DNA of 64,000 bases, from the NCBI RefSeq assembly GCF_014874095.1, contig NZ_JADBEB010000001.1, positions 6,324,001 through 6,388,000 on the forward strand. The letters are read 5' to 3'. How positions within the stretch are numbered: the first letter of the stretch is position 1; each line of letters opens with the position of its first letter. Below are positions 1 to 64,000 of the stretch, piece by piece. A model generated the notes under the pieces. The model searched no databases and had not been told where the DNA came from. It saw only the letters and a list, made by a program, of their open reading frames with translations. The stretch is from Plantactinospora soyae. Lineage in GTDB: Bacteria; Actinomycetota; Actinomycetes; Mycobacteriales; Micromonosporaceae. Position numbers and translations under genes: made by a program.

Positions 1-566
1 AGCGAGGCGGTGTGCGCCAGCAGGCTGGAGACCGTACCGCCCTCGCCCTGGAGGACCTGGATGATCTCGTACGCCAGCTTGTTGACGTCGTCCGGAGTCA
101 GCGCGGTGAACAGTGGCCGGAATCCGTTGAAGAGGGTGGTCAGGTCGAGCGCCGGGGTGGTCTGGGTGAGCGGGATCAGCCCGTCCGGGCGCAGTGGCGG
201 GCCGGCGCCGGCTCCCTCGGCGAGCGCGACGTAGCGCTGGCCGATCAGGTTGCGGTACCGGATCTTCGCGAGGACGGTCGAGGTCAACGGCACCTCCTCG
301 GTGATCGTCAGCGATACCTCGGCGACGCTGTTGTCGACGACTCGGATCTTGTCGACCCGGCCCACCCGTACTCCGGCGATCCGGACGTCGTCGCCGGGAA
401 GCAGGCCGGTGACGTCGGTGAACCTGGCCCGGTAGTCGGTGCCGCCGAACGAGACCGAGCCGAGGGCCTGGCCGAGCAGCGCGGTGAGCAGCAGCGTCAC
501 CACGGCGAAGGCGACGAGCTTGACCAACGACGCGACCGGAACCCGGGTAAGACTCTTCATGGTCAT
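1..566 (-). CDS. Mce family protein, C-terminus beyond window
   Basis: Open frame on the minus strand from ATG at 566 to the window edge (188 codons seen). It starts MTMKSLTRVPVASLVKLVAF, an N-terminal membrane anchor, followed by a typical Mce/MlaD domain with DVTGLLPGDDVRIAGVRVG and later YRNLIGQRYVAL. Mce proteins are exported lipid-binding subunits of actinobacterial lipid importers. It is the second Mce gene after the two YrbE permeases, so it sits in the MceB position. A second ATG lies two codons downstream at 560. The family assignment is firm; the lipid carried is not predictable. Confidence 0.88.
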   Translation of the reverse strand, partial: MTMKSLTRVPVASLVKLVAFAVVTLLLTALLGQALGSVSFGGTDYRARFTDVTGLLPGDDVRIAGVRVGRVDKIRVVDNSVAEVSLTITEEVPLTSTVLAKIRYRNLIGQRYVALAEGAGAGPPLRPDGLIPLTQTTPALDLTTLFNGFRPLFTALTPDDVNKLAYEIIQVLQGEGGTVSSLLAHTAS

Positions 567-639
567 GCCGTCTCCTCGCTTCGCTCGTCGGCGTCATGAC
601 CCGATTGGCTGAGCTGGCTGATGCCCTCGCTCCGCTCGG

Positions 640-1965
640 TCAAGGGAGGTTCACCACCGCTCCGCGTAGCAGCGGGCCCCAGAGCAGCACCGCGATGTCG
701 GGGACCTCCACCGGCAGGGTGTTGGTGGCGGCGCCGATGATCGGTTTGATCAGGTCCTGTTCCTCGGCCGTGCCGGCGTACCCCATCGCGGGCGCGGAGC
801 CGGTGGCGGGGCCCGACCCGGCTGCCGGTGGGATTCCGACCGGCAGCTTCACCGGACCGGGCCGGGAGCCGCCGTGGTCGTAGCCGTCATTGACCTGGAC
901 CTCCGGGGCCGGCGGCGACGGGTTGGGCAGTTCCCGGCACTGCGGACCGGTCCGCGCGCCGTACACCGGGTCGTCCCGGCCGGGCTGGTACGCCCCGTTG
1001 TCCCGGGTGACCTCCAGGGTGATGTGCATCCTGCCGTTCCGGAACACCTCCTCGACCCGGGGTTGCAGCGCCACCAGCCCACGCATCAGGCACGGATACT
1101 CCGGGGCGTAGGTGGCCAGCAGTTCCAGCACCGGCCGGGTCACCTCGCCGAACCGGATGAGCTGGTCGTCGTGCCGGTCGAGGAAGATCCGGGTCACGTC
1201 GGCGGCGTCGGTGGTGTCGGCGAGGAACGCGGCGAGCTGGGTGCGCTGGTCGGCGATGGTGGTCGCCGTGGGCACGACGTCCCGCAGGATGTCCAGCAGG
1301 TCCGGCAGTGCCGCGTCGTACGCGTCGAGGACGGCGGCGAGCCGGCGTACGTCCTCGGTGATCGTCGGCAGTTCGCGGTTCAGTTCCCTGAGGTAGCCGT
1401 CCAGCGCCTCCAGGTTCTTTCCGAGTTGCTCGCCCCGGCCGTCGAGCGCGGTGGCCAGCGCGGCCAGGGTGCTGGCCAGCTTGTCGGGTCGGATCGACTG
1501 GAGCAGCGGCAGTGCCGCGTCGAGCACCCGTTCCAGCTCGACCCCGTTGCGGCTGCGGTCCTGGCTGATCACCGCCCCGGCCCGGATCGGTCCGGCGGTG
1601 GAGTCGGGTGGGGCGAGCAGTGCGACGTACCGCTCGCCGAAGAGGGTCTTCGGCAGCAGTCGGGCGCTGACGTCGGCCGGAATCCGTCCGATCAGCGCCG
1701 GGTCGAGCGCGAGCCGGAGCCGGGCCTGGTCGCCGTCGCTGTCGATCTCGCGTACCTCGCCGACCGGCACACCACGCAGTTTCACGTCCGCGCCGGGGCT
1801 GAGCTGCATTCCGGTCGCTCCGGTGTAGAGGGTCACCCAAGCGACCGGGGTGAACACCTTGCGGTACTGGAGGACGGCGAGCGACAGCGCCGCGGCCAGT
1901 ACCACCACGAAGACGACGCCGAGTACCCGCCGACCGGCGACCGATCCACGATGTTCCATGCTCAT
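640..1965 (-). CDS. Mce family protein (first Mce subunit)
   Basis: 441 residues with an N-terminal transmembrane anchor (about residues 13-30), an MlaD/Mce domain (VTLYTGATGMQLSPGADVKL, then GVPVGEVREI) and a long helical region with the Mce C-terminal conserved segment. The tail from about residue 345 is Pro/Gly-rich (PNPSPPAPEVQVNDGYDHGG). It begins 4 bp after the YrbE stop, so it is co-transcribed with the permeases and the ATPase, in the standard order ATPase-YrbE-YrbE-Mce. Expected role: extracytoplasmic lipid-binding shaft of an Mce importer. A start two codons later (MEHRG) is possible. Confidence 0.92.
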   Translation of the reverse strand: MSMEHRGSVAGRRVLGVVFVVVLAAALSLAVLQYRKVFTPVAWVTLYTGATGMQLSPGADVKLRGVPVGEVREIDSDGDQARLRLALDPALIGRIPADVSARLLPKTLFGERYVALLAPPDSTAGPIRAGAVISQDRSRNGVELERVLDAALPLLQSIRPDKLASTLAALATALDGRGEQLGKNLEALDGYLRELNRELPTITEDVRRLAAVLDAYDAALPDLLDILRDVVPTATTIADQRTQLAAFLADTTDAADVTRIFLDRHDDQLIRFGEVTRPVLELLATYAPEYPCLMRGLVALQPRVEEVFRNGRMHITLEVTRDNGAYQPGRDDPVYGARTGPQCRELPNPSPPAPEVQVNDGYDHGGSRPGPVKLPVGIPPAAGSGPATGSAPAMGYAGTAEEQDLIKPIIGAATNTLPVEVPDIAVLLWGPLLRGAVVNLP

Positions 1966-1969
1966 CCGT

Positions 1970-2773
1970 TCACCCCGCGATCCGGACGGTCGTGGTCGCG
2001 CCCCAGATGGCCAGCGACAGGAAGAAGTCGACGATGTTGACCGAGACGATCGCCGTGCGTACGGCGCGGCCGACGGCCACTCCGACGCCGGCCGGTCCGC
2101 CGCTGGCGGTGTAGCCGTAGTAGCAGTGCACCAGGACGACTATCAGGCTGAACACCATCACCTTGCCGAACGACCAGAGCACGTCCACCGGAGGCAGGAA
2201 GAGGTGGAAGTAGTAGTCGTAGGTGCCCGCCGACTGTCCGAAGTAGAAGATTGCGATGGTCCGGGTGGCGAGGTAGCTGGAGAGCAGGCCGAGCACGTAC
2301 AGCGGGATGACCGCGACGAAGCCGGCGATCATGCGGGTGGTGACCAGGAACGGCAGCGACGGTACGCCCATCACCTCCAGGGCGTCGACCTCCTCGGAGA
2401 TCCGCATCGCCCCGAGCTGGGCGGTGAACCCGCACCCCACCGTCGCCGACAGCGCCAGCGCGGCGACCAGTGGCGCGATCTCCCGGGTGTTGAAGTACGC
2501 CGAGACGAAACCGGTGAAGGCGCTGCTGCCGAGCTGGTTGAGCGCCTGGTAGCCCTGTAGCCCGACCTCCGTGCCGGTGAAGAAGGTCAGGAAGCAGATC
2601 ACCCCGACCGTGCCACCGGTCACCGCCAGCGCGCCCCGACCGAAGCTGATCTCGGCCAGCAGGCGGACCACCTCGCGCTTGTACCGGCGCAGCGTGCGCG
2701 GCGCCCAGGCGAACGCGCGCAGGTAGAAGGCGAGTTGCCCGCCCAGGTCGTCGAGGGTACGCAGTACCGGCAT
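1970..2773 (-). CDS. YrbE/MlaE-type permease (second YrbE)
   Basis: 267 residues, multi-spanning, MlaE family. Family landmarks are visible: SFGRGALAVTGGTVGV near the N-terminus, GAMRISEEVDALEVMGV (the conserved coupling-helix segment that contacts the ATPase) near the middle, and a C-terminal hydrophobic helix. It follows the other permease with 1 bp between stop and start and precedes the first Mce gene. Together the two YrbE proteins form the heterodimeric membrane channel of an Mce lipid importer in the cytoplasmic membrane. Confidence 0.93.
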   Translation of the reverse strand: MPVLRTLDDLGGQLAFYLRAFAWAPRTLRRYKREVVRLLAEISFGRGALAVTGGTVGVICFLTFFTGTEVGLQGYQALNQLGSSAFTGFVSAYFNTREIAPLVAALALSATVGCGFTAQLGAMRISEEVDALEVMGVPSLPFLVTTRMIAGFVAVIPLYVLGLLSSYLATRTIAIFYFGQSAGTYDYYFHLFLPPVDVLWSFGKVMVFSLIVVLVHCYYGYTASGGPAGVGVAVGRAVRTAIVSVNIVDFFLSLAIWGATTTVRIAG

Positions 2774-2774
2774 C

Positions 2775-3641
2775 TCACATCCCCCGCTGCGGTACGAGTT
2801 GGAAGTAGACCGCGGTGATGACGAAGTTCAGCGCGAAGAGCAGCATGAATGTGATCACCACGCTCTGGTTGACCGCGTCGCCGACCCCCTTCGGCCCGCC
2901 CTTCGCGGTCATCCCGTGGTACGACGCCACCAGCGCCGCGACCGCACCGAACAGCAGCGCCTTCACCTCCCCGACGATCAGGTCCGGAAACTGGCCCAGG
3001 GCCTCGAAACTGGCCAGGTACGCGCCCGGGGTGCCGCCCTGGAGGACCACGTTGAAGAAGTAGCCGCCGGCCACGCCGACGACGCTGACCAGCCCGTTGA
3101 GCAGTACGGCGACCAGCATCGAGGCCACGATCCGGGGTACGACCAGCCGGTGCACCGGATCGATCCCGAGTACCTCCATCGCGTCCAGTTCCTCGCGGAT
3201 CTTCCGGGCGCCCAGGTCGGCGCAGATCGCCGAACCACCGGCACCGGCGATGATCAGCGCTGTCACGATCGGGCTGGCCTCGCGTACCACCGCGAGCACG
3301 GAGGCGGCACCGGTGAACGACTGGGCGCCGAGCTGACGTACCAGGGAACCGAGTTGCAGCGCGATCACCGCGCCGAACGGGATCGCCACCAGCGCCGCCG
3401 GCAGGATCGACACCGAGCTGATGAACCAGGCCTGCTGCACGAACTCCCGGACCTGGAAGGGACGCCGGAACATGCTGCGCAGCGCGTCCAGGCAGAACGC
3501 GAAGAAGTGCCCGGGGCCGCGCAGCCCGGCGGCGAACCGGCCGCCCGCCCACTCTCCGCCCGCCGCCGGCCCGGCCATCGTCGGCCCGTCCGCCGCCGGC
3601 CCGGCCGTGGTGGGCTCGTCCGCCCTCGGCTCGCCGCTCAC
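2775..3641 (-). CDS. YrbE/MlaE-type permease (first YrbE)
   Basis: 288 residues from a GTG at 3641 that overlaps the ATPase stop (GTGA). A longer frame exists upstream, but it lies wholly inside the ATPase C-terminus, so the overlapping GTG is preferred. The N-terminus is a low-complexity tail (residues about 1-35, repeated GPAADGPTMAGPAAGG), then the MlaE domain with the coupling motif KIREELDAMEVLGIDPVHRL and the conserved C-terminal GMTAKGGPKGVGDAVNQSVV. Partner of the permease encoded at 1970-2773. Confidence 0.93.
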   Translation of the reverse strand: MSGEPRADEPTTAGPAADGPTMAGPAAGGEWAGGRFAAGLRGPGHFFAFCLDALRSMFRRPFQVREFVQQAWFISSVSILPAALVAIPFGAVIALQLGSLVRQLGAQSFTGAASVLAVVREASPIVTALIIAGAGGSAICADLGARKIREELDAMEVLGIDPVHRLVVPRIVASMLVAVLLNGLVSVVGVAGGYFFNVVLQGGTPGAYLASFEALGQFPDLIVGEVKALLFGAVAALVASYHGMTAKGGPKGVGDAVNQSVVITFMLLFALNFVITAVYFQLVPQRGM

Positions 3642-4627
3642 CGCAGCACCTCGTCGGGTTGCCACCCGCCGGGTTGCCAGGCGCTGCCGTCCGCGTTCCG
3701 GAACGATCCGGTCGGCGGGTCGACGCCGTGCTCCGCGCACCACTGCCCGGGTGGTTGCTCCGCCCGTCGGGGACGCCCGTCGGAGGGGCGGAGTTGCAGC
3801 GGGATCGGCGGCAGTGGTGGGAGTTCCACCCCGGCCTCGGCCTCGGCCCGCAACTCGTCGGAGTCCTTCTCCTCGGCCATCCCGATCGGACCGATCCGCT
3901 GTGCGTTGAGAAACTGCCGGACCACCGGCTCGGTGCTGGAGAGCAGCATCTCGCGCGGCCCGAACATGGCCAGGTGGCCGTGGTAGATCAGCCCGATGTT
4001 GTCCGGCACCGTACGCGCGGTGTTGATGTCGTGCGTGACGATCAGGAAGGTCGCCCCGGTCTGCTGGTTGAGGTCGATGATGAGTTGGTTGAGGTACGCG
4101 GTGCGGACCGGGTCGAGTCCGGAGTCGGGCTCGTCGAAGAGGATGATCCGGGGGTCCAGCACCAGGGCCCGGGCCAGCCCGGCCCGTTTACGCATGCCGC
4201 CGGAAATCTGACCCGGCAGTTTCCGCTCCGCGCCGAGCAGCCCGACCATCTCCAGTTTCTCGTGCACCAAGGCCCTGATCTGGGACTCCGACTTGCGGGT
4301 GTGCTCACGCAGCGGAAAGGCGACGTTGTCGTAGATGCTCATCGAGCCGAACAGTGCGCCGTCCTGGAACAGCACGCCGAAGAGCTTGCGGACCTCGTAC
4401 AGGGCGCGTTCGGAGAGCCGGGGGAGATTCTGGTCCTCGATCCAGATCGCGCCCCGGTCGGGCTTCAGCAGTCCGACGAGCGTCTTGAGGAACACCGACT
4501 TGCCGGTGCCGGACGGGCCGAGCAACACCGAGATCTCGCCGGCCGGCAGGGTCAGACTCACGTCGGACCAGACCGGCTGACCGCCGAAGGACTTGGTCAG
4601 CCCTTCGACGCGCACCTCGACGCCCAT
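3638..4627 (-). CDS. Mce-system ABC ATPase (MlaF/Mkl-like)
   Basis: 329 residues from ATG at 4627 (MGVEVRVEGLTKSFGGQPVW); a longer frame upstream is non-coding. Walker A LGPSGTGKS, signature SGGMRKRAG and Walker B ILFDEPDSGLDP are intact, with the H-loop in IVTHDINTA. This is the MlaF/MceG (Mkl) type that energises YrbE-Mce lipid uptake. About 60 residues follow the usual end of the family and close with a W-rich motif (GSAWQPGGWQPDEVLR), resembling the SHOCT-like or DUF2510-like tails of actinobacterial proteins. It is first in the operon; its promoter should lie in the 216-bp divergent gap towards the sigma gene at 4844. Confidence 0.93.
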   Translation of the reverse strand: MGVEVRVEGLTKSFGGQPVWSDVSLTLPAGEISVLLGPSGTGKSVFLKTLVGLLKPDRGAIWIEDQNLPRLSERALYEVRKLFGVLFQDGALFGSMSIYDNVAFPLREHTRKSESQIRALVHEKLEMVGLLGAERKLPGQISGGMRKRAGLARALVLDPRIILFDEPDSGLDPVRTAYLNQLIIDLNQQTGATFLIVTHDINTARTVPDNIGLIYHGHLAMFGPREMLLSSTEPVVRQFLNAQRIGPIGMAEEKDSDELRAEAEAGVELPPLPPIPLQLRPSDGRPRRAEQPPGQWCAEHGVDPPTGSFRNADGSAWQPGGWQPDEVLR

Positions 4628-4843
4628 CCGTGCTCCCGCCCGCCGCACTCCGCTGGACGTCTCCGTCCACCGCCGTCTGTGGTGGACATCGCGCCAACCC
4701 CGTCCGGCGTAACAGCGATAGCGGGTAATTCTTCGATTACTTTGTGTTCTGTGGTCGGTGGTCCGGACCCCAGCGGTGGTGTGAACTCCAGGGTGCCGAT
4801 ACGGTGCGGTCAACCCACCGGTAACGAAGGTGCAGCCGCATAG

Positions 4844-5422
4844 ATGACCGCAGCACCCGAGACAGATCTCGTCGCTCGGGCCGCCCGTCGCGACCCCGAG
4901 GCGACGGCGACGCTGCTCGCCGAGGTCCGCCCCGGTCTGGTCCGATACTGTCGGGCCCGGCTGGGCCGCATCGGCGGCGCGTACGCCACCGCCGACGACG
5001 TGGCCCAGGAGGTGTGCCTGGCCGTGCTGCGCGCGTTGCCGCGCTACCGCGACGAGGGCCGCCCGTTCTCCGCCTTCCTGTACGGGATCGCCGCGCACAA
5101 GGTCGCCGACGCCCAGCGGGCCGCCATCCGGGACTCCGCCGTCACGGCACCTGCCGCACTGCCCGACGGCCCGGACGCCGATCCCGGCCCCGAGCAGCGG
5201 GCCGTCGCGACCGATCTCGCGCGCCGGCTCTCCGCGTTGCTGGCCCGGCTGACCGAGGTGCAGCGGGAGATCGTCCTGCTCCGGGTGGCGGTCGGGCTGA
5301 CCGCCGACGAGGTGGGCGTCATCGTGGGGATGTCGGCCGCCGCCGTCCGGGTGACCCAGTCGCGTGCCCTCGCCCGGCTGCGCGCGCTCGCCGGCACCGC
5401 CCTGGACGAGGTCGCCGCATGA
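4844..5422 (+). CDS. ECF sigma factor, SigD-like
   Basis: 192 residues. Region 2 is at about residues 25-90 (ADDVAQEVCLAVLRALPRYR, then FLYGIAAHKVADAQRAA) and region 4 at about 120-180 (LLARLTEVQREIVLLRVAVG, then TADEVGVIVGMSAAAVRVTQ). This matches the actinobacterial SigD group. The stop overlaps the next ATG (ATGA), coupling it to an anti-sigma gene, which supports the assignment. In mycobacteria SigD is restrained by RsdA and released by proteolysis; the same control is inferred here. It diverges from the Mce operon across 216 bp. Confidence 0.9.
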   Translation: MTAAPETDLVARAARRDPEATATLLAEVRPGLVRYCRARLGRIGGAYATADDVAQEVCLAVLRALPRYRDEGRPFSAFLYGIAAHKVADAQRAAIRDSAVTAPAALPDGPDADPGPEQRAVATDLARRLSALLARLTEVQREIVLLRVAVGLTADEVGVIVGMSAAAVRVTQSRALARLRALAGTALDEVAA

Positions 5423-6648
5423 GTAACCTGCGGGACGGTGCAGAACGAGGCGACGGCGTGGGGGAGCGGAGCGGTGACGTGACCGGACGGGACGGTGACC
5501 TGGCCCGGCCGGGCCGCACCCCGGCCGAGCTGTTGCCGGAGAACCCGGAGCTGGTCGAGCCGTTGCCGGAAGACCCGGATCTGGTCGAGCCGTTGTCGGA
5601 TCTGGCCGGGCCCGGGGAGCGGCTGCCGGACGAGTCGGTGGGCCCGGACGGCAGTGCCGGGGACCTGGTCGGAATCGCGTTGATCGAGCCGGATTTGGCC
5701 GTACTCGTCGCCGACGACCTGCTGCTCGACGCCCTGGGCCGGGGCGAGGCGGCGCCGGCCGACGACCCGCTCGCCGCGCTGCTGGCGGCCTGGCAGACGG
5801 ACCTCGACGCCGAGCAGCCGGCCGGCCCGGTCGACGATCCCGCGGTGGTCCGGACGATGCCGTCCTCGGTGGCCTCCCGCCGTCCGGGAACGCCGACCGG
5901 AGCCCCTTCCGGCCGAGCCTCCGCGGCGGACAGGACGCCGACCCGGGTACGCCCACCTCGACCGGGGCCGCCCGAGGGTCCCGGCCGGCCCGGTCGACTC
6001 CGCCCCGATCCGCCGCGACCCGTGCCGGGGCTCCGACCTCGGCGGAAAGGGCTGTTCCGGCGACTGGCGCTCGCCGCCGTGGTCGTGATCGTCGCCACCG
6101 CCCTGCTGGGGCTCGGCGTCAACCGGGCGGGGCCGACGAGTCCGTTGTGGCCGATCGCGTCAGCGGTCTATCCCGACCGGTCGGCCGTCCGCGTCGTCGA
6201 GCACACGCTCACGCTCGCCGAGGACGCCGTGGCCGCAGGCCGGTACGACGACGCACGTCAGCGGCTGGACCAGGCTCTCGCCCAGGTCGCGGAGGTACGT
6301 CATCCGGCACCGGCGGAACGCCTGCGGGCCGACATCGAACGGATCCGGCGCGGGCTGCCCGGTACGGGGCCGGACGAGGTGGAGCCGGACGGGAGTACGA
6401 CGTCGGGCGCTGTCCCGGCCGTACCCGTGCCGGCGACCTCACCTCCGGGTGGCCGTCCGACGCCGACGCGTACGCCGGCCGGAGTCGAGTCCTCGGCCGG
6501 GCGGCCACCCGCTGCCTCGGATCCGCCGGTCAATCCGTCACCCCGGCAGTTGCTGCCGTTGCCCGTACCGGTGCTGCCGTCGTTGCTGCCCTCGGGGCTT
6601 CCGGTGCTGCCGAGCGGCGGTTGCCTGCTGATCTGCCCACGGGACTGA
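5419..6648 (+). CDS. Membrane anti-sigma factor, RsdA-like
   Basis: 409 residues from the ATG at 5419 overlapping the sigma stop. The N-terminal half is cytoplasmic and acidic, with a duplicated ELVEPLPEDPDLVEPL stretch. A segment LLLDALGRGEAAPADDPLAA at about residues 100-120 fits the sigma-binding helix of RsdA. A Pro/Arg-rich linker leads to one transmembrane helix (about 218-236, LALAAVVVIVATALLGLGV). The extracytoplasmic part has a short helical repeat (TLTLAEDAVAAGRYDDARQR) and a very Pro/Leu-rich end that finishes CLLICPRD. Role: tethers and inhibits the adjacent sigma factor. The identification rests on operon position, the binding-helix match and topology. Confidence 0.85.
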   Translation: MSNLRDGAERGDGVGERSGDVTGRDGDLARPGRTPAELLPENPELVEPLPEDPDLVEPLSDLAGPGERLPDESVGPDGSAGDLVGIALIEPDLAVLVADDLLLDALGRGEAAPADDPLAALLAAWQTDLDAEQPAGPVDDPAVVRTMPSSVASRRPGTPTGAPSGRASAADRTPTRVRPPRPGPPEGPGRPGRLRPDPPRPVPGLRPRRKGLFRRLALAAVVVIVATALLGLGVNRAGPTSPLWPIASAVYPDRSAVRVVEHTLTLAEDAVAAGRYDDARQRLDQALAQVAEVRHPAPAERLRADIERIRRGLPGTGPDEVEPDGSTTSGAVPAVPVPATSPPGGRPTPTRTPAGVESSAGRPPAASDPPVNPSPRQLLPLPVPVLPSLLPSGLPVLPSGGCLLICPRD

Positions 6649-7210
6649 ACAGCCGAGATGAGTGCACTCTAAAAATCGCCCTCACAACGCGCAGCCCCGT
6701 CTAGAGACCTTTCGGGTTGGGGTCTGTGTCTGGTCCACCTTGAAGCTTTCGGGTGATCGTCTCGGCAGGGGTGTCGAGTTGTGCTGATCGCATGTGGTAC
6801 GGCGGTGGCGTGGACCAGGTAGAACGTGGACGACAGGGCGGGTGCGGCGGTCGCTCGGGTCCGGCGGTGGCCAACAACTGGAAGCGGAGTTGGAGTTCGG
6901 CGAGCGACAACGCGCCAGTACTTGCGTGTAGGGGAATCCTCCGCGTTGCGACCTGCGAGTGGTGACTGCAGCCGGCAACACGGCCGGCAGGTAGCTCGCC
7001 GACTGACCGGCGAGCAGCGCGGCCAAGCCGAAGAGGGTGCGATCGCGTGCCGGAGCGGCCCAGTCTGCGGCCCGTACGACCAGAAACGGGAGCAAGACGG
7101 AGTCGATGGCCGCCACCTGTCATCCGGGCTCTCGAGGCAGGCGGGTTGTGGTGAGTGCATCGTTGGGTGATGTCCGGCAAGCTTTGCTTCCAAGGCTTAG
7201 GTTGCACGCT
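6649..7210. other. 562-bp stretch without a convincing gene
   Basis: Several overlapping frames exist but none has steady codon bias, a ribosome-binding site and a recognisable product. The best trace is on the minus strand from 7116 downwards: about 55 residues with two hydrophobic runs (SVLLPFLVVRAADWA and LFGLAALLAGQSAS), after which coding character shifts frame and fades. This may be a decayed membrane-protein gene. GC is lower than in the flanking genes. Confidence 0.4.
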
Positions 7211-7426
7211 ATGAATAGACGAGCGCAGATCGGCTATCTGTTGGTCATCGTCGGCTTGGCGGTGGCCGGGTTCTTCCTGGAGGTTCTGCCCTGGTGGGGG
7301 CTCATCCTGATTGGCGTGATCGCCATGCTGCCGGTGGTCGTGGCCGACTGGGTTGTCTCGGCCCGTCGGAAGAAGCGCAGCGTCATCCAGCCGGACGAGT
7401 CTTGCCGCCGTCCCATCAGCCACTGA
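7211..7426 (+). CDS. Small two-helix membrane protein, hypothetical
   Basis: 71 residues from ATG 7211. Two hydrophobic helices (about residues 8-24 and 28-46, GYLLVIVGLAVAGFFLEVL and LILIGVIAMLPVVVADWVV) are followed by a basic tail (SARRKKRS). The topology looks genuine for a small integral membrane protein. The ribosome-binding site is weak (AGG about 13 bases upstream) and the region around it is decayed, so expression is uncertain. No function is recognised. Confidence 0.4.
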   Translation: MNRRAQIGYLLVIVGLAVAGFFLEVLPWWGLILIGVIAMLPVVVADWVVSARRKKRSVIQPDESCRRPISH

Positions 7427-7433
7427 CGCGCAC

Positions 7434-7583
7434 CCGAGCATCGAGCCTGTCCTGGGTGACATAGCGAAGGTGCTACAAGTCTCGATCGCCGAGTTGAATG
7501 CGCCGCTAGTTCCGCCGATTACGGCTGGCTTGTCGGCCACAATCCTCGGCGAACGAGGCGATCAAGGTAGTCGAGCAGCCTGA
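7434..7583 (+). pseudogene. C-terminal relic of an XRE/HTH regulator
   Basis: The frame reads PSIEPVLGDIAKVLQVSIAE and then LNAPLVPPITAGL, which fits the end of an XRE-type helix-turn-helix domain (the usual pattern is PSxxTLxxIAxALxVSxxEL). No start codon or N-terminal helices precede it in frame: the frame upstream overlaps the small membrane protein gene and is not HTH-like. Interpreted as the 3' remnant of a regulator gene lost by deletion. Confidence 0.4.
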
Positions 7584-7866
7584 CCTCGCTGCGAACGAGC
7601 CTCTCACGCTCGGGCCTCGGCAGATCGGCAAGCAGGTCCGGAAAGTGTTCATGCTGCGGTACAAACACCAGGGAACCAGAGTAATCGCGGCAGTTCGAGC
7701 ACCACACCAGTCCAATGCAGCGCTCGTTGAGGCTGTCGCCGGAGGACGCGTGGAAGCGGTACCTGTGGGAGTAGGTTTCACCGGCACACGCGGCGGCACC
7801 ACCATCATGGACCCCGTGAATCGTGCTGACCTTTGACCATGACCACTTGGCAGATGCGCGCCCCAT
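7519..7866 (-). CDS. Conserved Cys-containing hypothetical protein
   Basis: Up to 115 residues. The part after about residue 20 looks like a real actinobacterial protein: GETYSHRYRFHASSGDSLNE, then CIGLVWCSNCRDYSGSLVFV, then a helical RPERERLVRSEVRLLDYLDR. The CxxC (CSNC) with a possible partner Cys near the start (AAACAGETYS) suggests a small zinc or redox site. The first 18 residues may be spurious. The best visible start is ATG at 7866, with a weak GGGAAG upstream. No function is known to me. It is convergent with the HTH relic at 7434-7583, which it overlaps. Confidence 0.55.
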   Translation of the reverse strand: MGRASAKWSWSKVSTIHGVHDGGAAACAGETYSHRYRFHASSGDSLNERCIGLVWCSNCRDYSGSLVFVPQHEHFPDLLADLPRPERERLVRSEVRLLDYLDRLVRRGLWPTSQP

Positions 7867-8036
7867 GACCCTTATTCTTCCCTGGCCAAAACGTCCCCAC
7901 CGCCATCCGGATCTGGTAGCCGCCGTCCGTGCGCGCTGCCCCAGCCGTAGTCGTCACGCTTCGTAACCGGGTTGCCGTGCCGGTCGACATCCGGAACTGA
8001 CGCAGCCGTTGCCCGCCCGGTATGGCCCGGTCCGGT

Positions 8037-8426
8037 TCAGCCGGCGGCGGCGTCCTGGTCGTGCCGCTGGCGCGCCGCCCGGATGTCGTCTCGGTGTGTG
8101 CTGGCCCACTCGTCCAGGGCGATGAGGGGGACGAGCAGGGTCCGGCCGAGGTCGGTCAGCTCGTAGTCGACCCGGGGTGGCACGCTCGCGTGCGCCGTAC
8201 GGCTGACCAGGCCGTCGCGGACCAGGGCACGAAGGGTCAGCGTCAACATGCGTTGGCTGATCCCGTCGATGGCGCGGTGCAGTTCGGTGAAGCGGTGCGT
8301 ACGCCGACCGAGGAGCACCACGATCGACACGCTCCACTTGTCGCCCACCCGGTCCAGCACCTCACGAACCGGGCAGTCGCCGTCCGCGTCCGGGGTGAAG
8401 GGAACACGGGTGTTCGTAGCTGACAT
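8037..8426 (-). CDS. HxlR family transcriptional regulator
   Basis: 129 residues, full-length HxlR winged helix: CPVREVLDRVGDKWSVSIVV, then FTELHRAIDGISQRMLTLTL, then SVPPRVDYELTDLGRTLLVP. The Cys at residue 18 is in the position used by redox-sensing HxlR/HypR-type regulators. The start is preceded by an excellent AGGAGG site. It diverges across 75 bp from a peptide gene and a DsbA-type oxidoreductase gene, so control of those genes is likely, possibly in response to electrophiles or thiol oxidation (inference). Confidence 0.9.
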   Translation of the reverse strand: MSATNTRVPFTPDADGDCPVREVLDRVGDKWSVSIVVLLGRRTHRFTELHRAIDGISQRMLTLTLRALVRDGLVSRTAHASVPPRVDYELTDLGRTLLVPLIALDEWASTHRDDIRAARQRHDQDAAAG

Positions 8427-8481
8427 GTATGTGCCTCCTGACGGTCGTTTCCATGCTGACGCATAATTGGGCTACGAACAA

Positions 8482-8492
8482 TTAGTAACTAA
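8482..8492. promoter_or_regulatory. Candidate HxlR operator (TTAGTAACTAA)
   Basis: An 11-bp palindrome with 5-bp arms and a central A, in the AT-rich 75-bp gap between the divergent HxlR gene and the peptide gene at 8502. It ends just before the AAGGAG ribosome-binding site, where a bound repressor would block transcription. Assignment to HxlR is by position only. Confidence 0.4.
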
Positions 8493-8501
8493 GGAGACCT
8501 G

Positions 8502-8687
8502 ATGAGTGCGTCCAGTCCGGAAGGGGAGTTGACGGCGGAGCAACGGGACATTCCGGTCGAGAGTTCGCCGGTCGATCTGTCGCCGGCCGCCGTGTCGCCG
8601 GCTGCGACGCCGCTTCCGGCGGTCTCCGGCCTGGTGTTCCTGGGCGCCGAGGACGCGCAGGTGTGCGCGGACGGCACCTGCCTGTGA
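8502..8687 (+). CDS. 61-residue peptide with C-terminal Cys pair
   Basis: Starts ATG 8502 behind a strong AAGGAG site 7 bases upstream. The sequence is Ser/Pro/Ala-rich in the middle and ends in VFLGAEDAQVCADGTCL, with two cysteines spaced CADGTC. No signal peptide or membrane helix is seen. It lies between the HxlR regulator and the DsbA-type oxidoreductase (start 63 bp downstream), in the same direction. The Cys pair could be a substrate or partner of the oxidoreductase, or a metal or thiol site (inference). Confidence 0.65.
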   Translation: MSASSPEGELTAEQRDIPVESSPVDLSPAAVSPAATPLPAVSGLVFLGAEDAQVCADGTCL

Positions 8688-8749
8688 GCGCGTCCGGTGA
8701 GCGTTCGGTGAGTGGTTCGATGAGTGGTTCTGTGAGCGAGGAGATAGCG

Positions 8750-9400
8750 GTGAGAGTCGAAGTCTGGTCCGACGTCGTCTGCCCGTGGTGCTACATCGGC
8801 AAGCGGCGGCTGGAGACGGCGCTCGCGCAGTTCGAGCACGCCGACGAGGTAGAGGTGGTCTGGCGCAGCTTCCAACTGGACCCGACGTACCCGAAGGGCG
8901 ACCCGCAGCCGGTGCACGAGCAGTTGCAGAAGAAGTTCGGCGGGTCGCTCGGCCAGGTCCGCGCGATGACCGACCATGTGACGGCGCTGGCCGCCGAGGA
9001 GGGTCTGACGTACGACCTCGGGCGGTCGATCATGGTCAACACCGTTGACGCCCATCGGGTCACCCACCTGGCGAAGGCGCACGGGTTGGGTGGGGAGATG
9101 CACGAGCGGCTGCTCCGGGCGCAGTTGGTGGAGGGCGAGACGCTCGACGACGCCGAGACGCTCGTCCGACTCGGCGCCGAGGTAGGGGTGCCGGCCGACG
9201 AGGCCCGCCGGGTACTGGCCGGTGACGAGTACGCCGGGGAGTTCGCCGAGGATGTCCGGGAGGCGCGGGCGCTCGGTGTGACCGGTGTCCCGTTCTTCGT
9301 GCTCGACCGGAAGTACGGCATCTCCGGAGCACAGCCGGCCGAGGCGTTCCTGTCCGCGCTGCGTACGGCGCACGGCGAGGCGCGTACGCCGGCCGGCTGA
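8750..9400 (+). CDS. DsbA family oxidoreductase, FrnE-like
   Basis: 216 residues from GTG 8750, chosen because GAGGAG lies 6 bases upstream and the protein then begins RVEVWSDVVCPWCYIGKRR, as FrnE proteins do; longer in-frame starts (8663, 8684) have no such site. The thioredoxin-fold active site is CPWC at about residues 12-15, the helical insertion is complete, and the cis-Pro loop is VTGVPFFVL. No export signal, so it acts in the cytoplasm. FrnE proteins are thiol-disulfide isomerases linked to oxidative stress tolerance. Probably co-transcribed with the 61-residue peptide gene and controlled by HxlR. Confidence 0.9.
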   Translation: MRVEVWSDVVCPWCYIGKRRLETALAQFEHADEVEVVWRSFQLDPTYPKGDPQPVHEQLQKKFGGSLGQVRAMTDHVTALAAEEGLTYDLGRSIMVNTVDAHRVTHLAKAHGLGGEMHERLLRAQLVEGETLDDAETLVRLGAEVGVPADEARRVLAGDEYAGEFAEDVREARALGVTGVPFFVLDRKYGISGAQPAEAFLSALRTAHGEARTPAG

Positions 9401-9467
9401 GTCGTCTAACCGCTGTCCTACCGCGCGGAAGAACCCGGGCGTCGGGACGAGGGGCGTTCCTGGCGGG

Positions 9468-9587
9468 TCACTTCCTGGTGCCCCGTCGGTGCAGGAGAGC
9501 CCAGATCGTGCCGGCCCCGGCAGCCGCGAGCGGCAGCAGCAAGCAGAGGACAGCTACGAACAGATGCCACGGTCTGATAGCGCCCAT
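9468..9587 (-). CDS. 39-residue single-helix membrane peptide
   Basis: A short frame from ATG 9587 to TGA 9468 encodes MGAIRPWHLFVAVLCLLLPL followed by a Gly/Ala stretch and the basic tail HRRGTRK. A hydrophobic helix of about 23 residues flanked by a basic C-terminus has the look of small actinobacterial membrane peptides (PWHL-type starts, resembling short TatA-like proteins). No strong ribosome-binding site is seen, so this is tentative. It sits between the DsbA gene and the ricin lectin gene. Confidence 0.35.
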   Translation of the reverse strand: MGAIRPWHLFVAVLCLLLPLAAAGAGTIWALLHRRGTRK

Positions 9588-9686
9588 GGCGGGCGACAGT
9601 AGTTGTCGATCGTAATTTCCGCTGTCCCGGGTCCCGGCTTCTGCCAGTGACCCGGGACAGCAGTTTTGTTCGGTTCGGCAACGGGT

Positions 9687-10358
9687 TCAGTTGGCCAGGG
9701 ACCAGTTCTGGTTGGTCCAGCCGTTGCAGGCCCACAACTGCACCCGCGAGCCGTTGGCGGGGATGGTGGTCCGATCGCCGTCGAGGCACTGGCGGCCGTA
9801 GTAGTTCCGGAACTGCGCGCCGTTCCAGATCCAGACCTGGTTGGTCCAGCCGTTGCAGGCCCACAACTGCACCCGCGAGCCGTTGGCCGGAATGGTGTTC
9901 CGGTCACCGTCGAGGCACTGGCCGCCATAGTAGTTCTGAATCCGGTAGTAGCCGACCGGATATCCACTCGCCGACGTGAGAATCCAGCCCTGGTTGGTCC
10001 AGCGGTTGCAGGCCCACAACTGGACCTTCGAGCCGTTGGCCGGAATGGTGGTGCGGTCACCGTCGAGGCACTGGCCGTAATGGCCGTTGCGGACGTACTG
10101 GAAGAAGTAGCTGGCCTGGATCCCGGACCTGGATTCGGTCGCGCCGGCCTTGGGAAGCTGGGACAGGTCGGTCAGCGTCAGGGTGACCGCGCTGGTCGAC
10201 GCCGGATCCGTCACCTCGGCTCCCGATCGACCCGGTGCGGCGTACGCGGTGCCGGCGGTCATGGCCAGTACCACGCCGATCGCCGTGAGCGTTACAGTGA
10301 GCCGGCGGCCGAGGCGGCGTCTGGCACCAGCCTCCGAATGGTGTGACAACGGTTTCAT
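9687..10358 (-). CDS. Secreted ricin-type lectin-domain protein
   Basis: 223 residues from ATG 10358 (MKPLSHHSEAGARRRLGRRL); the upstream in-frame extension is not coding. The signal peptide is about residues 16-42, ending AGTAYA. After a short linker come three near-identical blocks of QCLDGDRTTIPANGSKVQLW and NGWTNQ, the QxW-type repeats of a ricin B beta-trefoil. No catalytic domain is attached, so it is likely a free carbohydrate-binding protein. The three blocks are also conserved in DNA (separate entry). Transcribed alone. Confidence 0.85.
   Translation of the reverse strand: MKPLSHHSEAGARRRLGRRLTVTLTAIGVVLAMTAGTAYAAPGRSGAEVTDPASTSAVTLTLTDLSQLPKAGATESRSGIQASYFFQYVRNGHYGQCLDGDRTTIPANGSKVQLWACNRWTNQGWILTSASGYPVGYYRIQNYYGGQCLDGDRNTIPANGSRVQLWACNGWTNQVWIWNGAQFRNYYGRQCLDGDRTTIPANGSRVQLWACNGWTNQNWSLAN
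9711..10093. repeat. Three intragenic copies of a ~100-bp lectin repeat
   Basis: Copies begin at 9711, 9840 and 9993, each opening with gttggtccagc.gttgcagg and running about 100 bp through the codons for the Gln-Cys-Leu-Asp-Gly-Asp motif. The first two are almost identical, the third a little more diverged. They encode the lobes of the beta-trefoil in the ricin-type protein and point to recent internal duplication or gene conversion. Confidence 0.75.
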
Positions 10359-10622
10359 ATTCGTTCCCCGATCTGTTGCTGGTTCCGTGCCGTGCATGCA
10401 CTGTCGAATGTCGACGACGGTAGCCAGAAATCGGGTGGGGGGCTGTCGCCAAAGGGACTGAGCTGGCAGTCGGCTTATGGCCGGAAATACTGAAACAATT
10501 TCGAGATGACCGCGTTCCTTTTCGGGTTCAGCCGTCGATGTCGGATGGCGGTGCTTCTCAGGTGACGACGAGGTCGCCGCCACCTGAGAAGCGTTCGGCT
10601 ACCGGGCGCAGGGGTGCTGCGG

Positions 10623-11081
10623 TCAGCCCCAGTTCTGCGGAGCGAGTTGCCGGGTCGTGGCGTTGATCCGGTTGAAGAGGTTGGTGGTGGCGATCCATAG
10701 CACCAGCGCCGCGAGTTCCTTCTCGTTGAAGTGCCGGGCCGCGTCGGCCCAGATCTCGTCCGGTACCGGGTCCGGCCGGTCGGCCAGCCGGGTGGCCGCC
10801 TCGGCGAGGGCGAGTGCGGCCCGTTCGGCGTCGGTGAAGTACGGCGTCTCCCGCCAGACCGCCACCGCGAACAGCCGCTCGTCGGTCTCGCCGTTCTTCT
10901 TGGCGCTCCGGGCGCCACCGTCCACGCACGCGCTGCACCCGTTGATCTGGCTGGCTCGCAGGTGTACGAGTTCCAGCGTCGAGGCGGGCACCCCGGCCGA
11001 GTGGCTCTCCTTGTAGAGGATGTTGACGGCCTTGACCGCCTCGGGCAGGAGCGCTGCCGGGTTGTTGATCCGTGCCTGCAT
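10623..11081 (-). CDS. AhpD-like carboxymuconolactone decarboxylase family protein
   Basis: 152 residues from ATG 11081, chosen for the AAGGAG site 7-12 bases upstream. It has the helical AhpD fold with the CxxC pair in INGCSACVDGGARSAKK and WRETPYFTDAERAALALAEA. The usual His three residues after the CxxC (CxxCxxxH in peroxidase AhpD) is replaced by Gly/Ala, so peroxidase activity by the standard relay is doubtful. It diverges from an ECF41 sigma factor gene and carries an ECF41-type promoter upstream, so it is almost certainly that sigma factor's target. Genes of this COE class (carboxymuconolactone decarboxylase, oxidoreductase, epimerase) are the known genomic partners of ECF41. Confidence 0.9.
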   Translation of the reverse strand: MQARINNPAALLPEAVKAVNILYKESHSAGVPASTLELVHLRASQINGCSACVDGGARSAKKNGETDERLFAVAVWRETPYFTDAERAALALAEAATRLADRPDPVPDEIWADAARHFNEKELAALVLWIATTNLFNRINATTRQLAPQNWG

Positions 11082-11157
11082 GACTGTCTCCTTCTGGATC
11101 CTGGTGAGGGCCGGTGTGTCGCCGTCACATCCGCGCCGTTGTGTTCGTCGCTGCTGT

Positions 11158-11184
11158 GACGGACCGGGGCGGGGGCTTGTGACA
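11158..11184 (-). promoter_or_regulatory. ECF41-type promoter (TGTCACA-N16-CGTC)
   Basis: On the minus strand TGTCACA (11178-11184) is followed after exactly 16 bases by CGTC (11158-11161). This equals the published ECF41 target consensus. It points at the AhpD-like gene, whose start is 77 bp downstream, and sits beside the ECF41 sigma gene. Confidence 0.85.
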
Positions 11185-11235
11185 AAAGTGGTATGGCTCA
11201 CAAATGCGGATGAAGATGCGAAGCGAGGGTGCTGG

Positions 11236-12108
11236 GTGAGTGAGAAGGACGTGCTGGCCGAGCGGTTCGAGGCGAACCGGTCGAAGCTGCGGGCGGTGGC
11301 CTACCGGATGCTCGGCTCGACCGCCGAGGCCGACGACGCGGTCCAGGAGGCGTGGCTGCGGCTGAGCCGTACCGACACGACCGGGGTCGACAATCTCGCC
11401 GCCTGGTTGACCACCGTCGTCGGCCGGATCTGCCTGGACATGCTCCGGTCACGCGGGTCGCGGCACGAGGAATCGCTCGACGCCCGTACGGTCGAACCGG
11501 TCGCGACCGCCGATCGGACCGACCCGGAGCAGCAGGCGCTGCTGGCCGACTCGGTCGGTCTCGCGCTGCTCGTCGTCCTGGAGACCCTGAACCCGATCGA
11601 GCGGCTCGCCTTCGTACTGCACGACATGTTCGCCGTCTCCTTCGACGAGATCGCCCCGATCGTGGGGCGCAGCCCCGCCGCGGCGCGGCAGCTCGCCAGC
11701 CGGGCGCGCCGCCGGATCCAGGCCGACGCCGCGACCCCGGAGGCCGACGTGTCGCGCCAGCGGGCGATCGTCGACGCGTTCCTGACCGCCGCCCGGGGCG
11801 GCGAGTTCAGTACCCTGCTCACCCTGCTCGACCCGGACGTTGTCGTACGGGCCGACGGCGCCGCCGTCCGGATGGGCGCCACCGCCGGGGTACGGGGCTC
11901 GGAGGCCGTCGCCGGCTTCTTCGCCGGCCGGGCTCCATCCGCACGGCTGGCCCTCATCGACGGCGCTCCGGGTGCCGTGGTGGTGCGGGGCGGCCAGACC
12001 CGGATCGCCGTCAGCTTCATCGTCACCGAGGGCCGGATCATCGGTCTCGACGTGGTTGCCGACCCCGAACAGTTGGGCGAACTCGACATCGCGCTGGTGG
12101 ACGGCTGA
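11236..12108 (+). CDS. ECF41 family sigma factor (SigJ-like)
   Basis: 290 residues from GTG 11236 (MSEKDVLAERFEANRSKLRA), with GAGGG upstream; longer frames start inside the AhpD gene. Region 2 is at about 10-75 (LGSTAEADDAVQEAWLRLSR), region 4 at about 115-165 (LNPIERLAFVLHDMFAVSFD, IAPIVGRSPAAARQLASRAR), and a fused SnoaL-like C-terminal domain at about 175-290 holds the family core DGAAVRMGATAGVRG. In ECF41 factors this domain regulates activity in place of an anti-sigma factor. The adjacent COE-type gene with its matching promoter confirms the group. Confidence 0.93.
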   Translation: MSEKDVLAERFEANRSKLRAVAYRMLGSTAEADDAVQEAWLRLSRTDTTGVDNLAAWLTTVVGRICLDMLRSRGSRHEESLDARTVEPVATADRTDPEQQALLADSVGLALLVVLETLNPIERLAFVLHDMFAVSFDEIAPIVGRSPAAARQLASRARRRIQADAATPEADVSRQRAIVDAFLTAARGGEFSTLLTLLDPDVVVRADGAAVRMGATAGVRGSEAVAGFFAGRAPSARLALIDGAPGAVVVRGGQTRIAVSFIVTEGRIIGLDVVADPEQLGELDIALVDG

Positions 12109-12281
12109 CCGGCCACCGCCGCCGTAGCCACCGCGGCGGCGCGGAAGGTGTGCACCAGCTGACCGGAGACTGGCTGGCCCAGCGGCGGGGACGAAGAAGC
12201 GTTACGCGGGTGGTGGGGGTGCGGCGCCGGGTACTGGGTGGGGACCCGCCGCCGCGTTCGACCCGCCGCGCTCCGTCGGCG

Positions 12282-13667
12282 TTACGTCAGCAGCCGTAGC
12301 GCCCGTTGGCGGACGTCGACGTAGCGCTCGTGCACCTCCGGGGTACCGGCGGCGGCGACCTCCTCGGCCGCGACCGGCCACTGTGGCGGCTCGGCACCGC
12401 CGGAGAGCGCCCAGGCCGCCTGACGCGCCGCGCCGAGCGCGACGTACTCGACGGGGCTCGGCACGCTCACCGGCGCGTCGAACAGCGCCGGCGCGACCGC
12501 CCGTACCGCGCGGGACTTGGCCGCGCCGCCGATCAGCAGCACCCGGTTGACCGGGGTGCCCTGGGCGCGGAGCGCGTCGAGGGCGTCGGCGAGGCCGCCG
12601 AGCATGCCCTCCACCGCGGCCCGCGCCAGGTTCGCCGCCGACGCGTTCGCCCGGGTCAGCCCGGCGAGCAGACCGCGCGCGTCGGGCAGGTTGGGGGTAC
12701 GTTCCCCGTCCAGGTACGGCAGGAGCGTCAACCCGCCCGCGCCCGGCGGAGCCGAGAGCGCCAACTCGTCGAACTCGGCCAGCGACCGTCCCAGCAGGTC
12801 GGCGACCGTGCCCAGCACCCGGGCCGCGTTGAGCGTGCACACCAGCGGCAGGAACCGGCCGGTCGCGTCGGCGTAGCCGGCCACCAGCCCGCTCGCGTCG
12901 GCGATCGGGACCTCACTCACCCCGAACGCACACCCCGAGGTACCCAGCGACACCACCACGTCGCCGGGCCGCAGGCCGACGCCGAGCGCCGCGCCCATGG
13001 TGTCACCGGTGCCGGCCGCGAGAAGCGCACCGGACGCGGTCTCGCCGACCGTCTCGGCGGGCCCGGCGACCCGGGGCACCGCCAGGTCCCGGCCGAAGGC
13101 GAGCTTCAGCAGGTCCCGGCGGTACTCCCCGGTCGCCGGCGACCAGTACCCGGTACCGGAGGCTTCGCCACGGTCGGTCGTCGGCTCTCCCCCGTCCGCG
13201 CGCAGCCGATGGGTGAGCCAGTCGTGCGGCAGCAGCACGGTGCTGGTCCGGGCCGCGAGTTCCGGCTCGGCGCGGGCGAACCAGCGCAGCTTGGTGACCG
13301 TGAAGCTGGCCACCGGCACCAGCCCGACCGCGTCGGCCCACGCCTGCGGGCCGCCGAACTCGCCGGCGAGGTCGACCGCGGCGCGCGCCGAGCGGGTGTC
13401 GTTCCACAGCAGGGCGGGACGCACCACCTCGCCGGCCTCGTCGAGGCACACCATGCCCTGCTGCTGCCCGCCGACGCCGATCGCGGCGACACCGTCCAGC
13501 AGCCCGGCGCTGGCCTGCTCGTACGCGGCCCACCACAGCCGCGGATCGACCTCGGTACCGTCGGGGTGTGCGGCGCGGCCCTCGCGGAGCACCTCGCCGG
13601 TGTCCGCGTCGCACACCACGACCTTGGTCGACTGGGTGGACGTGTCGACCCCGGCAACCAGAGTCAT
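12282..13667 (-). CDS. xylB: Xylulokinase
   Basis: 461 residues from ATG 13667, FGGY kinase family. Seen: nucleotide loop [14 protein letters not shown], substrate region [18 protein letters not shown] and [11 protein letters not shown], and C-terminal ATP-binding [20 protein letters not shown]. It phosphorylates D-xylulose to xylulose 5-phosphate for the pentose phosphate pathway. Its ATG overlaps (ATGA) the stop of a relic of xylose isomerase, showing it was the second gene of a xylAB operon. With xylA broken here, it depends on another isomerase gene or on xylulose from other sources. It is convergent with the ECF41 sigma gene. Confidence 0.93.
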
Positions 13668-13867
13668 CGCACGCCCAGCAGGTGTTGCATGGCCAGTTGG
13701 TCGAGGCGCTCGAACGTTGTGCCGGTGGCCGTCAGGCTGTCCATCTCGATCTCCTCCGCGCGGATGTCGGCCAGGGTCTCGCCGGCCGCGAGCGTCGGCT
13801 CGCGCAATTGTGGCACCCGAGCCGACGCCTGTGCCCCGACGACCTCCGGGTCGGCGCGGTACGCCAC
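13664..13867 (-). pseudogene. xylA: 3' relic of xylose isomerase (xylA)
   Basis: The last ~67 codons of xylose isomerase survive: [20 protein letters not shown], then [13 protein letters not shown], then the hallmark ending [16 protein letters not shown], directly coupled (ATGA) to xylB. The remaining roughly 320 codons, including the metal- and sugar-binding residues, are absent; upstream the frame becomes non-coding and meets the DUF397 gene. The stretch [14 protein letters not shown] also departs from the usual acidic segment before the C-terminus. This is a truncated, non-functional gene. Confidence 0.75.
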
Positions 13868-13923
13868 GGCCGTCTCCTTGGGGATCAGATGGCCGACCGC
13901 AGACCTCGCCCGGGAGCGGGCGG

Positions 13924-14148
13924 TCAGGCGGGCGGGGTGAAGTCGAACTCGCCGTCCTTGGCACCGGCCAGGAACGCGTCCCACTCCGCGCGGGTGTAGA
14001 CGATCGTCGCCGCGTCCGGGGCCTTGCTGTGCCGTACGGCGACTCGGCCGGAGCCGTCCAGCACCGGACCGGCCTCGACACAGCTTCCGCCGTTGCTGTT
14101 GCTTCTGGTGCTGATGTGCCAGGCCACCGCCGGCAGAAACTCGTCCAT
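13924..14148 (-). CDS. DUF397 domain protein
   Basis: 74 residues with the DUF397 pattern [20 protein letters not shown], then [20 protein letters not shown] and [15 protein letters not shown]. The start overlaps the stop of the XRE gene upstream (TGATG). DUF397 proteins are the small partners of Scr1/BldB-linked XRE regulators in actinomycetes, where pairs behave as regulator-antiregulator modules in development. The 3' end abuts the xylA relic, so this pair borders the xylA deletion. Confidence 0.92.
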
Positions 14149-15014
14149 CACAGCTCCTCCGCGATCGTCGCGATCAGCTTTGCCGACCCGGACGGGTCGA
14201 GTGCGATGTGCTGCAACTGAGCGTACGCCTCCGCGTACCGCTTGGACTTCGGCGATTCCATGAAGAGCCGGCCGCCGAGGGTCTCGGCGTAGGCGACCTC
14301 GGGATTGGGCTTCGGCATTCTGAACACGACGAACGAGCCGTCCAGGCCGGGGTGCAGGCCGACGGTGGCGGGCAGGATCCGGACGTCCACGTTGGGGCGG
14401 CGGAGCAACTCGCCGAGGTGCTTCAGTTGGCCGCGCATCAGGGCCGGGCCACCGACCGGGCGGCGCAGCACGCTCTCGTCCAGCACCGCCGAGATTGTGA
14501 CGCCGAACTCCGGCTCCAGCACCCGCTGCCGATCCAGTCGCAACTGCATCCACTTGCCGACCGAGAACGGGGTGGCCCGCCTACCCTCGGCGTTGCGGAT
14601 CACCGCCTCGGCGTACTCCGGGATCTGCATCAGTCCCGGCATCAGCATCGCGTCGAACGAGCAGATCTGCTCCGCCCGGGTCTCCAGCCATGGGAAGTCG
14701 ATGAACGAGGAGTCGACGATCTCGTCGTAGTCGTCGTCCCACCGGTCGGTCCGCCAGGCGTCCTCGGCAAGCTGGATGAAGTGCGCCCGGGTACGCGGAT
14801 CGTGCTCGCCGTAGAGGTCGAGCAGGGAGACGACGACCCCGCGCCGGAACGGCCATTCGGCGCGCTCCCAACGGGCGACCGAAGAGAAATCGCGTTCCAG
14901 GAACTCGGCGGCCCGCTTCAGGGTGAACCCGCGCTGCTCGCGCAGTTCCCGCATCTGCTGACCGAGCCACTGGGCGCGCAACGTCTGCACAAAGGATTCA
15001 CTTTTCGTCGGCAT
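14148..15014 (-). CDS. Scr1-type XRE regulator (HTH + DUF5753)
   Basis: 288 residues from ATG 15014 (MPTKSESFVQTLRAQWLGQQ), with GGTGGAG just upstream. N-terminal XRE helix-turn-helix at about 20-75 (MRELREQRGFTLKRAAEFLE), then the DUF5753 effector domain: WLETRAEQICSFDAMLMPGL, LRRPVGGPALMRGQLKHL, and VGLHPGLDGSFVVFRM. Acts as a DNA-binding regulator with its DUF397 partner encoded in an overlapping gene. Its target is unknown. Confidence 0.93.
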   Translation of the reverse strand: MPTKSESFVQTLRAQWLGQQMRELREQRGFTLKRAAEFLERDFSSVARWERAEWPFRRGVVVSLLDLYGEHDPRTRAHFIQLAEDAWRTDRWDDDYDEIVDSSFIDFPWLETRAEQICSFDAMLMPGLMQIPEYAEAVIRNAEGRRATPFSVGKWMQLRLDRQRVLEPEFGVTISAVLDESVLRRPVGGPALMRGQLKHLGELLRRPNVDVRILPATVGLHPGLDGSFVVFRMPKPNPEVAYAETLGGRLFMESPKSKRYAEAYAQLQHIALDPSGSAKLIATIAEEL

Positions 15015-15479
15015 ACTCCACCTCTCGGACGCGTTGGATCCCAGCCAGGGAATTGGTGTCTCTTGCACCAAGACCGGAGCCACTGGAAACGTGGTCTCCG
15101 GATGAAGGGTGATCACCGGCCCCCGGGAAAATCCGGTGCAAGCACGGCAACCGCGGCTGGGCCAACAGCCGAGAAGGTGACGAGGACGGGCGTCGCGGGT
15201 GGCAGCCGCACTACCGGACCTCGTCGGGTCTCAACTGGAGCATCGGGATCCTCGTGGACCCCGGCTCCGAACCGACTTGTCGAATACTTATCACGGAAAG
15301 GCGCCATCGCGCGACCCTGCGCTTTACTCAACCCACCGGTTTCCGCCCCGAAACTGCTCTGGTGCCGTACTCGCCGAGGGAGGCTGCGGTGTCAGGGCGG
15401 GGCGATCCGGCCCGGATCCGGCAATCGGGCCGGGTCGCCCCATCCAGAAGACGGGCAGATCATGTGAGAGGAATCAGCC
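15015..15479. other. 465-bp non-coding gap
   Basis: Lies between the divergent XRE gene (start 15014) and the hypothetical gene starting at 15480. No frame with consistent codon bias was found. It should hold the promoters of both genes. An AT-richer patch around 15290-15320 (cgaatacttatcacgg) is the likeliest promoter area for the rightward gene, but no clear -35/-10 pair is claimed. Confidence 0.4.
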
Positions 15480-15869
15480 GTGGACCCAGTTCCCCGAACG
15501 AGAACAGTCGGAAGCTTCGCTCCGGAACGGCGGCGGACAACGCCTAATCAGATCGCCGATCGGGTGTTCGACGCGCTGCCCCGGGCCGCCGTGGAGGCGA
15601 TCGCCGGGCGGGACAGCCCGGTGCCCCGGTACGTCATTCACCTTCCCGCCAGCAGCGCCGACCTGGCCGGGGCGGTGGAACTCGCGTACGCGCTGGTCCG
15701 GTCGCTCGACTTCCTGCCGGAGATCGACGCCGGGGAGACGACGGTGTCCGAGGAGGACGCGCAGTACGTACATCATCGGGTTTGCTGTGACCGGTTGTTG
15801 CCCGGACGCCGCCGCTGCGCCCTGCGGGCCGGGCACGACGGGACGTGCGACACCGAGTCTCCCGGTTGA
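15480..15869 (+). CDS. Hypothetical protein with C-terminal Cys/His cluster
   Basis: 129 residues from GTG 15480 with GAGAGGA 8 bases upstream. The middle is helical and acidic (ADLAGAVELAYALVRSLDFL, EIDAGETTVSEEDA) and the end carries HHRVCCDRLLPGRRRCALRA followed by GHDGTC, four cysteines and three histidines that could bind a metal. No signal peptide. I do not recognise a characterised family. It is convergent with the RibD-like gene, 15 bp away. Confidence 0.6.
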   Translation: MDPVPRTRTVGSFAPERRRTTPNQIADRVFDALPRAAVEAIAGRDSPVPRYVIHLPASSADLAGAVELAYALVRSLDFLPEIDAGETTVSEEDAQYVHHRVCCDRLLPGRRRCALRAGHDGTCDTESPG

Positions 15870-15884
15870 CGCCGACCTCGTCGG

Positions 15885-16484
15885 TCACCTCTTGACGCGG
15901 TAGCGGATATGGGTGACGCCCGTGCCCTGGATCAGCCTGATCGGGCCTTCGAACTGCGCGGGTGTGCCGCCCAGGCCGGCGAAGAGCGGAGTACCGCCGC
16001 CGAGCACCACGGGTACGAGTTCGATGCCGATCTCGTCGAGCAGGCCGGCTTCGAGGCACTGCCGGGCGATCTGGCCCCCGTTGACGACGACGTCCCGGTC
16101 ACCGGCGATCGCCTTCGCCCGCGCGACAGCGGCGGCGACGCCCTCGGTGACGAAGACGAAGTTCTCGTCGGCGGCCGGCCGGTCCTGCGGCGGGCGGTGG
16201 GTCAGCACGACCGTCGTGACATCCATGGGATGCCGGCCGCCCCACGCGTTGGTCATGTCGTAGAGGTGCCGGCCGACGACCAGGGCACCGGTGTTCCCCC
16301 ACTCCTCCTTGAGGAGCTTCGCGCTCACGGCCGACATCCGCATCGGCGGCACGTCCGGGCTCGCGGTCGGAATCTCGACATCGCCGTTGCCGTACCACTG
16401 GAACAGCAGGTCGAATCCGCTCTCGTCGGGCCCGGCGATGTAGCCGTCGAGCGACATCGACCCACCGGTGATGACCTTGCCCAT
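15885..16484 (-). CDS. Dihydrofolate reductase family protein (RibD C-terminal)
   Basis: 199 residues from ATG 16484 with GGGAG upstream; a much longer frame upstream is not coding. The RibD_C/DHFR-like fold is shown by MGKVITGGSMSLDGYIAGPD, GALVVGRHLYDMTNAWGG, DVVVNGGQIARQCLEAGLLD and EIGIELVPVVLGGGTPLF. Members of this group are NADPH-dependent reductases of mostly unknown substrate. It probably forms an operon with the monooxygenase-like gene upstream (137-bp gap) and the TetR gene beyond. Confidence 0.88.
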   Translation of the reverse strand: MGKVITGGSMSLDGYIAGPDESGFDLLFQWYGNGDVEIPTASPDVPPMRMSAVSAKLLKEEWGNTGALVVGRHLYDMTNAWGGRHPMDVTTVVLTHRPPQDRPAADENFVFVTEGVAAAVARAKAIAGDRDVVVNGGQIARQCLEAGLLDEIGIELVPVVLGGGTPLFAGLGGTPAQFEGPIRLIQGTGVTHIRYRVKR

Positions 16485-16621
16485 CTCACTGCTCCCGTCG
16501 TCGGGGTGTCCGGTAAACGCGTCGTCCGGCCGAGTATCGGTAGGCTTGAGCGCCGCGTCGAGCAGTACACGCCATCGAGCGGGGTCCACGCCACGGTCGC
16601 GGTGCCGGGGGCGTTGCCGGG

Positions 16622-16939
16622 CTAGCCGGGGGCATTGCCGGGCCAGGCGGGCTCGTCGACCAGGGTGCCCTCCTCGGAGCTGATGATCTCGCCGATCAGC
16701 TCGAAGAAGGCCTGGATGCCGGGCCGGTTGCCGCCCTTGGCCCGGGACGCGGCGAGGTCGGCCGAGGACCGCCAGGAGACGATGTCCAGCCACTCGTCGT
16801 CGGCCAGCCGAACCAGCTGGGCGTCGAGAAATCCGTCGCGATCGAGCCGGAAGTCGCGCAGCATCGCCGATCGCGTGGCGACCAGCGCCTCGCCCAGGGC
16901 GGGCGACACGCGGAAGCGCGTCAGTTCTACGGTGGTCAC
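16622..16939 (-). CDS. ABM-like (antibiotic biosynthesis monooxygenase fold) protein
   Basis: 105 residues from GTG 16939 with AGGAGA 8 bases upstream. Small ferredoxin-like fold: MTTVELTRFRVSPALGEALV, then LRDFRLDRDGFLDAQLVRL, then DEWLDIVSWRSSADLAAS. Such proteins act as small oxygenases, heme-degrading enzymes or dimeric stress proteins; the substrate is not predictable. It lies between the TetR gene and the RibD-like gene on the same strand, with an 18-bp repeat array just upstream, so TetR control is plausible. Confidence 0.75.
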   Translation of the reverse strand: MTTVELTRFRVSPALGEALVATRSAMLRDFRLDRDGFLDAQLVRLADDEWLDIVSWRSSADLAASRAKGGNRPGIQAFFELIGEIISSEEGTLVDEPAWPGNAPG

Positions 16940-17022
16940 CGGCCATCTCCTGTCTGGTCGTGGGTGCTGGTGGTGTCGTTGCTGGCGATGGCGGAGGTGG
17001 ACGGTCCAGGCGGCACAGGCAG

Positions 17023-17100
17023 GATATCGGCACCATGCCGGATATCGACACCAAGCCGGATATCAGCGTCAACCCGGATATCGGCGTCAAGCCGGACAAA
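17023..17100. repeat. 18-bp tandem repeat with GATATC in each unit
   Basis: GATATC occurs at 17023, 17041, 17059 and 17077, exactly 18 bp apart, with a degenerate fifth unit at 17095 (gacaaa). The unit is roughly GATATCGGCGTCAAGCCG. The array lies in the 211-bp gap between the TetR stop and the monooxygenase-like gene start. It could be an operator array for the TetR protein or a simple minisatellite. Confidence 0.8.
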
Positions 17101-17150
17101 TTCGGAAGCCTCGGTGACCCGGGTCGGCGTACCCCGTTCGCCGTCCAGGG

Positions 17151-17795
17151 TTACGGCAGCGGGCCGACGATCCGCTCGTAGGTCTGCGCCAGGCCATCGA
17201 TGAGCGCGTCCAAGCCGAGCGCGAACGCCCCCTCGTCGACGCTCTGCTGATGCTCCGCGAGCCGGTGCGCCTGGCGCAGGTGTGGATAGTGCGCGGCGTA
17301 CAGCTGCGGGTCCTCGACGAAGCCCCGGGCGAACGACCCGAGCGCCGAACCGGCCACGAAGTAGCGCATCAGCGCGCCGATGTGGGTGGCCCGGGCCGGT
17401 GGCCAGCCGGCCTTGACCAGGCCGCCGTACACCGCATCCGCCATCGCCAGCGCCGCCGGCCGGCGGCCGGGCCCCTGTGCGAGGTACGGCACGATGTTGG
17501 CGTGGGTCGCGAGCGCCTGCCGGTACGACAGTCCCCACATCCGCAGGGCGTCCCGCCAGTCGTGGGTGGCGAAGAACGAGACGTCGACCTTTGCGGTGAT
17601 GGCGTCGGCGACCGCGTCGAGGATCTCGTCCTTGTTGGCGAAGTGGTTGTAGAGCGACGGGCCACGTACTCCCAGTTCGGTGGCGAGGCGGCGGGTGGAG
17701 AGCGCGTCCAGCCCCTCGGCGTCGATGAGCGCGGCGGCGGCGTCGACGATGCGCTGCCGGCTCAACAGGGCCTGGCGGGGTCGGGGCATGCTCAC
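17151..17795 (-). CDS. TetR family transcriptional regulator
   Basis: 214 residues. N-terminal TetR DNA-binding domain at about 10-60 (IVDAAAALIDAEGLDALSTR, RLATELGVRGPSLYNHFANK) and a TetR_C-type ligand domain. It is the first of three same-strand genes (TetR, ABM-like, RibD-like) and diverges from the SDR/acyl-CoA dehydrogenase/MaoC set at 18056, so either group may be its regulon. A 56-bp dispersed repeat lies in the divergent gap. Confidence 0.92.
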   Translation of the reverse strand: MSMPRPRQALLSRQRIVDAAAALIDAEGLDALSTRRLATELGVRGPSLYNHFANKDEILDAVADAITAKVDVSFFATHDWRDALRMWGLSYRQALATHANIVPYLAQGPGRRPAALAMADAVYGGLVKAGWPPARATHIGALMRYFVAGSALGSFARGFVEDPQLYAAHYPHLRQAHRLAEHQQSVDEGAFALGLDALIDGLAQTYERIVGPLP

Positions 17796-17966
17796 TCGCC
17801 TCTCTACTCGGGCTCCCGGTGCGCCGGCGCCCTTCCGGGCTCGGTGCGCCGCCTTCTCGGGCTCCCGCCTTCTCGGTGCACCAGGACTGGCGCCAGAAAA
17901 CTTCCAGCGCTAGTTTAGCGGGCAGTGACCTGGTTCCACGGCCGGCGGCCCGAAGCCCGTCCGGGT

Positions 17967-18022
17967 GTTAGGAAGGGGCCCTTGTTCTACAAAAAGCGAT
18001 AGGAAGGGGCCCTTCCTTGCAC
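17967..18022. repeat. 56-bp dispersed palindromic element, copy 1
   Basis: Reads GTTAGGAAGGGGCCCTTGTT and ends CGATAGGAAGGGGCCCTTCC plus TTGCAC. It holds two near-palindromic cores (AGGAAGGG/CCCTTCCT) joined by an AT-richer spacer. A second copy of the same length is at 30570-30625. This copy ends 33 bp before the SDR start, in a divergent gap, so it is not simply a terminator. Confidence 0.85.
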
Positions 18023-18055
18023 CAGCGGCCAGGCATGACGAGCGAGGAGATGCAC

Positions 18056-18814
18056 GTGGGTAGATTCGCCGACCGGGTCGCCGTCGTCACCGGCGGGGCC
18101 CAGGGGATCGGCTCGGCCACCGCACGCCGGCTGGCCGCCGAGGGAGCCAGCGTGGCGGTGGTCGACCTGGATGCGCAGCGGGCCCAGGGGACGGCCGACG
18201 AGATCGTGGCGGCCGGGGGGCGCGCGAGCGGGTTCGGCTGCGACGTCACCGACGGCGCGGCGGTGTCCGCGACGATCGACCAGGTCGTCGAGGCGTACGG
18301 GAAGCTCGACATCCTGGTGAACAACGCCGGGATCACCCGGGACAACCTGCTGTTCAAGATGCCGGCCGCCGAGTGGGACTCGGTGATCACCACGAATCTG
18401 ACCAGCATGTTCCACTGCTGCCAGGCGGCGCAGCGGCACATGGTGGCGGCCCGGTACGGCAAGATCGTCAACCTCAGCAGCCGGTCCGCGCTGGGCAACC
18501 GGGGCCAGGTCAACTACGCGGCGGCGAAGGCCGGGGTGCAGGGCCTGACCGCCACTCTCGCGATCGAACTCGGCCCCTTCAACATCAACGTCAACGCCGT
18601 CGCGCCCGGCTACATCGCCACCGCGATGACCGCGGCCACCGCCGAGCGGATGGGCGCCAGCCCGGCCGACCACCAGAAGTACGCCGCCGAGCAGACACCA
18701 CTGCGCCGGGTCGGCCAGCCCGAGGAGATCGCCTCGGTCGTCGCGTTCCTGGCCAGCGACGACGCGTCGTACGTCAGCGGTCAGACGCTCTATGTCAACG
18801 GTGGTGCGCGCTAG
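18056..18814 (+). CDS. SDR oxidoreductase, FabG-like 3-ketoacyl reductase
   Basis: 252 residues from GTG 18056, chosen for GAGGAGA 6 bases upstream (an earlier ATG at 18017 lies in the 56-bp repeat border). Complete classical SDR: TGGAQGIGSATA nucleotide motif, NNAG, catalytic Ser in VNLSSRSALG and YAAAK, and C-terminal SGQTLYVNGGAR. Reduces 3-ketoacyl thioesters or oxidises the hydroxy form. Followed after 17 bp by an acyl-CoA dehydrogenase and then a MaoC hydratase, so a role in a short fatty-acid or acyl-CoA degradation pathway is likelier than in fatty acid synthesis. Confidence 0.92.
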   Translation: MGRFADRVAVVTGGAQGIGSATARRLAAEGASVAVVDLDAQRAQGTADEIVAAGGRASGFGCDVTDGAAVSATIDQVVEAYGKLDILVNNAGITRDNLLFKMPAAEWDSVITTNLTSMFHCCQAAQRHMVAARYGKIVNLSSRSALGNRGQVNYAAAKAGVQGLTATLAIELGPFNINVNAVAPGYIATAMTAATAERMGASPADHQKYAAEQTPLRRVGQPEEIASVVAFLASDDASYVSGQTLYVNGGAR

Positions 18815-18831
18815 GCGGGGGAGGGAACACG

Positions 18832-20004
18832 ATGGACTTCTCGATCAGCGAGGAGGAGCGGGCGATCCGGGACACCGCCCGTGCCTTCATCCGTAACGAG
18901 GTCATGACGCTGGAGTCGGAGGTGCTGCGCCGGGAGCGGGCCCACGAGCCGGGGCTGCGCCGCGACGAACTGCGGGAGCTGCAACTCAAGGCGAAGGCGT
19001 TCGGCTTCTGGGGCCTGGACACCCCGGAGGAGTACGGCGGAATGAGCCTGCCCGCCGTGACGCAGTCGCTGATCTGGACCGAGATCGGCCGCAGCTTCGT
19101 GCCGTTCCGGTTCGGCGGCGAGGCGGACAACATCCTGTTCCACGCCGACGAGGCGCAGCGGAAGGAGTTCCTGCTGCCGACGATCGCCGGCGACCGGATC
19201 TCCTGCTTCGCCATCACCGAGCCCGGCGCGGGATCGGACGTGGCCAACATCAGGCTGCGGGCCCGGCGCGACGGCGACGACTGGGTGCTCAATGGTGAGA
19301 AGACGTTCATCACCAACGGCAACGACGCGGACTTCGCCATCGTCGTCGCGATCACCGACCCGGACCGGAAGGTGCACGACGGAGGCGCGACCGCGTTCCT
19401 GGTCGACCGGTCGATGGGCTGGCGGTCGGAGCCGATCCAGACGATGGGCGAGGGCGGACCGGCGGCGCTGGTCTTCACCGACGTACGGGTACCGAGCCGC
19501 AACATCCTCGGCGAACTCGGCCAGGGCTTCACCCTCGGGATGAAGTGGATCGGCAAGGGCCGGTACCTCATCCCGTCACACGCGCTGGGCATCGCCGAGC
19601 GGGCCCTGTCAATGGCGATCGAGTACGCCAACACCCGGGAGACGTTCGGCAAGCCGATCGGCACCAACCAGGCGATCCAGTGGATGATCGCCGACTCCGA
19701 GACCGAGTTGGAGGCGGCCCGCTGGCTCGTGCTCCGGGCGGCGTGGACGGTCGACGCCGGGCTCGATCCCCGGCACGCCTCCTCGATGGCCAAGCTGTAC
19801 GGCGCGGGCATGATCAACCGAGTCGTCGACCGGGTGCTCCAGATCCACGGCGGCATGGGCTACACCCGGGAGCTGCCGATCGAACGCTGGTACCGGCAGG
19901 TCCGGCTGCTGCGCATCTTCGAGGGCACCGACGAGATGCAACGACTCATCATCTCGCGGGACCTGCTCCGCGGTTACACGAAGCTCGGAGGGCACCTGGA
20001 ATGA
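18832..20004 (+). CDS. Acyl-CoA dehydrogenase
   Basis: 390 residues from ATG 18832 with GGGGGAGG upstream; the longer open frame upstream is a shadow of the SDR. Family features: ITEPGAGSDVANIRLRARRD (substrate and FAD contact), NGEKTFITNGNDADFAIVVA, and the C-terminal IHGGMGYTRELPIERWYRQV with the catalytic Glu in IFEGTDEMQ. FAD-dependent alpha,beta-desaturation of an acyl-CoA. Overlaps the MaoC start (ATGA), so the two are co-translated and act on consecutive steps (dehydrogenation, hydration). Confidence 0.94.
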   Translation: MDFSISEEERAIRDTARAFIRNEVMTLESEVLRRERAHEPGLRRDELRELQLKAKAFGFWGLDTPEEYGGMSLPAVTQSLIWTEIGRSFVPFRFGGEADNILFHADEAQRKEFLLPTIAGDRISCFAITEPGAGSDVANIRLRARRDGDDWVLNGEKTFITNGNDADFAIVVAITDPDRKVHDGGATAFLVDRSMGWRSEPIQTMGEGGPAALVFTDVRVPSRNILGELGQGFTLGMKWIGKGRYLIPSHALGIAERALSMAIEYANTRETFGKPIGTNQAIQWMIADSETELEAARWLVLRAAWTVDAGLDPRHASSMAKLYGAGMINRVVDRVLQIHGGMGYTRELPIERWYRQVRLLRIFEGTDEMQRLIISRDLLRGYTKLGGHLE

Positions 20005-20468
20005 GGACGTTCGCCTCCATCGCGGAACTGGCCGGGGCGGTCGGCGAGGTCATCGGGCCCGGCCCGTGGCACCGGGTCGAGCAGGACCGGGTCAACGCCT
20101 TCGCCGACGCGACCGGTGACCACCAGTGGATCCACATCGACCCCGAGCGCGCGGCCACCGGCCCGTACGGGACCACGGTGGCGCACGGCTACCTGACGCT
20201 CTCCCTGCTCCCGGCCCTGATGCGCGACGTCTACCAGGTCGAGGGTGTACGGATGGGCATCAACTACGGGCTGAACCGGGTGCGGTTTCCCGCGCCGCTG
20301 CGTACCGGCGACTCGATCCGGGTGAGCGCGGAGATCGTCGCGGTCGATCCGGTCCCCGGTGGGGTGCAACTGGTCGCCCGGGTCACCGTCGAGCCGGACC
20401 GGGGCGGCAAGCCCTGCTGCGTGGCCGAGACTGTCTCCCGGCTCTACGCCGAGGAGGAGTCGGGCTGA
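20001..20468 (+). CDS. MaoC-like enoyl-CoA hydratase
   Basis: 155 residues, hot-dog fold with the hydratase-2 motif FADATGDHQWIHIDPERAA and GPYGTTVAHGYLTLSLLP carrying the Asp/His pair. Adds water to trans-2-enoyl-CoA to give the R-3-hydroxyacyl-CoA, which the SDR encoded upstream could oxidise. Translationally coupled to the acyl-CoA dehydrogenase gene. A Cys pair near the end (KPCCVAET) is unusual but not in the active site. Confidence 0.92.
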   Translation: MRTFASIAELAGAVGEVIGPGPWHRVEQDRVNAFADATGDHQWIHIDPERAATGPYGTTVAHGYLTLSLLPALMRDVYQVEGVRMGINYGLNRVRFPAPLRTGDSIRVSAEIVAVDPVPGGVQLVARVTVEPDRGGKPCCVAETVSRLYAEEESG

Positions 20469-20504
20469 GTCGCGCCCACCCGCCGTCGACGGTCCCGCCG
20501 CTGG

Positions 20505-20864
20505 TCACTGCGGTGGGGCCGTCGGCCGTTCCCGCTTCGGCAGTTTGCTGACCACGGTGTCGTAGGAGGCGTCCACGGCCTCCAGTAGTTCGTCGTCGGG
20601 GATCGCACCGCCGATCCGCAGCCTGTTCCAGCCCGACCGCCCGATGTAGGCCATCACCGAGGCGTCCTCGGGGAACCGCAGCAGCCACTCGTCGGCCGCC
20701 TCCCGGTTCTGGCCGCACTTGACGCCGACGCCGGCTTCCGACTCCTGGCCGAGGAAGGCGAAGATCTTGCCGCCGACCTTCACCACGACGTCGCCCTCCC
20801 ACGGCTCGTCCTGCCACGCGCCGGGCTTTGCCAGGCAGTGGGCGAGCATGTCCTCCCAGGTCAC
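20505..20864 (-). CDS. MmcQ/YjbR family protein
   Basis: 119 residues from GTG 20864 with AAGGAG 8-12 bases upstream. Matches the MmcQ/YjbR (CyaY-like fold) family: LAKPGAWQDEPWEGDVVVKV, GGKIFAFLGQE, then AYIGRSGWNRLRIGGAIPDD. Possible double-stranded DNA-binding protein; function poorly known. Monocistronic and convergent with the MaoC gene, 36 bp apart. Confidence 0.88.
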   Translation of the reverse strand: MTWEDMLAHCLAKPGAWQDEPWEGDVVVKVGGKIFAFLGQESEAGVGVKCGQNREAADEWLLRFPEDASVMAYIGRSGWNRLRIGGAIPDDELLEAVDASYDTVVSKLPKRERPTAPPQ

Positions 20865-20984
20865 CGACGGCTCCTTCCGGATCGGTGGGTGCTTCGGGGA
20901 ACACCCTGCCAGACCCTCCGGCCGCGCCGGGTCGAACTCCCCGGCCGGCCGGTGACAGTCCGGGCGCGTCGTCCGGCACCGGCG

Positions 20985-23213
20985 TCAGTCGAGGAGCTTG
21001 TCCAGGGTGATCGGCAGGTCGCGGATCCGGCGTCCGGTGGCGTGGTGGATCGCGTTGCCGATCGCGGCGGCGACGCCGACCGTGCCGACTTCGCCGATCC
21101 CGCGCGCACCGAGCGGGTTGAACAGGGTGTCCGGGTGGTCCAGGAAGTGGACGTCGATCGGCGGTACGTCCGCGTTCACCGGCAGCAGGTACTCGGCGAG
21201 GTTGGCGTTGGCGATCCGCCCGGTCGCCGGCTCCACCTGGGCCCCCTCCAGCAGCGCCTGCCCGATGCCGAAGATCACGCCACCGCTGATCTGGCTGCGG
21301 GCGGTCTTGGCGTTGACGATGGCGCCGCCGTCGATGACGGTGGTGATCCGGGTGAGCCGGGGCTCACCGGTCCACCGGTTGACCCGGACCTCGCAGAAGT
21401 GTGCCCCGAACGAGGTGAAGGCGTGCTGCCCGTGTTCCGGGCCGGGCGCCGCCGAGCCGGTCGCCTCGACGCCGGTCACGCCGACCGCCTGGAGGAGGGC
21501 GGCGAATCCGATCCGCCGTTCCGGGGCGACGAGGTCGCCGCGGTCGTACCGGACGTCGGCGGCGGGTACGCCGTGCAGCGGTGAGCGCTCGTGCGTGACG
21601 GCGAGGGTGATCAGCTCCGTCCGGGCCGCCTCGGCGGCGACGGCGACGGCCGGCCCGGTACTGGCGGTGGCGCCCGAGCCGAACGCCCCGATGTTGGTGG
21701 CCAGGGTCGAGTCGCCGAGGTCGGTACGGATCCGGGCGACCGGCAGGCCGAGCGCTTCGGAGCCGAGTACGGCCAGCACCGTCCACATCCCGGTACCGAG
21801 GTCGGCGGTGGCACTGGACACCGCGACGTCCCCGTCGGCCTGGAACCGCACCTTCACCGACGCCGGAAAGCGTTCCGCCGGATACACGGCGGTGGCCATC
21901 CCCATCCCGACCAGCCATTCGCCGCGTACGACGGACCGGGGTGCCGGATCGCGTCGGTCCCAGCCGAACCGCTGCGCCCCGACCCGGTAGCACTCGTCGA
22001 GGTGTTTGCTGGACCAGGGCACGTTCCGCCCGGGGTACACCGTCGCGTTGTTCCGCAACCGCAGGGCGACCGGATCCATCCGCAGCTTGACGGCGAGTTC
22101 GTCCAGGGCGGTCTCCAGGGCGAACGAGCCGGACTCCTGACCCGGAGCCCGCATCCAGGTCGGTGGCGGTATGTCCAGCGTCACGATCTTCTGGTCGAGG
22201 TGGATGTTCTCCGACCGGTAGAGATAGCGCGAGGTGGTGTGCGGCGAGGCCTCGAACGTTCCGCCCGAGGTCGACTGGCTGGAGTACGCCTGGTGTTTGA
22301 CGGCGACCAGGGTGCCGTCGCGGCGGGCGCCGAGCGTGACGGTCTGCTGCACCGCCGAGCGGTTTCCGGTGATCGTGAAGGTCTGCTCCCGGGTCAGCAC
22401 GATCTTGACCGGCCGACCGAGCGTACGGGCGGCGGCCGCCGCGAGCAGCGGATGTGCCCAGGTCGCGATCTTGTTGCCGAAGCCGCCCCCGACGTGCGGG
22501 CTGATCACCCGTACCCGGGCCGGTTCGACGCCGAGCGCGGCGGCGATGGTGCCGAGGGTCAACGACGCGCTCTGGGTGCCGTTGTGGAGGGTGAGTTGGT
22601 CGTCCTGCCAGACCGCCACCGTGGCGTGCGGCTCCATCGCGCTGTGGTGCTTGAGCGGCTGGGTGTAGGTGCCGGAGACGGTCACCTCGCTGGCGGCCAG
22701 CGCCTCGTCGATCGTGCCGACGCCCTCGGCGAGCAGGTCCAGCACCGACGGCTCGCCGTTGACCCGGCCCGGGTCGGTGGCCTGCGCGATCCCGTCCGGA
22801 AGCGACGCCGCCGGTGGGCGTACGTCGTAGTCCGCACTGACCAACGCGGCGGCATCCCGGGCCTGCTCGAAGCTCTCCGCCACGACCAGTCCGATGGCCT
22901 GCCCGTGGTAGCGCACCTCGGCGTCCTGCAACGGCAGCCAACTGTGGCCCACGCTGAACGGGTTGCCGCCGCCCTGTAGCTCCAGCTTCCGGAACGGGGT
23001 GTACACCGCCAGTACCCCGGGGGCGCGTTCGGCGGCGGCGACGTCCATCGACCGGATCGTGCCCCGGGCCACCGTGCTGAGCAGCAGGTAGCCGTGCGCG
23101 GCCCGTTCGGCGAGATGGTCGGCGGCGTACCGGGCCCCGCCGGTGACCTTGAGTCGGCCGTCGACCCGGCTCACCGACACCGTCCGGGCCGCGCCCGGTG
23201 CTGCGTTCTGCAT
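20985..23213 (-). CDS. Molybdopterin-binding subunit of aldehyde oxidoreductase (PaoC-like)
   Basis: 742 residues from ATG 23213. Xanthine dehydrogenase family large subunit: N-terminal RVDGRLKVTGGARYAADHLA, cofactor segments HVGGGFGNKIATWAHPLLAA, WMRAPGQESGSFALETALDE and the C-terminal GARGIGEVGTVGVAAAIGNA, whose Glu is the catalytic base of the family. Carries the molybdenum cofactor (MCD type in PaoABC) and oxidises aldehydes to acids. Third gene of a 2Fe-2S / FAD / Mo operon with 2-bp spacing. No maturation factor (XdhC/PaoD) is in the window. Confidence 0.93.
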   Translation of the reverse strand: MQNAAPGAARTVSVSRVDGRLKVTGGARYAADHLAERAAHGYLLLSTVARGTIRSMDVAAAERAPGVLAVYTPFRKLELQGGGNPFSVGHSWLPLQDAEVRYHGQAIGLVVAESFEQARDAAALVSADYDVRPPAASLPDGIAQATDPGRVNGEPSVLDLLAEGVGTIDEALAASEVTVSGTYTQPLKHHSAMEPHATVAVWQDDQLTLHNGTQSASLTLGTIAAALGVEPARVRVISPHVGGGFGNKIATWAHPLLAAAAARTLGRPVKIVLTREQTFTITGNRSAVQQTVTLGARRDGTLVAVKHQAYSSQSTSGGTFEASPHTTSRYLYRSENIHLDQKIVTLDIPPPTWMRAPGQESGSFALETALDELAVKLRMDPVALRLRNNATVYPGRNVPWSSKHLDECYRVGAQRFGWDRRDPAPRSVVRGEWLVGMGMATAVYPAERFPASVKVRFQADGDVAVSSATADLGTGMWTVLAVLGSEALGLPVARIRTDLGDSTLATNIGAFGSGATASTGPAVAVAAEAARTELITLAVTHERSPLHGVPAADVRYDRGDLVAPERRIGFAALLQAVGVTGVEATGSAAPGPEHGQHAFTSFGAHFCEVRVNRWTGEPRLTRITTVIDGGAIVNAKTARSQISGGVIFGIGQALLEGAQVEPATGRIANANLAEYLLPVNADVPPIDVHFLDHPDTLFNPLGARGIGEVGTVGVAAAIGNAIHHATGRRIRDLPITLDKLLD

Positions 23214-23215
23214 GG

Positions 23216-24193
23216 TCAACCCGCCAGGCTCGTCAGGGCGCGCACGATGGTGCGCCGGAGCAGCGTCATCTTGAACCGGTTGTGTGCCAGCGGCCGGGCC
23301 TGCGCAACGGCCCGGTCGGCGGCCGCCTCGATGACGTCCGGACGCGGCGACTTTCCACGCAGTGCCTCCTCCACCTCCGGCAGCCGCCAGGGTCGGGTAC
23401 CCACACCGCCGACCGCCAGCCGTACGTCGCGGATGACGCCGTCGCGCAGGTCCAGGGCCACGGCGGCGGAGGCGAGGGCGAACTCGTACGACTGCCGGTC
23501 CCGGATCTTCAGGTACGCCGACCGGCGGGCCCACTCCAGTGCCGGCACCGTGACCCGGGTGACCAGTTCCCCCGGGCGTAGGTCGTGTTCGAGCTGCGGT
23601 GTGTCGCCGGGCAGCCGGTAGAAGTCGGCGAGCCGGACGTCCCGGGTTCCGCCCCGGCCGACCAGCCGGACCGAGGCGTCCAGCGCGACCAGCGCCACCG
23701 CGAGGTCGCTGGGATGGGTGGCGACGCAGGAGTCGCTGGTGCCGAGGATGGCGTGGCCCCGGTTCTCGCCCTCGATCGCCGGGCAGCCGGAACCGGGTTC
23801 CCGCTTGTTGCACGGCGTACTGGTGTCCCGGAAGTAGCCGCAGCGGACCCGTTGCAGCAGGTTGCCGCCGATGCTCGCCATGTTGCGCAGTTGCGGCGAC
23901 GCGCTGCGGGCCAGCGCCTGCGCGATCACCGGGTAGCGCGAGGTGACCAGCGGATGGACGGCCACGTCGCTCATCCGCTCCAGCGCGCCGATGTGCAGGC
24001 CGCTCCGGTCGGCCGAGACGCCGCGCAGCGGCAGGCGGTTGATGTCCACCACCTGGCGCGGGCTCATCACCTCGAGCTTCATCAGGTCCACCAGCGTGGT
24101 GCCGCCGGCCAGGTAGGCGGAACCGGTACCGCCGCCGGACCGGCTCAGCGCCTGGTCGAGGGTCTCCGCGACCGCGAAATCGAACGCTCTCAT
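23216..24193 (-). CDS. FAD-binding subunit of aldehyde oxidoreductase (PaoB-like)
   Basis: 325 residues from ATG 24193, overlapping the 2Fe-2S gene stop. FAD domain with YLAGGTTLVDLMKLEVMSPR and ASPQLRNMASIGGNLLQRVR. Between the FAD lobes it has RCGYFRDTSTPCNKREPGSG and a later Cys in GTSDSCVATHPSDLAV, the Cys-rich insert that in PaoB binds an extra 4Fe-4S cluster. Transfers electrons from the 2Fe-2S clusters to the acceptor. Confidence 0.92.
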   Translation of the reverse strand: MRAFDFAVAETLDQALSRSGGGTGSAYLAGGTTLVDLMKLEVMSPRQVVDINRLPLRGVSADRSGLHIGALERMSDVAVHPLVTSRYPVIAQALARSASPQLRNMASIGGNLLQRVRCGYFRDTSTPCNKREPGSGCPAIEGENRGHAILGTSDSCVATHPSDLAVALVALDASVRLVGRGGTRDVRLADFYRLPGDTPQLEHDLRPGELVTRVTVPALEWARRSAYLKIRDRQSYEFALASAAVALDLRDGVIRDVRLAVGGVGTRPWRLPEVEEALRGKSPRPDVIEAAADRAVAQARPLAHNRFKMTLLRRTIVRALTSLAG

Positions 24194-24846
24194 CGGTCCG
24201 CCCCGTCCCGCCGGGCCGTCCGGACCGCGGCCACGATGTTGTCGTACGCCCCACAGCGGCAGATGTTGCCCGACATGTTCTCGCGGATCTCGTCGTCGGA
24301 GTGGATGTGCCCCTCCTCGACCAGCGCCACCGCCGACATGATCTGGCCGGAGGTGCAGAATCCACACTGGAACGCGTCGCAGTCGATGAACGCCTGCTGC
24401 ATCGGATGCAGCCGGTCGCCGTCGGCCAGTCCCTCGACCGTGGTGACCTGCCGGCCGGCGGTGGCCACGGCCAGGGTCAGGCAGGACAGCACCCGGCGGC
24501 CGTCGACGTGCACGGTGCAGGCCCCACACTGGCCACGGTCGCAGCCCTTCTTCGACCCGGTCAGCGCCAGTCGCTCGCGCAGCGCGTCCAGCAGGGTCAC
24601 CCGGGGATCGATCCGGAGCCGCTCGGTGTCGCCGTTCACCACCAATCGGACCTCGACCAGTGAAGTTCCGACCGCCTCCGGTGCGGGCGCCGCCATTGCC
24701 GGTTCGGCGCCGACCGTCGGGCCGGCGGTCGCACCGACGGCCAGCCCGGCCGACGCGGCGGCGGTCCCGCGCAGGACACCACGCCGGGACAGCCCGGGTG
24801 GTGGAAGCACGGTCGGGGGCGAGTCCGGTTCGGACTCACGGGTCAT
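24190..24846 (-). CDS. 2Fe-2S subunit of aldehyde oxidoreductase, Tat-exported (PaoA-like)
   Basis: 218 residues. The twin-arginine signal is LSRRGVLRGTAAASAGLAVG (about residues 19-38), so the folded complex is exported. The plant-type 2Fe-2S domain follows (KKGCDRGQCGACTVHVDGRR, LSCLTLA), then the all-helical 2Fe-2S domain (CDAFQCGFCTSGQIMSAVAL and NICRCGAYDNI). Only this subunit carries a signal, the hitch-hiker arrangement known for PaoABC. First gene of the operon; its promoter lies in the 188-bp gap towards 25035. Confidence 0.94.
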   Translation of the reverse strand: MTRESEPDSPPTVLPPPGLSRRGVLRGTAAASAGLAVGATAGPTVGAEPAMAAPAPEAVGTSLVEVRLVVNGDTERLRIDPRVTLLDALRERLALTGSKKGCDRGQCGACTVHVDGRRVLSCLTLAVATAGRQVTTVEGLADGDRLHPMQQAFIDCDAFQCGFCTSGQIMSAVALVEEGHIHSDDEIRENMSGNICRCGAYDNIVAAVRTARRDGADR

Positions 24847-25034
24847 GGCACACCTCCGGGCGTGGCCGCCGGCCGGTACGGGGCGAGTCCGAGGACGCGC
24901 GGTGCGGTGGGCACCGGAGCACGGCCGGGACGCCCAGTAAACCAAAGAAGATCCTCTATGTCGACCCTCCGTGCGGTGGTGGTCGGCAGTCGGTGACTGG
25001 CGCCATCCATCGACATCTGTCATGCTCTTGCGCC

Positions 25035-25847
25035 ATGGCCCGGCTTCCGAAACGGTTCCCCCTCATCCTGCTGACCGTCGCCGCGGTGCTGGCGAGCGGC
25101 GGTGCCGCGCAGGCCGGCGACGGCGGGGCCGAGGCCCGGCACGGCTCCGGTCACGGCGCCGCCTGCGGCAACCGGGCCCTGCTGTTCTGTGAGGACTTCG
25201 AACGGTTGCCCGTCGGCGGGGCCGCCTCGCTGGCCTGGGGAATCGACACCAAGGACGGCACCCTGACCGTCGAGCGGCAGCGGTCGGACAAGGTGCTGCG
25301 GGTGCACACCGAGGGCAACGGCCGGGCGTTCCTCCGGGTCGACGACTTCGCCGCTCCGGAGAACAGTTTCCACGGCCGGATGCGGCTGAAGGTCGACGCC
25401 TTCCCGACCGCGCCCGACTGGGCGCACTTCACCCTGGTCGAGGCGACCGGCTCGGGCAGCTCCGAGGTCGTCCGGCCGATCGGTGGGCAGTGGGCACCGC
25501 CGTTGGGCGCGTCGTACTGGGGTGTCGGGGCCGACGGTGGTCCGACCGGTGACTGGACCAACTGGCGCGAGTCCGCACCCACGGTCGAGGACCGGTGGCA
25601 GTGCTTCGAGTGGCGGTGGGACGCGTCGGACAACCGCATCGCGGTGTGGATCGACGGCGTGGCCCAGCCGGACATGACCGTCACGACCACCGAGCACGGC
25701 GGCAACCCGGTCGACTTCGTCCTGCCCCGGGCCGACACGGTGAAGATCGGCTGGCAGCTCTACCAGGGCGGCCCGACGCCGGACCACTTCGACCTGTGGC
25801 TGGACGACATCGCGCTCGCCCCGAACCGGATCGGTTGCGGTCGCTGA
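25035..25847 (+). CDS. Secreted Cip1-like / lyase-like beta-jellyroll protein
   Basis: 270 residues from ATG 25035, signal peptide about 1-27 (LILLTVAAVLASGGAAQAG). The mature part opens ALLFCEDFERLPVG and contains a jellyroll with FHGRMRLKVDAFPTAPDWAH, RWQCFEWRWDASDNRIAVWI, and ends HFDLWLDDIALAPNRIGCGR. This resembles fungal and actinobacterial Cip1/polysaccharide-lyase-like glycan proteins; a glycan target is likely but the reaction is not established. Four cysteines could form two disulfides. Monocistronic. Confidence 0.7.
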   Translation: MARLPKRFPLILLTVAAVLASGGAAQAGDGGAEARHGSGHGAACGNRALLFCEDFERLPVGGAASLAWGIDTKDGTLTVERQRSDKVLRVHTEGNGRAFLRVDDFAAPENSFHGRMRLKVDAFPTAPDWAHFTLVEATGSGSSEVVRPIGGQWAPPLGASYWGVGADGGPTGDWTNWRESAPTVEDRWQCFEWRWDASDNRIAVWIDGVAQPDMTVTTTEHGGNPVDFVLPRADTVKIGWQLYQGGPTPDHFDLWLDDIALAPNRIGCGR

Positions 25848-26015
25848 GGCCGTACCAGGTCCGGGAACCGGTCAGCGGTCCTGGAAGAGGCCGCCGGATC
25901 GGGCCCGCGACGGGTCGGTTTTTCGGCCCGTTTTCGGCGGTACTCGGGAAGGGGGCGTCGGGCGGAAACCGCTACCCTGGTAGTCCGTTCCCCACGACAG
26001 TACGGAGCTGATCTC

Positions 26016-26867
26016 GTGACCGCGCCCAACGACGGAGGGTATCCCGCCTTTCCGATCGACGTCCCGACCTCGGCCCGGATGTACGACTACTCGCTCGGCG
26101 GGAAGGACAACTTCCCGGTCGACCGGAAGGCCGTGCTGCACGTGTGTTCGCAGCAACCGGCCAGTTTGGACGTCACCCGGGAGAATCGCCTCTTCCTCTA
26201 CCGGGCGGTCCGGTTCATGGCCCGCGACCTCGGAATCCGACAGTTCATCGACCTGGGCAGCGGCCTGCCGACCCAGGCGAACGTGCACCAGGTGGCGCAG
26301 GAGTTCCAGCCGGGCGCCCCGGTGGTCTACGTCGACTTCGACCCGATCGTGCTGGCGCACGGGCGGGCCCTGCTGGCCGACGACGAGACGACCACGGTGA
26401 TCGCCGCCGACGTCACCGTGCCGGAGAAGATCCTCGCCGACGAGCAGGTACGTCGGATGATCGACTTCTCGCGACCGGTGGGCGTACTGCTGCTCTCGGT
26501 GACCCACTCCATTGTCGACGACGCGGCCGTGCACCATCTGCTCGGCGCGGTCCGGGAGGCACTCGTTCCGGACAGCTACCTGGCGTACTCGCAGTTGGCC
26601 GGGACCACCCAGGAGGGTGTGGACGAGGGCAACGCGATGGTGAAGAAGATGGGCATTCCCTGGAAGAACCGCACCCTGGCGGAGGTGGCGGAGTTCGTGC
26701 GCGGCTTCGAGCCGGTGGAGCCGGGAATGGTCGACGTGAAGACCTGGCGTCCCGACCCCACCCAGCCGCCGTTGTCGCCGGTCGACGAGGCGCTGCGCCC
26801 GTACCTCGGCAGGGGCGCGGAGGAGACCCGGTTCTACGAGTACGGCGGCGTGCTGCGCCGTCCCTGA
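26016..26867 (+). CDS. SAM-dependent methyltransferase (DUF574 / Methyltransf_19)
   Basis: 283 residues from GTG 26016 with GGAGCTG upstream. Typical of the actinomycete DUF574 family: PTSARMYDYSLGGKDNFPVD at the N-terminus, SAM motif I as QFIDLGSGLPTQANVHQVAQ, acidic loop VVYVDFDPIVLAHGRALLAD and the ending TRFYEYGGVLRR. Many paralogues exist per genome and substrates are unknown. It faces the M64 peptidase gene across a clear hairpin. Confidence 0.92.
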   Translation: MTAPNDGGYPAFPIDVPTSARMYDYSLGGKDNFPVDRKAVLHVCSQQPASLDVTRENRLFLYRAVRFMARDLGIRQFIDLGSGLPTQANVHQVAQEFQPGAPVVYVDFDPIVLAHGRALLADDETTTVIAADVTVPEKILADEQVRRMIDFSRPVGVLLLSVTHSIVDDAAVHHLLGAVREALVPDSYLAYSQLAGTTQEGVDEGNAMVKKMGIPWKNRTLAEVAEFVRGFEPVEPGMVDVKTWRPDPTQPPLSPVDEALRPYLGRGAEETRFYEYGGVLRRP

Positions 26868-26892
26868 CACCAACGCGTCATCCGCGAGTGGC

Positions 26893-26929
26893 CGGTGGTG
26901 GAACGGCTGACGACACCGTCCCACCACCG
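26893..26929. terminator. Bidirectional terminator hairpin
   Basis: CGGTGGTGGAACGG (26893-26906) pairs with CCGTCCCACCACCG (26916-26929) across a 9-base loop, with one mismatch. It lies between the convergent methyltransferase and M64 genes, where a shared terminator is expected. No T-run follows, usual for GC-rich actinomycetes. Confidence 0.75.
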
Positions 26930-26946
26930 AGGCCCAACACCACAGG

Positions 26947-29373
26947 TCAGAGCGCCGCGCACTCGCCACTGCGCTGGCCGCGCAGCTCGTTGCGGACCCC
27001 GAAGTCGGAGACCGGACCTCCGGTACAGCTGAGCAGACCACTGATCCGGTTGCCGACCAGTGCCAGCCCGTGCTCGCCGGAGGCGTTGCCGGCGAGCCGG
27101 ACCGCGCCGCTGAAGGTGCTGCCGACACTCGTCACGGTGCCGGTCGTGCCGGAGATCTGGACGGAGCCACTGACCGTGGCGCCGAGCAACTGCACCACGG
27201 CGGCCCGGTCGGCCCGGACCCCGCCCGCGATCGCGCCGCCGGAGACGACCAGCGAGGCGCCGGGTCGCACCGTGACCAGGCCGGCCACCCGGGCGTCACG
27301 CAGGCAGGTCACCCCGGCGGCGACGACCAGGTTGCCGGCGTACGGCCCCGAGAGCGTACGGGTGCAGGACGGTGACGCCCCGGGCAGTACGGTCGCCCGG
27401 AACTCGTCGGGGCTGCCGATGTTCCCGGCGGCGTCGATGCCCCGGTGCTCGACGGTGTGCGTACCGTAGCCGGGCTCGGTCTCCTCGAACACCGCCTTCG
27501 AGAGCCCACCCGAGCCCAGGTTCCCGTAGACCAGGGACTTGATCACCGTTCCGGTCGGGGTGAACAGGAACGGCGTGCCGGCCGGCGCGTCCGGCCAGCC
27601 GAAGTAGTTGAACCAACCGTCCCGGTCGAGGCGGAACTCGCCCACCGTGAACCCCGGACGGTCGTCGACCGGGTCGAGGCCCATGGTGAACCGCTCGAAG
27701 TACACGTTGTGCGGCACGTTGCCGGCCAGCGTGGTGAGCGGCGGGGAGAGGGTGGCGGTGGTACCCGCCTCGACGTTGTCGACCGTCCAGGTACGGCTGT
27801 CGGAGTCCCCGCCCGGGTCGGCCGGGTCGGTCACCGTCGCGGTCAGCTGGTGGCTGCCGGCGGGCAGACGTAGGGCGCCCAGGTCGAGGTTGCGGCTGTT
27901 GTGCGGGTTGGGCACGACCGCGCCGTCGAGTCGCCAGGTCACCTCCAGCACCCGGTCGGTCGGGTGGGTGGTCTCGACGTAGACGACGTCCTGGCCGCCC
28001 ACCGCACGCCCGTCGGTCTGGGTCGACGCGGTGATCGCCACCTGCACCGGTGCCGGAACGGTCGGCTCGGCGCCCACCGTCCACTGCCGGCTCTGGGTCA
28101 GGGCGGGGCCGGTGCGGATCGCCGGGTCCCGGACGAACCCGGTCGGATCCTGGACCGTCACCCGTACGACGTCGCCGGGGCGGACGTCGAGGGTGGCGAG
28201 GTCGAGGTTGCGGCTGTTCGCCGTGTCGGGGACCGGTGCACCGTTCACCGTCCAGCTCACGTCGAGTTCGTGGTACCCGGGATGCTGGGTCTCCACCCAG
28301 AGCACGTCCGTCCGGCCGACGGGCCGGTCGGTGGGGCGGGCGGAGAGGGCCATCGCGTTGGTGTCCCGGCGACCGGAGATCCGTTGCGTCATGATCTCGC
28401 GGCTGACCTGGTCGTAGTGGAAACCGATCCAGCGCATGATCGAATGCTCGCTGGGCCGCCAGACGTTCGACGTCGAGTACATCCCGCTCTCGTACCGGCC
28501 GATGACGCCGCCGGACTCGCTCTCCTCGCCGAGCCAGCGCCACCACTTGGCCTGCTGGGCGATCATCTGCTGCTCGGTCAGCCGGGTGTGGTGCCGCGAC
28601 GTCGGCTCGGTGCAGTTGCTGGTGCAGTACGGGCCGCCGGGCACGGGCCGGTCCGAGTACGGGTACTCGTCCTGGAGTTGGCCGAGCGAGTGCCCCAGCT
28701 CGTGCGGGCTGATCAGTGGTCCCTGCGGGGCGCCGCCCGAGGTGGTCGCGTTGGTGCCGCCGATCCCGCCGTAGGTGTCGGTGTTGGCGATCGCCAACAC
28801 CTGCCGGTTACTGGCGGTGACGCCCAGCGGTGCCACCAGGTCCCGCAGATAGCCGTTGAGCGCCTGGGTGCCGTAGCTCTGGAAGGTGATGCCCCGGGCG
28901 AGCGGGTTCGTGCAGCCGTCCGCGTAGTGCAGGCCGAGCGGCGTGATCCGGTCCGGGTTCGGCGGATCGTCGTCGGGATCGCAGCGGATGCCGGACTCGC
29001 CGGAGACGATCTCGATGACGTACACGTTGAAGTAGTTGCGGTAGCTGCGGTACGGCTCGATGCTCCACTGCACGTTCATGTGCCGGTCCACGTCCGCGTG
29101 GAACTTTCCGAGTTCGGCCGCCGTGTAGCCGTCGCCGAGGACCACGAGATTGAGTCGCTCGCTGGCCGGGCCGGTGACCTGGAGCGGTACGAGTCGCGCG
29201 CTGCCGACCTCGGGGCCGGCGGCCTGGGTGGGCTGGGCCACGGCGAGCAGCGCGGCGACGAGGGCCAGGGAGCCGAGGGCGGCGAGGGGGCGCCGGATCG
29301 ACCTTCCCGGACCCGATCGGGGGTGGTCGTCGCCGGCAGGACGCCCGGCGATCCAGTGGTCGGCATCGATCAT
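26947..29373 (-). CDS. Secreted M64 family metallopeptidase
   Basis: 808 residues. Signal region about 26-52 (LAALGSLALVAALLAVAQPT). M64 (IgA peptidase) domain at about 60-340 with NLVVLGDGYTAAELGKFHAD and the zinc motif HELGH at 224-228, third ligand Glu236 in HELGHSLGQLQDEY. Two Ig-like repeats follow (ELDVSWTVNGAPVPDTANSR and LEVTWRLDGAVVPNPHNSRN), then an OmpL47-type beta domain (GTHTVEHRGIDAAGNIGSPD) and a C-terminal domain of repeated GxV turns. A secreted endopeptidase whose extra domains probably bind substrate or the cell surface. The substrate is unknown. Confidence 0.92.
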   Translation of the reverse strand: MIDADHWIAGRPAGDDHPRSGPGRSIRRPLAALGSLALVAALLAVAQPTQAAGPEVGSARLVPLQVTGPASERLNLVVLGDGYTAAELGKFHADVDRHMNVQWSIEPYRSYRNYFNVYVIEIVSGESGIRCDPDDDPPNPDRITPLGLHYADGCTNPLARGITFQSYGTQALNGYLRDLVAPLGVTASNRQVLAIANTDTYGGIGGTNATTSGGAPQGPLISPHELGHSLGQLQDEYPYSDRPVPGGPYCTSNCTEPTSRHHTRLTEQQMIAQQAKWWRWLGEESESGGVIGRYESGMYSTSNVWRPSEHSIMRWIGFHYDQVSREIMTQRISGRRDTNAMALSARPTDRPVGRTDVLWVETQHPGYHELDVSWTVNGAPVPDTANSRNLDLATLDVRPGDVVRVTVQDPTGFVRDPAIRTGPALTQSRQWTVGAEPTVPAPVQVAITASTQTDGRAVGGQDVVYVETTHPTDRVLEVTWRLDGAVVPNPHNSRNLDLGALRLPAGSHQLTATVTDPADPGGDSDSRTWTVDNVEAGTTATLSPPLTTLAGNVPHNVYFERFTMGLDPVDDRPGFTVGEFRLDRDGWFNYFGWPDAPAGTPFLFTPTGTVIKSLVYGNLGSGGLSKAVFEETEPGYGTHTVEHRGIDAAGNIGSPDEFRATVLPGASPSCTRTLSGPYAGNLVVAAGVTCLRDARVAGLVTVRPGASLVVSGGAIAGGVRADRAAVVQLLGATVSGSVQISGTTGTVTSVGSTFSGAVRLAGNASGEHGLALVGNRISGLLSCTGGPVSDFGVRNELRGQRSGECAAL

Positions 29374-29520
29374 CGGCCGAGGCTAACCCGGGCCGGCCGG
29401 TCGGGATACCCATCAACTGCCGTAACTCTCCGCCGGGCTCGCCCTACAGGCGCCGGAGGGCCATCTACGATCTAGCCGGTTGCCTGAACCGAATTGTCAT
29501 CGTTGGCCCCGGAAGGATAT

Positions 29521-30561
29521 ATGAGCGAGTACGCGTTGTTGATTCTGCCGTCGTCGAACCGCGTCTACGCGGAGGCCTCGGTCGCCCTGACCCGGGCCGA
29601 GCTGGCGGTCTTCGACCGGGCCGTACTCGGCGGTCGGCTGTCCGACGTCTCGGAGACGACCATCGGCGGCGTCCGGTACGTCACCTTCGCGGCCGACCGG
29701 CTCGACGAGCGGGACACGGCGTACCTGGCCAACCTGTCGTCGATCTACGCGTTGTTCGAGGTCACCGGCGAACTGCTCCGCCCGGTCGAACTGCACCGGC
29801 TCGACCGGTTCGACGACGACCTGCTGACCATTCCCAAGTATCCGGGGAAGACCAACGAGCAGTTCACCAAGCTGCTGCTCAACGTGACGCTGCTCGCCTC
29901 GGACTTCGCGCCGGAGATGCTCCGCCGGAAGTTCACCGTGCTGGATCCGCTCTGCGGCCGGGGCACCACCCTGAACCAGGCGCTGACGTACGGCTTCGAC
30001 GCCGCGGGGATCGACCGGGACCAGAAGGACTTCGAGGCGTACTCGACGTACATCCAGACCTGGTTGAAACGGAAGCGGGTCAAGCACCGGGTGGAGTCGT
30101 CGGGGCTGGTACGCCGGGAGCGGAAGGTGGTGGGTCGGCGGCTACAGGTCACCCTGGCGGCCGACAAGGAGGCGTACAAGGCGGGGGAGACACAGCGGCT
30201 GGACGTGGTGAACGCGGACACCACCCGGAGTCTGGAGTTCTTCCGGCCCGGCACCGTGGACCTGCTCGTCGCGGACGCCCCGTACGGCGTACAGCACGGC
30301 AGCCGGACCGCCGAGAAGGGGCTGGCGCGTAGCCCGCTCGCCCTGCTCGACGAGGCGGTACCCGTCTGGGCCGAACTGCTGCGTCCCGGTGGGGCGATCG
30401 GCATTGCCTGGAACACCCACGTCGCCCGCCGCGAGGAGGCGGCACAACTGCTCGCCGACTCCGGCCTGGAGGTGCTGACGACCGGCCCGTACCTGGAGTT
30501 CGCGCACCGGGTCGACCAGTCGATCGTCCGGGACGTCCTGGTCGCCCGCCGCCCCCGCTAG
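29521..30561 (+). CDS. TRM11-family SAM-dependent methyltransferase
   Basis: 346 residues from ATG 29521 with GGAAGGAT just upstream. An N-terminal THUMP-like region (residues about 1-110) is followed by a Rossmann methyltransferase: motif I VLDPLCGRGTTLNQALTYGF and motif IV LLVADAPYGVQHGSRTAEKG. The catalytic motif is DAPY rather than the DPPY or NPPY usual for N-methylation of bases. Likely a tRNA or other nucleic-acid guanine/adenine methyltransferase; the exact target is not known. Ends 8 bp before the second 56-bp repeat. Confidence 0.85.
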   Translation: MSEYALLILPSSNRVYAEASVALTRAELAVFDRAVLGGRLSDVSETTIGGVRYVTFAADRLDERDTAYLANLSSIYALFEVTGELLRPVELHRLDRFDDDLLTIPKYPGKTNEQFTKLLLNVTLLASDFAPEMLRRKFTVLDPLCGRGTTLNQALTYGFDAAGIDRDQKDFEAYSTYIQTWLKRKRVKHRVESSGLVRRERKVVGRRLQVTLAADKEAYKAGETQRLDVVNADTTRSLEFFRPGTVDLLVADAPYGVQHGSRTAEKGLARSPLALLDEAVPVWAELLRPGGAIGIAWNTHVARREEAAQLLADSGLEVLTTGPYLEFAHRVDQSIVRDVLVARRPR

Positions 30562-30569
30562 GTATTTCG

Positions 30570-30625
30570 GTTAGGAAGGGCCCCTTCTTCTACAGAAAAC
30601 GATAGGAAGGGGCCCTTCCTTGCAC
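30570..30625. repeat. 56-bp dispersed palindromic element, copy 2
   Basis: Same length and layout as the copy at 17967-18022: GTTAGGAAGGGCCCCTTCTT, spacer CTACAGAAAA, then CGATAGGAAGGGGCCCTTCC and TTGCAC. The differences are partly compensatory in the first core. Here it sits between convergent genes, touching the stop of the M23-type gene (30627), and could act as a terminator at this site. Confidence 0.85.
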
Positions 30626-30626
30626 G

Positions 30627-31565
30627 TCAGTAGCTGCAGCCGGAGGTGGGGAGGCTGGTTGCCGCCGGCGGGGTGACGCCGTCGTAGAGGGCCAGCAGGA
30701 AGTTCTGCGGGCACCGGAGAGTGCCGCTGGTCCGGATGCCGAAGTGCAGGTGTGGACCGGTGGAGTTGCCGGTGTTGCCGGTCGAGCCGATCCGCTGACC
30801 GGCGGTGACGGTGGCGCCACTGGCGACCGACCACGCGGAGAAGTGGCAGTAGGTGTAGACCGCGCCGTCGGTGCCGGTCAGGTTGATGCCCTGGCCGCAA
30901 CTGCTGTCGTTGACCCGGGCCACGGTGCCGGCCCGGACGGCGTACGCGGCGGTGCCGCTCGGTACCGGCAGGTCGATGGCGGCGTAGTCGTGGTGCGGGT
31001 CGTCGTACTCGCTGCGCGGCAGGGCGGTCCGGGGCAGTGGCATCGAGTACGTGGTACCGCCACCGGTGGCGGTGGTGACCCGTACGGCGTCGGCGATCAC
31101 GTAGCCGGTGCCGCTGGTCCACCGGCTGACCCCGACCGCGTTGTAGTCACCGGCGGCGAGGGAGAAGGTGCCCAACGCGACCCACCGGCCACCGTTGGCC
31201 CGCTGGTTGACCGGGATGCTCTGGGTGCCGCTGGTGGTGACCACCATGAACGGGGTGGCGTTGTTGTACCCGGGATCGGCGGGGTACCAGACCTCGACGA
31301 GATAGCTGCCGGCGCTCGGCACGTTGACCTTGAACCAGGCGGCGTCGCTGGCGGTGGTGTCGGGGTCGGCGAACCGGTAGTCGGCGCCCTGCTTCTGGCT
31401 GGAGTAGCTGGAGGTACCCCAGCTCGCGCTGCCGGTGAACCGGTCGGCGGTGGCGTTGTCGACGGTCACCGTCGCGGCGGCGGCCGGGGCGCTCGGCAGC
31501 AGGACCGTGGTGGCGAGTGTGGCTGCGACGAGGACGGTCCAGCTACGTGCGTAACCGATCTTCAT
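30627..31565 (-). CDS. Secreted M23-type peptidase with golvesin-like domain
   Basis: 312 residues from ATG 31565. Signal peptide about 1-32. Residues about 33-168 form a golvesin C-terminal/xanthan-lyase-type beta domain (NATADRFTGSASWGTSSYSS, AGSYLVEVWYPADPGYNNAT). Residues about 185-290 are an M23 LytM-like fold with H191/H192 and D198 in DPHHDYAAIDLPVPSGTAAY, H241 and the HxH pair H272/H274 in GNSTGPHLHFGIR. All zinc-site residues appear present, so it may cut peptidoglycan cross-links outside the cell. Transcribed towards the 56-bp element, which may end it. Confidence 0.88.
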   Translation of the reverse strand: MKIGYARSWTVLVAATLATTVLLPSAPAAAATVTVDNATADRFTGSASWGTSSYSSQKQGADYRFADPDTTASDAAWFKVNVPSAGSYLVEVWYPADPGYNNATPFMVVTTSGTQSIPVNQRANGGRWVALGTFSLAAGDYNAVGVSRWTSGTGYVIADAVRVTTATGGGTTYSMPLPRTALPRSEYDDPHHDYAAIDLPVPSGTAAYAVRAGTVARVNDSSCGQGINLTGTDGAVYTYCHFSAWSVASGATVTAGQRIGSTGNTGNSTGPHLHFGIRTSGTLRCPQNFLLALYDGVTPPAATSLPTSGCSY

Positions 31566-31806
31566 GGAGGACCCTTCGCGACTCGGGCGGGGCACAATGT
31601 GAAGGTATTTAACCAACCAGCGCTAAGTTTGGAAAGACTTCTACATAGGTCCGGCTGGATGGTTCGAATCGACGTGACGAGCGGTTTGCCGGGCTAATCC
31701 GGCTATTCGAGTATTAGGGGGCTCAGCCCCGATTTAGAGTGACCTGGTCGGACGAGCTGACCGCCAGCGGTGCCGGTCGCCCCGACGTACCACGGAGGGG
31801 TCCGGA

Positions 31807-32913
31807 ATGACTGACCAGCTGACCAGCGACGAGCCCTGCGGCGCGCTCGAACTGGTCTGCGCCTTCACCGGGGCCATGCCGACCGGGGTCGGCGTCTCCC
31901 GGCGCGGTCGGATCTTCGTGACCTTCCCGAAGTGGGGCGACGAGGTCGGCGCCACCGTCGTCGAGCTGCGCGACGGCACCTGCCAGCCCTATCCCGACCA
32001 GGCCTGGAACGACCCGAGCGGAAACGACGACGCCGAGTCGTTCGTCTCGGTGCAGAGCGTGGTCGTCGACCCGTCGGACCGGCTCTGGGTGGTGGACACC
32101 GGCAGCCCGATGCTCCAGCCGACCCGCCCCGGCGGACCGAAGCTCGTCTGCGTCGACCTCGACACCGACCGGGTCACCCAGACCATCCTGTTCCCCGCCG
32201 AGGTGGCGCTGCCGACGTCGTACCTCAACGACGTCCGGTTCGACCTGCGTCGGCGCTCGGCCGGGGTCGCGTTCGTCACCGACTCGACCAACTCGGGACC
32301 GAACGGGATCATCGTGGTGGACCTGGCCAGCGGTACGTCCTGGCGACGCCTGCACGACCATCCGTCCACCAAGGCCGAGTCCCTGGTCGACTTCCGGCCA
32401 CTCGTCGAAGGGCGCCCCTTCCTGATGCGGCCGCCCGACGCCCCGCCCAGCCCGGTCAGCTTCGGCTCGGACGGCATCGCGATCTCGGCAGACGGCAGCC
32501 GCCTCTACTACTGCCCGTTGATGTCCCGCCGGCTCTACAGCGTCGACATCGACGCGCTCGTCGACCGGTCGATGGACGACGCCGAGGTGGCCGCCACGGT
32601 CTGTGACGAGGGGGACAAGGGCAGCGGCGCCGATGGTCTGGAGACCGACGACGCCGGCCGGATCTACGTCACCGCGTACGAGCAGAACGCCATCCTGCGC
32701 CGGAACCCGGACGGGGCGTACGAGACGGTGGTCCGCGATCCACGGCTGCTCTGGCCGGACACCATGTCGATCGGCGCCGACCGGTACCTCTACGTCACGG
32801 CGAACCAACTCCACCGCCAGCCGGACTACTCCGGCGGGATCGACCGACGGCGCCGCCCGTACGCCCTCTTCCGGTTCGCCATCGACGCCGGCCCGGTTTC
32901 ACTCGTGCCCTGA
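31807..32913 (+). CDS. Yellow/MRJP-like (SMP-30-type) beta-propeller protein
   Basis: 368 residues from ATG 31807 behind GGAGGGG. Beta-propeller with the yellow/major royal jelly family pattern: PTGVGVSRRGRIFVTFPKWG, VQSVVVDPSDRLWVVDTGSP, LPTSYLNDVRFDLRRRSAGV, AFVTDSTNSGPNGIIVVDLA and GADGLETDDAGRIYVTAYEQ. No signal peptide. Bacterial members are of uncertain function (lactonase- or tautomerase-like). It is 279 bp upstream of the acyl carrier protein operon in the same direction; joint function is possible but not shown. Confidence 0.85.
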   Translation: MTDQLTSDEPCGALELVCAFTGAMPTGVGVSRRGRIFVTFPKWGDEVGATVVELRDGTCQPYPDQAWNDPSGNDDAESFVSVQSVVVDPSDRLWVVDTGSPMLQPTRPGGPKLVCVDLDTDRVTQTILFPAEVALPTSYLNDVRFDLRRRSAGVAFVTDSTNSGPNGIIVVDLASGTSWRRLHDHPSTKAESLVDFRPLVEGRPFLMRPPDAPPSPVSFGSDGIAISADGSRLYYCPLMSRRLYSVDIDALVDRSMDDAEVAATVCDEGDKGSGADGLETDDAGRIYVTAYEQNAILRRNPDGAYETVVRDPRLLWPDTMSIGADRYLYVTANQLHRQPDYSGGIDRRRRPYALFRFAIDAGPVSLVP

Positions 32914-33192
32914 CGTCGCTGAGATCAATTGAACCGAATCATTAGCGCCAATATCAACATCAGAACAGGTCATCGTCTGACACCGGCTGATCGTTCGGCG
33001 GCGATATCGGTTTCTTGGCACTGAATCAACCTGATCGGGCTGCGGTAACGACCTATTCGGTCGGCGCGATCGAGCTCTTTGGTCGCATCTTGAACGATTC
33101 CCGCCTCGTTTCCTTCCTGGAAAACTTCACTGGGAGCCCACCCGCAACTTCCACGGAAACGTGGCGCGCGGGGATCGGGAGAGGAGCCGGAC

Positions 33193-33453
33193 TTGGCACA
33201 GACGGAGGCGGTGTCGGCCGCAGGGCTGCGCGACCTGGCGGCCGAGATTTTCGAGGTCAGCCCGGACGAGGTCACCGATGCGGCGGCGTTCTACGAGGAC
33301 CTCGGGATCGACTCGGTGCAGAAGGTCGAATTCGTGGTCCGGATCGAGCGGCAGCTGGGCGTACGGCTGACGAACGAGGAGGCGGCGGGACTCCAGGACT
33401 TCGGTGACGCTCTCGCCGTACTCCGGGATCGGGGTATCTCCATTGAGCCGTGA
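33193..33453 (+). CDS. Acyl carrier protein
   Basis: 86 residues from TTG 33193, set by GAGGAG 6 bases upstream. The phosphopantetheine site is Ser41 in EDLGIDSVQKVEFVVRIERQ, with the usual acidic first half. First gene of a four-gene operon in which every stop overlaps the next start. The DSVQ site (instead of DSL) and the downstream KS pair suggest a dedicated secondary-metabolism or specialised acyl carrier rather than the fatty-acid AcpP. Its promoter should lie in the AT-rich 279 bp upstream. Confidence 0.93.
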   Translation: MAQTEAVSAAGLRDLAAEIFEVSPDEVTDAAAFYEDLGIDSVQKVEFVVRIERQLGVRLTNEEAAGLQDFGDALAVLRDRGISIEP

Positions 33454-34672
33454 CCGGATCAGCGACCGGCGCCGAGCCGTGGCGATCTCGGGCGTCGGCG
33501 CGGTGTCCGGGGCCGGACTCGGCAGCGAGGCACTCTGGACGGCGGTGACCGACCGGCGGGTCCTGACCGGCCCGGTGACCCGGTTCGACATGTCCCGGTA
33601 CCCGGCGCGCTGCGGCGTCGAGGTGCCGTCCGCCGCCGTCGCCGCGCTCGACTCGGTGGTACCCGGGCACGAATCCCTCGCCGCCCGCTACCTCGCGGCC
33701 GCCGCGCTGGAGGGACTCCGGCACGCCGGCCTGCCGGCGCACGGACCCAAGCAGCGGCTGGGCGCGTTCGTCGGCACGGTGATGGCCACCCGGCCGATCC
33801 TGGACCGGGGCATCGGGCCGGGCCGGCTCGCCGTTCCCGGGCTCGGGTGGGCCCGGCCCGACGGTGTGCTGGACACGCTGCGGGAGACGGTCCAGGTCAC
33901 CGGACCGACGGTGCTGCTCGCACCCGGCTGCGCCGCCGGGAACAGCGCGATCGCCGCCGGCTGCCGGGCGATCGCCGCCGGTGAGGTCGACGTGGCCGTC
34001 TGCGGCGGGGTCTCCGAACTGTCCCTGGAGATCCTCGCGATGTTCACCTCGCTGCGGGCCCTCGCGGTGGACATGGTCCGGCCGTTCGACGTCAACCGCC
34101 GGGGCACCATTCCGGGGGAGGGGGCCGGGGTGCTGGTGCTGGAGCCGGCCGACCGGGTCGTGGCCCGGGGGCGACGCCCGTTGGCCCGGGTGCTGGCCTG
34201 TGCAGCCGCCGCCGACGCGCACAATCCGACCCAGCCGCATCCGGACGGCAACGGTCTGGTGTCGACGGTGCACGGCTGCCTGGACCAGGCCGGACTGACC
34301 GCCGACGACGTCGACTGGGTCTGCGCGCACGGTACCGGCACGCCGGCCAGCGACGGGATCGAGGCGCGGGCGGTGGCGAAGGCGTTGGCCGGGCGGCGCC
34401 GACCGGTGGTCTCGTCCCTCAAGGGACAGTTCGGGCACGCCGAGGGCGCCGCGGCTGCCCTGGAGGCGGTGGTCGCGGTCCGGGCCCTCGCGGAGGACTT
34501 CGTGCCGGGCAACGTGACGCTGATCGAGCCGGATCCCGTGTGCGGGGGCATCGATCTGGTCGAGCCCGCGGGCCGCCGGACACCGGTGCGGTCCGTGCTC
34601 AGCCAGGCCTTCGGATTCGGTGGCGGCGTGTCGACCATACTGCTGGGAAAGGGCGAGAGTGCTGCCGGTTAG
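33443..34672 (+). CDS. Beta-ketoacyl synthase (KS-alpha, FabF-like)
   Basis: About 409 residues from TTG 33443, which overlaps the carrier-protein stop by 11 bp; GTG 33404 is the alternative. KAS II fold with intact triad: Cys163 in LAPGCAAGNSAIAAG, His296 in WVCAHGTGTPASDG and His332 in LKGQFGHAEGAAAA. It therefore can do decarboxylative Claisen condensation on the adjacent carrier protein. The start of the next gene overlaps its stop, matching the KS/chain-length-factor gene pairs of type II PKS. Substrate unknown. Confidence 0.9.
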   Translation: MSRDRISDRRRAVAISGVGAVSGAGLGSEALWTAVTDRRVLTGPVTRFDMSRYPARCGVEVPSAAVAALDSVVPGHESLAARYLAAAALEGLRHAGLPAHGPKQRLGAFVGTVMATRPILDRGIGPGRLAVPGLGWARPDGVLDTLRETVQVTGPTVLLAPGCAAGNSAIAAGCRAIAAGEVDVAVCGGVSELSLEILAMFTSLRALAVDMVRPFDVNRRGTIPGEGAGVLVLEPADRVVARGRRPLARVLACAAAADAHNPTQPHPDGNGLVSTVHGCLDQAGLTADDVDWVCAHGTGTPASDGIEARAVAKALAGRRRPVVSSLKGQFGHAEGAAAALEAVVAVRALAEDFVPGNVTLIEPDPVCGGIDLVEPAGRRTPVRSVLSQAFGFGGGVSTILLGKGESAAG

Positions 34673-35861
34673 CGAGTGTCTGTCCGTTCGTGGCCTGGGG
34701 CTCCGGCTGCCGGGCATGACCGGGCCGGAAGACCTGGCCCGCCTGGTCGGCGGGGCGTCGGTGGCACCGTCGGAGGTACGGCGGTTCGAGGCCCCGTACA
34801 CCGATCTGGATCCGGTGGACCGGCTGGCCGCCGGTCCGGTCGAACCCCGGATGCCCCCGGGCGTCGCCGTCCGAGGGCTGCGGGCGGTGCCCCGCGAATC
34901 GCTGCTCGCGCTCGCCGCGGCGGTCACGGCGGAGGACGCCGCCTCGACGATCGGCACGCCGGTGACCGGTGCGCCGGTGACCGGGGTCGGCACACCGTCG
35001 GTCGGCGCGGCGTCGGTCGGCACACCGCCGGGCGGTACGCCGGTCTTCGCCGCCGATGTCGGTCCGGTCGCAGTGCTCTGGGCCAGTTCGAGTGCCGGGC
35101 TGGCCGAGTACGCCACCATCTGCGTCGAGGCCGCCGTGCTGGACCCGGGCCTGAGCAGCCCGATCATCGGTCCCGCGTCGGCGTTCAACGGACCGGCGGC
35201 GACGGTGTCCATCCGGCTCGGACTTGACGGACCGAACGAGACGGTCACCGGCGGTACGACGGCCGGGCTGACCGCCCTGATCGAGGCGGGTCGGTTCGTG
35301 GCCGACGGCGCGGCGACGCGGGCCCTGGTCGGCGCCTCGGCGACGGTGAGCCGGTGGAGCCTGGCCGGCCTGGCCGAGAACTTCGTCGCGGCCGAGGGCG
35401 CCGGATGTCTCGCGGTCCAGCCGTGGCGCGACGGCGACCCTGGCGTCCGCCTCGGGCGGTTCCGCCGGGTGGGCCTGGACCGGTCCCGGCTGGCGGCCGA
35501 ATGCCACGACCTGGTCCGCACCGCGCTGCTCACCGGCGGTGTCCGGGACGGAGCGCCCGGCGCCGGAGCGACGGCCGACGGGGGAGGCGGCGGCCTGGCA
35601 CCGTTGATCGTCTCAGCGCTCGACGTCGACCTGGTCGACGCGCTGACCCAGGAGTACCCCGGGCCGGTGTGGCACCTGGAACGGTCGCTCGGCGACTTCG
35701 GTGCGGCCGGCGGCTTCATGGCGGTGGCCTGTGCCGTCGCGTACTGCGCCAGCGTTCCGGCGCCGACGAGCATGCTCGCGCTGGCGATCGAACCGTCCGG
35801 AAACACCGCCATCATGGAGGTCTTCACATGGGAAGCGCCAACCTCGTCGAGCGGCTGGTAG
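34659..35861 (+). CDS. Ketosynthase-like partner lacking catalytic residues (CLF-like)
   Basis: About 400 residues from GTG 34659 (GGGCGAGA upstream, 14-bp overlap with the KS gene). The thiolase-type fold is recognisable: SSPIIGPASAFNGPAATVSI, the nucleophile-elbow region DGPNETVTGGTTAGLTALIE and the end SLGDFGAAGGFMAVACAVAY. At the Cys position the sequence has Gly-Thr-Thr, the first His motif (HGTGT) is missing and the second His is Asp. It lacks the Gln that marks classical chain-length factors. Residues about 97-128 are a Gly/Thr/Pro/Val repeat insertion. Likely a structural partner of the KS. Confidence 0.8.
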   Translation: MLPVSECLSVRGLGLRLPGMTGPEDLARLVGGASVAPSEVRRFEAPYTDLDPVDRLAAGPVEPRMPPGVAVRGLRAVPRESLLALAAAVTAEDAASTIGTPVTGAPVTGVGTPSVGAASVGTPPGGTPVFAADVGPVAVLWASSSAGLAEYATICVEAAVLDPGLSSPIIGPASAFNGPAATVSIRLGLDGPNETVTGGTTAGLTALIEAGRFVADGAATRALVGASATVSRWSLAGLAENFVAAEGAGCLAVQPWRDGDPGVRLGRFRRVGLDRSRLAAECHDLVRTALLTGGVRDGAPGAGATADGGGGGLAPLIVSALDVDLVDALTQEYPGPVWHLERSLGDFGAAGGFMAVACAVAYCASVPAPTSMLALAIEPSGNTAIMEVFTWEAPTSSSGW

Positions 35862-38110
35862 GGCGGCAACTCGCGCTCGGCCGGGGTGAGCGGGTCGCCT
35901 ACCTGGACCCGGACGGGCAACTCAGCTACGCGGAGTTGTACCGCGCGGTGCGCTGGTACGCGGCGCGGCTGGCCGGAGCCGGGATCCGACCCGGAGTCCG
36001 TGGGTTGATCGTCGCCGACGACGCCATTCCGACCGTGGTCGCGATCCTGGCACTGTGGTGGCGGGGCGCGGTCGCGGTTCCGGTGAGCCCGATGCTGACC
36101 GAGGCGGAGCTGGCGTTCATCGCCGAGGACTGTCAGGCCGGCTTCCTGCACGCCGACGAGCGCGGCGGCGAGCTGGCCACCCGGGCCGGCCTCGCCGGGC
36201 TGCCCCGGGGCGACGCGGGTTGGTCGGAGCACGGCAGTCCGCCGGCGCCGCCGCCGGTCAACCAGGACCCGTCCGAGGTGCTGCTGATCCAGTACACCTC
36301 GGGCAGTACCGGCAAGCCGAAGGGCGTGCTGCACAACGGATCCGGAGTGGAGGCCGTACTCGCGGGCTTCGGCCGGGTCCTCGACCTCCGGCCCGAGGAC
36401 ACCGTGCTCTCCACCGCCAAACTTCCCTTCGGGTACGGCTTCGGCAACTCGCTGCTCTTCCCGCTCGCCACCGGGGCGGCGGTGATCCTCAACCAGGGTC
36501 CGCCGGACGTCTACCGGCTCGCCGCGACGATCGCCCGGCACCGGCCGACCGTGCTCTGCGCGGTGCCCCGGATCTACGCCGCGCTGCTCGACCGGGCCCG
36601 CGCCGCGACGACTCCGACGGCCGCCGCGACTCCGACGGCCGCCGGGACTTCGACGACAGCCGGGACTTCGACGGCCGCCGCGAGCCCGACGGTGGGGCAG
36701 GCGGACGGGGCCGGCCCGCCCGACCTTCGCTCCGTGCGGCTCGCCGTATCGGCCGGCGAGCACCTGCCCGGGGCGCTCTGCGACGGGTTCACCCGAACCT
36801 TCGGGGTGCCACTGGTCAACGGCCTCGGCGCGACCGAGGTGCTGCACATCGTGGTCGCCACCCGGGGCAGCCGACCCGGGTCGACCGGGACCGCCGTGCC
36901 CGGCATGACGGTCAGCGTCCGGGACGACGCCGGTCACCCGCTGCCGGTCGGATCGGAGGGGCGGCTGCACGTGGCGGGCCCGTCCGTCGCCGCCGGCTAT
37001 CTGGACCGTCCCGAGTCGCAGGCCCGTACCTTCGCCGACGGCGGGGCGTACACCGGTGACATCGTCGCGCAGCAGCCGGACGGCGAACTCCGGTACCTGT
37101 GTCGGCACGACGACCTGATCAACATCGGCGGGTACAAGGTGTCACCCCTCGACGTGGAGGCGGCGGTGCGGGACCTGGCCGGGCTGGCCCAGTGTGTGGT
37201 GGTCGGGTCACGGGACCAGAACGGACTGGAGCAGGCGGTCGCCTACCTGGTACCGGCACCCGGGGCCGATCCGGTTCCGCTGCGCCAGAGCGCCCGGGCC
37301 GCCTTCCGGGCCGGGCTGCCACCGTTCAAGCGCCCCGCCGTCGTCGAGGTCGTCGAGCACCTGCCGACCACCTCCACCGGCAAGCTCGCCCGGTACAAGC
37401 TCCGGGCGGCGGGTACGGCGCCGGCGGTGGTCCGGATGCGGGTACTACGCGACGGTCCGGGACGGACCCTGGTCTGCATCCCGTACGCGGGCGGCTCGTC
37501 CGGGGCGTTCACCCGGTTGGCCCGGCACCTGCCCGGCTCCTGGCGGGTGGTGGCGGGCGAGGCGACGTACCGGGACGGCGTCACCATCGCCGACGCGGCC
37601 CGTGCCTGGTGGCAGGCGGGTACGCCGTACCTGTCCGACGGGGCGGTCCTGTTCGGACACAGCCTGGGCGCCGTGCTTGCCGCCGCGGTCGCCGACGCGG
37701 CCGGGGAGGGGCTGGCCGGTACGCAGGTCGTACTCTCCGCCCCGCCGCTGCTGCCCGGAGCGGAGCGCCCGGCGCTGGTCTCCGACGACGACGAGACGCT
37801 GCTGGCCGGGTTGCGCAGCACCGGGCTGCTGCCGACCAGCGGGCTGACCTCGGAGGAGATCATCCGGCTGCTGCTGCCCCGGTTCCGTCGGGACATCGCG
37901 CTCGCGCCGAACGGGTTCGAGGGCGTACGGACCCGGGCGGTGCACGTGCTGCTCGGTACCGACGACGGACTCTGTACCCGGGAGGCGCTGGCCGCCCGGA
38001 TCCCCGTCGACCGGATAGCCAGCCTGCACCTGATCACCGGCGACCACTACTTCGTCACCACCAATCCGGTGCAGACCGCCGAAGTGCTGGCCGGGATGTT
38101 CCAGGACTGA
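35828..38110 (+). CDS. Acyl-CoA/ACP ligase fused to type II thioesterase
   Basis: 760 residues from ATG 35828, preceded by GGAGGT. Residues 1-530 form an ANL adenylating enzyme of benzoate-CoA-ligase type: IQYTSGSTGKPKG (156-166), LPFGYGFGNSLLFPLATG, NGLGATE (331-337), YTGD (408-411) and the catalytic Lys519 in TSTGKL. A 30-residue Thr/Ala repeat linker (260-290) interrupts the domain. Residues 545-760 are a TEII alpha/beta hydrolase: GHSLG with Ser612, Asp712/713 and His740. Activates a carboxylic acid and loads it on CoA or on the operon's carrier protein, while the fused thioesterase releases product or edits mis-loaded carrier. A single-polypeptide fusion of the two is unusual. Confidence 0.9.
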   Translation: MGSANLVERLVGRQLALGRGERVAYLDPDGQLSYAELYRAVRWYAARLAGAGIRPGVRGLIVADDAIPTVVAILALWWRGAVAVPVSPMLTEAELAFIAEDCQAGFLHADERGGELATRAGLAGLPRGDAGWSEHGSPPAPPPVNQDPSEVLLIQYTSGSTGKPKGVLHNGSGVEAVLAGFGRVLDLRPEDTVLSTAKLPFGYGFGNSLLFPLATGAAVILNQGPPDVYRLAATIARHRPTVLCAVPRIYAALLDRARAATTPTAAATPTAAGTSTTAGTSTAAASPTVGQADGAGPPDLRSVRLAVSAGEHLPGALCDGFTRTFGVPLVNGLGATEVLHIVVATRGSRPGSTGTAVPGMTVSVRDDAGHPLPVGSEGRLHVAGPSVAAGYLDRPESQARTFADGGAYTGDIVAQQPDGELRYLCRHDDLINIGGYKVSPLDVEAAVRDLAGLAQCVVVGSRDQNGLEQAVAYLVPAPGADPVPLRQSARAAFRAGLPPFKRPAVVEVVEHLPTTSTGKLARYKLRAAGTAPAVVRMRVLRDGPGRTLVCIPYAGGSSGAFTRLARHLPGSWRVVAGEATYRDGVTIADAARAWWQAGTPYLSDGAVLFGHSLGAVLAAAVADAAGEGLAGTQVVLSAPPLLPGAERPALVSDDDETLLAGLRSTGLLPTSGLTSEEIIRLLLPRFRRDIALAPNGFEGVRTRAVHVLLGTDDGLCTREALAARIPVDRIASLHLITGDHYFVTTNPVQTAEVLAGMFQD
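36611..36682. repeat. Four in-frame 18-bp repeats in the ligase linker
   Basis: Units start at 36611, 36629, 36647 and 36665 (ACTCCGACGGCCGCCGCG and variants), with a degenerate fifth. Each encodes a six-residue Thr-Pro/Ser-Thr-Ala-Ala-Gly/Ala block within the ANL domain of the ligase. Copy number is likely to vary between strains. Confidence 0.8.
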
Positions 38111-38254
38111 CGCCCCGCCTCGGCGGCGGTCACTTCGCCTTGACGACGTGCGGGAACTGCTCGCCGCGGGCGGTGGCGTTCCGGGCGGGGCGCCATCGAG
38201 GTGATGCGACACGGATACTCCTGGCGTGGAGAGCGGGACAGATCTTCCGTTTAC

Positions 38255-38452
38255 TAGGTGATTTGCCCCACCCAGCCGTCGCCAGGCCACCTGCCGGTGG
38301 ATCCGCCAGTGGGTGTACGCGAACGTGCTGAGGAACAGCGCGGTCAACTGGATCACCGCGAAGAGGAAGGTCAGGTCGAAGAAGAGCTCTTCCCAGGTCA
38401 CCCCCCTTGTCCGACTGCTGGTGCTGCACCGCCTCAACATACCGATCACCAT
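38255..38452 (-). pseudogene. N-terminal fragment of an LtrA-like membrane protein
   Basis: From ATG 38452 the frame reads GVTWEELFFDLTFLFAVIQL then TALFLSTFAYTHWRIHRQVA, the first ~50 residues of low-temperature-requirement protein A (LtrA: ELFFDLVFVFAxxQ). After about 38255 the frame loses similarity and runs into shadow sequence of the ligase gene. The rest of the ~400-residue protein is missing. This fills the gap between the convergent ligase and permease genes. Confidence 0.65.
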
Positions 38453-38535
38453 TGGTGGTTTCGCCGGCTCGACGGATCCGGCGGGGGCGGTACGGAACCC
38501 GGGGCAGCCGACGGTGCCCCGGGTCCCGTACCGCG

Positions 38536-39399
38536 TCAGTCGACGTCCTCCCGGACCCGGGCGACCAGTTGGGTCGGATTGACGAACCGCAACGCGATCA
38601 CCAGGAGCACCAGCATCATGGCGGTGTACATGACCGCCATCGCGTCGATGGACTGTTGGGCCCGGATACCGGCCGCCGACATCGAGTAGTACAGCGCCAC
38701 GACCAGGGTCTGCGAATCCGGCCCGGCCGTGAGGAAGGTCAACTCGAACATCCCGACCGTACGCACCAGGACCAGGATCGAGGCGGCCAGGATCCCCGGG
38801 GTCAACAGGGGGGCGAGGATCCGGACGAAGATCTGCCGGGTACCGGCCCCACACATCCGGGCCGCCCGCTCCACCGCCGGGTCGATTTGCTCGATGAACG
38901 GCGTCATGGTGAGGATCACGAACGGCACCGAGGGCACCAGGTTCGCCAGCACCACCCCGGACAGGTGGCCGGCGAAGCCGTACTTGTAGAGCACCGTCGC
39001 CAGCGGAATGCCGTAGGTGATCGGCGGCATCAGGATCGGAAGCAGGAACAGCAGGTAGAGCAGCCGCCGGCCGGGGAACGAGCGACGGGCCAGCACGTAC
39101 GCCGCCGGCACCCCGACCAGCACCGAGATGCCGACCACCAGCAGCGACACCTCCAGGGTCACCACCAGCACCTGGAACAGGCCGAACTCCTGCCAGGACT
39201 GGCCGTACCACTTCGTGGTGAACTCCTGCGGGAACCAGGTGTCGAACCAGCGGTTGCCGAAGGAGCTGACCAGCACCGAACCGATCACGCCGGCCAGGTT
39301 GACGAAGAAGAACGCCACCACGCCCCAGATCAGCCAGGCGGCCGGCCTGGCGACCAGACGTCGACGGCGGCGCGCCAGAGTCGTTCCGGACGACGTCAT
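38536..39399 (-). CDS. ABC transporter permease (second)
   Basis: 287 residues, six predicted helices. BPD-type permease with the EAA loop around MTPFIEQIDPAVERAARMCG and AGTRQIFVRILAPLLTPGIL. The start overlaps the first permease's stop (ATGA). Belongs to the PotC/PhnV/ferric-iron-thiamine class of importer permeases. Last gene of the four-gene transporter operon (binding protein, ATPase, two permeases). Confidence 0.92.
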   Translation of the reverse strand: MTSSGTTLARRRRRLVARPAAWLIWGVVAFFFVNLAGVIGSVLVSSFGNRWFDTWFPQEFTTKWYGQSWQEFGLFQVLVVTLEVSLLVVGISVLVGVPAAYVLARRSFPGRRLLYLLFLLPILMPPITYGIPLATVLYKYGFAGHLSGVVLANLVPSVPFVILTMTPFIEQIDPAVERAARMCGAGTRQIFVRILAPLLTPGILAASILVLVRTVGMFELTFLTAGPDSQTLVVALYYSMSAAGIRAQQSIDAMAVMYTAMMLVLLVIALRFVNPTQLVARVREDVD

Positions 39400-40343
39400 C
39401 AGCCCTTTCCTCCCGCCGTCGCACCGGTGTAGAGCAGCGCCCGCCAGCCGAGTACGGCGGCGATCACCAGCAGTTCGACCAGCCCCATCAACACCGCGAT
39501 GGTGGCCGCCATCGGATAGTCGTACTGCACGTACGCCGCGTCGTACGCCGCGATCGAGATGACCCGGGTCGTACCGGCCGGGTCACCGACCAGGATGGCC
39601 GACGGGAAGACGCTGAACGCCAACACGAAGGTCAGGCAGAACGTGGTGGCGAGCCCGGGCGCCAGCAGCGGCAGCGTGATCCGGCGGAACCGCTGCCACC
39701 AGTTCGCCCCGAGGGTGGCGGCGGCCCGCTCCAACGTCGGGTCGATCCCCGACAGGTACGACAGCACCAGCAGGAACGCGAACGGGAAGCCGGTGATGAC
39801 GATGGAGAAGAACACGCCCCAGTAGTTGTTGGTGAGCCGGATCGGATCATCGGTCAGGCCGACGGCCAGCAGGGTCCGGTTGAACCAGCCGGTCGGGCCG
39901 AGGAAGTTGAGCAGCCCCTGTGCGGTCAGCACGGTGCCGAGGGTGATCGGCACCACCAGCACCGTGGTGAGCAGCCGCTTGCCCCGGAACCGGCCGCGCA
40001 TCCGGTAGGCGATCGGCACCGAGGCCGCGACGTTGAGCAGGGCCGCCGGCAGCGACAGCTTCAGGGTCGTCCAGATGGTGTCCCGGAGGTACGCGTCGGA
40101 GAAGAACTCCTGGTACGCGGCGAACGGGCCGCCCTCGGCCGGCTGGAACGACAGCCCGACGCCGTACCCGAACGGGTAGATGAAGAGCACCAGGATGAAG
40201 ACCGCGGCCGGGACCAGCAGCAGGAGTTGCCGGTCGATGCCCCGCTCGGCCAGCCGGTGCCGGAGCGCCACCCGCGTCCCGACCCGCGACCGGCCGTCCG
40301 GTGCAGGGTCGTCGGTGCGTGGTGGCGTCGCCGTGGCGCTCAC
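39399..40343 (-). CDS. ABC transporter permease (first)
   Basis: 314 residues with a basic cytoplasmic N-terminus (RVGTRVALRHRLAERGIDRQ) and six helices. The EAA loop is visible as LSGIDPTLERAAATLGANWW followed by QRFRRITLPLLAPGLATT. Overlaps both neighbours by 1-4 bp. Membrane channel half of the importer with the permease encoded at 38536-39399. Confidence 0.92.
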   Translation of the reverse strand: MSATATPPRTDDPAPDGRSRVGTRVALRHRLAERGIDRQLLLLVPAAVFILVLFIYPFGYGVGLSFQPAEGGPFAAYQEFFSDAYLRDTIWTTLKLSLPAALLNVAASVPIAYRMRGRFRGKRLLTTVLVVPITLGTVLTAQGLLNFLGPTGWFNRTLLAVGLTDDPIRLTNNYWGVFFSIVITGFPFAFLLVLSYLSGIDPTLERAAATLGANWWQRFRRITLPLLAPGLATTFCLTFVLAFSVFPSAILVGDPAGTTRVISIAAYDAAYVQYDYPMAATIAVLMGLVELLVIAAVLGWRALLYTGATAGGKG

Positions 40344-41464
40344 CGGGCACCCTCGACGGCCGGTCCCGGAGACACCGTGTCGACGGGCTCGTCCAGCAGG
40401 CCGGCGTCGGCCTCGTCCGTCGGAAAGACCAGCAGTCGTACGGGATCCACCGCGATCCCGATCCGGTCACCGAGGGTCGGACGCACCTCGGTACGCAGGT
40501 TGAACTGCACCCCCTCGGCGGTGCGGGCCTCGACCGCCACCTCGCGGCCCTGGTACTCGACCACCTCGACGACGGCCGGTACGCCCTCCTCCGGACCGGT
40601 GATCCGCAGGTCCTCGGGGCGGACTCCGGCGACCACCTCGGCCCCGGCGGACACCGGCCCGACCGGGGTGCCGACCAGCCGCAGCCCGTGACCGGTCACC
40701 ACCACCTCCGAGCCGGTACGCTCGTCCGCCCGCAACCGCAGCAGGTTGCGGTATCCCATGAAGTCGGCGACGTGCCAGTTCACCGGCCGGGTGTGCAACT
40801 CCTCCGGGGTGCCGATCTGCTGCACCCGGCCGGCGCGGAGCACCACCAGCCGATCCGCCAGAGACAGCGCCTCCTCCTGGTCGTGCGTGACGTACACCGT
40901 GGTCAGCCCCAGCGACTGGTGCAGCCGCCGGATCTCGGTACGCATCTCCAGCCGCAACTTTGCGTCTAGATTGGACAGCGGCTCGTCCATCAGTACGAGC
41001 GAGGGTTCCAGCACCACCGCGCGGGCGATGGCGACCCGCTGCTGCTGCCCGCCGGAGAGCTGTCCGGGCAGCTTGGTCGCGTGTTCCTCCAGCCGGACCA
41101 GCCGGATGGCCTCCTCGGTCCGGCGCCGGACCTCGGCCCGGGGCAGCCGACGCATCTGCAACCCGAAGGCGATGTTGCGACGTACCGACATGTGCGGGAA
41201 GAGCGCGTAGTTCTGGAAGACCATCCCGAAACCGCGTCGTTCCGCCGGCACCGTGTCGAGCCGGGTGTCGTCGGACCAGATGCTGCCCCGGGTCAGTGGG
41301 AGCAGGCCGGCCAGGCAGTTCAACGCGGTGGACTTACCGCAGCCCGACGGTCCGAGCAGGGCGATGAACTCCCCGCTGCGGACCGTCAGGTCGAGGTCGG
41401 TCAGCGCGTCGTGGCCGGCGAAGCTCCGCGTCACACCGTCCAGCCGCAGTTGCGCGAACTTCAC
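40340..41464 (-). CDS. ABC transporter ATP-binding protein (PotA/PhnT-like)
   Basis: 374 residues. Walker A LLGPSGCGKSTALNCLAG, Q-loop FQNYALFPHMSVRRNIAFGL, signature LSGGQQQRVAIARA, Walker B LVLMDEPLSNLDAK, H-loop VTHDQEEALSLADR, and a C-terminal TOBE-like domain (about 245-350). This layout is shared by spermidine, thiamine, iron and 2-aminoethylphosphonate importers, so the substrate cannot be set from sequence. Start 58 bp after the binding-protein stop; overlaps the first permease. Confidence 0.93.
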   Translation of the reverse strand: MKFAQLRLDGVTRSFAGHDALTDLDLTVRSGEFIALLGPSGCGKSTALNCLAGLLPLTRGSIWSDDTRLDTVPAERRGFGMVFQNYALFPHMSVRRNIAFGLQMRRLPRAEVRRRTEEAIRLVRLEEHATKLPGQLSGGQQQRVAIARAVVLEPSLVLMDEPLSNLDAKLRLEMRTEIRRLHQSLGLTTVYVTHDQEEALSLADRLVVLRAGRVQQIGTPEELHTRPVNWHVADFMGYRNLLRLRADERTGSEVVVTGHGLRLVGTPVGPVSAGAEVVAGVRPEDLRITGPEEGVPAVVEVVEYQGREVAVEARTAEGVQFNLRTEVRPTLGDRIGIAVDPVRLLVFPTDEADAGLLDEPVDTVSPGPAVEGAR

Positions 41465-41522
41465 TTGTTCCTGTCCTCTGTTCGTGACTGCGGGGCTCGC
41501 AAACCCGGCTCACTCCTCGCCC

Positions 41523-42734
41523 TCACTTGCTCACCTTTGCGCCGCCGATCTCGCGGTCCCATTTGCTGAACGCCTCGACCAGCGCCTTGGCGTCGAGCGG
41601 CACCTCGAGGGGGTTGTTGGCGATGAGTTGCTCGTACTCGGGCCGGCCGAACTGCTCGATCGCCTTGCGGCTGGCCTCCGGCGCCATCGACAGCGGCACG
41701 TCCTTGATCGCCGGCCCGGGGTAGAAGTAGCCCTGGTCGTACGCCTTGGCCTGCTGCTCGGGGGTCAGCATGTGGTTCAGCAGGGCCAGGATGGCGGCCT
41801 GCTTGTCCGTCGACACTCCCTTGGGGACGACCGCGTAGTGCGCGTCGGTGACCCAGTGGAAGCCCTCCAGCGTGCCGACCTTCGCCTCCTCCGGCACGGT
41901 GCCGAGCACCCGTGGGTTGATGTCCCAGCCGGTGGTGCTGACGATGATCTTCGCGGATCCGTTGGCCAGGTTCTTCATCGTCTCGCCGGTACCGGACGGG
42001 TAGAGGGTGACGTACTTGTTCAGTTCGGCGAGGTACGCCCAGGTCTTGGCCCAGCCGTTCACCGGGTCCTTCGGGTCCGTGTCGCCCAGCAGGTACGGCA
42101 GGCCCATCAGGAAGGTCCGGCCCGGTCCGGAGTTGGACGGCCGGGCGTACTGCACCGCACCCGGGTTGGCCTTGGCGTAGTCGAGCAGCGCCTGGGCACT
42201 GGTCGGCGGGTTCGGCACCTTCGCCGGCAGGTACTCGATCAGCGGCCCGGACGGGTAGTAGGTGACCGTCACGCCGTGGTCGCGGGCCAGCTTCTGCATC
42301 GCCGCCGCGCCGGGCAGGTAGTTCGCCATCCCGGACAGCCGGTCGGCATGGGTGGGCAGCAGCGGCGTCCACAGGTTCTGCTCGATGCCGGCCGCCAGCC
42401 CGTCCACACCGGTCAGCACCAGGTCGATCTCGACCCGGTTGGCGTCCTGCTGGGCCTTGACCTTGCCGACCAGCTCCGGCGAGGGCGACTTCGAGTACGT
42501 CACCTTCGACACCGTGTCCGAGTTCTTCGAGACGAAGTCGTCGATCATCGTCTGGGTGAGTTGCAGGTTGCCCGCGACGTCGAGAATGTTCAGCACGACC
42601 GGTGAACCGGGCTTGTCGGGGACCGCGCCTCCGCTCGGCCCGGGTTGCGCGGCCTCGGGCGCACCGCAGGCGGCGACCAGGCTCAGCGCGGTCAGGGCCG
42701 TGGCGGCGAACAGTCGGCGTTGGCTTCGACGCAT
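41523..42734 (-). CDS. ABC transporter solute-binding lipoprotein (family 1)
   Basis: 403 residues. Lipoprotein signal with lipobox LSLVAACGAP (Cys23). The mature part has the type II periplasmic-binding fold: VVLNILDVAGNLQLTQTMID, GVTVTYYPSGPLIEYLPAKV, FHWVTDAHYAVVPKGVSTDK. Captures substrate outside the membrane for the ATPase and permeases encoded downstream. Its neighbours on the far side (GH115 gene) hint at a carbohydrate, but the ATPase type fits small cationic or phosphonate solutes equally. Substrate open. Confidence 0.9.
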   Translation of the reverse strand: MRRSQRRLFAATALTALSLVAACGAPEAAQPGPSGGAVPDKPGSPVVLNILDVAGNLQLTQTMIDDFVSKNSDTVSKVTYSKSPSPELVGKVKAQQDANRVEIDLVLTGVDGLAAGIEQNLWTPLLPTHADRLSGMANYLPGAAAMQKLARDHGVTVTYYPSGPLIEYLPAKVPNPPTSAQALLDYAKANPGAVQYARPSNSGPGRTFLMGLPYLLGDTDPKDPVNGWAKTWAYLAELNKYVTLYPSGTGETMKNLANGSAKIIVSTTGWDINPRVLGTVPEEAKVGTLEGFHWVTDAHYAVVPKGVSTDKQAAILALLNHMLTPEQQAKAYDQGYFYPGPAIKDVPLSMAPEASRKAIEQFGRPEYEQLIANNPLEVPLDAKALVEAFSKWDREIGGAKVSK

Positions 42735-42846
42735 GGCATTCCCCTCTCTCTATGCTGCTACATGATGTCTCTCTATGCGGTGGCGGTCCGCGCCGGCCCC
42801 CGGGAAGGGCTGACGCGGACCGCCACCGGTTGGAGGATGTCGGGGA

Positions 42847-45800
42847 TCAGTGACCGATCCTGGTGCTCTCCGGTGGCCCCAGATAGCTCGGTCGCAGTCC
42901 GCCGGTGTCGACGACGAGCTGCTGCACCACCACTGTCGGGTCGACCATCCAGAACTTGAGCGTGTGTACGCCCGGCCGGTCGACGGTGTGCAGAGTGGTC
43001 GTGACGTTGACGTTGTCGGAGGTGTTCCGCTCCCACTGCCGGTTCATCGTCGTGTCGTTCGCGCCGGTGCTGGTGGTGGCGTTGACGATCTGTGGAGCCC
43101 CGCCGTCGATCGAGACCGCGTACCGGAGTCCCTCGGTCGGCAGCACGTTGTTCCGGGGGGACAGGTACGCCGACACCTTCACCGGACCGGGCGTGGTCAG
43201 GGTCATCTCGTACTCCAGGCGCGGGGTGTTGCCGCCCGGCGTACGGCTGGCGGCGGTGACCGGGAACGGCGTCAGGCCGTCACCGGTCCGGCCGAGGTCG
43301 GGGATCCGCTTCCAGTACACCCCGCCGGTGTTCACCGCCCGGGTGTAGTGCGCGGCCGGAATCGAGACGTAGCCGTTCGCCTCGACGTGCCCCTTCGGGC
43401 GCAGCCCCTGCGGGTTATCAACCTTTGCCTGCACCACGACGCTGGCGCCGTCCGGGCCGGTGACCGTGATGGGCACCGTGGTGCTGCCCTTCGGGGCGCG
43501 CCGCCAGTCGACCCGGACCTCGATCCGGACCTGGTCGTCGACCCGGCCGCCGCGCCGGTCGAGCTTCAGCCAGGGCGCGTCGGCGCGGACCGTGTAGTCG
43601 AACGGGACGCTGCCCCGGTTGAACACCTCGAGGTACTGCCCCGGCTGGCTCTGGTACGGGCTGAACGTCGGCAGCACCGCCGGCCCGGTCTCGGCCGGCC
43701 ACCACCTGTCGGAGCCGTCGATCGCGACACCCAGTTCGGCCGTTGCCGGCACCTCGATCCGCTTCAGGTGCGGGTAGAAGGCGTCGGGCAGCGCCTGGTA
43801 GTTCAGTTCCGGCTGCTGCCAGGGCGCGTTCGGGCCGTACCGGGCGATGTCGCCGTACCCGATCTTGGGTTGGGTCTGGAAGCCGCGCCACTTCCCGCCG
43901 GCCAGGGTGTTGTTGTAGTAGTCGGACATCGCCTGGTCCTCGGCGAACCGCTCCTCGGCCTCCTCGGCCACGGCGTTGGTGGCGGCCCGGCCCTGGGCGG
44001 CGTAGAGCAGGTTGGTGAACTGCGCCTCCCGCAGGGCGTAGAGGTTCGCCGTCGCCGCCACCTGGTAGTGGACGAGCTGGTAGTAGGCGTCGTCGTAGCC
44101 GTCCGGAAGCCGGCCGCGGACCTGTTCGGCCCGCGCGGCGAGCTGCCGCCACTCCTGTACGACCCGGCGCGTCTCCTGGTAGTCGGTCAGGCTGTACGGG
44201 CTGGTGTCGGTGTAGACCACCGCCGAGGAGTCGGTCGCCGGGTCCTTGGCCGGGTCGAGGGTGATCCTCCGGTTCAGTAGTTCCGGCTTGCGCCGGGCCT
44301 GGAGCTGGCCGTACTCGTGCAGGATCTCGCCGATCTCCCCGGCGTACCGGTCGGGGAAGTTCTGCGCCGCGTACGCCTGCTGCCATTCGTCGAGCTTCTC
44401 GATCGGGATGCTTCCCGGATCCCAGGCGTAGTCGAGGAAGAGCTGGAGCGGCAGCTCCTCGTTCTTCATGTCACCGACGTTGACCACCCAGAGCTTGTCG
44501 ACGCCGTACGTGTACGTCAGGTTCAACTGCTCCCAGGTGCTGGCCAGGTTGATCGTGTCGACCCACTTGTAGTTCCGGCCGCCACCGACGTAGTCGAAGT
44601 GGTAGTACATCCCGTACCCGCCGCCGCGGGCCGGCAGGCTCTGGTCCGGCAGCTTCCGCATGTTGCCCCAGTTGTCGTCACAGAACACCACCGTGACGTC
44701 GTCCGGCGGGCGCATGCCCCGGTCCCAGTAGCGCTGGACCTCCTTGTAGAGGGTGAAGACCTGCGGGATGTCCGGCAGTTCACGGTCGCTGACCTCGTCG
44801 AGGATCTGGCGCTGGCTGGCGATGATGCTCTCCATCAGCTCGATGCCGTCCCCGTCGGGCAGGCTGACGTCGCCGTTGCCGCGCATGCCGAGGGTGACCA
44901 CGCCCTCGAAGTCCTGCTCCTCCATCCGTTCGATGCCGTCCCGCCAGTACCCCTTGAGCGCATCGGAGTTACGCCGGAAGCTCCACTCACCGGTGCCGCC
45001 GTACGGGTCGGTGCCGCCTCTGGCGTGCCGGTTCCACTCCTCGATGCCCCGCATCATCGGCGCCTCGTGCGAGGTGCCCATCACCACGCCGTACTCCTTG
45101 GCGGTGGCATGGTTGGCCGGGTCGTCCTCGGCGAACGCCCGGCCCCAGACCGCCGGCCAGAGGTAGTTGGCCTTCAGCCGCAGCATGGTCTCGAAGACCT
45201 TGGCGAAGAAGTGCCGGTTGAAGCCGCCCTCGAAGCCCGGCGCGAGGCCGGGGCCGAAGAAGTTCGGTGCCCAGGTGCCCAGGGCCGGGTTCTCGTCGTT
45301 GATGAAGAAGCCGCGGTACTGCACCGCGGGCGTGCCCTGGGTGTGCCGGCCGGGCAGGACGTGCAGCGCGTCGCTGGACCGGGCCGGGACGTCGTCCCAC
45401 CAGTACCAGGGGGAGACGCCCGCCTGTTTGGACACCTCGTACGTCCCGAAGATGGTGCCCCGCTGGTCGCTGCCGGCGATCACGAGGGCGCGACGGACGC
45501 CGGGCAGCGGGTTCTGGACGATCTGTTGCAGCGAGGTCTCCCACTTGCCGGCGATCCCAGTGACGTTGAGCTTGCGACTGGCGACGAGTTGGTCGATCAG
45601 CGGGCTCTTGCCGATGGTGCCGACGAGCACGACCTCGCCCTGCCGGGGCACCCGGTCCACCGAGACCGTGGGGCGTACCTCGGTGACCCGCTCGATGTCG
45701 GCCTGCAGGTCGCTCACCACCCGGACCACGCCGGGGTGGTCGCTGGCGCTCACCACCAGCGTCGCGGCCCGGCCGCGCTCGACAAGCGGCAGGCTGCCCG

Positions 45801-45993
45801 GCTTGGACCGGGTCGAGATGAAGCCGGCGGGATCGGACCTGTCGTCGGGTCCGGAGGCCCCGGCCGAGGACGCGGCCAGGGCGGGCGCCGCCGTGACGGC
45901 GACGGTCAGGGAGAGCAGGGCCCGGCAGAGTTTCGCGCCGGTGGGTCTGCTGCGGAGGAAAGCCGGCAGGCCGGCAGGGGTGGACCTTCTCAT
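42847..45993 (-). CDS. GH115 xylan alpha-glucuronidase, secreted
   Basis: 1048 residues from ATG 45993 (MRRSTPAGLPAFLRSRPTGA) with GGAG upstream; the longer frame start is not needed. Signal peptide about 20-48. GH115 domains: N-terminal GlcNAc-binding-like region (VGTIGKSPLIDQLVASRKLN), catalytic barrel (QYRGFFINDENPALGTWAPN, RLKANYLWPAVWGRAFAEDD, GTSHEAPMMRGIEEWNRHA, VTVVFCDDNWGNMRKLPDQS) and the C-terminal GH115 beta domain (YVSIPAAHYTR). Removes 4-O-methylglucuronic acid side chains from xylan, complementing the xylose kinase gene elsewhere in the window. 111 bp upstream of the ABC importer operon, same strand. Confidence 0.94.
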   Translation of the reverse strand: MRRSTPAGLPAFLRSRPTGAKLCRALLSLTVAVTAAPALAASSAGASGPDDRSDPAGFISTRSKPGSLPLVERGRAATLVVSASDHPGVVRVVSDLQADIERVTEVRPTVSVDRVPRQGEVVLVGTIGKSPLIDQLVASRKLNVTGIAGKWETSLQQIVQNPLPGVRRALVIAGSDQRGTIFGTYEVSKQAGVSPWYWWDDVPARSSDALHVLPGRHTQGTPAVQYRGFFINDENPALGTWAPNFFGPGLAPGFEGGFNRHFFAKVFETMLRLKANYLWPAVWGRAFAEDDPANHATAKEYGVVMGTSHEAPMMRGIEEWNRHARGGTDPYGGTGEWSFRRNSDALKGYWRDGIERMEEQDFEGVVTLGMRGNGDVSLPDGDGIELMESIIASQRQILDEVSDRELPDIPQVFTLYKEVQRYWDRGMRPPDDVTVVFCDDNWGNMRKLPDQSLPARGGGYGMYYHFDYVGGGRNYKWVDTINLASTWEQLNLTYTYGVDKLWVVNVGDMKNEELPLQLFLDYAWDPGSIPIEKLDEWQQAYAAQNFPDRYAGEIGEILHEYGQLQARRKPELLNRRITLDPAKDPATDSSAVVYTDTSPYSLTDYQETRRVVQEWRQLAARAEQVRGRLPDGYDDAYYQLVHYQVAATANLYALREAQFTNLLYAAQGRAATNAVAEEAEERFAEDQAMSDYYNNTLAGGKWRGFQTQPKIGYGDIARYGPNAPWQQPELNYQALPDAFYPHLKRIEVPATAELGVAIDGSDRWWPAETGPAVLPTFSPYQSQPGQYLEVFNRGSVPFDYTVRADAPWLKLDRRGGRVDDQVRIEVRVDWRRAPKGSTTVPITVTGPDGASVVVQAKVDNPQGLRPKGHVEANGYVSIPAAHYTRAVNTGGVYWKRIPDLGRTGDGLTPFPVTAASRTPGGNTPRLEYEMTLTTPGPVKVSAYLSPRNNVLPTEGLRYAVSIDGGAPQIVNATTSTGANDTTMNRQWERNTSDNVNVTTTLHTVDRPGVHTLKFWMVDPTVVVQQLVVDTGGLRPSYLGPPESTRIGH

Positions 45994-46249
45994 CTCGCGC
46001 TCCGGGCCTAGGAGGAGGTGGGGGAAGGTGCGCGGTGCGAAACTTCTCGGAAGTGTTCCGGAAAGGAAATCTAAGCGCATCCCTAGTGAAGGTCAAGGCG
46101 GTCGTCGATACGCAGCGCGCCCGGAGCGGTACGGAATACGACGAGCCGACGGCTGTCCCTGACCAGCGAATTCCGCTCAGCCCGTGGTTGCCTTGGTCAT
46201 CCAATCTACGGGCGGTGAAACATTTTGGACCCGTCTCCGGAAATTTTCA

Positions 46250-47065
46250 TCAGCGTTCTGGGTTGCTGCGATTCCCGCCCGGCCATAGGTCACCGAGGAA
46301 CTGGTATTCGACCCGGGTCAGTCCTTCCGAGAGCTCCCACAGCCGGCGACCGATCTCCGGGTCGGTGGCGGTGCTCGGCAGCCGTACCGGTCCGGGTGCG
46401 CCACGCCCCTCGCCCCGCCCGGTCGGCCCGATGAACTCTCCGCCGGTGAGACCGGGGTGGGTGGCGGCGTACAGCGACGGCAGCGCCGCCCGGTCGGTGC
46501 TCTGGAACAGGATCGGTCGGAGTAGCAGGTTGATCGCCGCCAGCGCGCGCGGGACCTCGCGGGTGAGGTTGGTCTGGCTGACTCCCGGATGTGCCGCCAC
46601 GGCGACGAGGCCGGTGTCCCCGCCGCGCCGGGCCAGTTCCTGGGTGAAGACGACGTTGGCGAACTTCGACATCGCATAGGCGCGCATCGGTCGGTACGTC
46701 TGCTCGCTGGCCACGTCCACCAGTTCGCCCGACCGCCAGCGCGAGGCGATCGCGCTCACCGTCACCACCCGGGCGGCCTTTGCCCGAAGCAGGGCCGGCA
46801 GCAGCCGTCCGGTCAGCGCGAAGTGCCCGAGGTGGTTGGTGCCGAAGGTGAGTTCGAAGCCGTCCGCGGTGGTGCGCCGCTCCGGGATGGCCATCACCCC
46901 GGCGTTGTTGATCAGCAGGTCGAGCGGGCGGTCGGCGGTCAGTACGCCGTCCGCCGCCGCGTTGATCGATTCGAGGTCGGCCAGGTCGAGTCGCCGGGTT
47001 TCGATGACGGCATCCGGCGACTCGGCCTGGATCGCCGAGGCGGCGTCGGTCAGCCGCGCCAGGTC
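46250..47065 (-). pseudogene. 5'-truncated SDR oxidoreductase
   Basis: About 272 codons of a short-chain dehydrogenase remain, including [40 protein letters not shown] and the catalytic Tyr/Lys in [20 protein letters not shown]. The N-terminal Rossmann beta-strand and the TGxxxGIG nucleotide motif (about 35-40 residues) are missing: similarity stops at [17 protein letters not shown], where the DNA turns into the 5'-truncated TetR gene on the other strand. The open frame continuing upstream is TetR antisense. Without the NAD(P) motif the product should be inactive. Confidence 0.75.
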
Positions 47066-47500
47066 TACACCTACTTCGGCGGCAAGGACGACCTCTTCGA
47101 CGCGGTCTTCGACGCCATCGTCGAGCAGGCACTCGCGGAGACCCCGATCACTCCCGAGGACCTGGCCGGTTATGCCGGACGGCTCTTCGACGCCATGGAG
47201 GCCTACCCGGACGTCGCCCGGATCGCCACCTGGTACCGGCTCGAACGGACCGGGTCCGGGCGGACCATCCCGGCCATCACGGCGGCCAGCAAGGCCAAGG
47301 CGGACGCGATCCGGATCGCCCAACGGGCCGGCACGGTCTCGGGCCGGTTCGACGCCGAGCAACTGCTCGCCCTGGTGCTCACCCTCGCGTCGATGTGGTC
47401 GTCCCTGTCGATCGAGGCCGTCGAACTGGCCGCCGCCGCCGACCCGGACCGGCGTCGCGCCACCGTCACCGCCGCCGTCCGCCGTCTCGTCGAGCCCTGA
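47057..47500 (+). pseudogene. 5'-truncated TetR regulator
   Basis: Starts abruptly at [20 protein letters not shown], the end of the TetR recognition helix, and continues through a complete ligand domain ([40 protein letters not shown]). The first ~40-45 residues of the DNA-binding domain are missing; upstream in frame is antisense of the SDR gene. Cannot bind DNA as a normal TetR. Shares its junction (47057-47065) with the truncated SDR gene. Confidence 0.75.
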
Positions 47501-47510
47501 CCACCGCCGG

Positions 47511-48926
47511 CTAACCGGCCAGGGCGGACATCCACCCCTCGATGTCGTCGGCGGTCCGGGGCAACGCGGCGGACAGGTTCCGACTGCCGTCCTCGGTGAT
47601 CAGCAGATCCTCCTCGATCCGCATCCCGAGTCCCCGCAGCTCGACCGGGACCAGTTCGTCGTTGGGTTGGAAGTACAACCCCGGCTCGACCGTGAGCACC
47701 ATGCCGGCCTGCAACTCGCCCTCGACGTACCGGGCGGAGGTGGCCCGGCCGCAGTCGTGCACGTCCAGCCCGAGCATGTGCCCCGAGCCGCAGAGCGTCC
47801 AACGGCGGTAGAGCTGCCGCTCCGGGTCCAGCGCCTCGTCGACCGAGCAACGCAGCAACCCGAGGTCGACCAGGCCGGCGGCGAACACCGCCATCGCGGC
47901 CCAGTGGTAGTCCCGGAACATCGCGCCCGGACGAAGCTGCCCGATCGCCGCGTCGTTGGCCCGCCGGACCAGTTCGTAGACGTCCCGTTGCAGCGGGCTG
48001 AACCGGCCGTCCACCGGCAGCACCCGGGTGATGTCGGCGGTGTAACGGGACCCGACCTCGACCCCGGCGTCCAGCAGCAGCAACTCGCCGGGACGTACCG
48101 GACCGGTGTTGCGGTTCCAGTGCAGGATCGCCGCGCGGGCTCCGGACGCGACGATCGGCTGGTAGCCGACCTCCTCACCGTCGGTACGGGCCCGTCGCGA
48201 GAAGCTGCCCTCCAGCCAGCGTTCGCCACCGCCGGCGAGCGCCTCGGGGATCGCCCGCACCACGTCCTCGAAGCCCCGCACGGTGACGTCGACGGCGTGC
48301 TGGAGCTGTCCGACCTCCCACTCGTCCTTGATCAATCGCAGGTCGGCCAGTGCTACCACCAGATCCGTGTCGGCGATCGGATCGGTACGCGGCACCAGGG
48401 CGTCCACCCCGGCGTCGACCGTACGCAGCAGCCGGGCCCGGCCGGCCGCGTCGAGTGCACCGGGCAACTCGGCGAGCGAGCGGCAACGGAGCTGCAACGC
48501 CTCGCCCAGCGCGGCCAGGTCGGCCCGGGGACCGTTCCAGACGATGCCTGCCGCGCGGTCGGTCCAGTACGGCGCCGTACCCGGCCGGGGCGGCTCGTCC
48601 GAGTAGAGCGTGGCGTCGCCGGACGGATCCAGCACCAGCACGCCGCCCCGGTCCCCGTCACCGGTCAACCAGGTGTAGTCCGAGCCGGGCCGGAACCGGA
48701 AGTACTGGTCGTTGCTGCGTACCGGTGGCGCGCCGGCCGGCACGACGAGATGCTCGCCGGGGAACATGCCGGTCAGCCGGGCACGGCGCTTGGCCGCCCA
48801 GCTCGCGACCTCGGGATGCACCCGGACCGGCGCCTCCACCGGGGCCCAGCCGTCGAGCATGAACTCCGCGAGAGCCGGCGGCACCGGCAGATCGTGACTA
48901 CTGGTGGCGGGGGCGCTGTCGGACAT
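47511..48926 (-). CDS. Xaa-Pro aminopeptidase (M24B, PepP-like)
   Basis: 471 residues, aminopeptidase P family. N-terminal creatinase-like domain (about 30-180) then the pita-bread domain with all five metal ligands visible: Asp in [15 protein letters not shown], Asp in [10 protein letters not shown], His in [13 protein letters not shown], Glu in [11 protein letters not shown] and Glu in [10 protein letters not shown]. Removes an N-terminal residue before proline in the cytoplasm. Monocistronic; convergent with the truncated TetR gene. Confidence 0.93.
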
Positions 48927-49329
48927 GCGAGACCTTTCACCGCCGGGTCGGCAATCCCGGACGGAGAATCACACCATGGCCGCCAACCGGTTCACCCCGC
49001 AAGGTCGCGCCGCGAAGTACCGACAGGAGTACGCCTGCGGCCCGACACGGTTCCAGCAGCTGTCCGAAGACCCGGCATCGGTCGACGTGCCGGGTCGGCG
49101 ACACCGGGGTCAGGAAGCCGTCTGCGATCTCCTGACCCGGGTTCCGGCCGGTGCCTGATCGTCGGCCCTAGGTCGTGTCTCGAAGTACTTGCCCCGGTTC
49201 GCTGCCCGTGACGACCGGGATAGCTGCTTCGGGCCGCTCGACTGCGCGGGCTACCTCACTGCTGTGCCGGGCCGGGAAGGCCGGCCGCGTCGGCGTGCTT
49301 CAATGGCGACCGGGGGAGGTGGGAACTAT
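48927..49329. other. 403-bp gap with a doubtful small frame and an IS-end-like motif
   Basis: A 60-residue frame starts at ATG 48976 (MAANRFTPQGRAAKYRQEYA, CGPTRFQQLSEDPASVDVPG) with GGAG about 10 bases upstream; it may be a fragment and I do not call it a gene. At 49168-49187 CTAG is followed by GTCGTGTCTCGAAGTA, which resembles the end of the IS element at 49924 (CTAG then GCAGTGTGACGAAGT) and may be a solo IS terminus. The rest should hold the promoters of the divergent aminopeptidase and methyltransferase genes. Confidence 0.35.
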
Positions 49330-49923
49330 ATGACGAACTACGCCCGCATGTACCGCTGGGGAATCACCCCTTGGGAGGGTTACGAAAGGGCCACCGCCGG
49401 CAGCATCGCCACGCTGCTGGACCGGGAGGAGGTCGAGCGCTCGCGCCCGCTGGGTCGGGCGCTCGACGTCGGTTGCGGCCGGGGCCAGTACACTCCCGAG
49501 CTCGCTCGCCGGGGCTGGGAGGCCACGGGCATCGACTACGTACCGGCCGCGATCGAAGCGGCCCGCAGCAAGGACGTCGACGGCGTGACCTACGTCGTGG
49601 CGGACGCGACCAACCTGGGCGGGGCCGGTCTAGGGACGTTTGACTTCTTCTTCGACGTCGGCTGCTTCCAGGGCTTCGACGCCAATCAGCGACAGGCGGT
49701 GGGACGGGGCATCACGGCGATCGCCAACCCCGGGGCCACGCTGCTGATGTTGGCCTTCGGCCCGACCTGGTTCCGAGCGCTGGCGGGTGGTGTCTCGCAG
49801 GACGAGGTGACAGCGGCCTTCCCGGGCTGGACGCTGCTCGCTGTCGACCCGGCGCCGACCGGGGGGCTCGGCTGGCCGATGAACAGGACCTCTCCGCGCT
49901 GGTACCGGCTTCGTCGGTCCTAG
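49330..49923 (+). CDS. Class I SAM-dependent methyltransferase
   Basis: 197 residues from ATG 49330, GGGGAGG about 12 bases upstream. Motif I ALDVGCGRGQYTPELARRGW, acidic residue in ATGIDYVPAAIEAARSK, and FDFFFDVGCFQGFDANQRQA. Small-molecule-type methyltransferase, substrate unknown. Its TAG stop (49921-49923) lies in the CTAG duplicated by the adjacent IS element; before insertion the gene would have ended at the same codon. Confidence 0.88.
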   Translation: MTNYARMYRWGITPWEGYERATAGSIATLLDREEVERSRPLGRALDVGCGRGQYTPELARRGWEATGIDYVPAAIEAARSKDVDGVTYVVADATNLGGAGLGTFDFFFDVGCFQGFDANQRQAVGRGITAIANPGATLLMLAFGPTWFRALAGGVSQDEVTAAFPGWTLLAVDPAPTGGLGWPMNRTSPRWYRLRRS

Positions 49924-50791
49924 GCAGTGTGACGAAGTCGGTCACAGCCAGCCGTTGATCGCGGCGATGTGCAGTGTGGCTTCGTAGCGCACGGCGAGCT
50001 TGTCGAACCTGGTGGCGACGCCGCGGTTGCGTTTGAGCCGGTTGATGCCGCACTCCACGGCGTGACGCTGTTGGTAGGTCTCGGGGTCGAAGGCCGGTGG
50101 GCGGGCCGCCCTTCGACCCGAGTTTGCGGCGGTTGGCGTCCTGGTCTGTCTTGGACGGGATGCAGGCTTTGATCCCACGACGGCGGAGATACCGCCGGTT
50201 GGCGCGGGACGTGTACGCCTTGTCGGCCAGGACCCGGTCCGGTCGGGTCCGGGGCCTCCCACCGTGCAGCCGGGGTACCCGGATACCGTTCAGGACCACC
50301 GTGAACTGTTTGCTGTCGCCCCGCTGGCCAGCGGTCAGCACCAGCGACAACGGTTTCTGGCCCTGCTCACACCCCAGGTGGACCTTGGTGGTCAGCCCGC
50401 CACGGGACCTGCCGAGGGCATGGTCGGCCGGCTCGTCCCGCACACCGCCGGGCGGCTCGGCCTGCAGACCACGACCCGTAACAGGTCGTACGTCCCGCCA
50501 CGGGGCGCCAACACGGACCCGCCACCGGATCCCATCGATCAACTGCCGCTTACTGAACAACGACGGCCGACCCGACCGTTTCGGCTTGGGCAGCAACGGT
50601 TCCAGCGCTGCCCACTGCGCGTCGGTCAGGTCATGCCGCCGTGTCACCGCAATGGTGTCCACGAGGTCTCCGGTGCAGGTTCTTCTTGGTCGATGAACCA
50701 ACTACCGGAGACCTCACTCGTTGTCGATCTCCGACCCGCACCCAATCACGTCAGGCCAGGTCAGACCACACATCCGACTTCGACACACTGC
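49924..50791. mobile_element. IS5-family insertion sequence, defective (868 bp)
   Basis: Terminal inverted repeats are GCAGTGTGACGAAGTCGG (49924-49941) and, on the other strand, GCAGTGTGTCGAAGTCGG (50774-50791): 17 of 18 positions match. Both ends are flanked by CTAG (49920-49923 and 50792-50795), a 4-bp target duplication. The element carries one transposase gene on the minus strand, with an internal deletion and a frameshift, so it can only move in trans. Confidence 0.93.
49942..50662 (-). pseudogene. Broken IS5-family transposase
   Basis: From GTG 50662: RHDLTDAQWAALEPLLPKPK, then LIDGIRWRVRVGAPWRDV. The next ~75 residues, which carry the first Asp of the DDE triad (DxxVD segment), are missing; the reading resumes at LQAEPPGGVRDEPADHALGR, SRGGLTTKVHLGCEQGQKPL and [20 protein letters not shown] (second Asp). 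A one-base shift near 50103 moves the end to another frame: [20 protein letters not shown], then [20 protein letters not shown] (Glu region). Two independent lesions make it inactive. Confidence 0.88.
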
Positions 50792-52453
50792 CTAGTCGCC
50801 GCTGTTCTTGATCCCGTCCTCGAACTCGGTACGGCACTGGTCGCCGCCGGTGTTCCGCCACTGCTTGACGATGTCGTCCCAGGCCGAGACGGGTTTGCGG
50901 CCACTGAGGATGTCGTGGTTCGCGTCGTTGACGATCGTGCCGAGCTGGCCGGACTTGCGGGACCAGGTGTCGGAGAAGACGCCGAGGGTGGGGTCCTTGA
51001 TCGCTGTCGGGATGATCGACGCCTGGTACTCGTACGACTTCCGGGTCGCCTCGGCCTCGCCCGGTACGAAGATCACGTCGGGCGCGTCCACGATGTACCG
51101 GACGCCGAGCACCGTCTGGCTGACCCCGGCCTGGGTCAACGTGGGTCCGCCACCGCGCATGTTGTAGTGCTTCCCGGCGACGCCGTACCGGCGCAGCAGC
51201 CACTCCTCGGTGCCGAACGGAGCCGCCAGCCAGTTGCAGACCTTGAGCAGCGCCCGGATCCGACCCTCGTCGGCCTTCTTGAAGGCGGTGAAGTTGTTGG
51301 TCGCCTGGGCCTGCCAGGTGGCGGCGAAGCCTCCACCGCCGTGCACCGGCGGACGCATGCCGCCGATCTCGAACGTCGGCCCGGCGACGTTCTCGGCGAA
51401 GAACTGCGGCCAGGCGGTGTACCGGTCGGTGATCAGCAGGGCGCTGCCGGAGTTGAACCACTTCTTGAGCGGCGCGTTGTTGCTGAAGCTGTCCGGATGG
51501 ACCACGCCGTCCTTGACCAACTGGGTCGCGTCGGCGAGTGCCTGCTTGTACTCCTCGCCCTCGTACGCGCTGACCAGTTGGCCGCCCTCGAGCCTCCACC
51601 GCCACGGGTTGCCGAGCATCTGCCGGATGAAGTCCAGCGGCGACGAGGCGAGCGCCCAGCGGTTCGCCCGGGCGTCGGTGACCTTCCGGCAGAGCTCCCG
51701 GAACTCCGCGAAGCTGCCTGGTTGAGGATCGACGCCGAGCTGCTTGAAGACGTCGTCGCGGCGCATCATCAGGGTGCCGCCGACGCCACGCGGGACCGGC
51801 AGGCCGTAGATGCCGCCGTTGTAGCGGCAGTCCCGCCAGGCGTCGGCCGGGAGGTTGGCCAGGAACGGGTAGTCGTTGACCGCGTCGCCGGACAGGTACG
51901 GGGTGAGGTCCTGGCACTTGGCGGCGAGCCAGGCCGGCAGGTTGGCGGTGCCGGCCGGCAGGCCGTTGGGGGTGAACAGCGCCGGCACGATGAGGTCGGG
52001 CAGGTCGTCCCCGGCGACCAGGGTGGCGAACTTGGTCGGCATGTCGGCGCTGGGCACGATGGTCAGTCGCAGGTCGGCACCGAGCCGCTTGTTCAACTCC
52101 TGCCAGAACGGGTTCTGCCCGAGCGCGGGCGGTACCGGGGAGTTGGTGAGCACGAAGGCGGAGACCGGACCACCGTCGCCGGGCGCGGCGTTGGTCGCGC
52201 GGACGGCCGGCTCGGGGTATTTGAGGAAGGCGTCCAACAGGCCCTGCGGGTTGCCCCGCAGGTCCGGGGTGACCCCGGTGTACGGGGTGTAGTTCGGCAG
52301 CCGGACCGAGCCGCTGGCCTGGTTGTTTCCGCCGCCGGTGGGACCGCCGCCGCCACCGCAGCCGGCGAGCAGGCCCGGGGTGGCGACCGCGGCGGCGGTG
52401 CCGAGCGCACCGGTGAGGAATTGCCGGCGGCCGATCGACGAAGAACTGGTCAT
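50792..52453 (-). CDS. LplA-type solute-binding lipoprotein
   Basis: 553 residues. A Tat-like signal IGRRQFLTGALGTAAAV runs into a lipobox LLAGCGGGGG. Family-1 binding protein of the LplA/YtcQ type (over 500 residues): LRLTIVPSADMPTKFATLVA, LPDLIVPALFTPNGLPAGTA, YNGGIYGLPVPRGVGGTLMM, EWLLRRYGVAGKHYNMRGGG. Binds an oligosaccharide for the two permeases encoded upstream. Its stop (TAG) is formed by the CTAG duplicated by the IS element, so insertion did not shorten it. No ATPase is in this operon; a shared MsmK-type ATPase is expected. Confidence 0.92.
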   Translation of the reverse strand: MTSSSSIGRRQFLTGALGTAAAVATPGLLAGCGGGGGPTGGGNNQASGSVRLPNYTPYTGVTPDLRGNPQGLLDAFLKYPEPAVRATNAAPGDGGPVSAFVLTNSPVPPALGQNPFWQELNKRLGADLRLTIVPSADMPTKFATLVAGDDLPDLIVPALFTPNGLPAGTANLPAWLAAKCQDLTPYLSGDAVNDYPFLANLPADAWRDCRYNGGIYGLPVPRGVGGTLMMRRDDVFKQLGVDPQPGSFAEFRELCRKVTDARANRWALASSPLDFIRQMLGNPWRWRLEGGQLVSAYEGEEYKQALADATQLVKDGVVHPDSFSNNAPLKKWFNSGSALLITDRYTAWPQFFAENVAGPTFEIGGMRPPVHGGGGFAATWQAQATNNFTAFKKADEGRIRALLKVCNWLAAPFGTEEWLLRRYGVAGKHYNMRGGGPTLTQAGVSQTVLGVRYIVDAPDVIFVPGEAEATRKSYEYQASIIPTAIKDPTLGVFSDTWSRKSGQLGTIVNDANHDILSGRKPVSAWDDIVKQWRNTGGDQCRTEFEDGIKNSGD

Positions 52454-52505
52454 CGTTGCTCCTTGGCGTAGCGCCGGAAGGCATCGGATGGGGGATGAGC
52501 GGGGT

Positions 52506-53402
52506 TCAGCCCTTGACCGCGCCGATCAGCACGCCCTTCGTGAAGTGCCGTTGTACGAAGGGGTAGACGACGAGGATCGGGACGATGGAGAGCACCAGGA
52601 TGGCCATCTGGATCGCCTCCTGGGGCGGCAGTGCGACGCCGGCGGCACCGAGCTGGTCGACACCGATCTGCGTCTGGTTGATCACGTACGTGCGTAACAC
52701 AAGTTGCAACGGCCACTTGGCCGTGTCGTTGAGGTAGAGCAGGGCGCTGAAGAACGCGTTCCAGTACGCCACCGCGTAGAACAGGCCGATGACCGCGAGG
52801 ACGGCCTTGCTCAGCGGCAGGATGATCCGGAACAGGATAGCGACATCTCCGGCGCCGTCGATCCGGGCACTCTCGATCAACTCCCTCGGCAGCTCCATGA
52901 AGAACGCGCGCAGGATGATCACGTTGAATGCGTTGACCGCGACCGGCAGAATCAGCGCCCAGTACGTGTCGAGCAGGCCGAGATTCTTCACCACGAGATA
53001 GCTGGGGATGATGCCCGGCGTGAAGAGCAGTGCGAACAGGACGATCATCAGCACCGGCCGGTGCGCGACCGACCTGGGTCGACTGAGCCCGTACGCCAGC
53101 AGGATGGTGGTGGCCATGCTCAACGTCGTACCGGCGATGGTGATGAAGAGGCTGACCAACGTCGCCCGGGTCACCACGCCACCGGAGAGAATCGCCTGGT
53201 ACGCGGCGAAGCTGACCTGGTCGGGCAGAAGCACGAAGCCGCCGTCGCGGGTGATCTGCTCCCGGGTCGAGAGGCTGGTGGAGACGATCCCGACGAACGG
53301 CACGATCACGGCGGCACAGCAGGCGGCGAGGATGACGCCCTTCAGCGCGCGTACCGGTTTCGAGGCGACCGTGACCCCGGCGATGGTGGTTCGGCTGCTC
53401 AT
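52506..53402 (-). CDS. Carbohydrate ABC transporter permease (LplC-like)
   Basis: 298 residues, six helices; EAA loop AFFMELPRELIESARIDGAG and DVAILFRIILPLSKAVLAVI. C-terminal QRHFTKGVLIGAVKG is the usual ending of LplC/YtcP proteins. Overlaps the LplB-like gene by ATGA and precedes the binding-protein gene by 52 bp. Confidence 0.93.
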   Translation of the reverse strand: MSSRTTIAGVTVASKPVRALKGVILAACCAAVIVPFVGIVSTSLSTREQITRDGGFVLLPDQVSFAAYQAILSGGVVTRATLVSLFITIAGTTLSMATTILLAYGLSRPRSVAHRPVLMIVLFALLFTPGIIPSYLVVKNLGLLDTYWALILPVAVNAFNVIILRAFFMELPRELIESARIDGAGDVAILFRIILPLSKAVLAVIGLFYAVAYWNAFFSALLYLNDTAKWPLQLVLRTYVINQTQIGVDQLGAAGVALPPQEAIQMAILVLSIVPILVVYPFVQRHFTKGVLIGAVKG

Positions 53403-54388
53403 CTCTGGTAGACCCCCTGCTCTCCGAACCGGTGCGCCAGTTTGTTGGCGCCGAGCACGAGCAGCAGCCCGATGACGCCCTTGACCAGTCCGACGGCGGC
53501 GCTGACTCCCCAGTCACCGGCGAGGATGCCGTTGTTGTAGACGTACGTGTCGAGCACCTCGCTCGCGTCGGCGCCGACCGCCTGCTGCTGGAGCACGATC
53601 TGTTCGAACCCGACGGTCAGCGCGTCGCCGAGCCGCAGGATCAGCAGCAGCACGATCAGGCTGCGCAGTCCGGGCAGGGTGATGTGCCACAGTTGCCGCC
53701 AGCGGCTGGCCCCGTCGACCGCCGAGGCCTCGTAGAGGGTCGGATCGATCCGGGAGAGCGCGGCCAGGAAGAGAATGGTCGCCCAACCGGCGTCCTTCCA
53801 CAGCACCTGCCCGGTGACCAGCGCGAGGAAGGCGTCGGGGTTGCTGATGATGCTGACGGTGCCGAGGTCGTGCTCCCGGAGGAAGTTGTTGAGCAGGCCG
53901 CCGTCGCCGAGCAACTGCATGAAGATCGCGACCACGATCACCCAGGACAGGAAGTGCGGCAGGTAGAGGATGCTCTGTACGGCCCGCTTGAGCCGTTCGG
54001 ACATCAGACTGTCCAGCAGCAGGGCCAGGGCGATCGGGGCGGGAAAGACGATCAGCACCTGGAGCAGGGTGATGATCAGCGTGTTGGTCAGTGCGTTGAG
54101 GAACGCGGGATCTCCGTTGACGATGACCCGGAAGTTGGCGAAGCCGGTCCAGGGGCTGTCGAAGATCCCGATGTACGGCTGGTAGTCCTTGAAGGCGATG
54201 ACATTGCCCAGCCAGGGCAGGTAGTGGAATATCAGTAGGAGTGCCACGCCGGGCACTGCGGCCAGCAGCAGGATCCGGTCCCGCCGTACCCGATCCCACC
54301 ACGTCAACCGGCTCACCCCATTCTGTTCGGCCGGGTGCGAACTTCCGTCCGCGCGAACAGTACGTGCGACGCGCGGGCATTTGAACAC
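53399..54388 (-). CDS. Carbohydrate ABC transporter permease (LplB-like)
   Basis: Up to 329 residues; GTG at 54388 or GTG at 54316 (MSRLTWWDRVRRDRILLLAA), the latter closer to the family length. Six helices; LplB landmarks VALLLIFHYLPWLGNVIAFK, FHYLP motif, QSILYLPHFLSWVIVVAIFM, and EAA loop LYEASAVDGASRWRQLWHIT. First gene of the LplB-LplC-LplA operon for oligosaccharide uptake; the 216 bp upstream should hold the promoter. Confidence 0.92.
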   Translation of the reverse strand: MFKCPRVARTVRADGSSHPAEQNGVSRLTWWDRVRRDRILLLAAVPGVALLLIFHYLPWLGNVIAFKDYQPYIGIFDSPWTGFANFRVIVNGDPAFLNALTNTLIITLLQVLIVFPAPIALALLLDSLMSERLKRAVQSILYLPHFLSWVIVVAIFMQLLGDGGLLNNFLREHDLGTVSIISNPDAFLALVTGQVLWKDAGWATILFLAALSRIDPTLYEASAVDGASRWRQLWHITLPGLRSLIVLLLILRLGDALTVGFEQIVLQQQAVGADASEVLDTYVYNNGILAGDWGVSAAVGLVKGVIGLLLVLGANKLAHRFGEQGVYQR

Positions 54389-54604
54389 GATGGATCGCGA
54401 AAATTCCGGAAGTTCTCCGTTAGGTGGAGGTAAACTTATGTTCGATCTTGAATGGCGTCAAGACGAGGGTTAATGGCTCGGTCCGGCAGCCCGCCGGACA
54501 ATTGGCCCTCTGGAAGCCGCCCGAAAGATCTGCGCCGTCGCGCCCGGCCCGCCGAACGGTACGGCTTCGGAACCGGTGCCGCCAGCCCTGGCCGGTCGGC
54601 GGGA

Positions 54605-55474
54605 TCAGTGCTGGAGTGCCCGGGTGATCACGGTGAGGTCCTCGTCCCCGAGGCCCCGCTCCACCGCCCGTTGCCACTGCGCGGCCAGGCTGTTGGCGAC
54701 CGCGAACCGGTCGATGTCGACCTCGCGGAGCGCCAGGTTGACGTCCTTGAGCGCGAGGGAGAGCGGATACTGCGCCGAGTACTCGTCCTGGCCGATCCGC
54801 TGTAGCTTCTCCTGCGCCCAGGGGGAGACCAGGGGACTGCCCTGGAGCGCGCCGAGCACCGCGTCGCGGTCCAGGCCCAGCGAGTGACCGAGGGCGATCG
54901 ACTCGGCGATTCCCTCCGCCACGAAGGCCAGCAGCATGTTGTTCACCAGCTTGAGCCGGGAACCCGCGCCGGCCGGTCCGGCCCAGACGGTCCGCTGCCC
55001 GATCGCGTCGAAGACTGGCGCGATCCGGGTGCGGGCCTGCTCCGGGCCGGAGGCGAGGATGACAAGTTGACGCTGCTGCGCCGGACCCCGGCTGCCGGCC
55101 ACCGGCGCGTCGAGCAGGACGACGTCGGGCCGCTGCGCTTGGACCAGCCCGGCGATCCGTTCCGTCTCGGAGACGCCGATGGTGCTCATCTGGGCCCAGA
55201 TCGCGCCCTCCGGCATCGCGGCCAGCATGCCCTGGTCGACGGCGATGGCGCGGACCGCCTCGGCGTCGGTGACCATCGTGATCACGACGTCCGCCCGGCG
55301 CGCCGCGTCCGCCGGGCTGTCGGCCACCTCGGCGCCCTGCTCGGCGAGCTGCCGGGCCGGCCCCGGGCGGCGGTTCCAGACGACCGTGGGCAGGCCGGCC
55401 CGGACGATGTTGGCGGCCATCGGCTGCCCCATCCCGCCGAGCCCGAGTACGGCGACCCGTCGCGCTTCCGCCAT
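54605..55474 (-). CDS. NAD(P)-dependent 3-hydroxyisobutyrate dehydrogenase-like oxidoreductase
   Basis: 289 residues from ATG 55474 with GGGGGGAAG upstream. Beta-hydroxyacid dehydrogenase family: RVAVLGLGGMGQPMAANIVR nucleotide motif, LLDAPVAGSRGPAQQRQLVI substrate loop, and the catalytic Lys in GSRLKLVNNMLLAFVAEGIA. Similar to tartronate semialdehyde or 3-hydroxyisobutyrate reductases (GarR/MmsB). Lies between sugar transport and sugar oxidation genes on the same strand, so a sugar-acid substrate is plausible. Confidence 0.9.
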   Translation of the reverse strand: MAEARRVAVLGLGGMGQPMAANIVRAGLPTVVWNRRPGPARQLAEQGAEVADSPADAARRADVVITMVTDAEAVRAIAVDQGMLAAMPEGAIWAQMSTIGVSETERIAGLVQAQRPDVVLLDAPVAGSRGPAQQRQLVILASGPEQARTRIAPVFDAIGQRTVWAGPAGAGSRLKLVNNMLLAFVAEGIAESIALGHSLGLDRDAVLGALQGSPLVSPWAQEKLQRIGQDEYSAQYPLSLALKDVNLALREVDIDRFAVANSLAAQWQRAVERGLGDEDLTVITRALQH

Positions 55475-55614
55475 CGGAACTTCCCCCCGTAGCACACTGT
55501 CCCTGTCCGGCAGCGTAGGTCAGTAGCGGGCAGCGCCGACTCGGAATGCGGCCCACTCACCCGGGCCGGGGTCCCCGCCCTGCCACATTAAGCGGGGACC
55601 CCGGGGCCGTCCCC

Positions 55615-58518
55615 CTAGGGCAGGGTCCAGTTCTGTGCCCCGGTGCCGTTGCAGTCGTAGATCTGCAACTGGGTGCCGTTGGCGGTGTTGGAGCCGGGGA
55701 TGTCCAGGCAGCGGCCGGACTGCGGGTTGCGCAGCCCGCCGTTCGCCGCACCGACCCACTGCTGCGCGCCGCTGCCGTTGCAGGTCCACAACTGCACCTT
55801 GGTTCCGTTGGCCAGCCCGCTGGCCGCCACGTCGAGACACTTGCCGAGCCCTCGGACCGTACCGTCGCCGGGCAGCGTCCAGGTCTGCTGCGGCTGGCCG
55901 CCGCAGTCCCAGACCTGCACCCTGGTGCCGTCGGCGGTGCCGGCCGCGTTGATGTCGGCGCACTTGCCCAGCGCCCGGATGGGCCCGGTCCGGCCGGGGC
56001 CGCCGGAGTCCGGAGTGCTGACGCCGGCTCCGGTGAAGGTGTAGCTGTCGAGGTCGAGCAGTGCCCCGTTGCCGCCGGTGAAGACGACGTAGAGGTCGTG
56101 GGTGCCGTCGTCCGGCCTGCTGACCGGTGCGCTGACCTCGGTGTAGTTGTCCCAACCGCCGGTGTTCGGCACGGTCACCCGGGCGACCTCGGGGCCGGTC
56201 GGCGAGTCGTACCGGAACGAGACCACGTTGCCGGCCTTGTCGGACGACACTCGGGCCCGTACCCCGGTGATGCCCTTCAGGCTGACGCCGTGGTGGCGTA
56301 CCCACTCGCCGTTCTGGATGTCACCGAGCCGGAAGCCGCCCTCGGCGCCGGCCGCGTTGATCACCTGCGGCCCGCTCAGCTGTACGTAGTGCTCGGCCTG
56401 CCACTGCTTCGGCCAGAGCGTGATCTCCCGCTCCCCGGTCAGCGGCACCGCGCCGGTGGCGCCCCGGTCGGTGTAGCCGCCCCGGATCACGAAGAAGAGC
56501 ACCGAGTCCGGGCCGGCGTGCACCGGGCCGGTGTCGAAGGTGGCCCCGCAGCCGGTGCCCTGCCCCTCCTCGTGGGCGTGTTCCTGGTGCCCGAGCGCGG
56601 CCCGGACCACCACGCTGGCGCAGGGGATCGTGCCGTCCTGCGGGTCCGTCGCCGACGCGGTCGCGGTCAGGTTCTCGTCCCAGCTGAACAGGCCGCCGTT
56701 CGGCAGCCCGCCGACGGTGACGGTGGGCCGGTTGTTGCCGACCACGATCGGCACGACCGTGGTGCCGGACCTCCCGGTGCCGTCGTGGACGGTGAGTCGG
56801 GCCCGCTTGTCGCCGACGGTGGTGTACGTGTACGACGGGTTCGCCGCCGTCGAGTCGACACTGCCGTTGTTGTCGAAGTCCCAGGCGTAGCTGAGCGGAT
56901 CGCCGTCCGGGTCGGTGCTGCCGGCCGAGGAGAAGTTCACGGTCAACGGGGCGAGGCCGTTGTCGACGTTGGGCGTCGCCCTGGCCAGGGGTGAGCGTCC
57001 GCCCTGGATGTAGTTGATTTTGTACAGCCCGGCGTCCGGGGCGCCGGAGAAGTAGCCGCTGCCGTACTCCAGCAGGTAGAGCGAGCCGTCCGGGCCGAAC
57101 TGGAAGTCGATCGGATGGACGAAACTCATCCCGCCGAGCACCGGCTCGATGACCGTGGGCGTACCGGTGGCCGGGTTGCCGTTGTTGAACTGGACCTCCT
57201 TGAGCCAGTTCCGGCAGTACTCCGAGATGATCCACGTGTTGTCGTAGTACTGCGGCCACTTCACGTCCGAGACCAGGTTCGCGTTGTAGTGGTAGACCTC
57301 GGTGTGCGCGGGTGAGCCGCAGCCGCCCGGGTTGTCCAGGGCCGGCCACTCCTTGCTGCCGCCGTGCTGCTCCCACACCGTCGCCGGTTTCGTCGGCGGC
57401 AACTGCTGGAGGCCGGTGTTCCGGGGCGAGTTGTTCACCGGACCGGTGCTGCCGCCGCAGGGGAACCAGCCCCGGGGCGCGTTCGCCGCGAAGTCCCAGT
57501 CGTTGTACGCGACGTTCGGCCCGCCGCAGTACGGCCAGCCGTAGTTGCCCGGCGCGGTGGCCCGGTTGAACTCGTCGTACGCGGCCGGACCCCGATTGGC
57601 GAGCGTCGTACCCGCATCCGGGCCGACCTCGCCCCAGTACAGGGTGTTGCCGGCCTGCTTGTCGACCCAGATCCGGTACGGGTTGCGCAGCCCCATCACG
57701 TAGATCTCGCCCCGGGTCCCCGAGGTGCCGGCCGGGAAGAGGTTGCCGGCCGGGATCGTGTAGGTGCCGTTGTCCTCGGGACGGATCCGGTTGATCTTGC
57801 CGCGCAGGTCGTTGGTGTTGCCGGAGGTCCGTTGCGCGTCGTACTGCGGGTTCCGGCCGGTCCGCTCGTCGATCGGCGCCATTCCGGCCGAGTCGCCACC
57901 GGAGTTGGTGTTGTCGCCGACCGCGAAGTAGAGGTTGTTGTTGCTGTCCCAGGTCATCGAACCGGCCGAGTGGCAGCACAGCTCCCGCTCGGTGGGCCAC
58001 TCGATGACCATGTCCTCCGACGCCGGGTCGAGCAGGTTGGTGCCGGGGTTGAAGGTGAACCGGGAGATCCGGTTGACCAGCGGGGACACCTTGGGCGAGT
58101 AGAACAGGTACACCCAGCGGTTCGTGGCGAACTGCGGATGGATGGTGATCCCGATCAGCCCGTCCTCGTGCCGGGCGTCCAGGGCCAGGGTGAGCGCCAC
58201 GGTGGTGGTCTGGGTACCCGGATGGTAGAGCCGGACCTGACCGCCGCCGTTGGTGGTGCCCCGGTTGATGTAGAGCACCTTCTGGTCCGGCAGTACGGCC
58301 AGTTCGATCGGCTCGCCCATCGACAGGCCGCCGTCGAGCTTGACCTTCTCGAACAGTCCGGTGGCCGGGGGAGCGGCGGCGGCTCCGGCGGGTCGTGCGC
58401 TGCTGTCCTGCGCGGTGGTGCTGGTGGCGGCGCCGGCCTGCGGTATCCACCCCGCGACGGCCACGACGGTGGCCAGTGCGGCGGTGACAGCGAGACGCCG
58501 ACGGGAGGTGTGTGACAC
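55615..58518 (-). CDS. Secreted PQQ-type sugar dehydrogenase with PKD, CBM6 and ricin domains
   Basis: 967 residues. Signal peptide about 1-30. Residues about 50-500 are a GSDH beta-propeller (ELAVLPDQKVLYINRGTTNG, GLIGITIHPQFATNRWVYLF, RGEIYVMGLRNPYRIWVDKQ, GGMSFVHPIDFQFGPDGSLY). A PKD domain (about 515-595, VNFSSAGSTDPDGDPLSYAW), a CBM6-like module (about 705-835, INAAGAEGGFRLGDIQNGEW) and a C-terminal ricin trefoil (about 850-967, three QxW blocks) follow. Probably oxidises sugar ends while held on polysaccharide; PQQ binding is inferred from the fold. Follows the ThuA/3-keto-hydrolase gene by 70 bp, likely one operon. Confidence 0.9.
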   Translation of the reverse strand: MSHTSRRRLAVTAALATVVAVAGWIPQAGAATSTTAQDSSARPAGAAAAPPATGLFEKVKLDGGLSMGEPIELAVLPDQKVLYINRGTTNGGGQVRLYHPGTQTTTVALTLALDARHEDGLIGITIHPQFATNRWVYLFYSPKVSPLVNRISRFTFNPGTNLLDPASEDMVIEWPTERELCCHSAGSMTWDSNNNLYFAVGDNTNSGGDSAGMAPIDERTGRNPQYDAQRTSGNTNDLRGKINRIRPEDNGTYTIPAGNLFPAGTSGTRGEIYVMGLRNPYRIWVDKQAGNTLYWGEVGPDAGTTLANRGPAAYDEFNRATAPGNYGWPYCGGPNVAYNDWDFAANAPRGWFPCGGSTGPVNNSPRNTGLQQLPPTKPATVWEQHGGSKEWPALDNPGGCGSPAHTEVYHYNANLVSDVKWPQYYDNTWIISEYCRNWLKEVQFNNGNPATGTPTVIEPVLGGMSFVHPIDFQFGPDGSLYLLEYGSGYFSGAPDAGLYKINYIQGGRSPLARATPNVDNGLAPLTVNFSSAGSTDPDGDPLSYAWDFDNNGSVDSTAANPSYTYTTVGDKRARLTVHDGTGRSGTTVVPIVVGNNRPTVTVGGLPNGGLFSWDENLTATASATDPQDGTIPCASVVVRAALGHQEHAHEEGQGTGCGATFDTGPVHAGPDSVLFFVIRGGYTDRGATGAVPLTGEREITLWPKQWQAEHYVQLSGPQVINAAGAEGGFRLGDIQNGEWVRHHGVSLKGITGVRARVSSDKAGNVVSFRYDSPTGPEVARVTVPNTGGWDNYTEVSAPVSRPDDGTHDLYVVFTGGNGALLDLDSYTFTGAGVSTPDSGGPGRTGPIRALGKCADINAAGTADGTRVQVWDCGGQPQQTWTLPGDGTVRGLGKCLDVAASGLANGTKVQLWTCNGSGAQQWVGAANGGLRNPQSGRCLDIPGSNTANGTQLQIYDCNGTGAQNWTLP

Positions 58519-58588
58519 GGGTCCTCCAGTGCAGGTGGTGGTGGGGGATGCCGGGGTGGGTACCGGCCAGGTGTCGGGCGCGCCGGGA

Positions 58589-60745
58589 TCAGCTGCCGTA
58601 GACGTCGAACTCCCAGAGCGAGCAGCCCCAGGTGGTGGCGCGCGCGGTGGCGTACATCCGCAGGTAGCGGCCGGTGCCGGTGAGGGTGATGTCGTCGGTG
58701 CCGCCGTCGCCGGTGGTGGTGTTGTGCACGGTGGTCCAGGTGCTGCCGTCGGTCGAGGTCTGGATCTGGTACGCCCGCGCGTACGCCGCCTCCCAGCTCA
58801 GCCGTACCCGGTCGACGGTCCGGACCGCGCCCAGGTCGACGGTGATCCACTGTGGATCGGCGTACAGGCTGCCCCAGCGGGTTCCGCCGTTGCCGTCGAC
58901 GGCGTTCGCGGCGACGTGTGCGCTGCCGCCCTCCACACTGGACGCGCTGACCGGCCGACCCCGGGACAGCAGCGTGCCGCCGGTACCGGCCGGGTCGCCG
59001 TAGACGTTCAGGTCCCACAGCGAGTAACCCCAGGTGGTGGCGCGCGTGGTGGCGTACATCCGCAGGTGGCGGCCGGTGCCGGTGAGGGTGATGTCGTCGG
59101 TGCCGCCGTCGCCGGTGGTGGTGTTGTGCACGGTGGTCCAGGTGCTGCCGTCGGTCGAGGTCTGGATCTGGTACGCCCGCGCGTACGCCGCCTCCCAGCT
59201 CAGCCGGACCCGGTTCACCGCGTACGTCGTGCCGAGGTCGACGGCGAGCCACTGCGGATCGGCGTGCGCGCTTCCCCAACGGGTGCCGGAGTTGCCGTCG
59301 ACGGCGTTGGCCGGCAGGTGGGTGCTGTCCGGCTCGGTGCTGGACGCGGTGACCGGTCGGTTCCGGGCCCGGTCGACGGGACCCGGGTTGCCGGCCGCCC
59401 GGATCCGGATGTTCCGGTAGTTGATGTCGAGCCCGGCGCCGTCGTTCTGCACCCCGAGGTAGCCGTCGGCGATGGCCCGGCCACTGACGTACTCGTTGAT
59501 CTTCACGCCGTTGAGCCAGATTTCGACCCGCTGCCCGGTCACCGCGATCTCGTAGCTGTTCCACGCGCCCGGCGGGTTCAGCGCGGCGTCGCGGAGCGCG
59601 GCGTCCGGTGCCTTGAAGCTGTAGACGCTGCCGGTGGTCCGGGACGGGTCGGCGTCGGTTGCGTCGATCTGGATCTCGTGGCCGGTGTCGACCGGCCGCC
59701 ACGGGTCGCCCTGCGGATCGGGGAACCCGATGAACACCCCGCCGTTGTCGTCGCCGGGCATCATCCAGTCGAGCTTGAGCGAGTAGTTGCCGAAGGTGCG
59801 GACCGGATACCAGAGCAGGCCCATCCCGCCGACCGAGCTGAGCGTCCCGTCGGCCAGGGTGAACCCGCCGGGTCCGGCCTGCCGCCACTGGTCCAGGCTG
59901 GCCTGGGAGCCGTCGAACAGTGCGGCGTAGCCGGACTCGGTCCGGCAGTCGGCGGCGGTGGCCCCGGCGGCGATCCGGATTCCGCCGAGCAGCATCCGGG
60001 TGAAGTTCGGATCGGCGTACGTCTGCTCGGTGTGCCCGAGTCCGGTGTACCAGGACCGGCCACCGGCGTAGTTCTGGCACCAGGTGATCGGGTGGTCGCC
60101 CATGTTCCCGCCGCTGTATGACGACTCGTCCAGGCTGGCCAGCACCTTCACCGCACCACGCGGGTTGGTCCGGTAGTTGTACCACTCGTCGGTCCGGGTC
60201 CAGGTCGGCGGCAGGTGTGCGGTGGAGGCGTTGCCCCGGTCCTCGACCCGGATCGTGGCCGACTGGGTGGCCGGATGCGAGTCGAACCATGCCCCGACCA
60301 GTCCGCCGTACCAGGACCAGCCGTACTCGGTGTCCGCCGCCGCGTGTACGCCGACGTAGCCCCCGCCGGCCCCGACGTACGCCTGGAACGCCGCCTGCTG
60401 CGCGTCGTCGAGTACGTCGCCGGTGGTCGAGAGCCAGACCACCGCCTGGTACCGGGCGAGATTCGCGCTGGTGAACGCGCTGGCGTCCTCGGTGGCGTCC
60501 ACGGTGAACCCGTTGGCGGTGCCGAGCTGCCGGATCGCCGCGATCCCGGTCGGGATGGCCGAGTGCCGGAATCCGGCGGTCTTGGAGAAGACCAGGATCC
60601 TGGAGAGTGGCGCGGCCGAGACGGCGTTCGGCGGTGGCGCGGCCGAGGCGGCGTCCGGCGCCGCCACGACTGTGCTCGGGGGCACCGCGACGGTTGCCAC
60701 CACGGTCATGGCCACGGCCAGCACGGCGCGGGTCAGCATTCGCAC
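58589..60745 (-). CDS. Secreted ThuA + 3-keto-disaccharide hydrolase (DUF1080) with two discoidin domains
   Basis: 718 residues, signal peptide about 1-29. ThuA glutamine-amidotransferase-like domain at about 48-265 (RILVFSKTAGFRHSAIPTGI, GGGYVGVHAAADTEYGWSWY, RSWYTGLGHTEQTYADPNFT). DUF1080 jellyroll at about 275-450 (LDWMMPGDDNGGVFIGFPDP, GHEIQIDATD, GAWNSYEIAVTGQRVEIWLN), the fold of 3-keto-disaccharide hydrolases. Two F5/8 type C (discoidin) carbohydrate-binding domains follow (about 460-580 and 590-718), nearly identical in part. Cleaves oxidised 3-keto-glycosides or binds glycans. First gene of an operon with the sugar dehydrogenase. Confidence 0.9.
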   Translation of the reverse strand: MRMLTRAVLAVAMTVVATVAVPPSTVVAAPDAASAAPPPNAVSAAPLSRILVFSKTAGFRHSAIPTGIAAIRQLGTANGFTVDATEDASAFTSANLARYQAVVWLSTTGDVLDDAQQAAFQAYVGAGGGYVGVHAAADTEYGWSWYGGLVGAWFDSHPATQSATIRVEDRGNASTAHLPPTWTRTDEWYNYRTNPRGAVKVLASLDESSYSGGNMGDHPITWCQNYAGGRSWYTGLGHTEQTYADPNFTRMLLGGIRIAAGATAADCRTESGYAALFDGSQASLDQWRQAGPGGFTLADGTLSSVGGMGLLWYPVRTFGNYSLKLDWMMPGDDNGGVFIGFPDPQGDPWRPVDTGHEIQIDATDADPSRTTGSVYSFKAPDAALRDAALNPPGAWNSYEIAVTGQRVEIWLNGVKINEYVSGRAIADGYLGVQNDGAGLDINYRNIRIRAAGNPGPVDRARNRPVTASSTEPDSTHLPANAVDGNSGTRWGSAHADPQWLAVDLGTTYAVNRVRLSWEAAYARAYQIQTSTDGSTWTTVHNTTTGDGGTDDITLTGTGRHLRMYATTRATTWGYSLWDLNVYGDPAGTGGTLLSRGRPVSASSVEGGSAHVAANAVDGNGGTRWGSLYADPQWITVDLGAVRTVDRVRLSWEAAYARAYQIQTSTDGSTWTTVHNTTTGDGGTDDITLTGTGRYLRMYATARATTWGCSLWEFDVYGS
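58626..59206. repeat. Direct repeat of ~179 bp in the two discoidin domains
   Basis: 58626-58804 and 59028-59206 match nearly base for base at an offset of 402 bp, with only a few differences seen (for example caggtagcgg versus caggtggcgg). Flanking parts of the two domains are clearly diverged, so the shared block looks homogenised by gene conversion rather than merely a recent whole-domain duplication. Confidence 0.85.
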
Positions 60746-60993
60746 GATCTACTCCTCCGGGGGACGGACCGGTAAGGAGAGGAGCGCGCCGACGCACCTT
60801 CCAAAGCCTTCGGTGGACGCCTGCCCGCGCCCACCGCTTGACCGCACTTTGCCACGCCGGACCGAAGGCGTCAATACATTTGGATCTTTAGACATCCTAT
60901 CTATTGTGCCGCCTCAACGCGTTCTACCGCCCGACAAGCCCATGTCATCGGCCTGGGGGCAAGAAACATCCAATGTTCGCTCGGCGGCCGGGC

Positions 60994-61665
60994 TCAGAGC
61001 GCGCGCCGGAGCCAGTCCTCCACCCCGGCGACGTGCACGGTCGCCCAGGACCGGGCCAGCTCGGGCTCCCGGGCGACGATCGCGTCGACAATGGACTGGT
61101 GCTGCTCACGGGTCTTGGTGACCGCGCCCTGCTGGGTCAGGCCGCGCCAGATCCGGGCCCGGGTGGTCGGCCCGGAGAGGCCGTCGATCAGCGAACAGAG
61201 CACCGTGTTGCCGGCGCCCGCCGCGATCTGTCGATGGAAATCCAGATCGTTGCTGACCAGTGCCTCGATGCTCGGGCTGCTGCCGAGGCCGTCGAGCGTC
61301 GCCTGGAGTTTCACGATCCCCTCCTCCGGCATCCGCTGCGCGGCGAGCGCGGTCGCGGCCGGTTCGAGGATCCGGCGTACCTCCAGGAACTGGAGCACGG
61401 TGTCGTCGCGGTGGAAGTCGACCACGAAACTGAGCGCGTCGAGCAGCAGTGGCGGTTCGAGGCTGGTGACGTACGTGCCGTCGCCCTGCCGTACGTCCAG
61501 CACCCGGATGATGGACAGCGCCTTGACGGCCTCCCGCAGCGAGTTGCGGGACAGCCCCAGCCGTTCGGCGAGGTCGGCCTCCTTGGGCAGCCGGTCGCCG
61601 GGACCCAGCTCACCCGACGTGATCATCCCTTTGATCTTGTCGATGGCCTCGTCAGTCAATGCCAT
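60994..61665 (-). CDS. FadR/GntR family transcriptional regulator
   Basis: 223 residues from ATG 61665 with GGAGGT 5 bases upstream. GntR winged helix at about 5-70 (ELGPGDRLPKEADLAERLGL, SRNSLREAVKALSIIRVLDV) and an FCD domain (LEVRRILEPAATALAAQRMP, NDLDFHRQIAAGAGNTVLCS, TREQHQSIVDAIVAREPELA) with Asp/His metal ligands. Lies just downstream of the ribose-type ABC genes on the same strand and upstream of the secreted sugar-oxidation operon, so it probably controls one or both in response to a sugar acid. Confidence 0.92.
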   Translation of the reverse strand: MALTDEAIDKIKGMITSGELGPGDRLPKEADLAERLGLSRNSLREAVKALSIIRVLDVRQGDGTYVTSLEPPLLLDALSFVVDFHRDDTVLQFLEVRRILEPAATALAAQRMPEEGIVKLQATLDGLGSSPSIEALVSNDLDFHRQIAAGAGNTVLCSLIDGLSGPTTRARIWRGLTQQGAVTKTREQHQSIVDAIVAREPELARSWATVHVAGVEDWLRRAL

Positions 61666-61845
61666 GTCCACCTCCGCAGGGGTTCATTGTCCGCCGTCGG
61701 TCCCGGTCCGGACCGGTGGCCCCGACCGGGGTGTCCGCCCCGGGGCCGAACGACCCGGGTGCCGGCCGTGTCGCCGAGACGCCGGACGACCCGGGTACCG
61801 GCCGTGTCCGCCGGTACCCGGGCCGCGCCGAGGAGTCGCCGAGGG

Positions 61846-62883
61846 TCAATCCTGTGCCTTGCCGGTGGTGATCCGGGCGAGCATCAGGGCGACCAGGATG
61901 ATCACGCCGTAGATCGCCTGGATCCACTGCGCGGAGACGCCGGCCAGGGTCAGGATGTTGTTGATCAGGCCGAGCACGACCACCCCGCAGAGCGCGCCGA
62001 ACAGCGTTCCCTTGCCGCCGTCCATGCTCACCCCACCGATCACCGCCGCGGCGAAGACCGTGAAGATCATGCCCTGGCCCTGGGCGGCGGCGACCGAGCC
62101 GAGCCGGCCGGTCATCAGCAGCCCGGCGAGTGCGGCGAGCACCCCGGCGACCATGAAGACGATCCAGACGACCCGGTCGGTCCGGATGCCGGCGGCCCGG
62201 GCCGCGTCGGCGTTCCCACCGATCGCGTAGATCGACCGGCCGTGCCGGAAGAACCCGAGTACGACGATCGCCACCGCGAAGAGTGCCGCGCACAACCAGA
62301 TCGACGCGGGCAGCCCGAACCAGAGCGCGTTGCCCAGGTAGAGCACCGACGGCGGCAGCTCGAAGAGGTTCTGCCCACCGGTGATGCCGATCTGTACGCC
62401 CCGCAGCACGATCAGCATGCCGAGCGTGACGATGAACGCCGAGAGCCCGAGACGCAGGATCAACATCCCGTTGAACGCGCCGATGGCGAGGCCGATGAGC
62501 AGGCAGATCGGGATCGCCAGCGTCGTCGGCCAGTCGGTGCCGAGCCCGTTGCTGGCCGCCGGGATCACCAGCGCGACCGCGAGCGCCGGGGCCAGCCCCA
62601 CGGTCGACTCCAGCGACAGGTCGAACTTTCCGCCGATCAGGATGATGGCCTCGGCCAGCACCAGCAACGACAGCTCGGTCTGCTGCTGGAGCACGTTGAT
62701 GATGTTGGCGGTGCTGAGGAACACCGGGTCGACCAGCGCGCCGACCACCACCAGCACCAGGATCGCCGGCACCAGCGCCAGGTCACGCAGCCCGGCCAAC
62801 CGCAGCCGGGGCCGGAACGGCCCACCCGGCGGTAACGGCGTCTTCGCCACGCCGGCCGGGCTGGCGGTGCTCGTTCCGGTCAT
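61846..62883 (-). CDS. Ribose-type sugar ABC transporter permease (RbsC-like)
   Basis: 345 residues with 8-10 predicted helices. Family features: SLLVLAEAIILIGGKFDLSL, GLSAFIVTLGMLIVLRGVQI, IYAIGGNADAARAAGIRTDR, and GGVSMDGGKGTLFGALCGVV. Overlaps the ATPase stop (ATGA). Inner-membrane channel of a CUT2-class importer for a monosaccharide or related compound; the substrate is unknown since the binding protein lies outside the window. Confidence 0.93.
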   Translation of the reverse strand: MTGTSTASPAGVAKTPLPPGGPFRPRLRLAGLRDLALVPAILVLVVVGALVDPVFLSTANIINVLQQQTELSLLVLAEAIILIGGKFDLSLESTVGLAPALAVALVIPAASNGLGTDWPTTLAIPICLLIGLAIGAFNGMLILRLGLSAFIVTLGMLIVLRGVQIGITGGQNLFELPPSVLYLGNALWFGLPASIWLCAALFAVAIVVLGFFRHGRSIYAIGGNADAARAAGIRTDRVVWIVFMVAGVLAALAGLLMTGRLGSVAAAQGQGMIFTVFAAAVIGGVSMDGGKGTLFGALCGVVVLGLINNILTLAGVSAQWIQAIYGVIILVALMLARITTGKAQD

Positions 62884-64000
62884 TTTCCGGCTCCTTCCGG
62901 GGCCCCGATACCGTCGGTGGCCGAATCCCGCGTGGCCCCGATCCGCTCGGCGGCCACTCCCTCCACCGCGGCTACCACCTCGGCGTCCTCCCAGTCCCGT
63001 CCCAGTTCGGCGGTGACCCGCCCGTGGAACATCACCAGCACCCGGTCACAGGCGCGTAGGTCGTCGAGTTCGTCCGAGACGAGCAGCACCGCGGTGCCGT
63101 CGTCGGCCGCCGCCCGGACCGCGCCGAGCAGCGACTCCTTGGACCGTACGTCCACCCCGGCGGTCGGGCCGATCAGCACCAGTACCCGGGGACCGGTGGA
63201 CAGCGCCCGGGCCAGCACCACCTTCTGGGCGTTGCCGCCGGAGAGGCTGTTCACCGGGGCGTACGGGCTGGACGTCTTGATGTCGTACCGCGCGATCATC
63301 TCCTCGGCGACGGCGGTCCGCCGCTTCGGCACGATCGCCCCGGCCGGACCGAACCGGTCGGCGATGGGCAACGTGGCGTTCTCCTCCACCGAGAGCAGCG
63401 GCACCAGGCCCTCCCGGTGCCGGTCCTGCGGCACGAAGCCGATCCCGGCGGCCAGCGCCGCCGGCACGCTGCCCGGCGACACCGGTTTCGCGCCGACCCG
63501 GATCTCGCCACCGTCGGGCCGGCGCAGCCCACTGAGCGTCTCCGCCAGCGACACCTTGCCGCTGCTGCCCGAACCGGTCACTCCGACGATTTCCCCGGCC
63601 CGTACCTCCAGATCGACGTCCGTGTAGGCGTCGGCCAGCCGGAGTCCGGTGGTCCGCAGCGCGACCGGCGTCTCGGCGGTGACCGGAGGCCGGGCCGGCC
63701 ACTCGGTCAGCCCGACCGCCTCGCCGGTCATCGCCTCGACCAGGGCGGCGTGCCCGACCTCGGCGACCGGCCGGGTGAGGATCCACCGGGCGTCCCGGAG
63801 CACGGTCACCGTGTCGCACACCTCGTAGACCTCGTGCAGGTGGTGCGAGATGAACAGCAGCGTCACCCCGGACGCCGCGAGCGCGCGCAGCCGGGTGAAC
63901 AACCGGTCGATGGCGGTGGCGTCGAGCCGGGCGGTCGGCTCGTCGAGGATGATGAACCGGCTGCCCAGGGAGAGCGCTCGGGCGATCTCCACGAGTTGCC
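62880..64000 (-). CDS. Sugar ABC transporter ATP-binding protein (RbsA-like), partial
   Basis: C-terminal ~373 residues of a tandem CUT2-class ATPase; the N-terminus is beyond the window. The first ATPase domain is present from just before its Walker B (RFIILDEPTARLD, H-loop FISHHLHEVYEV). The second domain has GIGFVPQDRHREGLVPLLSV, signature LSGGNAQKVVLARALSTGPR, and a degenerate P-loop (VTGSGSSGKVSL), as usual for RbsA-type second domains. Its Walker B reads VLVLIGPTAGVD, with Ile-Gly in place of Asp-Glu, consistent with a non-hydrolysing second site. Confidence 0.93.
   Translation of the reverse strand, partial: QLVEIARALSLGSRFIILDEPTARLDATAIDRLFTRLRALAASGVTLLFISHHLHEVYEVCDTVTVLRDARWILTRPVAEVGHAALVEAMTGEAVGLTEWPARPPVTAETPVALRTTGLRLADAYTDVDLEVRAGEIVGVTGSGSSGKVSLAETLSGLRRPDGGEIRVGAKPVSPGSVPAALAAGIGFVPQDRHREGLVPLLSVEENATLPIADRFGPAGAIVPKRRTAVAEEMIARYDIKTSSPYAPVNSLSGGNAQKVVLARALSTGPRVLVLIGPTAGVDVRSKESLLGAVRAAADDGTAVLLVSDELDDLRACDRVLVMFHGRVTAELGRDWEDAEVVAAVEGVAAERIGATRDSATDGIGAPEGAGK

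Follow-up and report, generated by a model that had tools for sequence, protein, structure and literature searches.

A conserved four-gene operon of Plantactinospora soyae and related actinomycetes, a probable minimal aryl-primed type II polyketide synthase

Four overlapping genes of the soil actinomycete Plantactinospora soyae probably encode a minimal but complete type II polyketide synthase (PKS). It would take an aromatic acid, most likely anthranilate, as its starter, extend this by one or two malonyl units and release the chain through a thioesterase. If this is true, four genes suffice to turn primary metabolites into an aryl polyketide, and the product is therefore directly testable by expressing a single 5 kb fragment. 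The operon lies at positions 33193-38110 on the forward strand of a 64,000 nt stretch of the genome (the window). All four frames were confirmed, and successive frames overlap by 11, 14 and 34 bases; the start codons given here are our own assignment. The first gene (33193-33453, TTG start) encodes an 86 aa acyl carrier protein (ACP) with Ser41 in a DSV motif and a PP-binding domain (43.1 bits against a Pfam cut-off of 20.8). It is followed by a 409 aa ketosynthase (KS) of the FabF/KS-CLF kind (33443-34672, TTG), carrying both ketoacyl-synt domains (PF00109 and PF02801) above their curated cut-offs, and by a 400 aa KS-like, chain-length-factor-like (CLF-like) partner (34659-35861, GTG), in which PF00109 alone is found (33.8 bits against 20.8). 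The last gene (35828-38110, ATG) encodes a 760 aa fusion of an aryl/acyl adenylating ligase (35828-37429, residues 1 to about 534, with Lys519; AMP-binding 229.6 bits and AMP-binding_C 46 bits, above the curated cut-off) and a thioesterase (37430-38110, residues about 535 to 760, with Ser612 and His740; PF00975 60.4 bits against 26.4). A preliminary description of this DNA had listed a carrier protein, an intact KS, a dead KS-like partner and a ligase-thioesterase in overlapping frames, and both the parts and their arrangement are borne out by the frames, Pfam domains and residues.

The KS retains Cys163, His296, Lys327 and His332, which are invariant in all 14 aligned rows, and its nearest solved structures by profile are 9s5h_B and then the ishigamide KS 6kxd_A. 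The partner, by contrast with the expected residues, has Thr200 at the Cys position and Asp346 at that of the last His; among the 13 aligned rows, which do not include L046, position 200 is always T, S, P, A or V, with D throughout at 346. A Gln at the Cys position is a feature of aromatic-polyketide CLFs, a subgroup and not the whole of type II PKSs, and this Gln is absent from the partner. A structural model of the partner (pTM 0.74, mean pLDDT 67) has a KS-type fold whose best Foldseek match is 6kxd_B, with B chains of the ishigamide KS/CLF at ranks 1, 2 and 4, although these matches superpose poorly (rmsd 8-9 Å). By sequence, the partner matches ordinary ketosynthases best among solved structures (2c9h, 42.8 bits), and 6kxd_B scores 26.7 bits. 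The operon contains the discrete ACP, the KS with Cys-His-His and the KS-like protein lacking the Cys by which a minimal PKS is recognised. Fusions among related loci tie the parts together: ACP is joined to ligase in four of five Streptomycetaceae plasmid rows, KS and KS-like protein form one 725 aa frame in Streptomyces coacervatus (L116), and KS-like protein and thioesterase are covered by a single gene annotation in S. halstedii (L136).

This set of four genes, in unchanged order, was found in 7/7 genomes of the Plantactinospora-type genus (P. soyae included), in 6/6 genomes of a second genus, three of them named Phytohabitans, and in the single genome of a third. The synteny was thereby recovered in every one of the 13 relatives' stretches searched, 14 genomes in all, and this conservation rules out a chance or mis-called operon. 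From genus to genus the flanks of the cassette differ but its four genes do not, which rules out, for this lineage, that it is a piece of some larger cluster. Pairwise dN/dS values ranged from 0.08 to 0.54 in 40/40 comparisons (five genomes, four genes). Judged by these sequence comparisons, the four genes are a stand-alone cassette, as the preliminary description had proposed, and are under purifying selection. It had also asked whether homologues always sit inside a larger cluster: because the flanks change while the genes stay, this is not so for the orthologues, but it is so for distant KS relatives in two Streptomyces. In a class-wide sample of 394 genomes, with four candidates per genome scored, P. 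soyae alone matched at E <= 1e-90. A ligase profile matched 56 of 397 genomes in an order-wide sample at E <= 1e-95, with P. soyae at 1291 bits and all others at or below 394 bits among the two candidates scored per genome. A tblastn search of the KS against plasmids gave one record, from Photobacterium, at 35%.

Within P. soyae, the operon is flanked upstream by a major-royal-jelly-type protein gene and downstream by an ABC transporter gene on the other strand. Genes for a ketoreductase, a cyclase or an acyltransferase are absent next to it, as first claimed; among the neighbouring genes scanned (20985-48926), the nearest short-chain dehydrogenase is 8 kb off on the other strand (46250-47362). 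A conserved non-coding leader (33060-33192, forward strand) is the probable promoter-operator region. Its mean column identity is 94% across the window and five other genomes of the genus, a figure that excludes L045, whose leader is less alike; the leader of the second genus is not alike to that of Plantactinospora. One 20-base block, TCGTTTCCTTCCTGGAAAAC, has its sole exact site in the P. soyae genome here, and one further site at three mismatches. No Rfam match was found in 32900-33260, and of 41 predicted base pairs in the leader none had changed on both sides, so an RNA structure is not supported.

The ligase is, from its motifs and profile matches, of the benzoate/anthranilate type. Its best NCBIfam family is benz_CoA_lig (TIGR02262), at 300 bits and under the cut-off of 375, and the solved structures closest to it are benzoate-CoA ligases; in the profile search, benzoate ligases and a gramicidin synthase outrank the anthranilate ligase 4wv3. 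The motifs FGYGFG (201-206) and GATEVLH (334-340) are of the aryl-CoA-ligase type. In the anthranilate ligase PqsA, Phe209, Gly210, Tyr211, Gly214, Gly302, Ala303, Thr304, Glu305 and His308 lie around the pocket (PMC7593710), and these residues recur in the operon's ligase at positions judged to correspond, the register being set by motif and not by a computed alignment. Gly202 is present in the ligase clade where the compared benzoate ligases have Ala (FAYGLG). Leu339, however, precedes His340 as in benzoate ligases, where PqsA has Gly307 before His308, so that the starter could almost equally be plain benzoate, salicylate or a different small aryl acid. The ligase tree was made by a quick method from 88 rows, two of them identical and several on long branches; it left out L118 for its length and some four-gene genomes.

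Outside the four-gene loci, a ketosynthase is present in 62 of 67 loci with a related ligase. The ligase clade may mark many further actinomycete KS/CLF clusters that are aryl-primed. Anthranilate-synthase-like genes, called at 45% identity to the gene in L040, occur in 13 of 92 classified loci, L040 included. Nine of these also carry isochorismatase and DhbA genes, a kind of set described for a hydroxylated anthranilate (PMC4425429). The other four carry a DAHP synthase without isochorismatase, and two of them (L063 and L116) have the closest KS relatives found beyond the three genera, at 57-60%; in these two Streptomyces the KS lies in larger clusters with FabG-type reductases. No anthranilate-synthase-like gene was found in any of eight four-gene loci, even at 20% identity, and anthranilate would consequently have to come from tryptophan synthesis.

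The sequences show gene content, retained and lost residues, family relations and conservation; from these we infer the starter, its loading, the number of rounds, the part played by the thioesterase and the product. The ligase would adenylate an acid of the benzoic type, most likely anthranilate (2-aminobenzoate), and load the acyl-adenylate on the carrier protein encoded in the operon. The KS and its dead partner would act as a heterodimer, condensing the aryl-carrier with one or two malonyl units; as the operon has no malonyltransferase, malonyl-carrier would be supplied by that of the cell's fatty-acid synthesis. The fused thioesterase may then free the chain, as a beta-keto acid or quinolone, or else clear mis-primed carrier. 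The lack of a ketoreductase means that the product would keep its keto groups. Anthranilate after one round would give 2-aminobenzoylacetate, which may ring-close to 2,4-dihydroxyquinoline or decarboxylate to 2-aminoacetophenone, and two rounds would lead to a 2-methyl-4-quinolone-type compound.

This scheme has to be weighed against other uses of the same genes. The machinery could take benzoate, salicylate or another aryl acid in place of anthranilate, a single extension giving an aroylacetate that would be released and decarboxylate to an acetophenone-type ketone. That is a credible minority reading, favoured by the benzoate-CoA ligases found as best NCBIfam family and nearest structures, by the Leu339-His340 pair, which matches benzoate and not PqsA ligases, and by the lack of an anthranilate-synthase gene near the cassette; Gly202 speaks against it, as do the anthranilate-synthase-like and DAHP-synthase genes of the two wider clusters with related KSs. 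It is improbable that the operon supplies the core of a pathway split between loci and making a longer poly-beta-keto chain, which would cyclise by itself or through enzymes encoded elsewhere. The aurachin genes of Stigmatella are indeed spread over three loci (PMC10295502), and the P. soyae genome has 16 other ketoacyl-synt matches, but across genera no other biosynthetic gene accompanies the cassette, and in the profile search 6kxd_A and FabF-type enzymes (240 and 223 bits) come closer to the KS than the actinorhodin KS 1tqy_A does (192 bits). Very improbable is a non-decarboxylating KS pair that acts as an acyltransferase or ester-former, attaching the aryl acid to an acceptor: the NCBIfam matches of the KS include the cispentacin 'acyltransferase subunit AmcF' (174 bits, cut-off 325), yet the invariant Cys-His-His and Lys327 are the usual set for decarboxylative condensation, and no acceptor-making gene was recognised nearby.

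Returning to the proposed aryl-primed synthase, the presence of the cassette in every examined genome of two genera, the purifying selection and the conserved leader suggest a role needed by the genus, as opposed to an accessory antibiotic. A more speculative step, which we think rather unlikely as it stands, is that the self-contained operon serves genus-wide to make a simple diffusible aryl ketone or quinolone with a signalling or redox role and not a strain-specific antibiotic; it would then be an actinobacterial counterpart of the Pseudomonas quinolone-signal branch, assembled from a type II PKS. The candidate compounds in Plantactinospora and Phytohabitans would be 2-aminobenzoylacetate, 2-aminoacetophenone, 2,4-dihydroxyquinoline and 2-methyl-4-quinolone.

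The proposed series of aryl ligase, one malonyl extension and thioesterase, giving a beta-keto acid, resembles PqsA/PqsD/PqsE of Pseudomonas, whose PqsD/PqsE branch yields DHQ, 2-ABA and 2-AA (PMC4807248). PqsA also has ligase motif residues in common with the operon ligase. The condensing enzymes differ, PqsD being of the FabH type and PqsBC acting at a later step, whereas the operon has no FabH-type enzyme of the PqsD/PqsC kind but a FabF-type KS, a dead partner and a dedicated ACP. The ishigamide KS/CLF, second-nearest solved structure to the KS and source of the best match to the partner model, belongs to a system whose product is a reduced polyene made with a ketoreductase and a dehydratase, neither of which is present in the operon. 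Enterocin-type PKSs are classical large aromatic systems with many more genes. Their benzoate priming, in which EncN loads the acid straight on the ACP with no CoA intermediate (PMC12664062), can be likened to the action proposed for the operon ligase.

Closer in gene content are 19 Streptomycetaceae loci (for example S. anulatus L038), all with the same four functions of ligase, KS, KS-like protein and thioesterase and without a FabG-type reductase at a 50% identity limit. They differ from the Plantactinospora operon in the ACP-ligase fusion, the separate thioesterase, the distant KS and fixed neighbours (UDG-like, nucleoside-deoxyribosyltransferase-like, phosphotransferase and NUDIX genes). 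Their ligases are 42-55% identical to that of P. soyae, and the adjacent KSs about 26-34% in five plasmid loci, so that transfer of function through these relatives is weak.

The aurachins are antibiotics. Their synthases have a core of ACP, KS, KS-beta and acyl-adenylating loader, encoded by AuaB/C/D with AuaE and AuaEII in Stigmatella, RauC/D/E/F in Rhodococcus, and SauB/C/D/E with SauK in Streptomyces sp. NA04227, where the set includes a putative thioesterase as well (PMC10295502). The operon shares this core, likewise with no ketoreductase in it, a likeness drawn from gene descriptions. The preliminary view that the system was undescribed since known loci are larger is not supported, given this shared core and the similar Streptomycetaceae loci; among titles and abstract openings in the open-access literature, no description of the operon itself in Plantactinospora or Phytohabitans was recognised. 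No prenyltransferase, oxygenase or isoprenoid genes were recognised beside the operon, unlike in aurachin loci, a difference that is not decisive because the Stigmatella genes are scattered. What is new relative to the aurachin systems is the joining of ligase and thioesterase in one protein, the lack of tailoring genes and the genus-wide conservation.

Within the window (G000:C1:6324001-6388000 of the organism's own 9.7 Mb genome), four plus-strand genes form an operon in which successive frames overlap by 11, 14 and 34 bases: an ACP (33193-33453), a ketosynthase (KS, 33443-34672), a KS-like partner (34659-35861) and a ligase-thioesterase (35828-38110). The preliminary description had placed these four overlapping frames correctly, as it had the residues Ser41 of the ACP, Cys163, His296 and His332 of the KS, which also has Lys327, and Lys519 and Ser612 of the ligase and thioesterase. 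It was likewise right that the partner lacks catalytic residues, with Thr200 replacing the Cys and Asp346 the last His; position 200 is T, S, P, A or V in 13 aligned rows, including the window and excluding the relative L046. A 1278-aa open frame facing the operon on the minus strand (33272-37108) most probably just shadows the coding strand, the genome being 70% G+C.

Pfam and NCBIfam searches matched the ACP to PP-binding, the partner to the N domain of ketoacyl-synt only, and the ligase-thioesterase to AMP-binding with its C domain and to Thioesterase (PF00975). The KS has both ketoacyl-synt N and C domains in Pfam, and is a divergent FabF-like enzyme, since its top NCBIfam model, FabF, gives 222 bits where the cut-off is 494. 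Its closest solved structures by profile search are 9s5h_B and the ishigamide KS 6kxd_A. The partner's top solved matches by sequence are ordinary ketosynthases; a model built from 13 rows (mean pLDDT 67, pTM 0.74), which should be read as informative for fold class only, matched KS folds, with ishigamide KS/CLF B chains ranked 1, 2 and 4 (E 5e-12 to 3e-11; TM by query 0.56-0.58; rmsd 8.6-9.0 Å) and the human mitochondrial KS ranked 3.

KS matches of at least 65% identity occur in 14 of 300 genomes of the family, its own included, and in three of 44 genera: 7/7 Plantactinospora, 6/6 of a second genus including three named Phytohabitans, and 1/1 of a third. The remainder, among the matches listed, reach at most 44%. 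Close ligase relatives include those of P. alkalitolerans, P. endophytica and P. mayteni. All 13 stretches fetched from relatives keep the gene order, the ACP of L051 having been located by tblastn as it was not predicted by the gene caller. A royal-jelly-type gene upstream is common to all six relatives within the genus, and an ABC transporter downstream to four of them, some with intervening genes; both are absent from the six second-genus stretches. With order kept across genera and flanks differing, the cassette stands as a genuine unit of its own, as had been supposed. Ordinary neighbours in the window are a molybdopterin dehydrogenase set with large, FAD and 2Fe-2S subunits (20985-24846) and an ABC transporter with a GH115 glycosidase (38536-46080). 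In one second-genus locus (L048, genome G031; 2925-7776) the cassette adjoins 70-91% relatives of a transporter set that in the window lies 28 kb away (640-5098), which may be coincidence.

By the NG86 method over five genomes, dN/dS ranged from 0.08 to 0.23 in the ACP and from 0.19 to 0.27 in the KS; the partner gave 0.37-0.54 and the ligase-thioesterase 0.25-0.31. In the second genus, the frame of the thioesterase part reads as disturbed in L048 (11653-13775) and L049 (7563-9698), through either real change or assembly fault. The non-coding leader (33060-33192) has a mean column identity of 94% in six genomes of the genus, is less alike in L045 and not alike in the second genus, and carries the inverted repeats TTCCtGGAA and CCACG-GAAA-CGTGG ahead of the ACP start. 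No base-pair covariation was seen in it, and an indel speaks against its encoding a conserved peptide. Elsewhere in the genome, six KS-domain hits lie in a run on the minus strand (G000:C1:8667384-8676387) and probably belong to a separate multi-KS/CLF cluster, which may be shared with G032, G058, G092 and G113, judging by their KS hits of ~34%.

Wider relatives were surveyed in 92 loci (5 plasmid loci, 80 loci of ligase relatives and 7 further plasmid loci), with gene classes set by identity to seeds from the window, L038 (Streptomyces anulatus) and L040. Of 75 with a ligase of at least 42% identity, 69 have a KS at the chosen limits and 68 also a KS-like partner; leaving aside the eight four-gene loci, a KS is found in 62/67. 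The KS-free loci are L078, L102, L114, L117 and L139, and the KS-bearing total rises to 70 because the KS of L115 (S. xiaopingdaonensis) is 44% identical. This locus, with consecutive ACP, KS, partner, ligase (44%) and separate thioesterase, is a looser version of the cassette. Ligase, KS, KS-like and thioesterase genes without FabG at the 50% limit are found in 19 Streptomycetaceae loci, and KS, thioesterase and FabG together in four loci (L036, L086, L087, L097). A recurrent Streptomycetaceae type, found on plasmids and contigs of genome assemblies (L038 11737-16674; similar in L067, L069, L070, L071, L074, L080, L081, L089, L090, L109, L110 and L134-L137), has uracil-DNA-glycosylase-like, nucleoside-deoxyribosyltransferase-like, ACP-ligase, KS, KS-like and thioesterase genes, mostly amid methyltransferase, phosphotransferase and NUDIX genes.

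Anthranilate-synthase-like genes of at least 45% identity are present in 13/92 loci (L039, L040, L063, L066, L085, L095, L096, L103, L105, L106, L112, L114, L116) and in none of the eight four-gene loci; matches of only 29-33% in 13 others may be other chorismate enzymes. Nine of the 13 also have isochorismatase and DhbA-like genes, and L063, L066, L105 and L116 have DAHP synthase without isochorismatase at the 45% limit. In five clusters (L039, L040, L095, L103, L106) the ligase, KS/CLF and FabI occur together with DAHP synthase, DhbA and isochorismatase as well as anthranilate-synthase-like genes; they look like sources of 3-hydroxyanthranilate-primed reduced products, and among the papers listed by a literature search aimed at them none was recognised as a description. 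In L116 (Streptomyces coacervatus), the DAHP synthase is class II and the anthranilate-synthase-like gene is a Chorismate_bind-GATase fusion; as it has no NCBIfam match at E <= 1e-60, anthranilate and ADIC synthase are indistinguishable here. Both L063 and L116 have a cluster with a KS 57-60% identical to that of the window, a partner-like sequence and a ligase, along with FabG-type reductases and two more KS/CLF pairs. Distant relatives can therefore sit in larger clusters, but the four-gene orthologues, whose flanks vary between genera, do not.

The closest solved ligase relatives are benzoate-CoA ligases, followed in the profile search by gramicidin synthase and the anthranilate ligase 4wv3. 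The clade has the motif FGYGFG, against FAYGLG in the benzoate ligases compared; the Ala is also found in two plasmid loci adjoining pabB genes. The residues named around the pocket of the Pseudomonas anthranilate ligase PqsA are Phe209, Gly210, Tyr211, Gly214, Gly302, Ala303, Thr304, Glu305 and His308 (PMC7593710); judging register by motif, the window ligase has F201, G202, Y203, G206, G334, A335, T336, E337 and H340, with Leu339 where PqsA has Gly307. In an 88-ligase tree, the 13 four-gene rows (two identical) cluster together (SH-aLRT 98), next to a large group from actinobacteria.

Family membership and ACP-ligase fusions suggest that the ligase would load an acid onto the ACP. The KS and partner would then condense the chain, as the intact KS residues and a single 725-aa frame holding both in L116 (7870-10044) imply, and the thioesterase would release the product or, alternatively, have an editing role, as reported for ZhuC and EncL (PMC12664062).

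The closest worked example is the aurachin minimal PKS, to which the cassette is likened by gene content and way of working. There, anthranilate bound to an ACP is lengthened by two malonyl units through KS-alpha/KS-beta, and the product set free is 4-hydroxy-2-methylquinoline; activation and loading fall to a single enzyme in both Rhodococcus and Streptomyces, and Streptomyces also has a putative thioesterase (PMC10295502). The one-round outcome in Pseudomonas is 2-aminobenzoylacetyl-CoA, which cyclises to 2,4-dihydroxyquinoline, or from which PqsE frees 2-aminobenzoylacetate, with possible loss of CO2 to give 2-aminoacetophenone (PMC4807248). The proposal of an undescribed kind of acyl-extension system consequently falls away, the aurachin minimal PKS being, on gene content, built alike and probably working alike. 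The cassette may belong to an aurachin-type family, and would be filed as a new form of aryl-primed minimal type II PKS.
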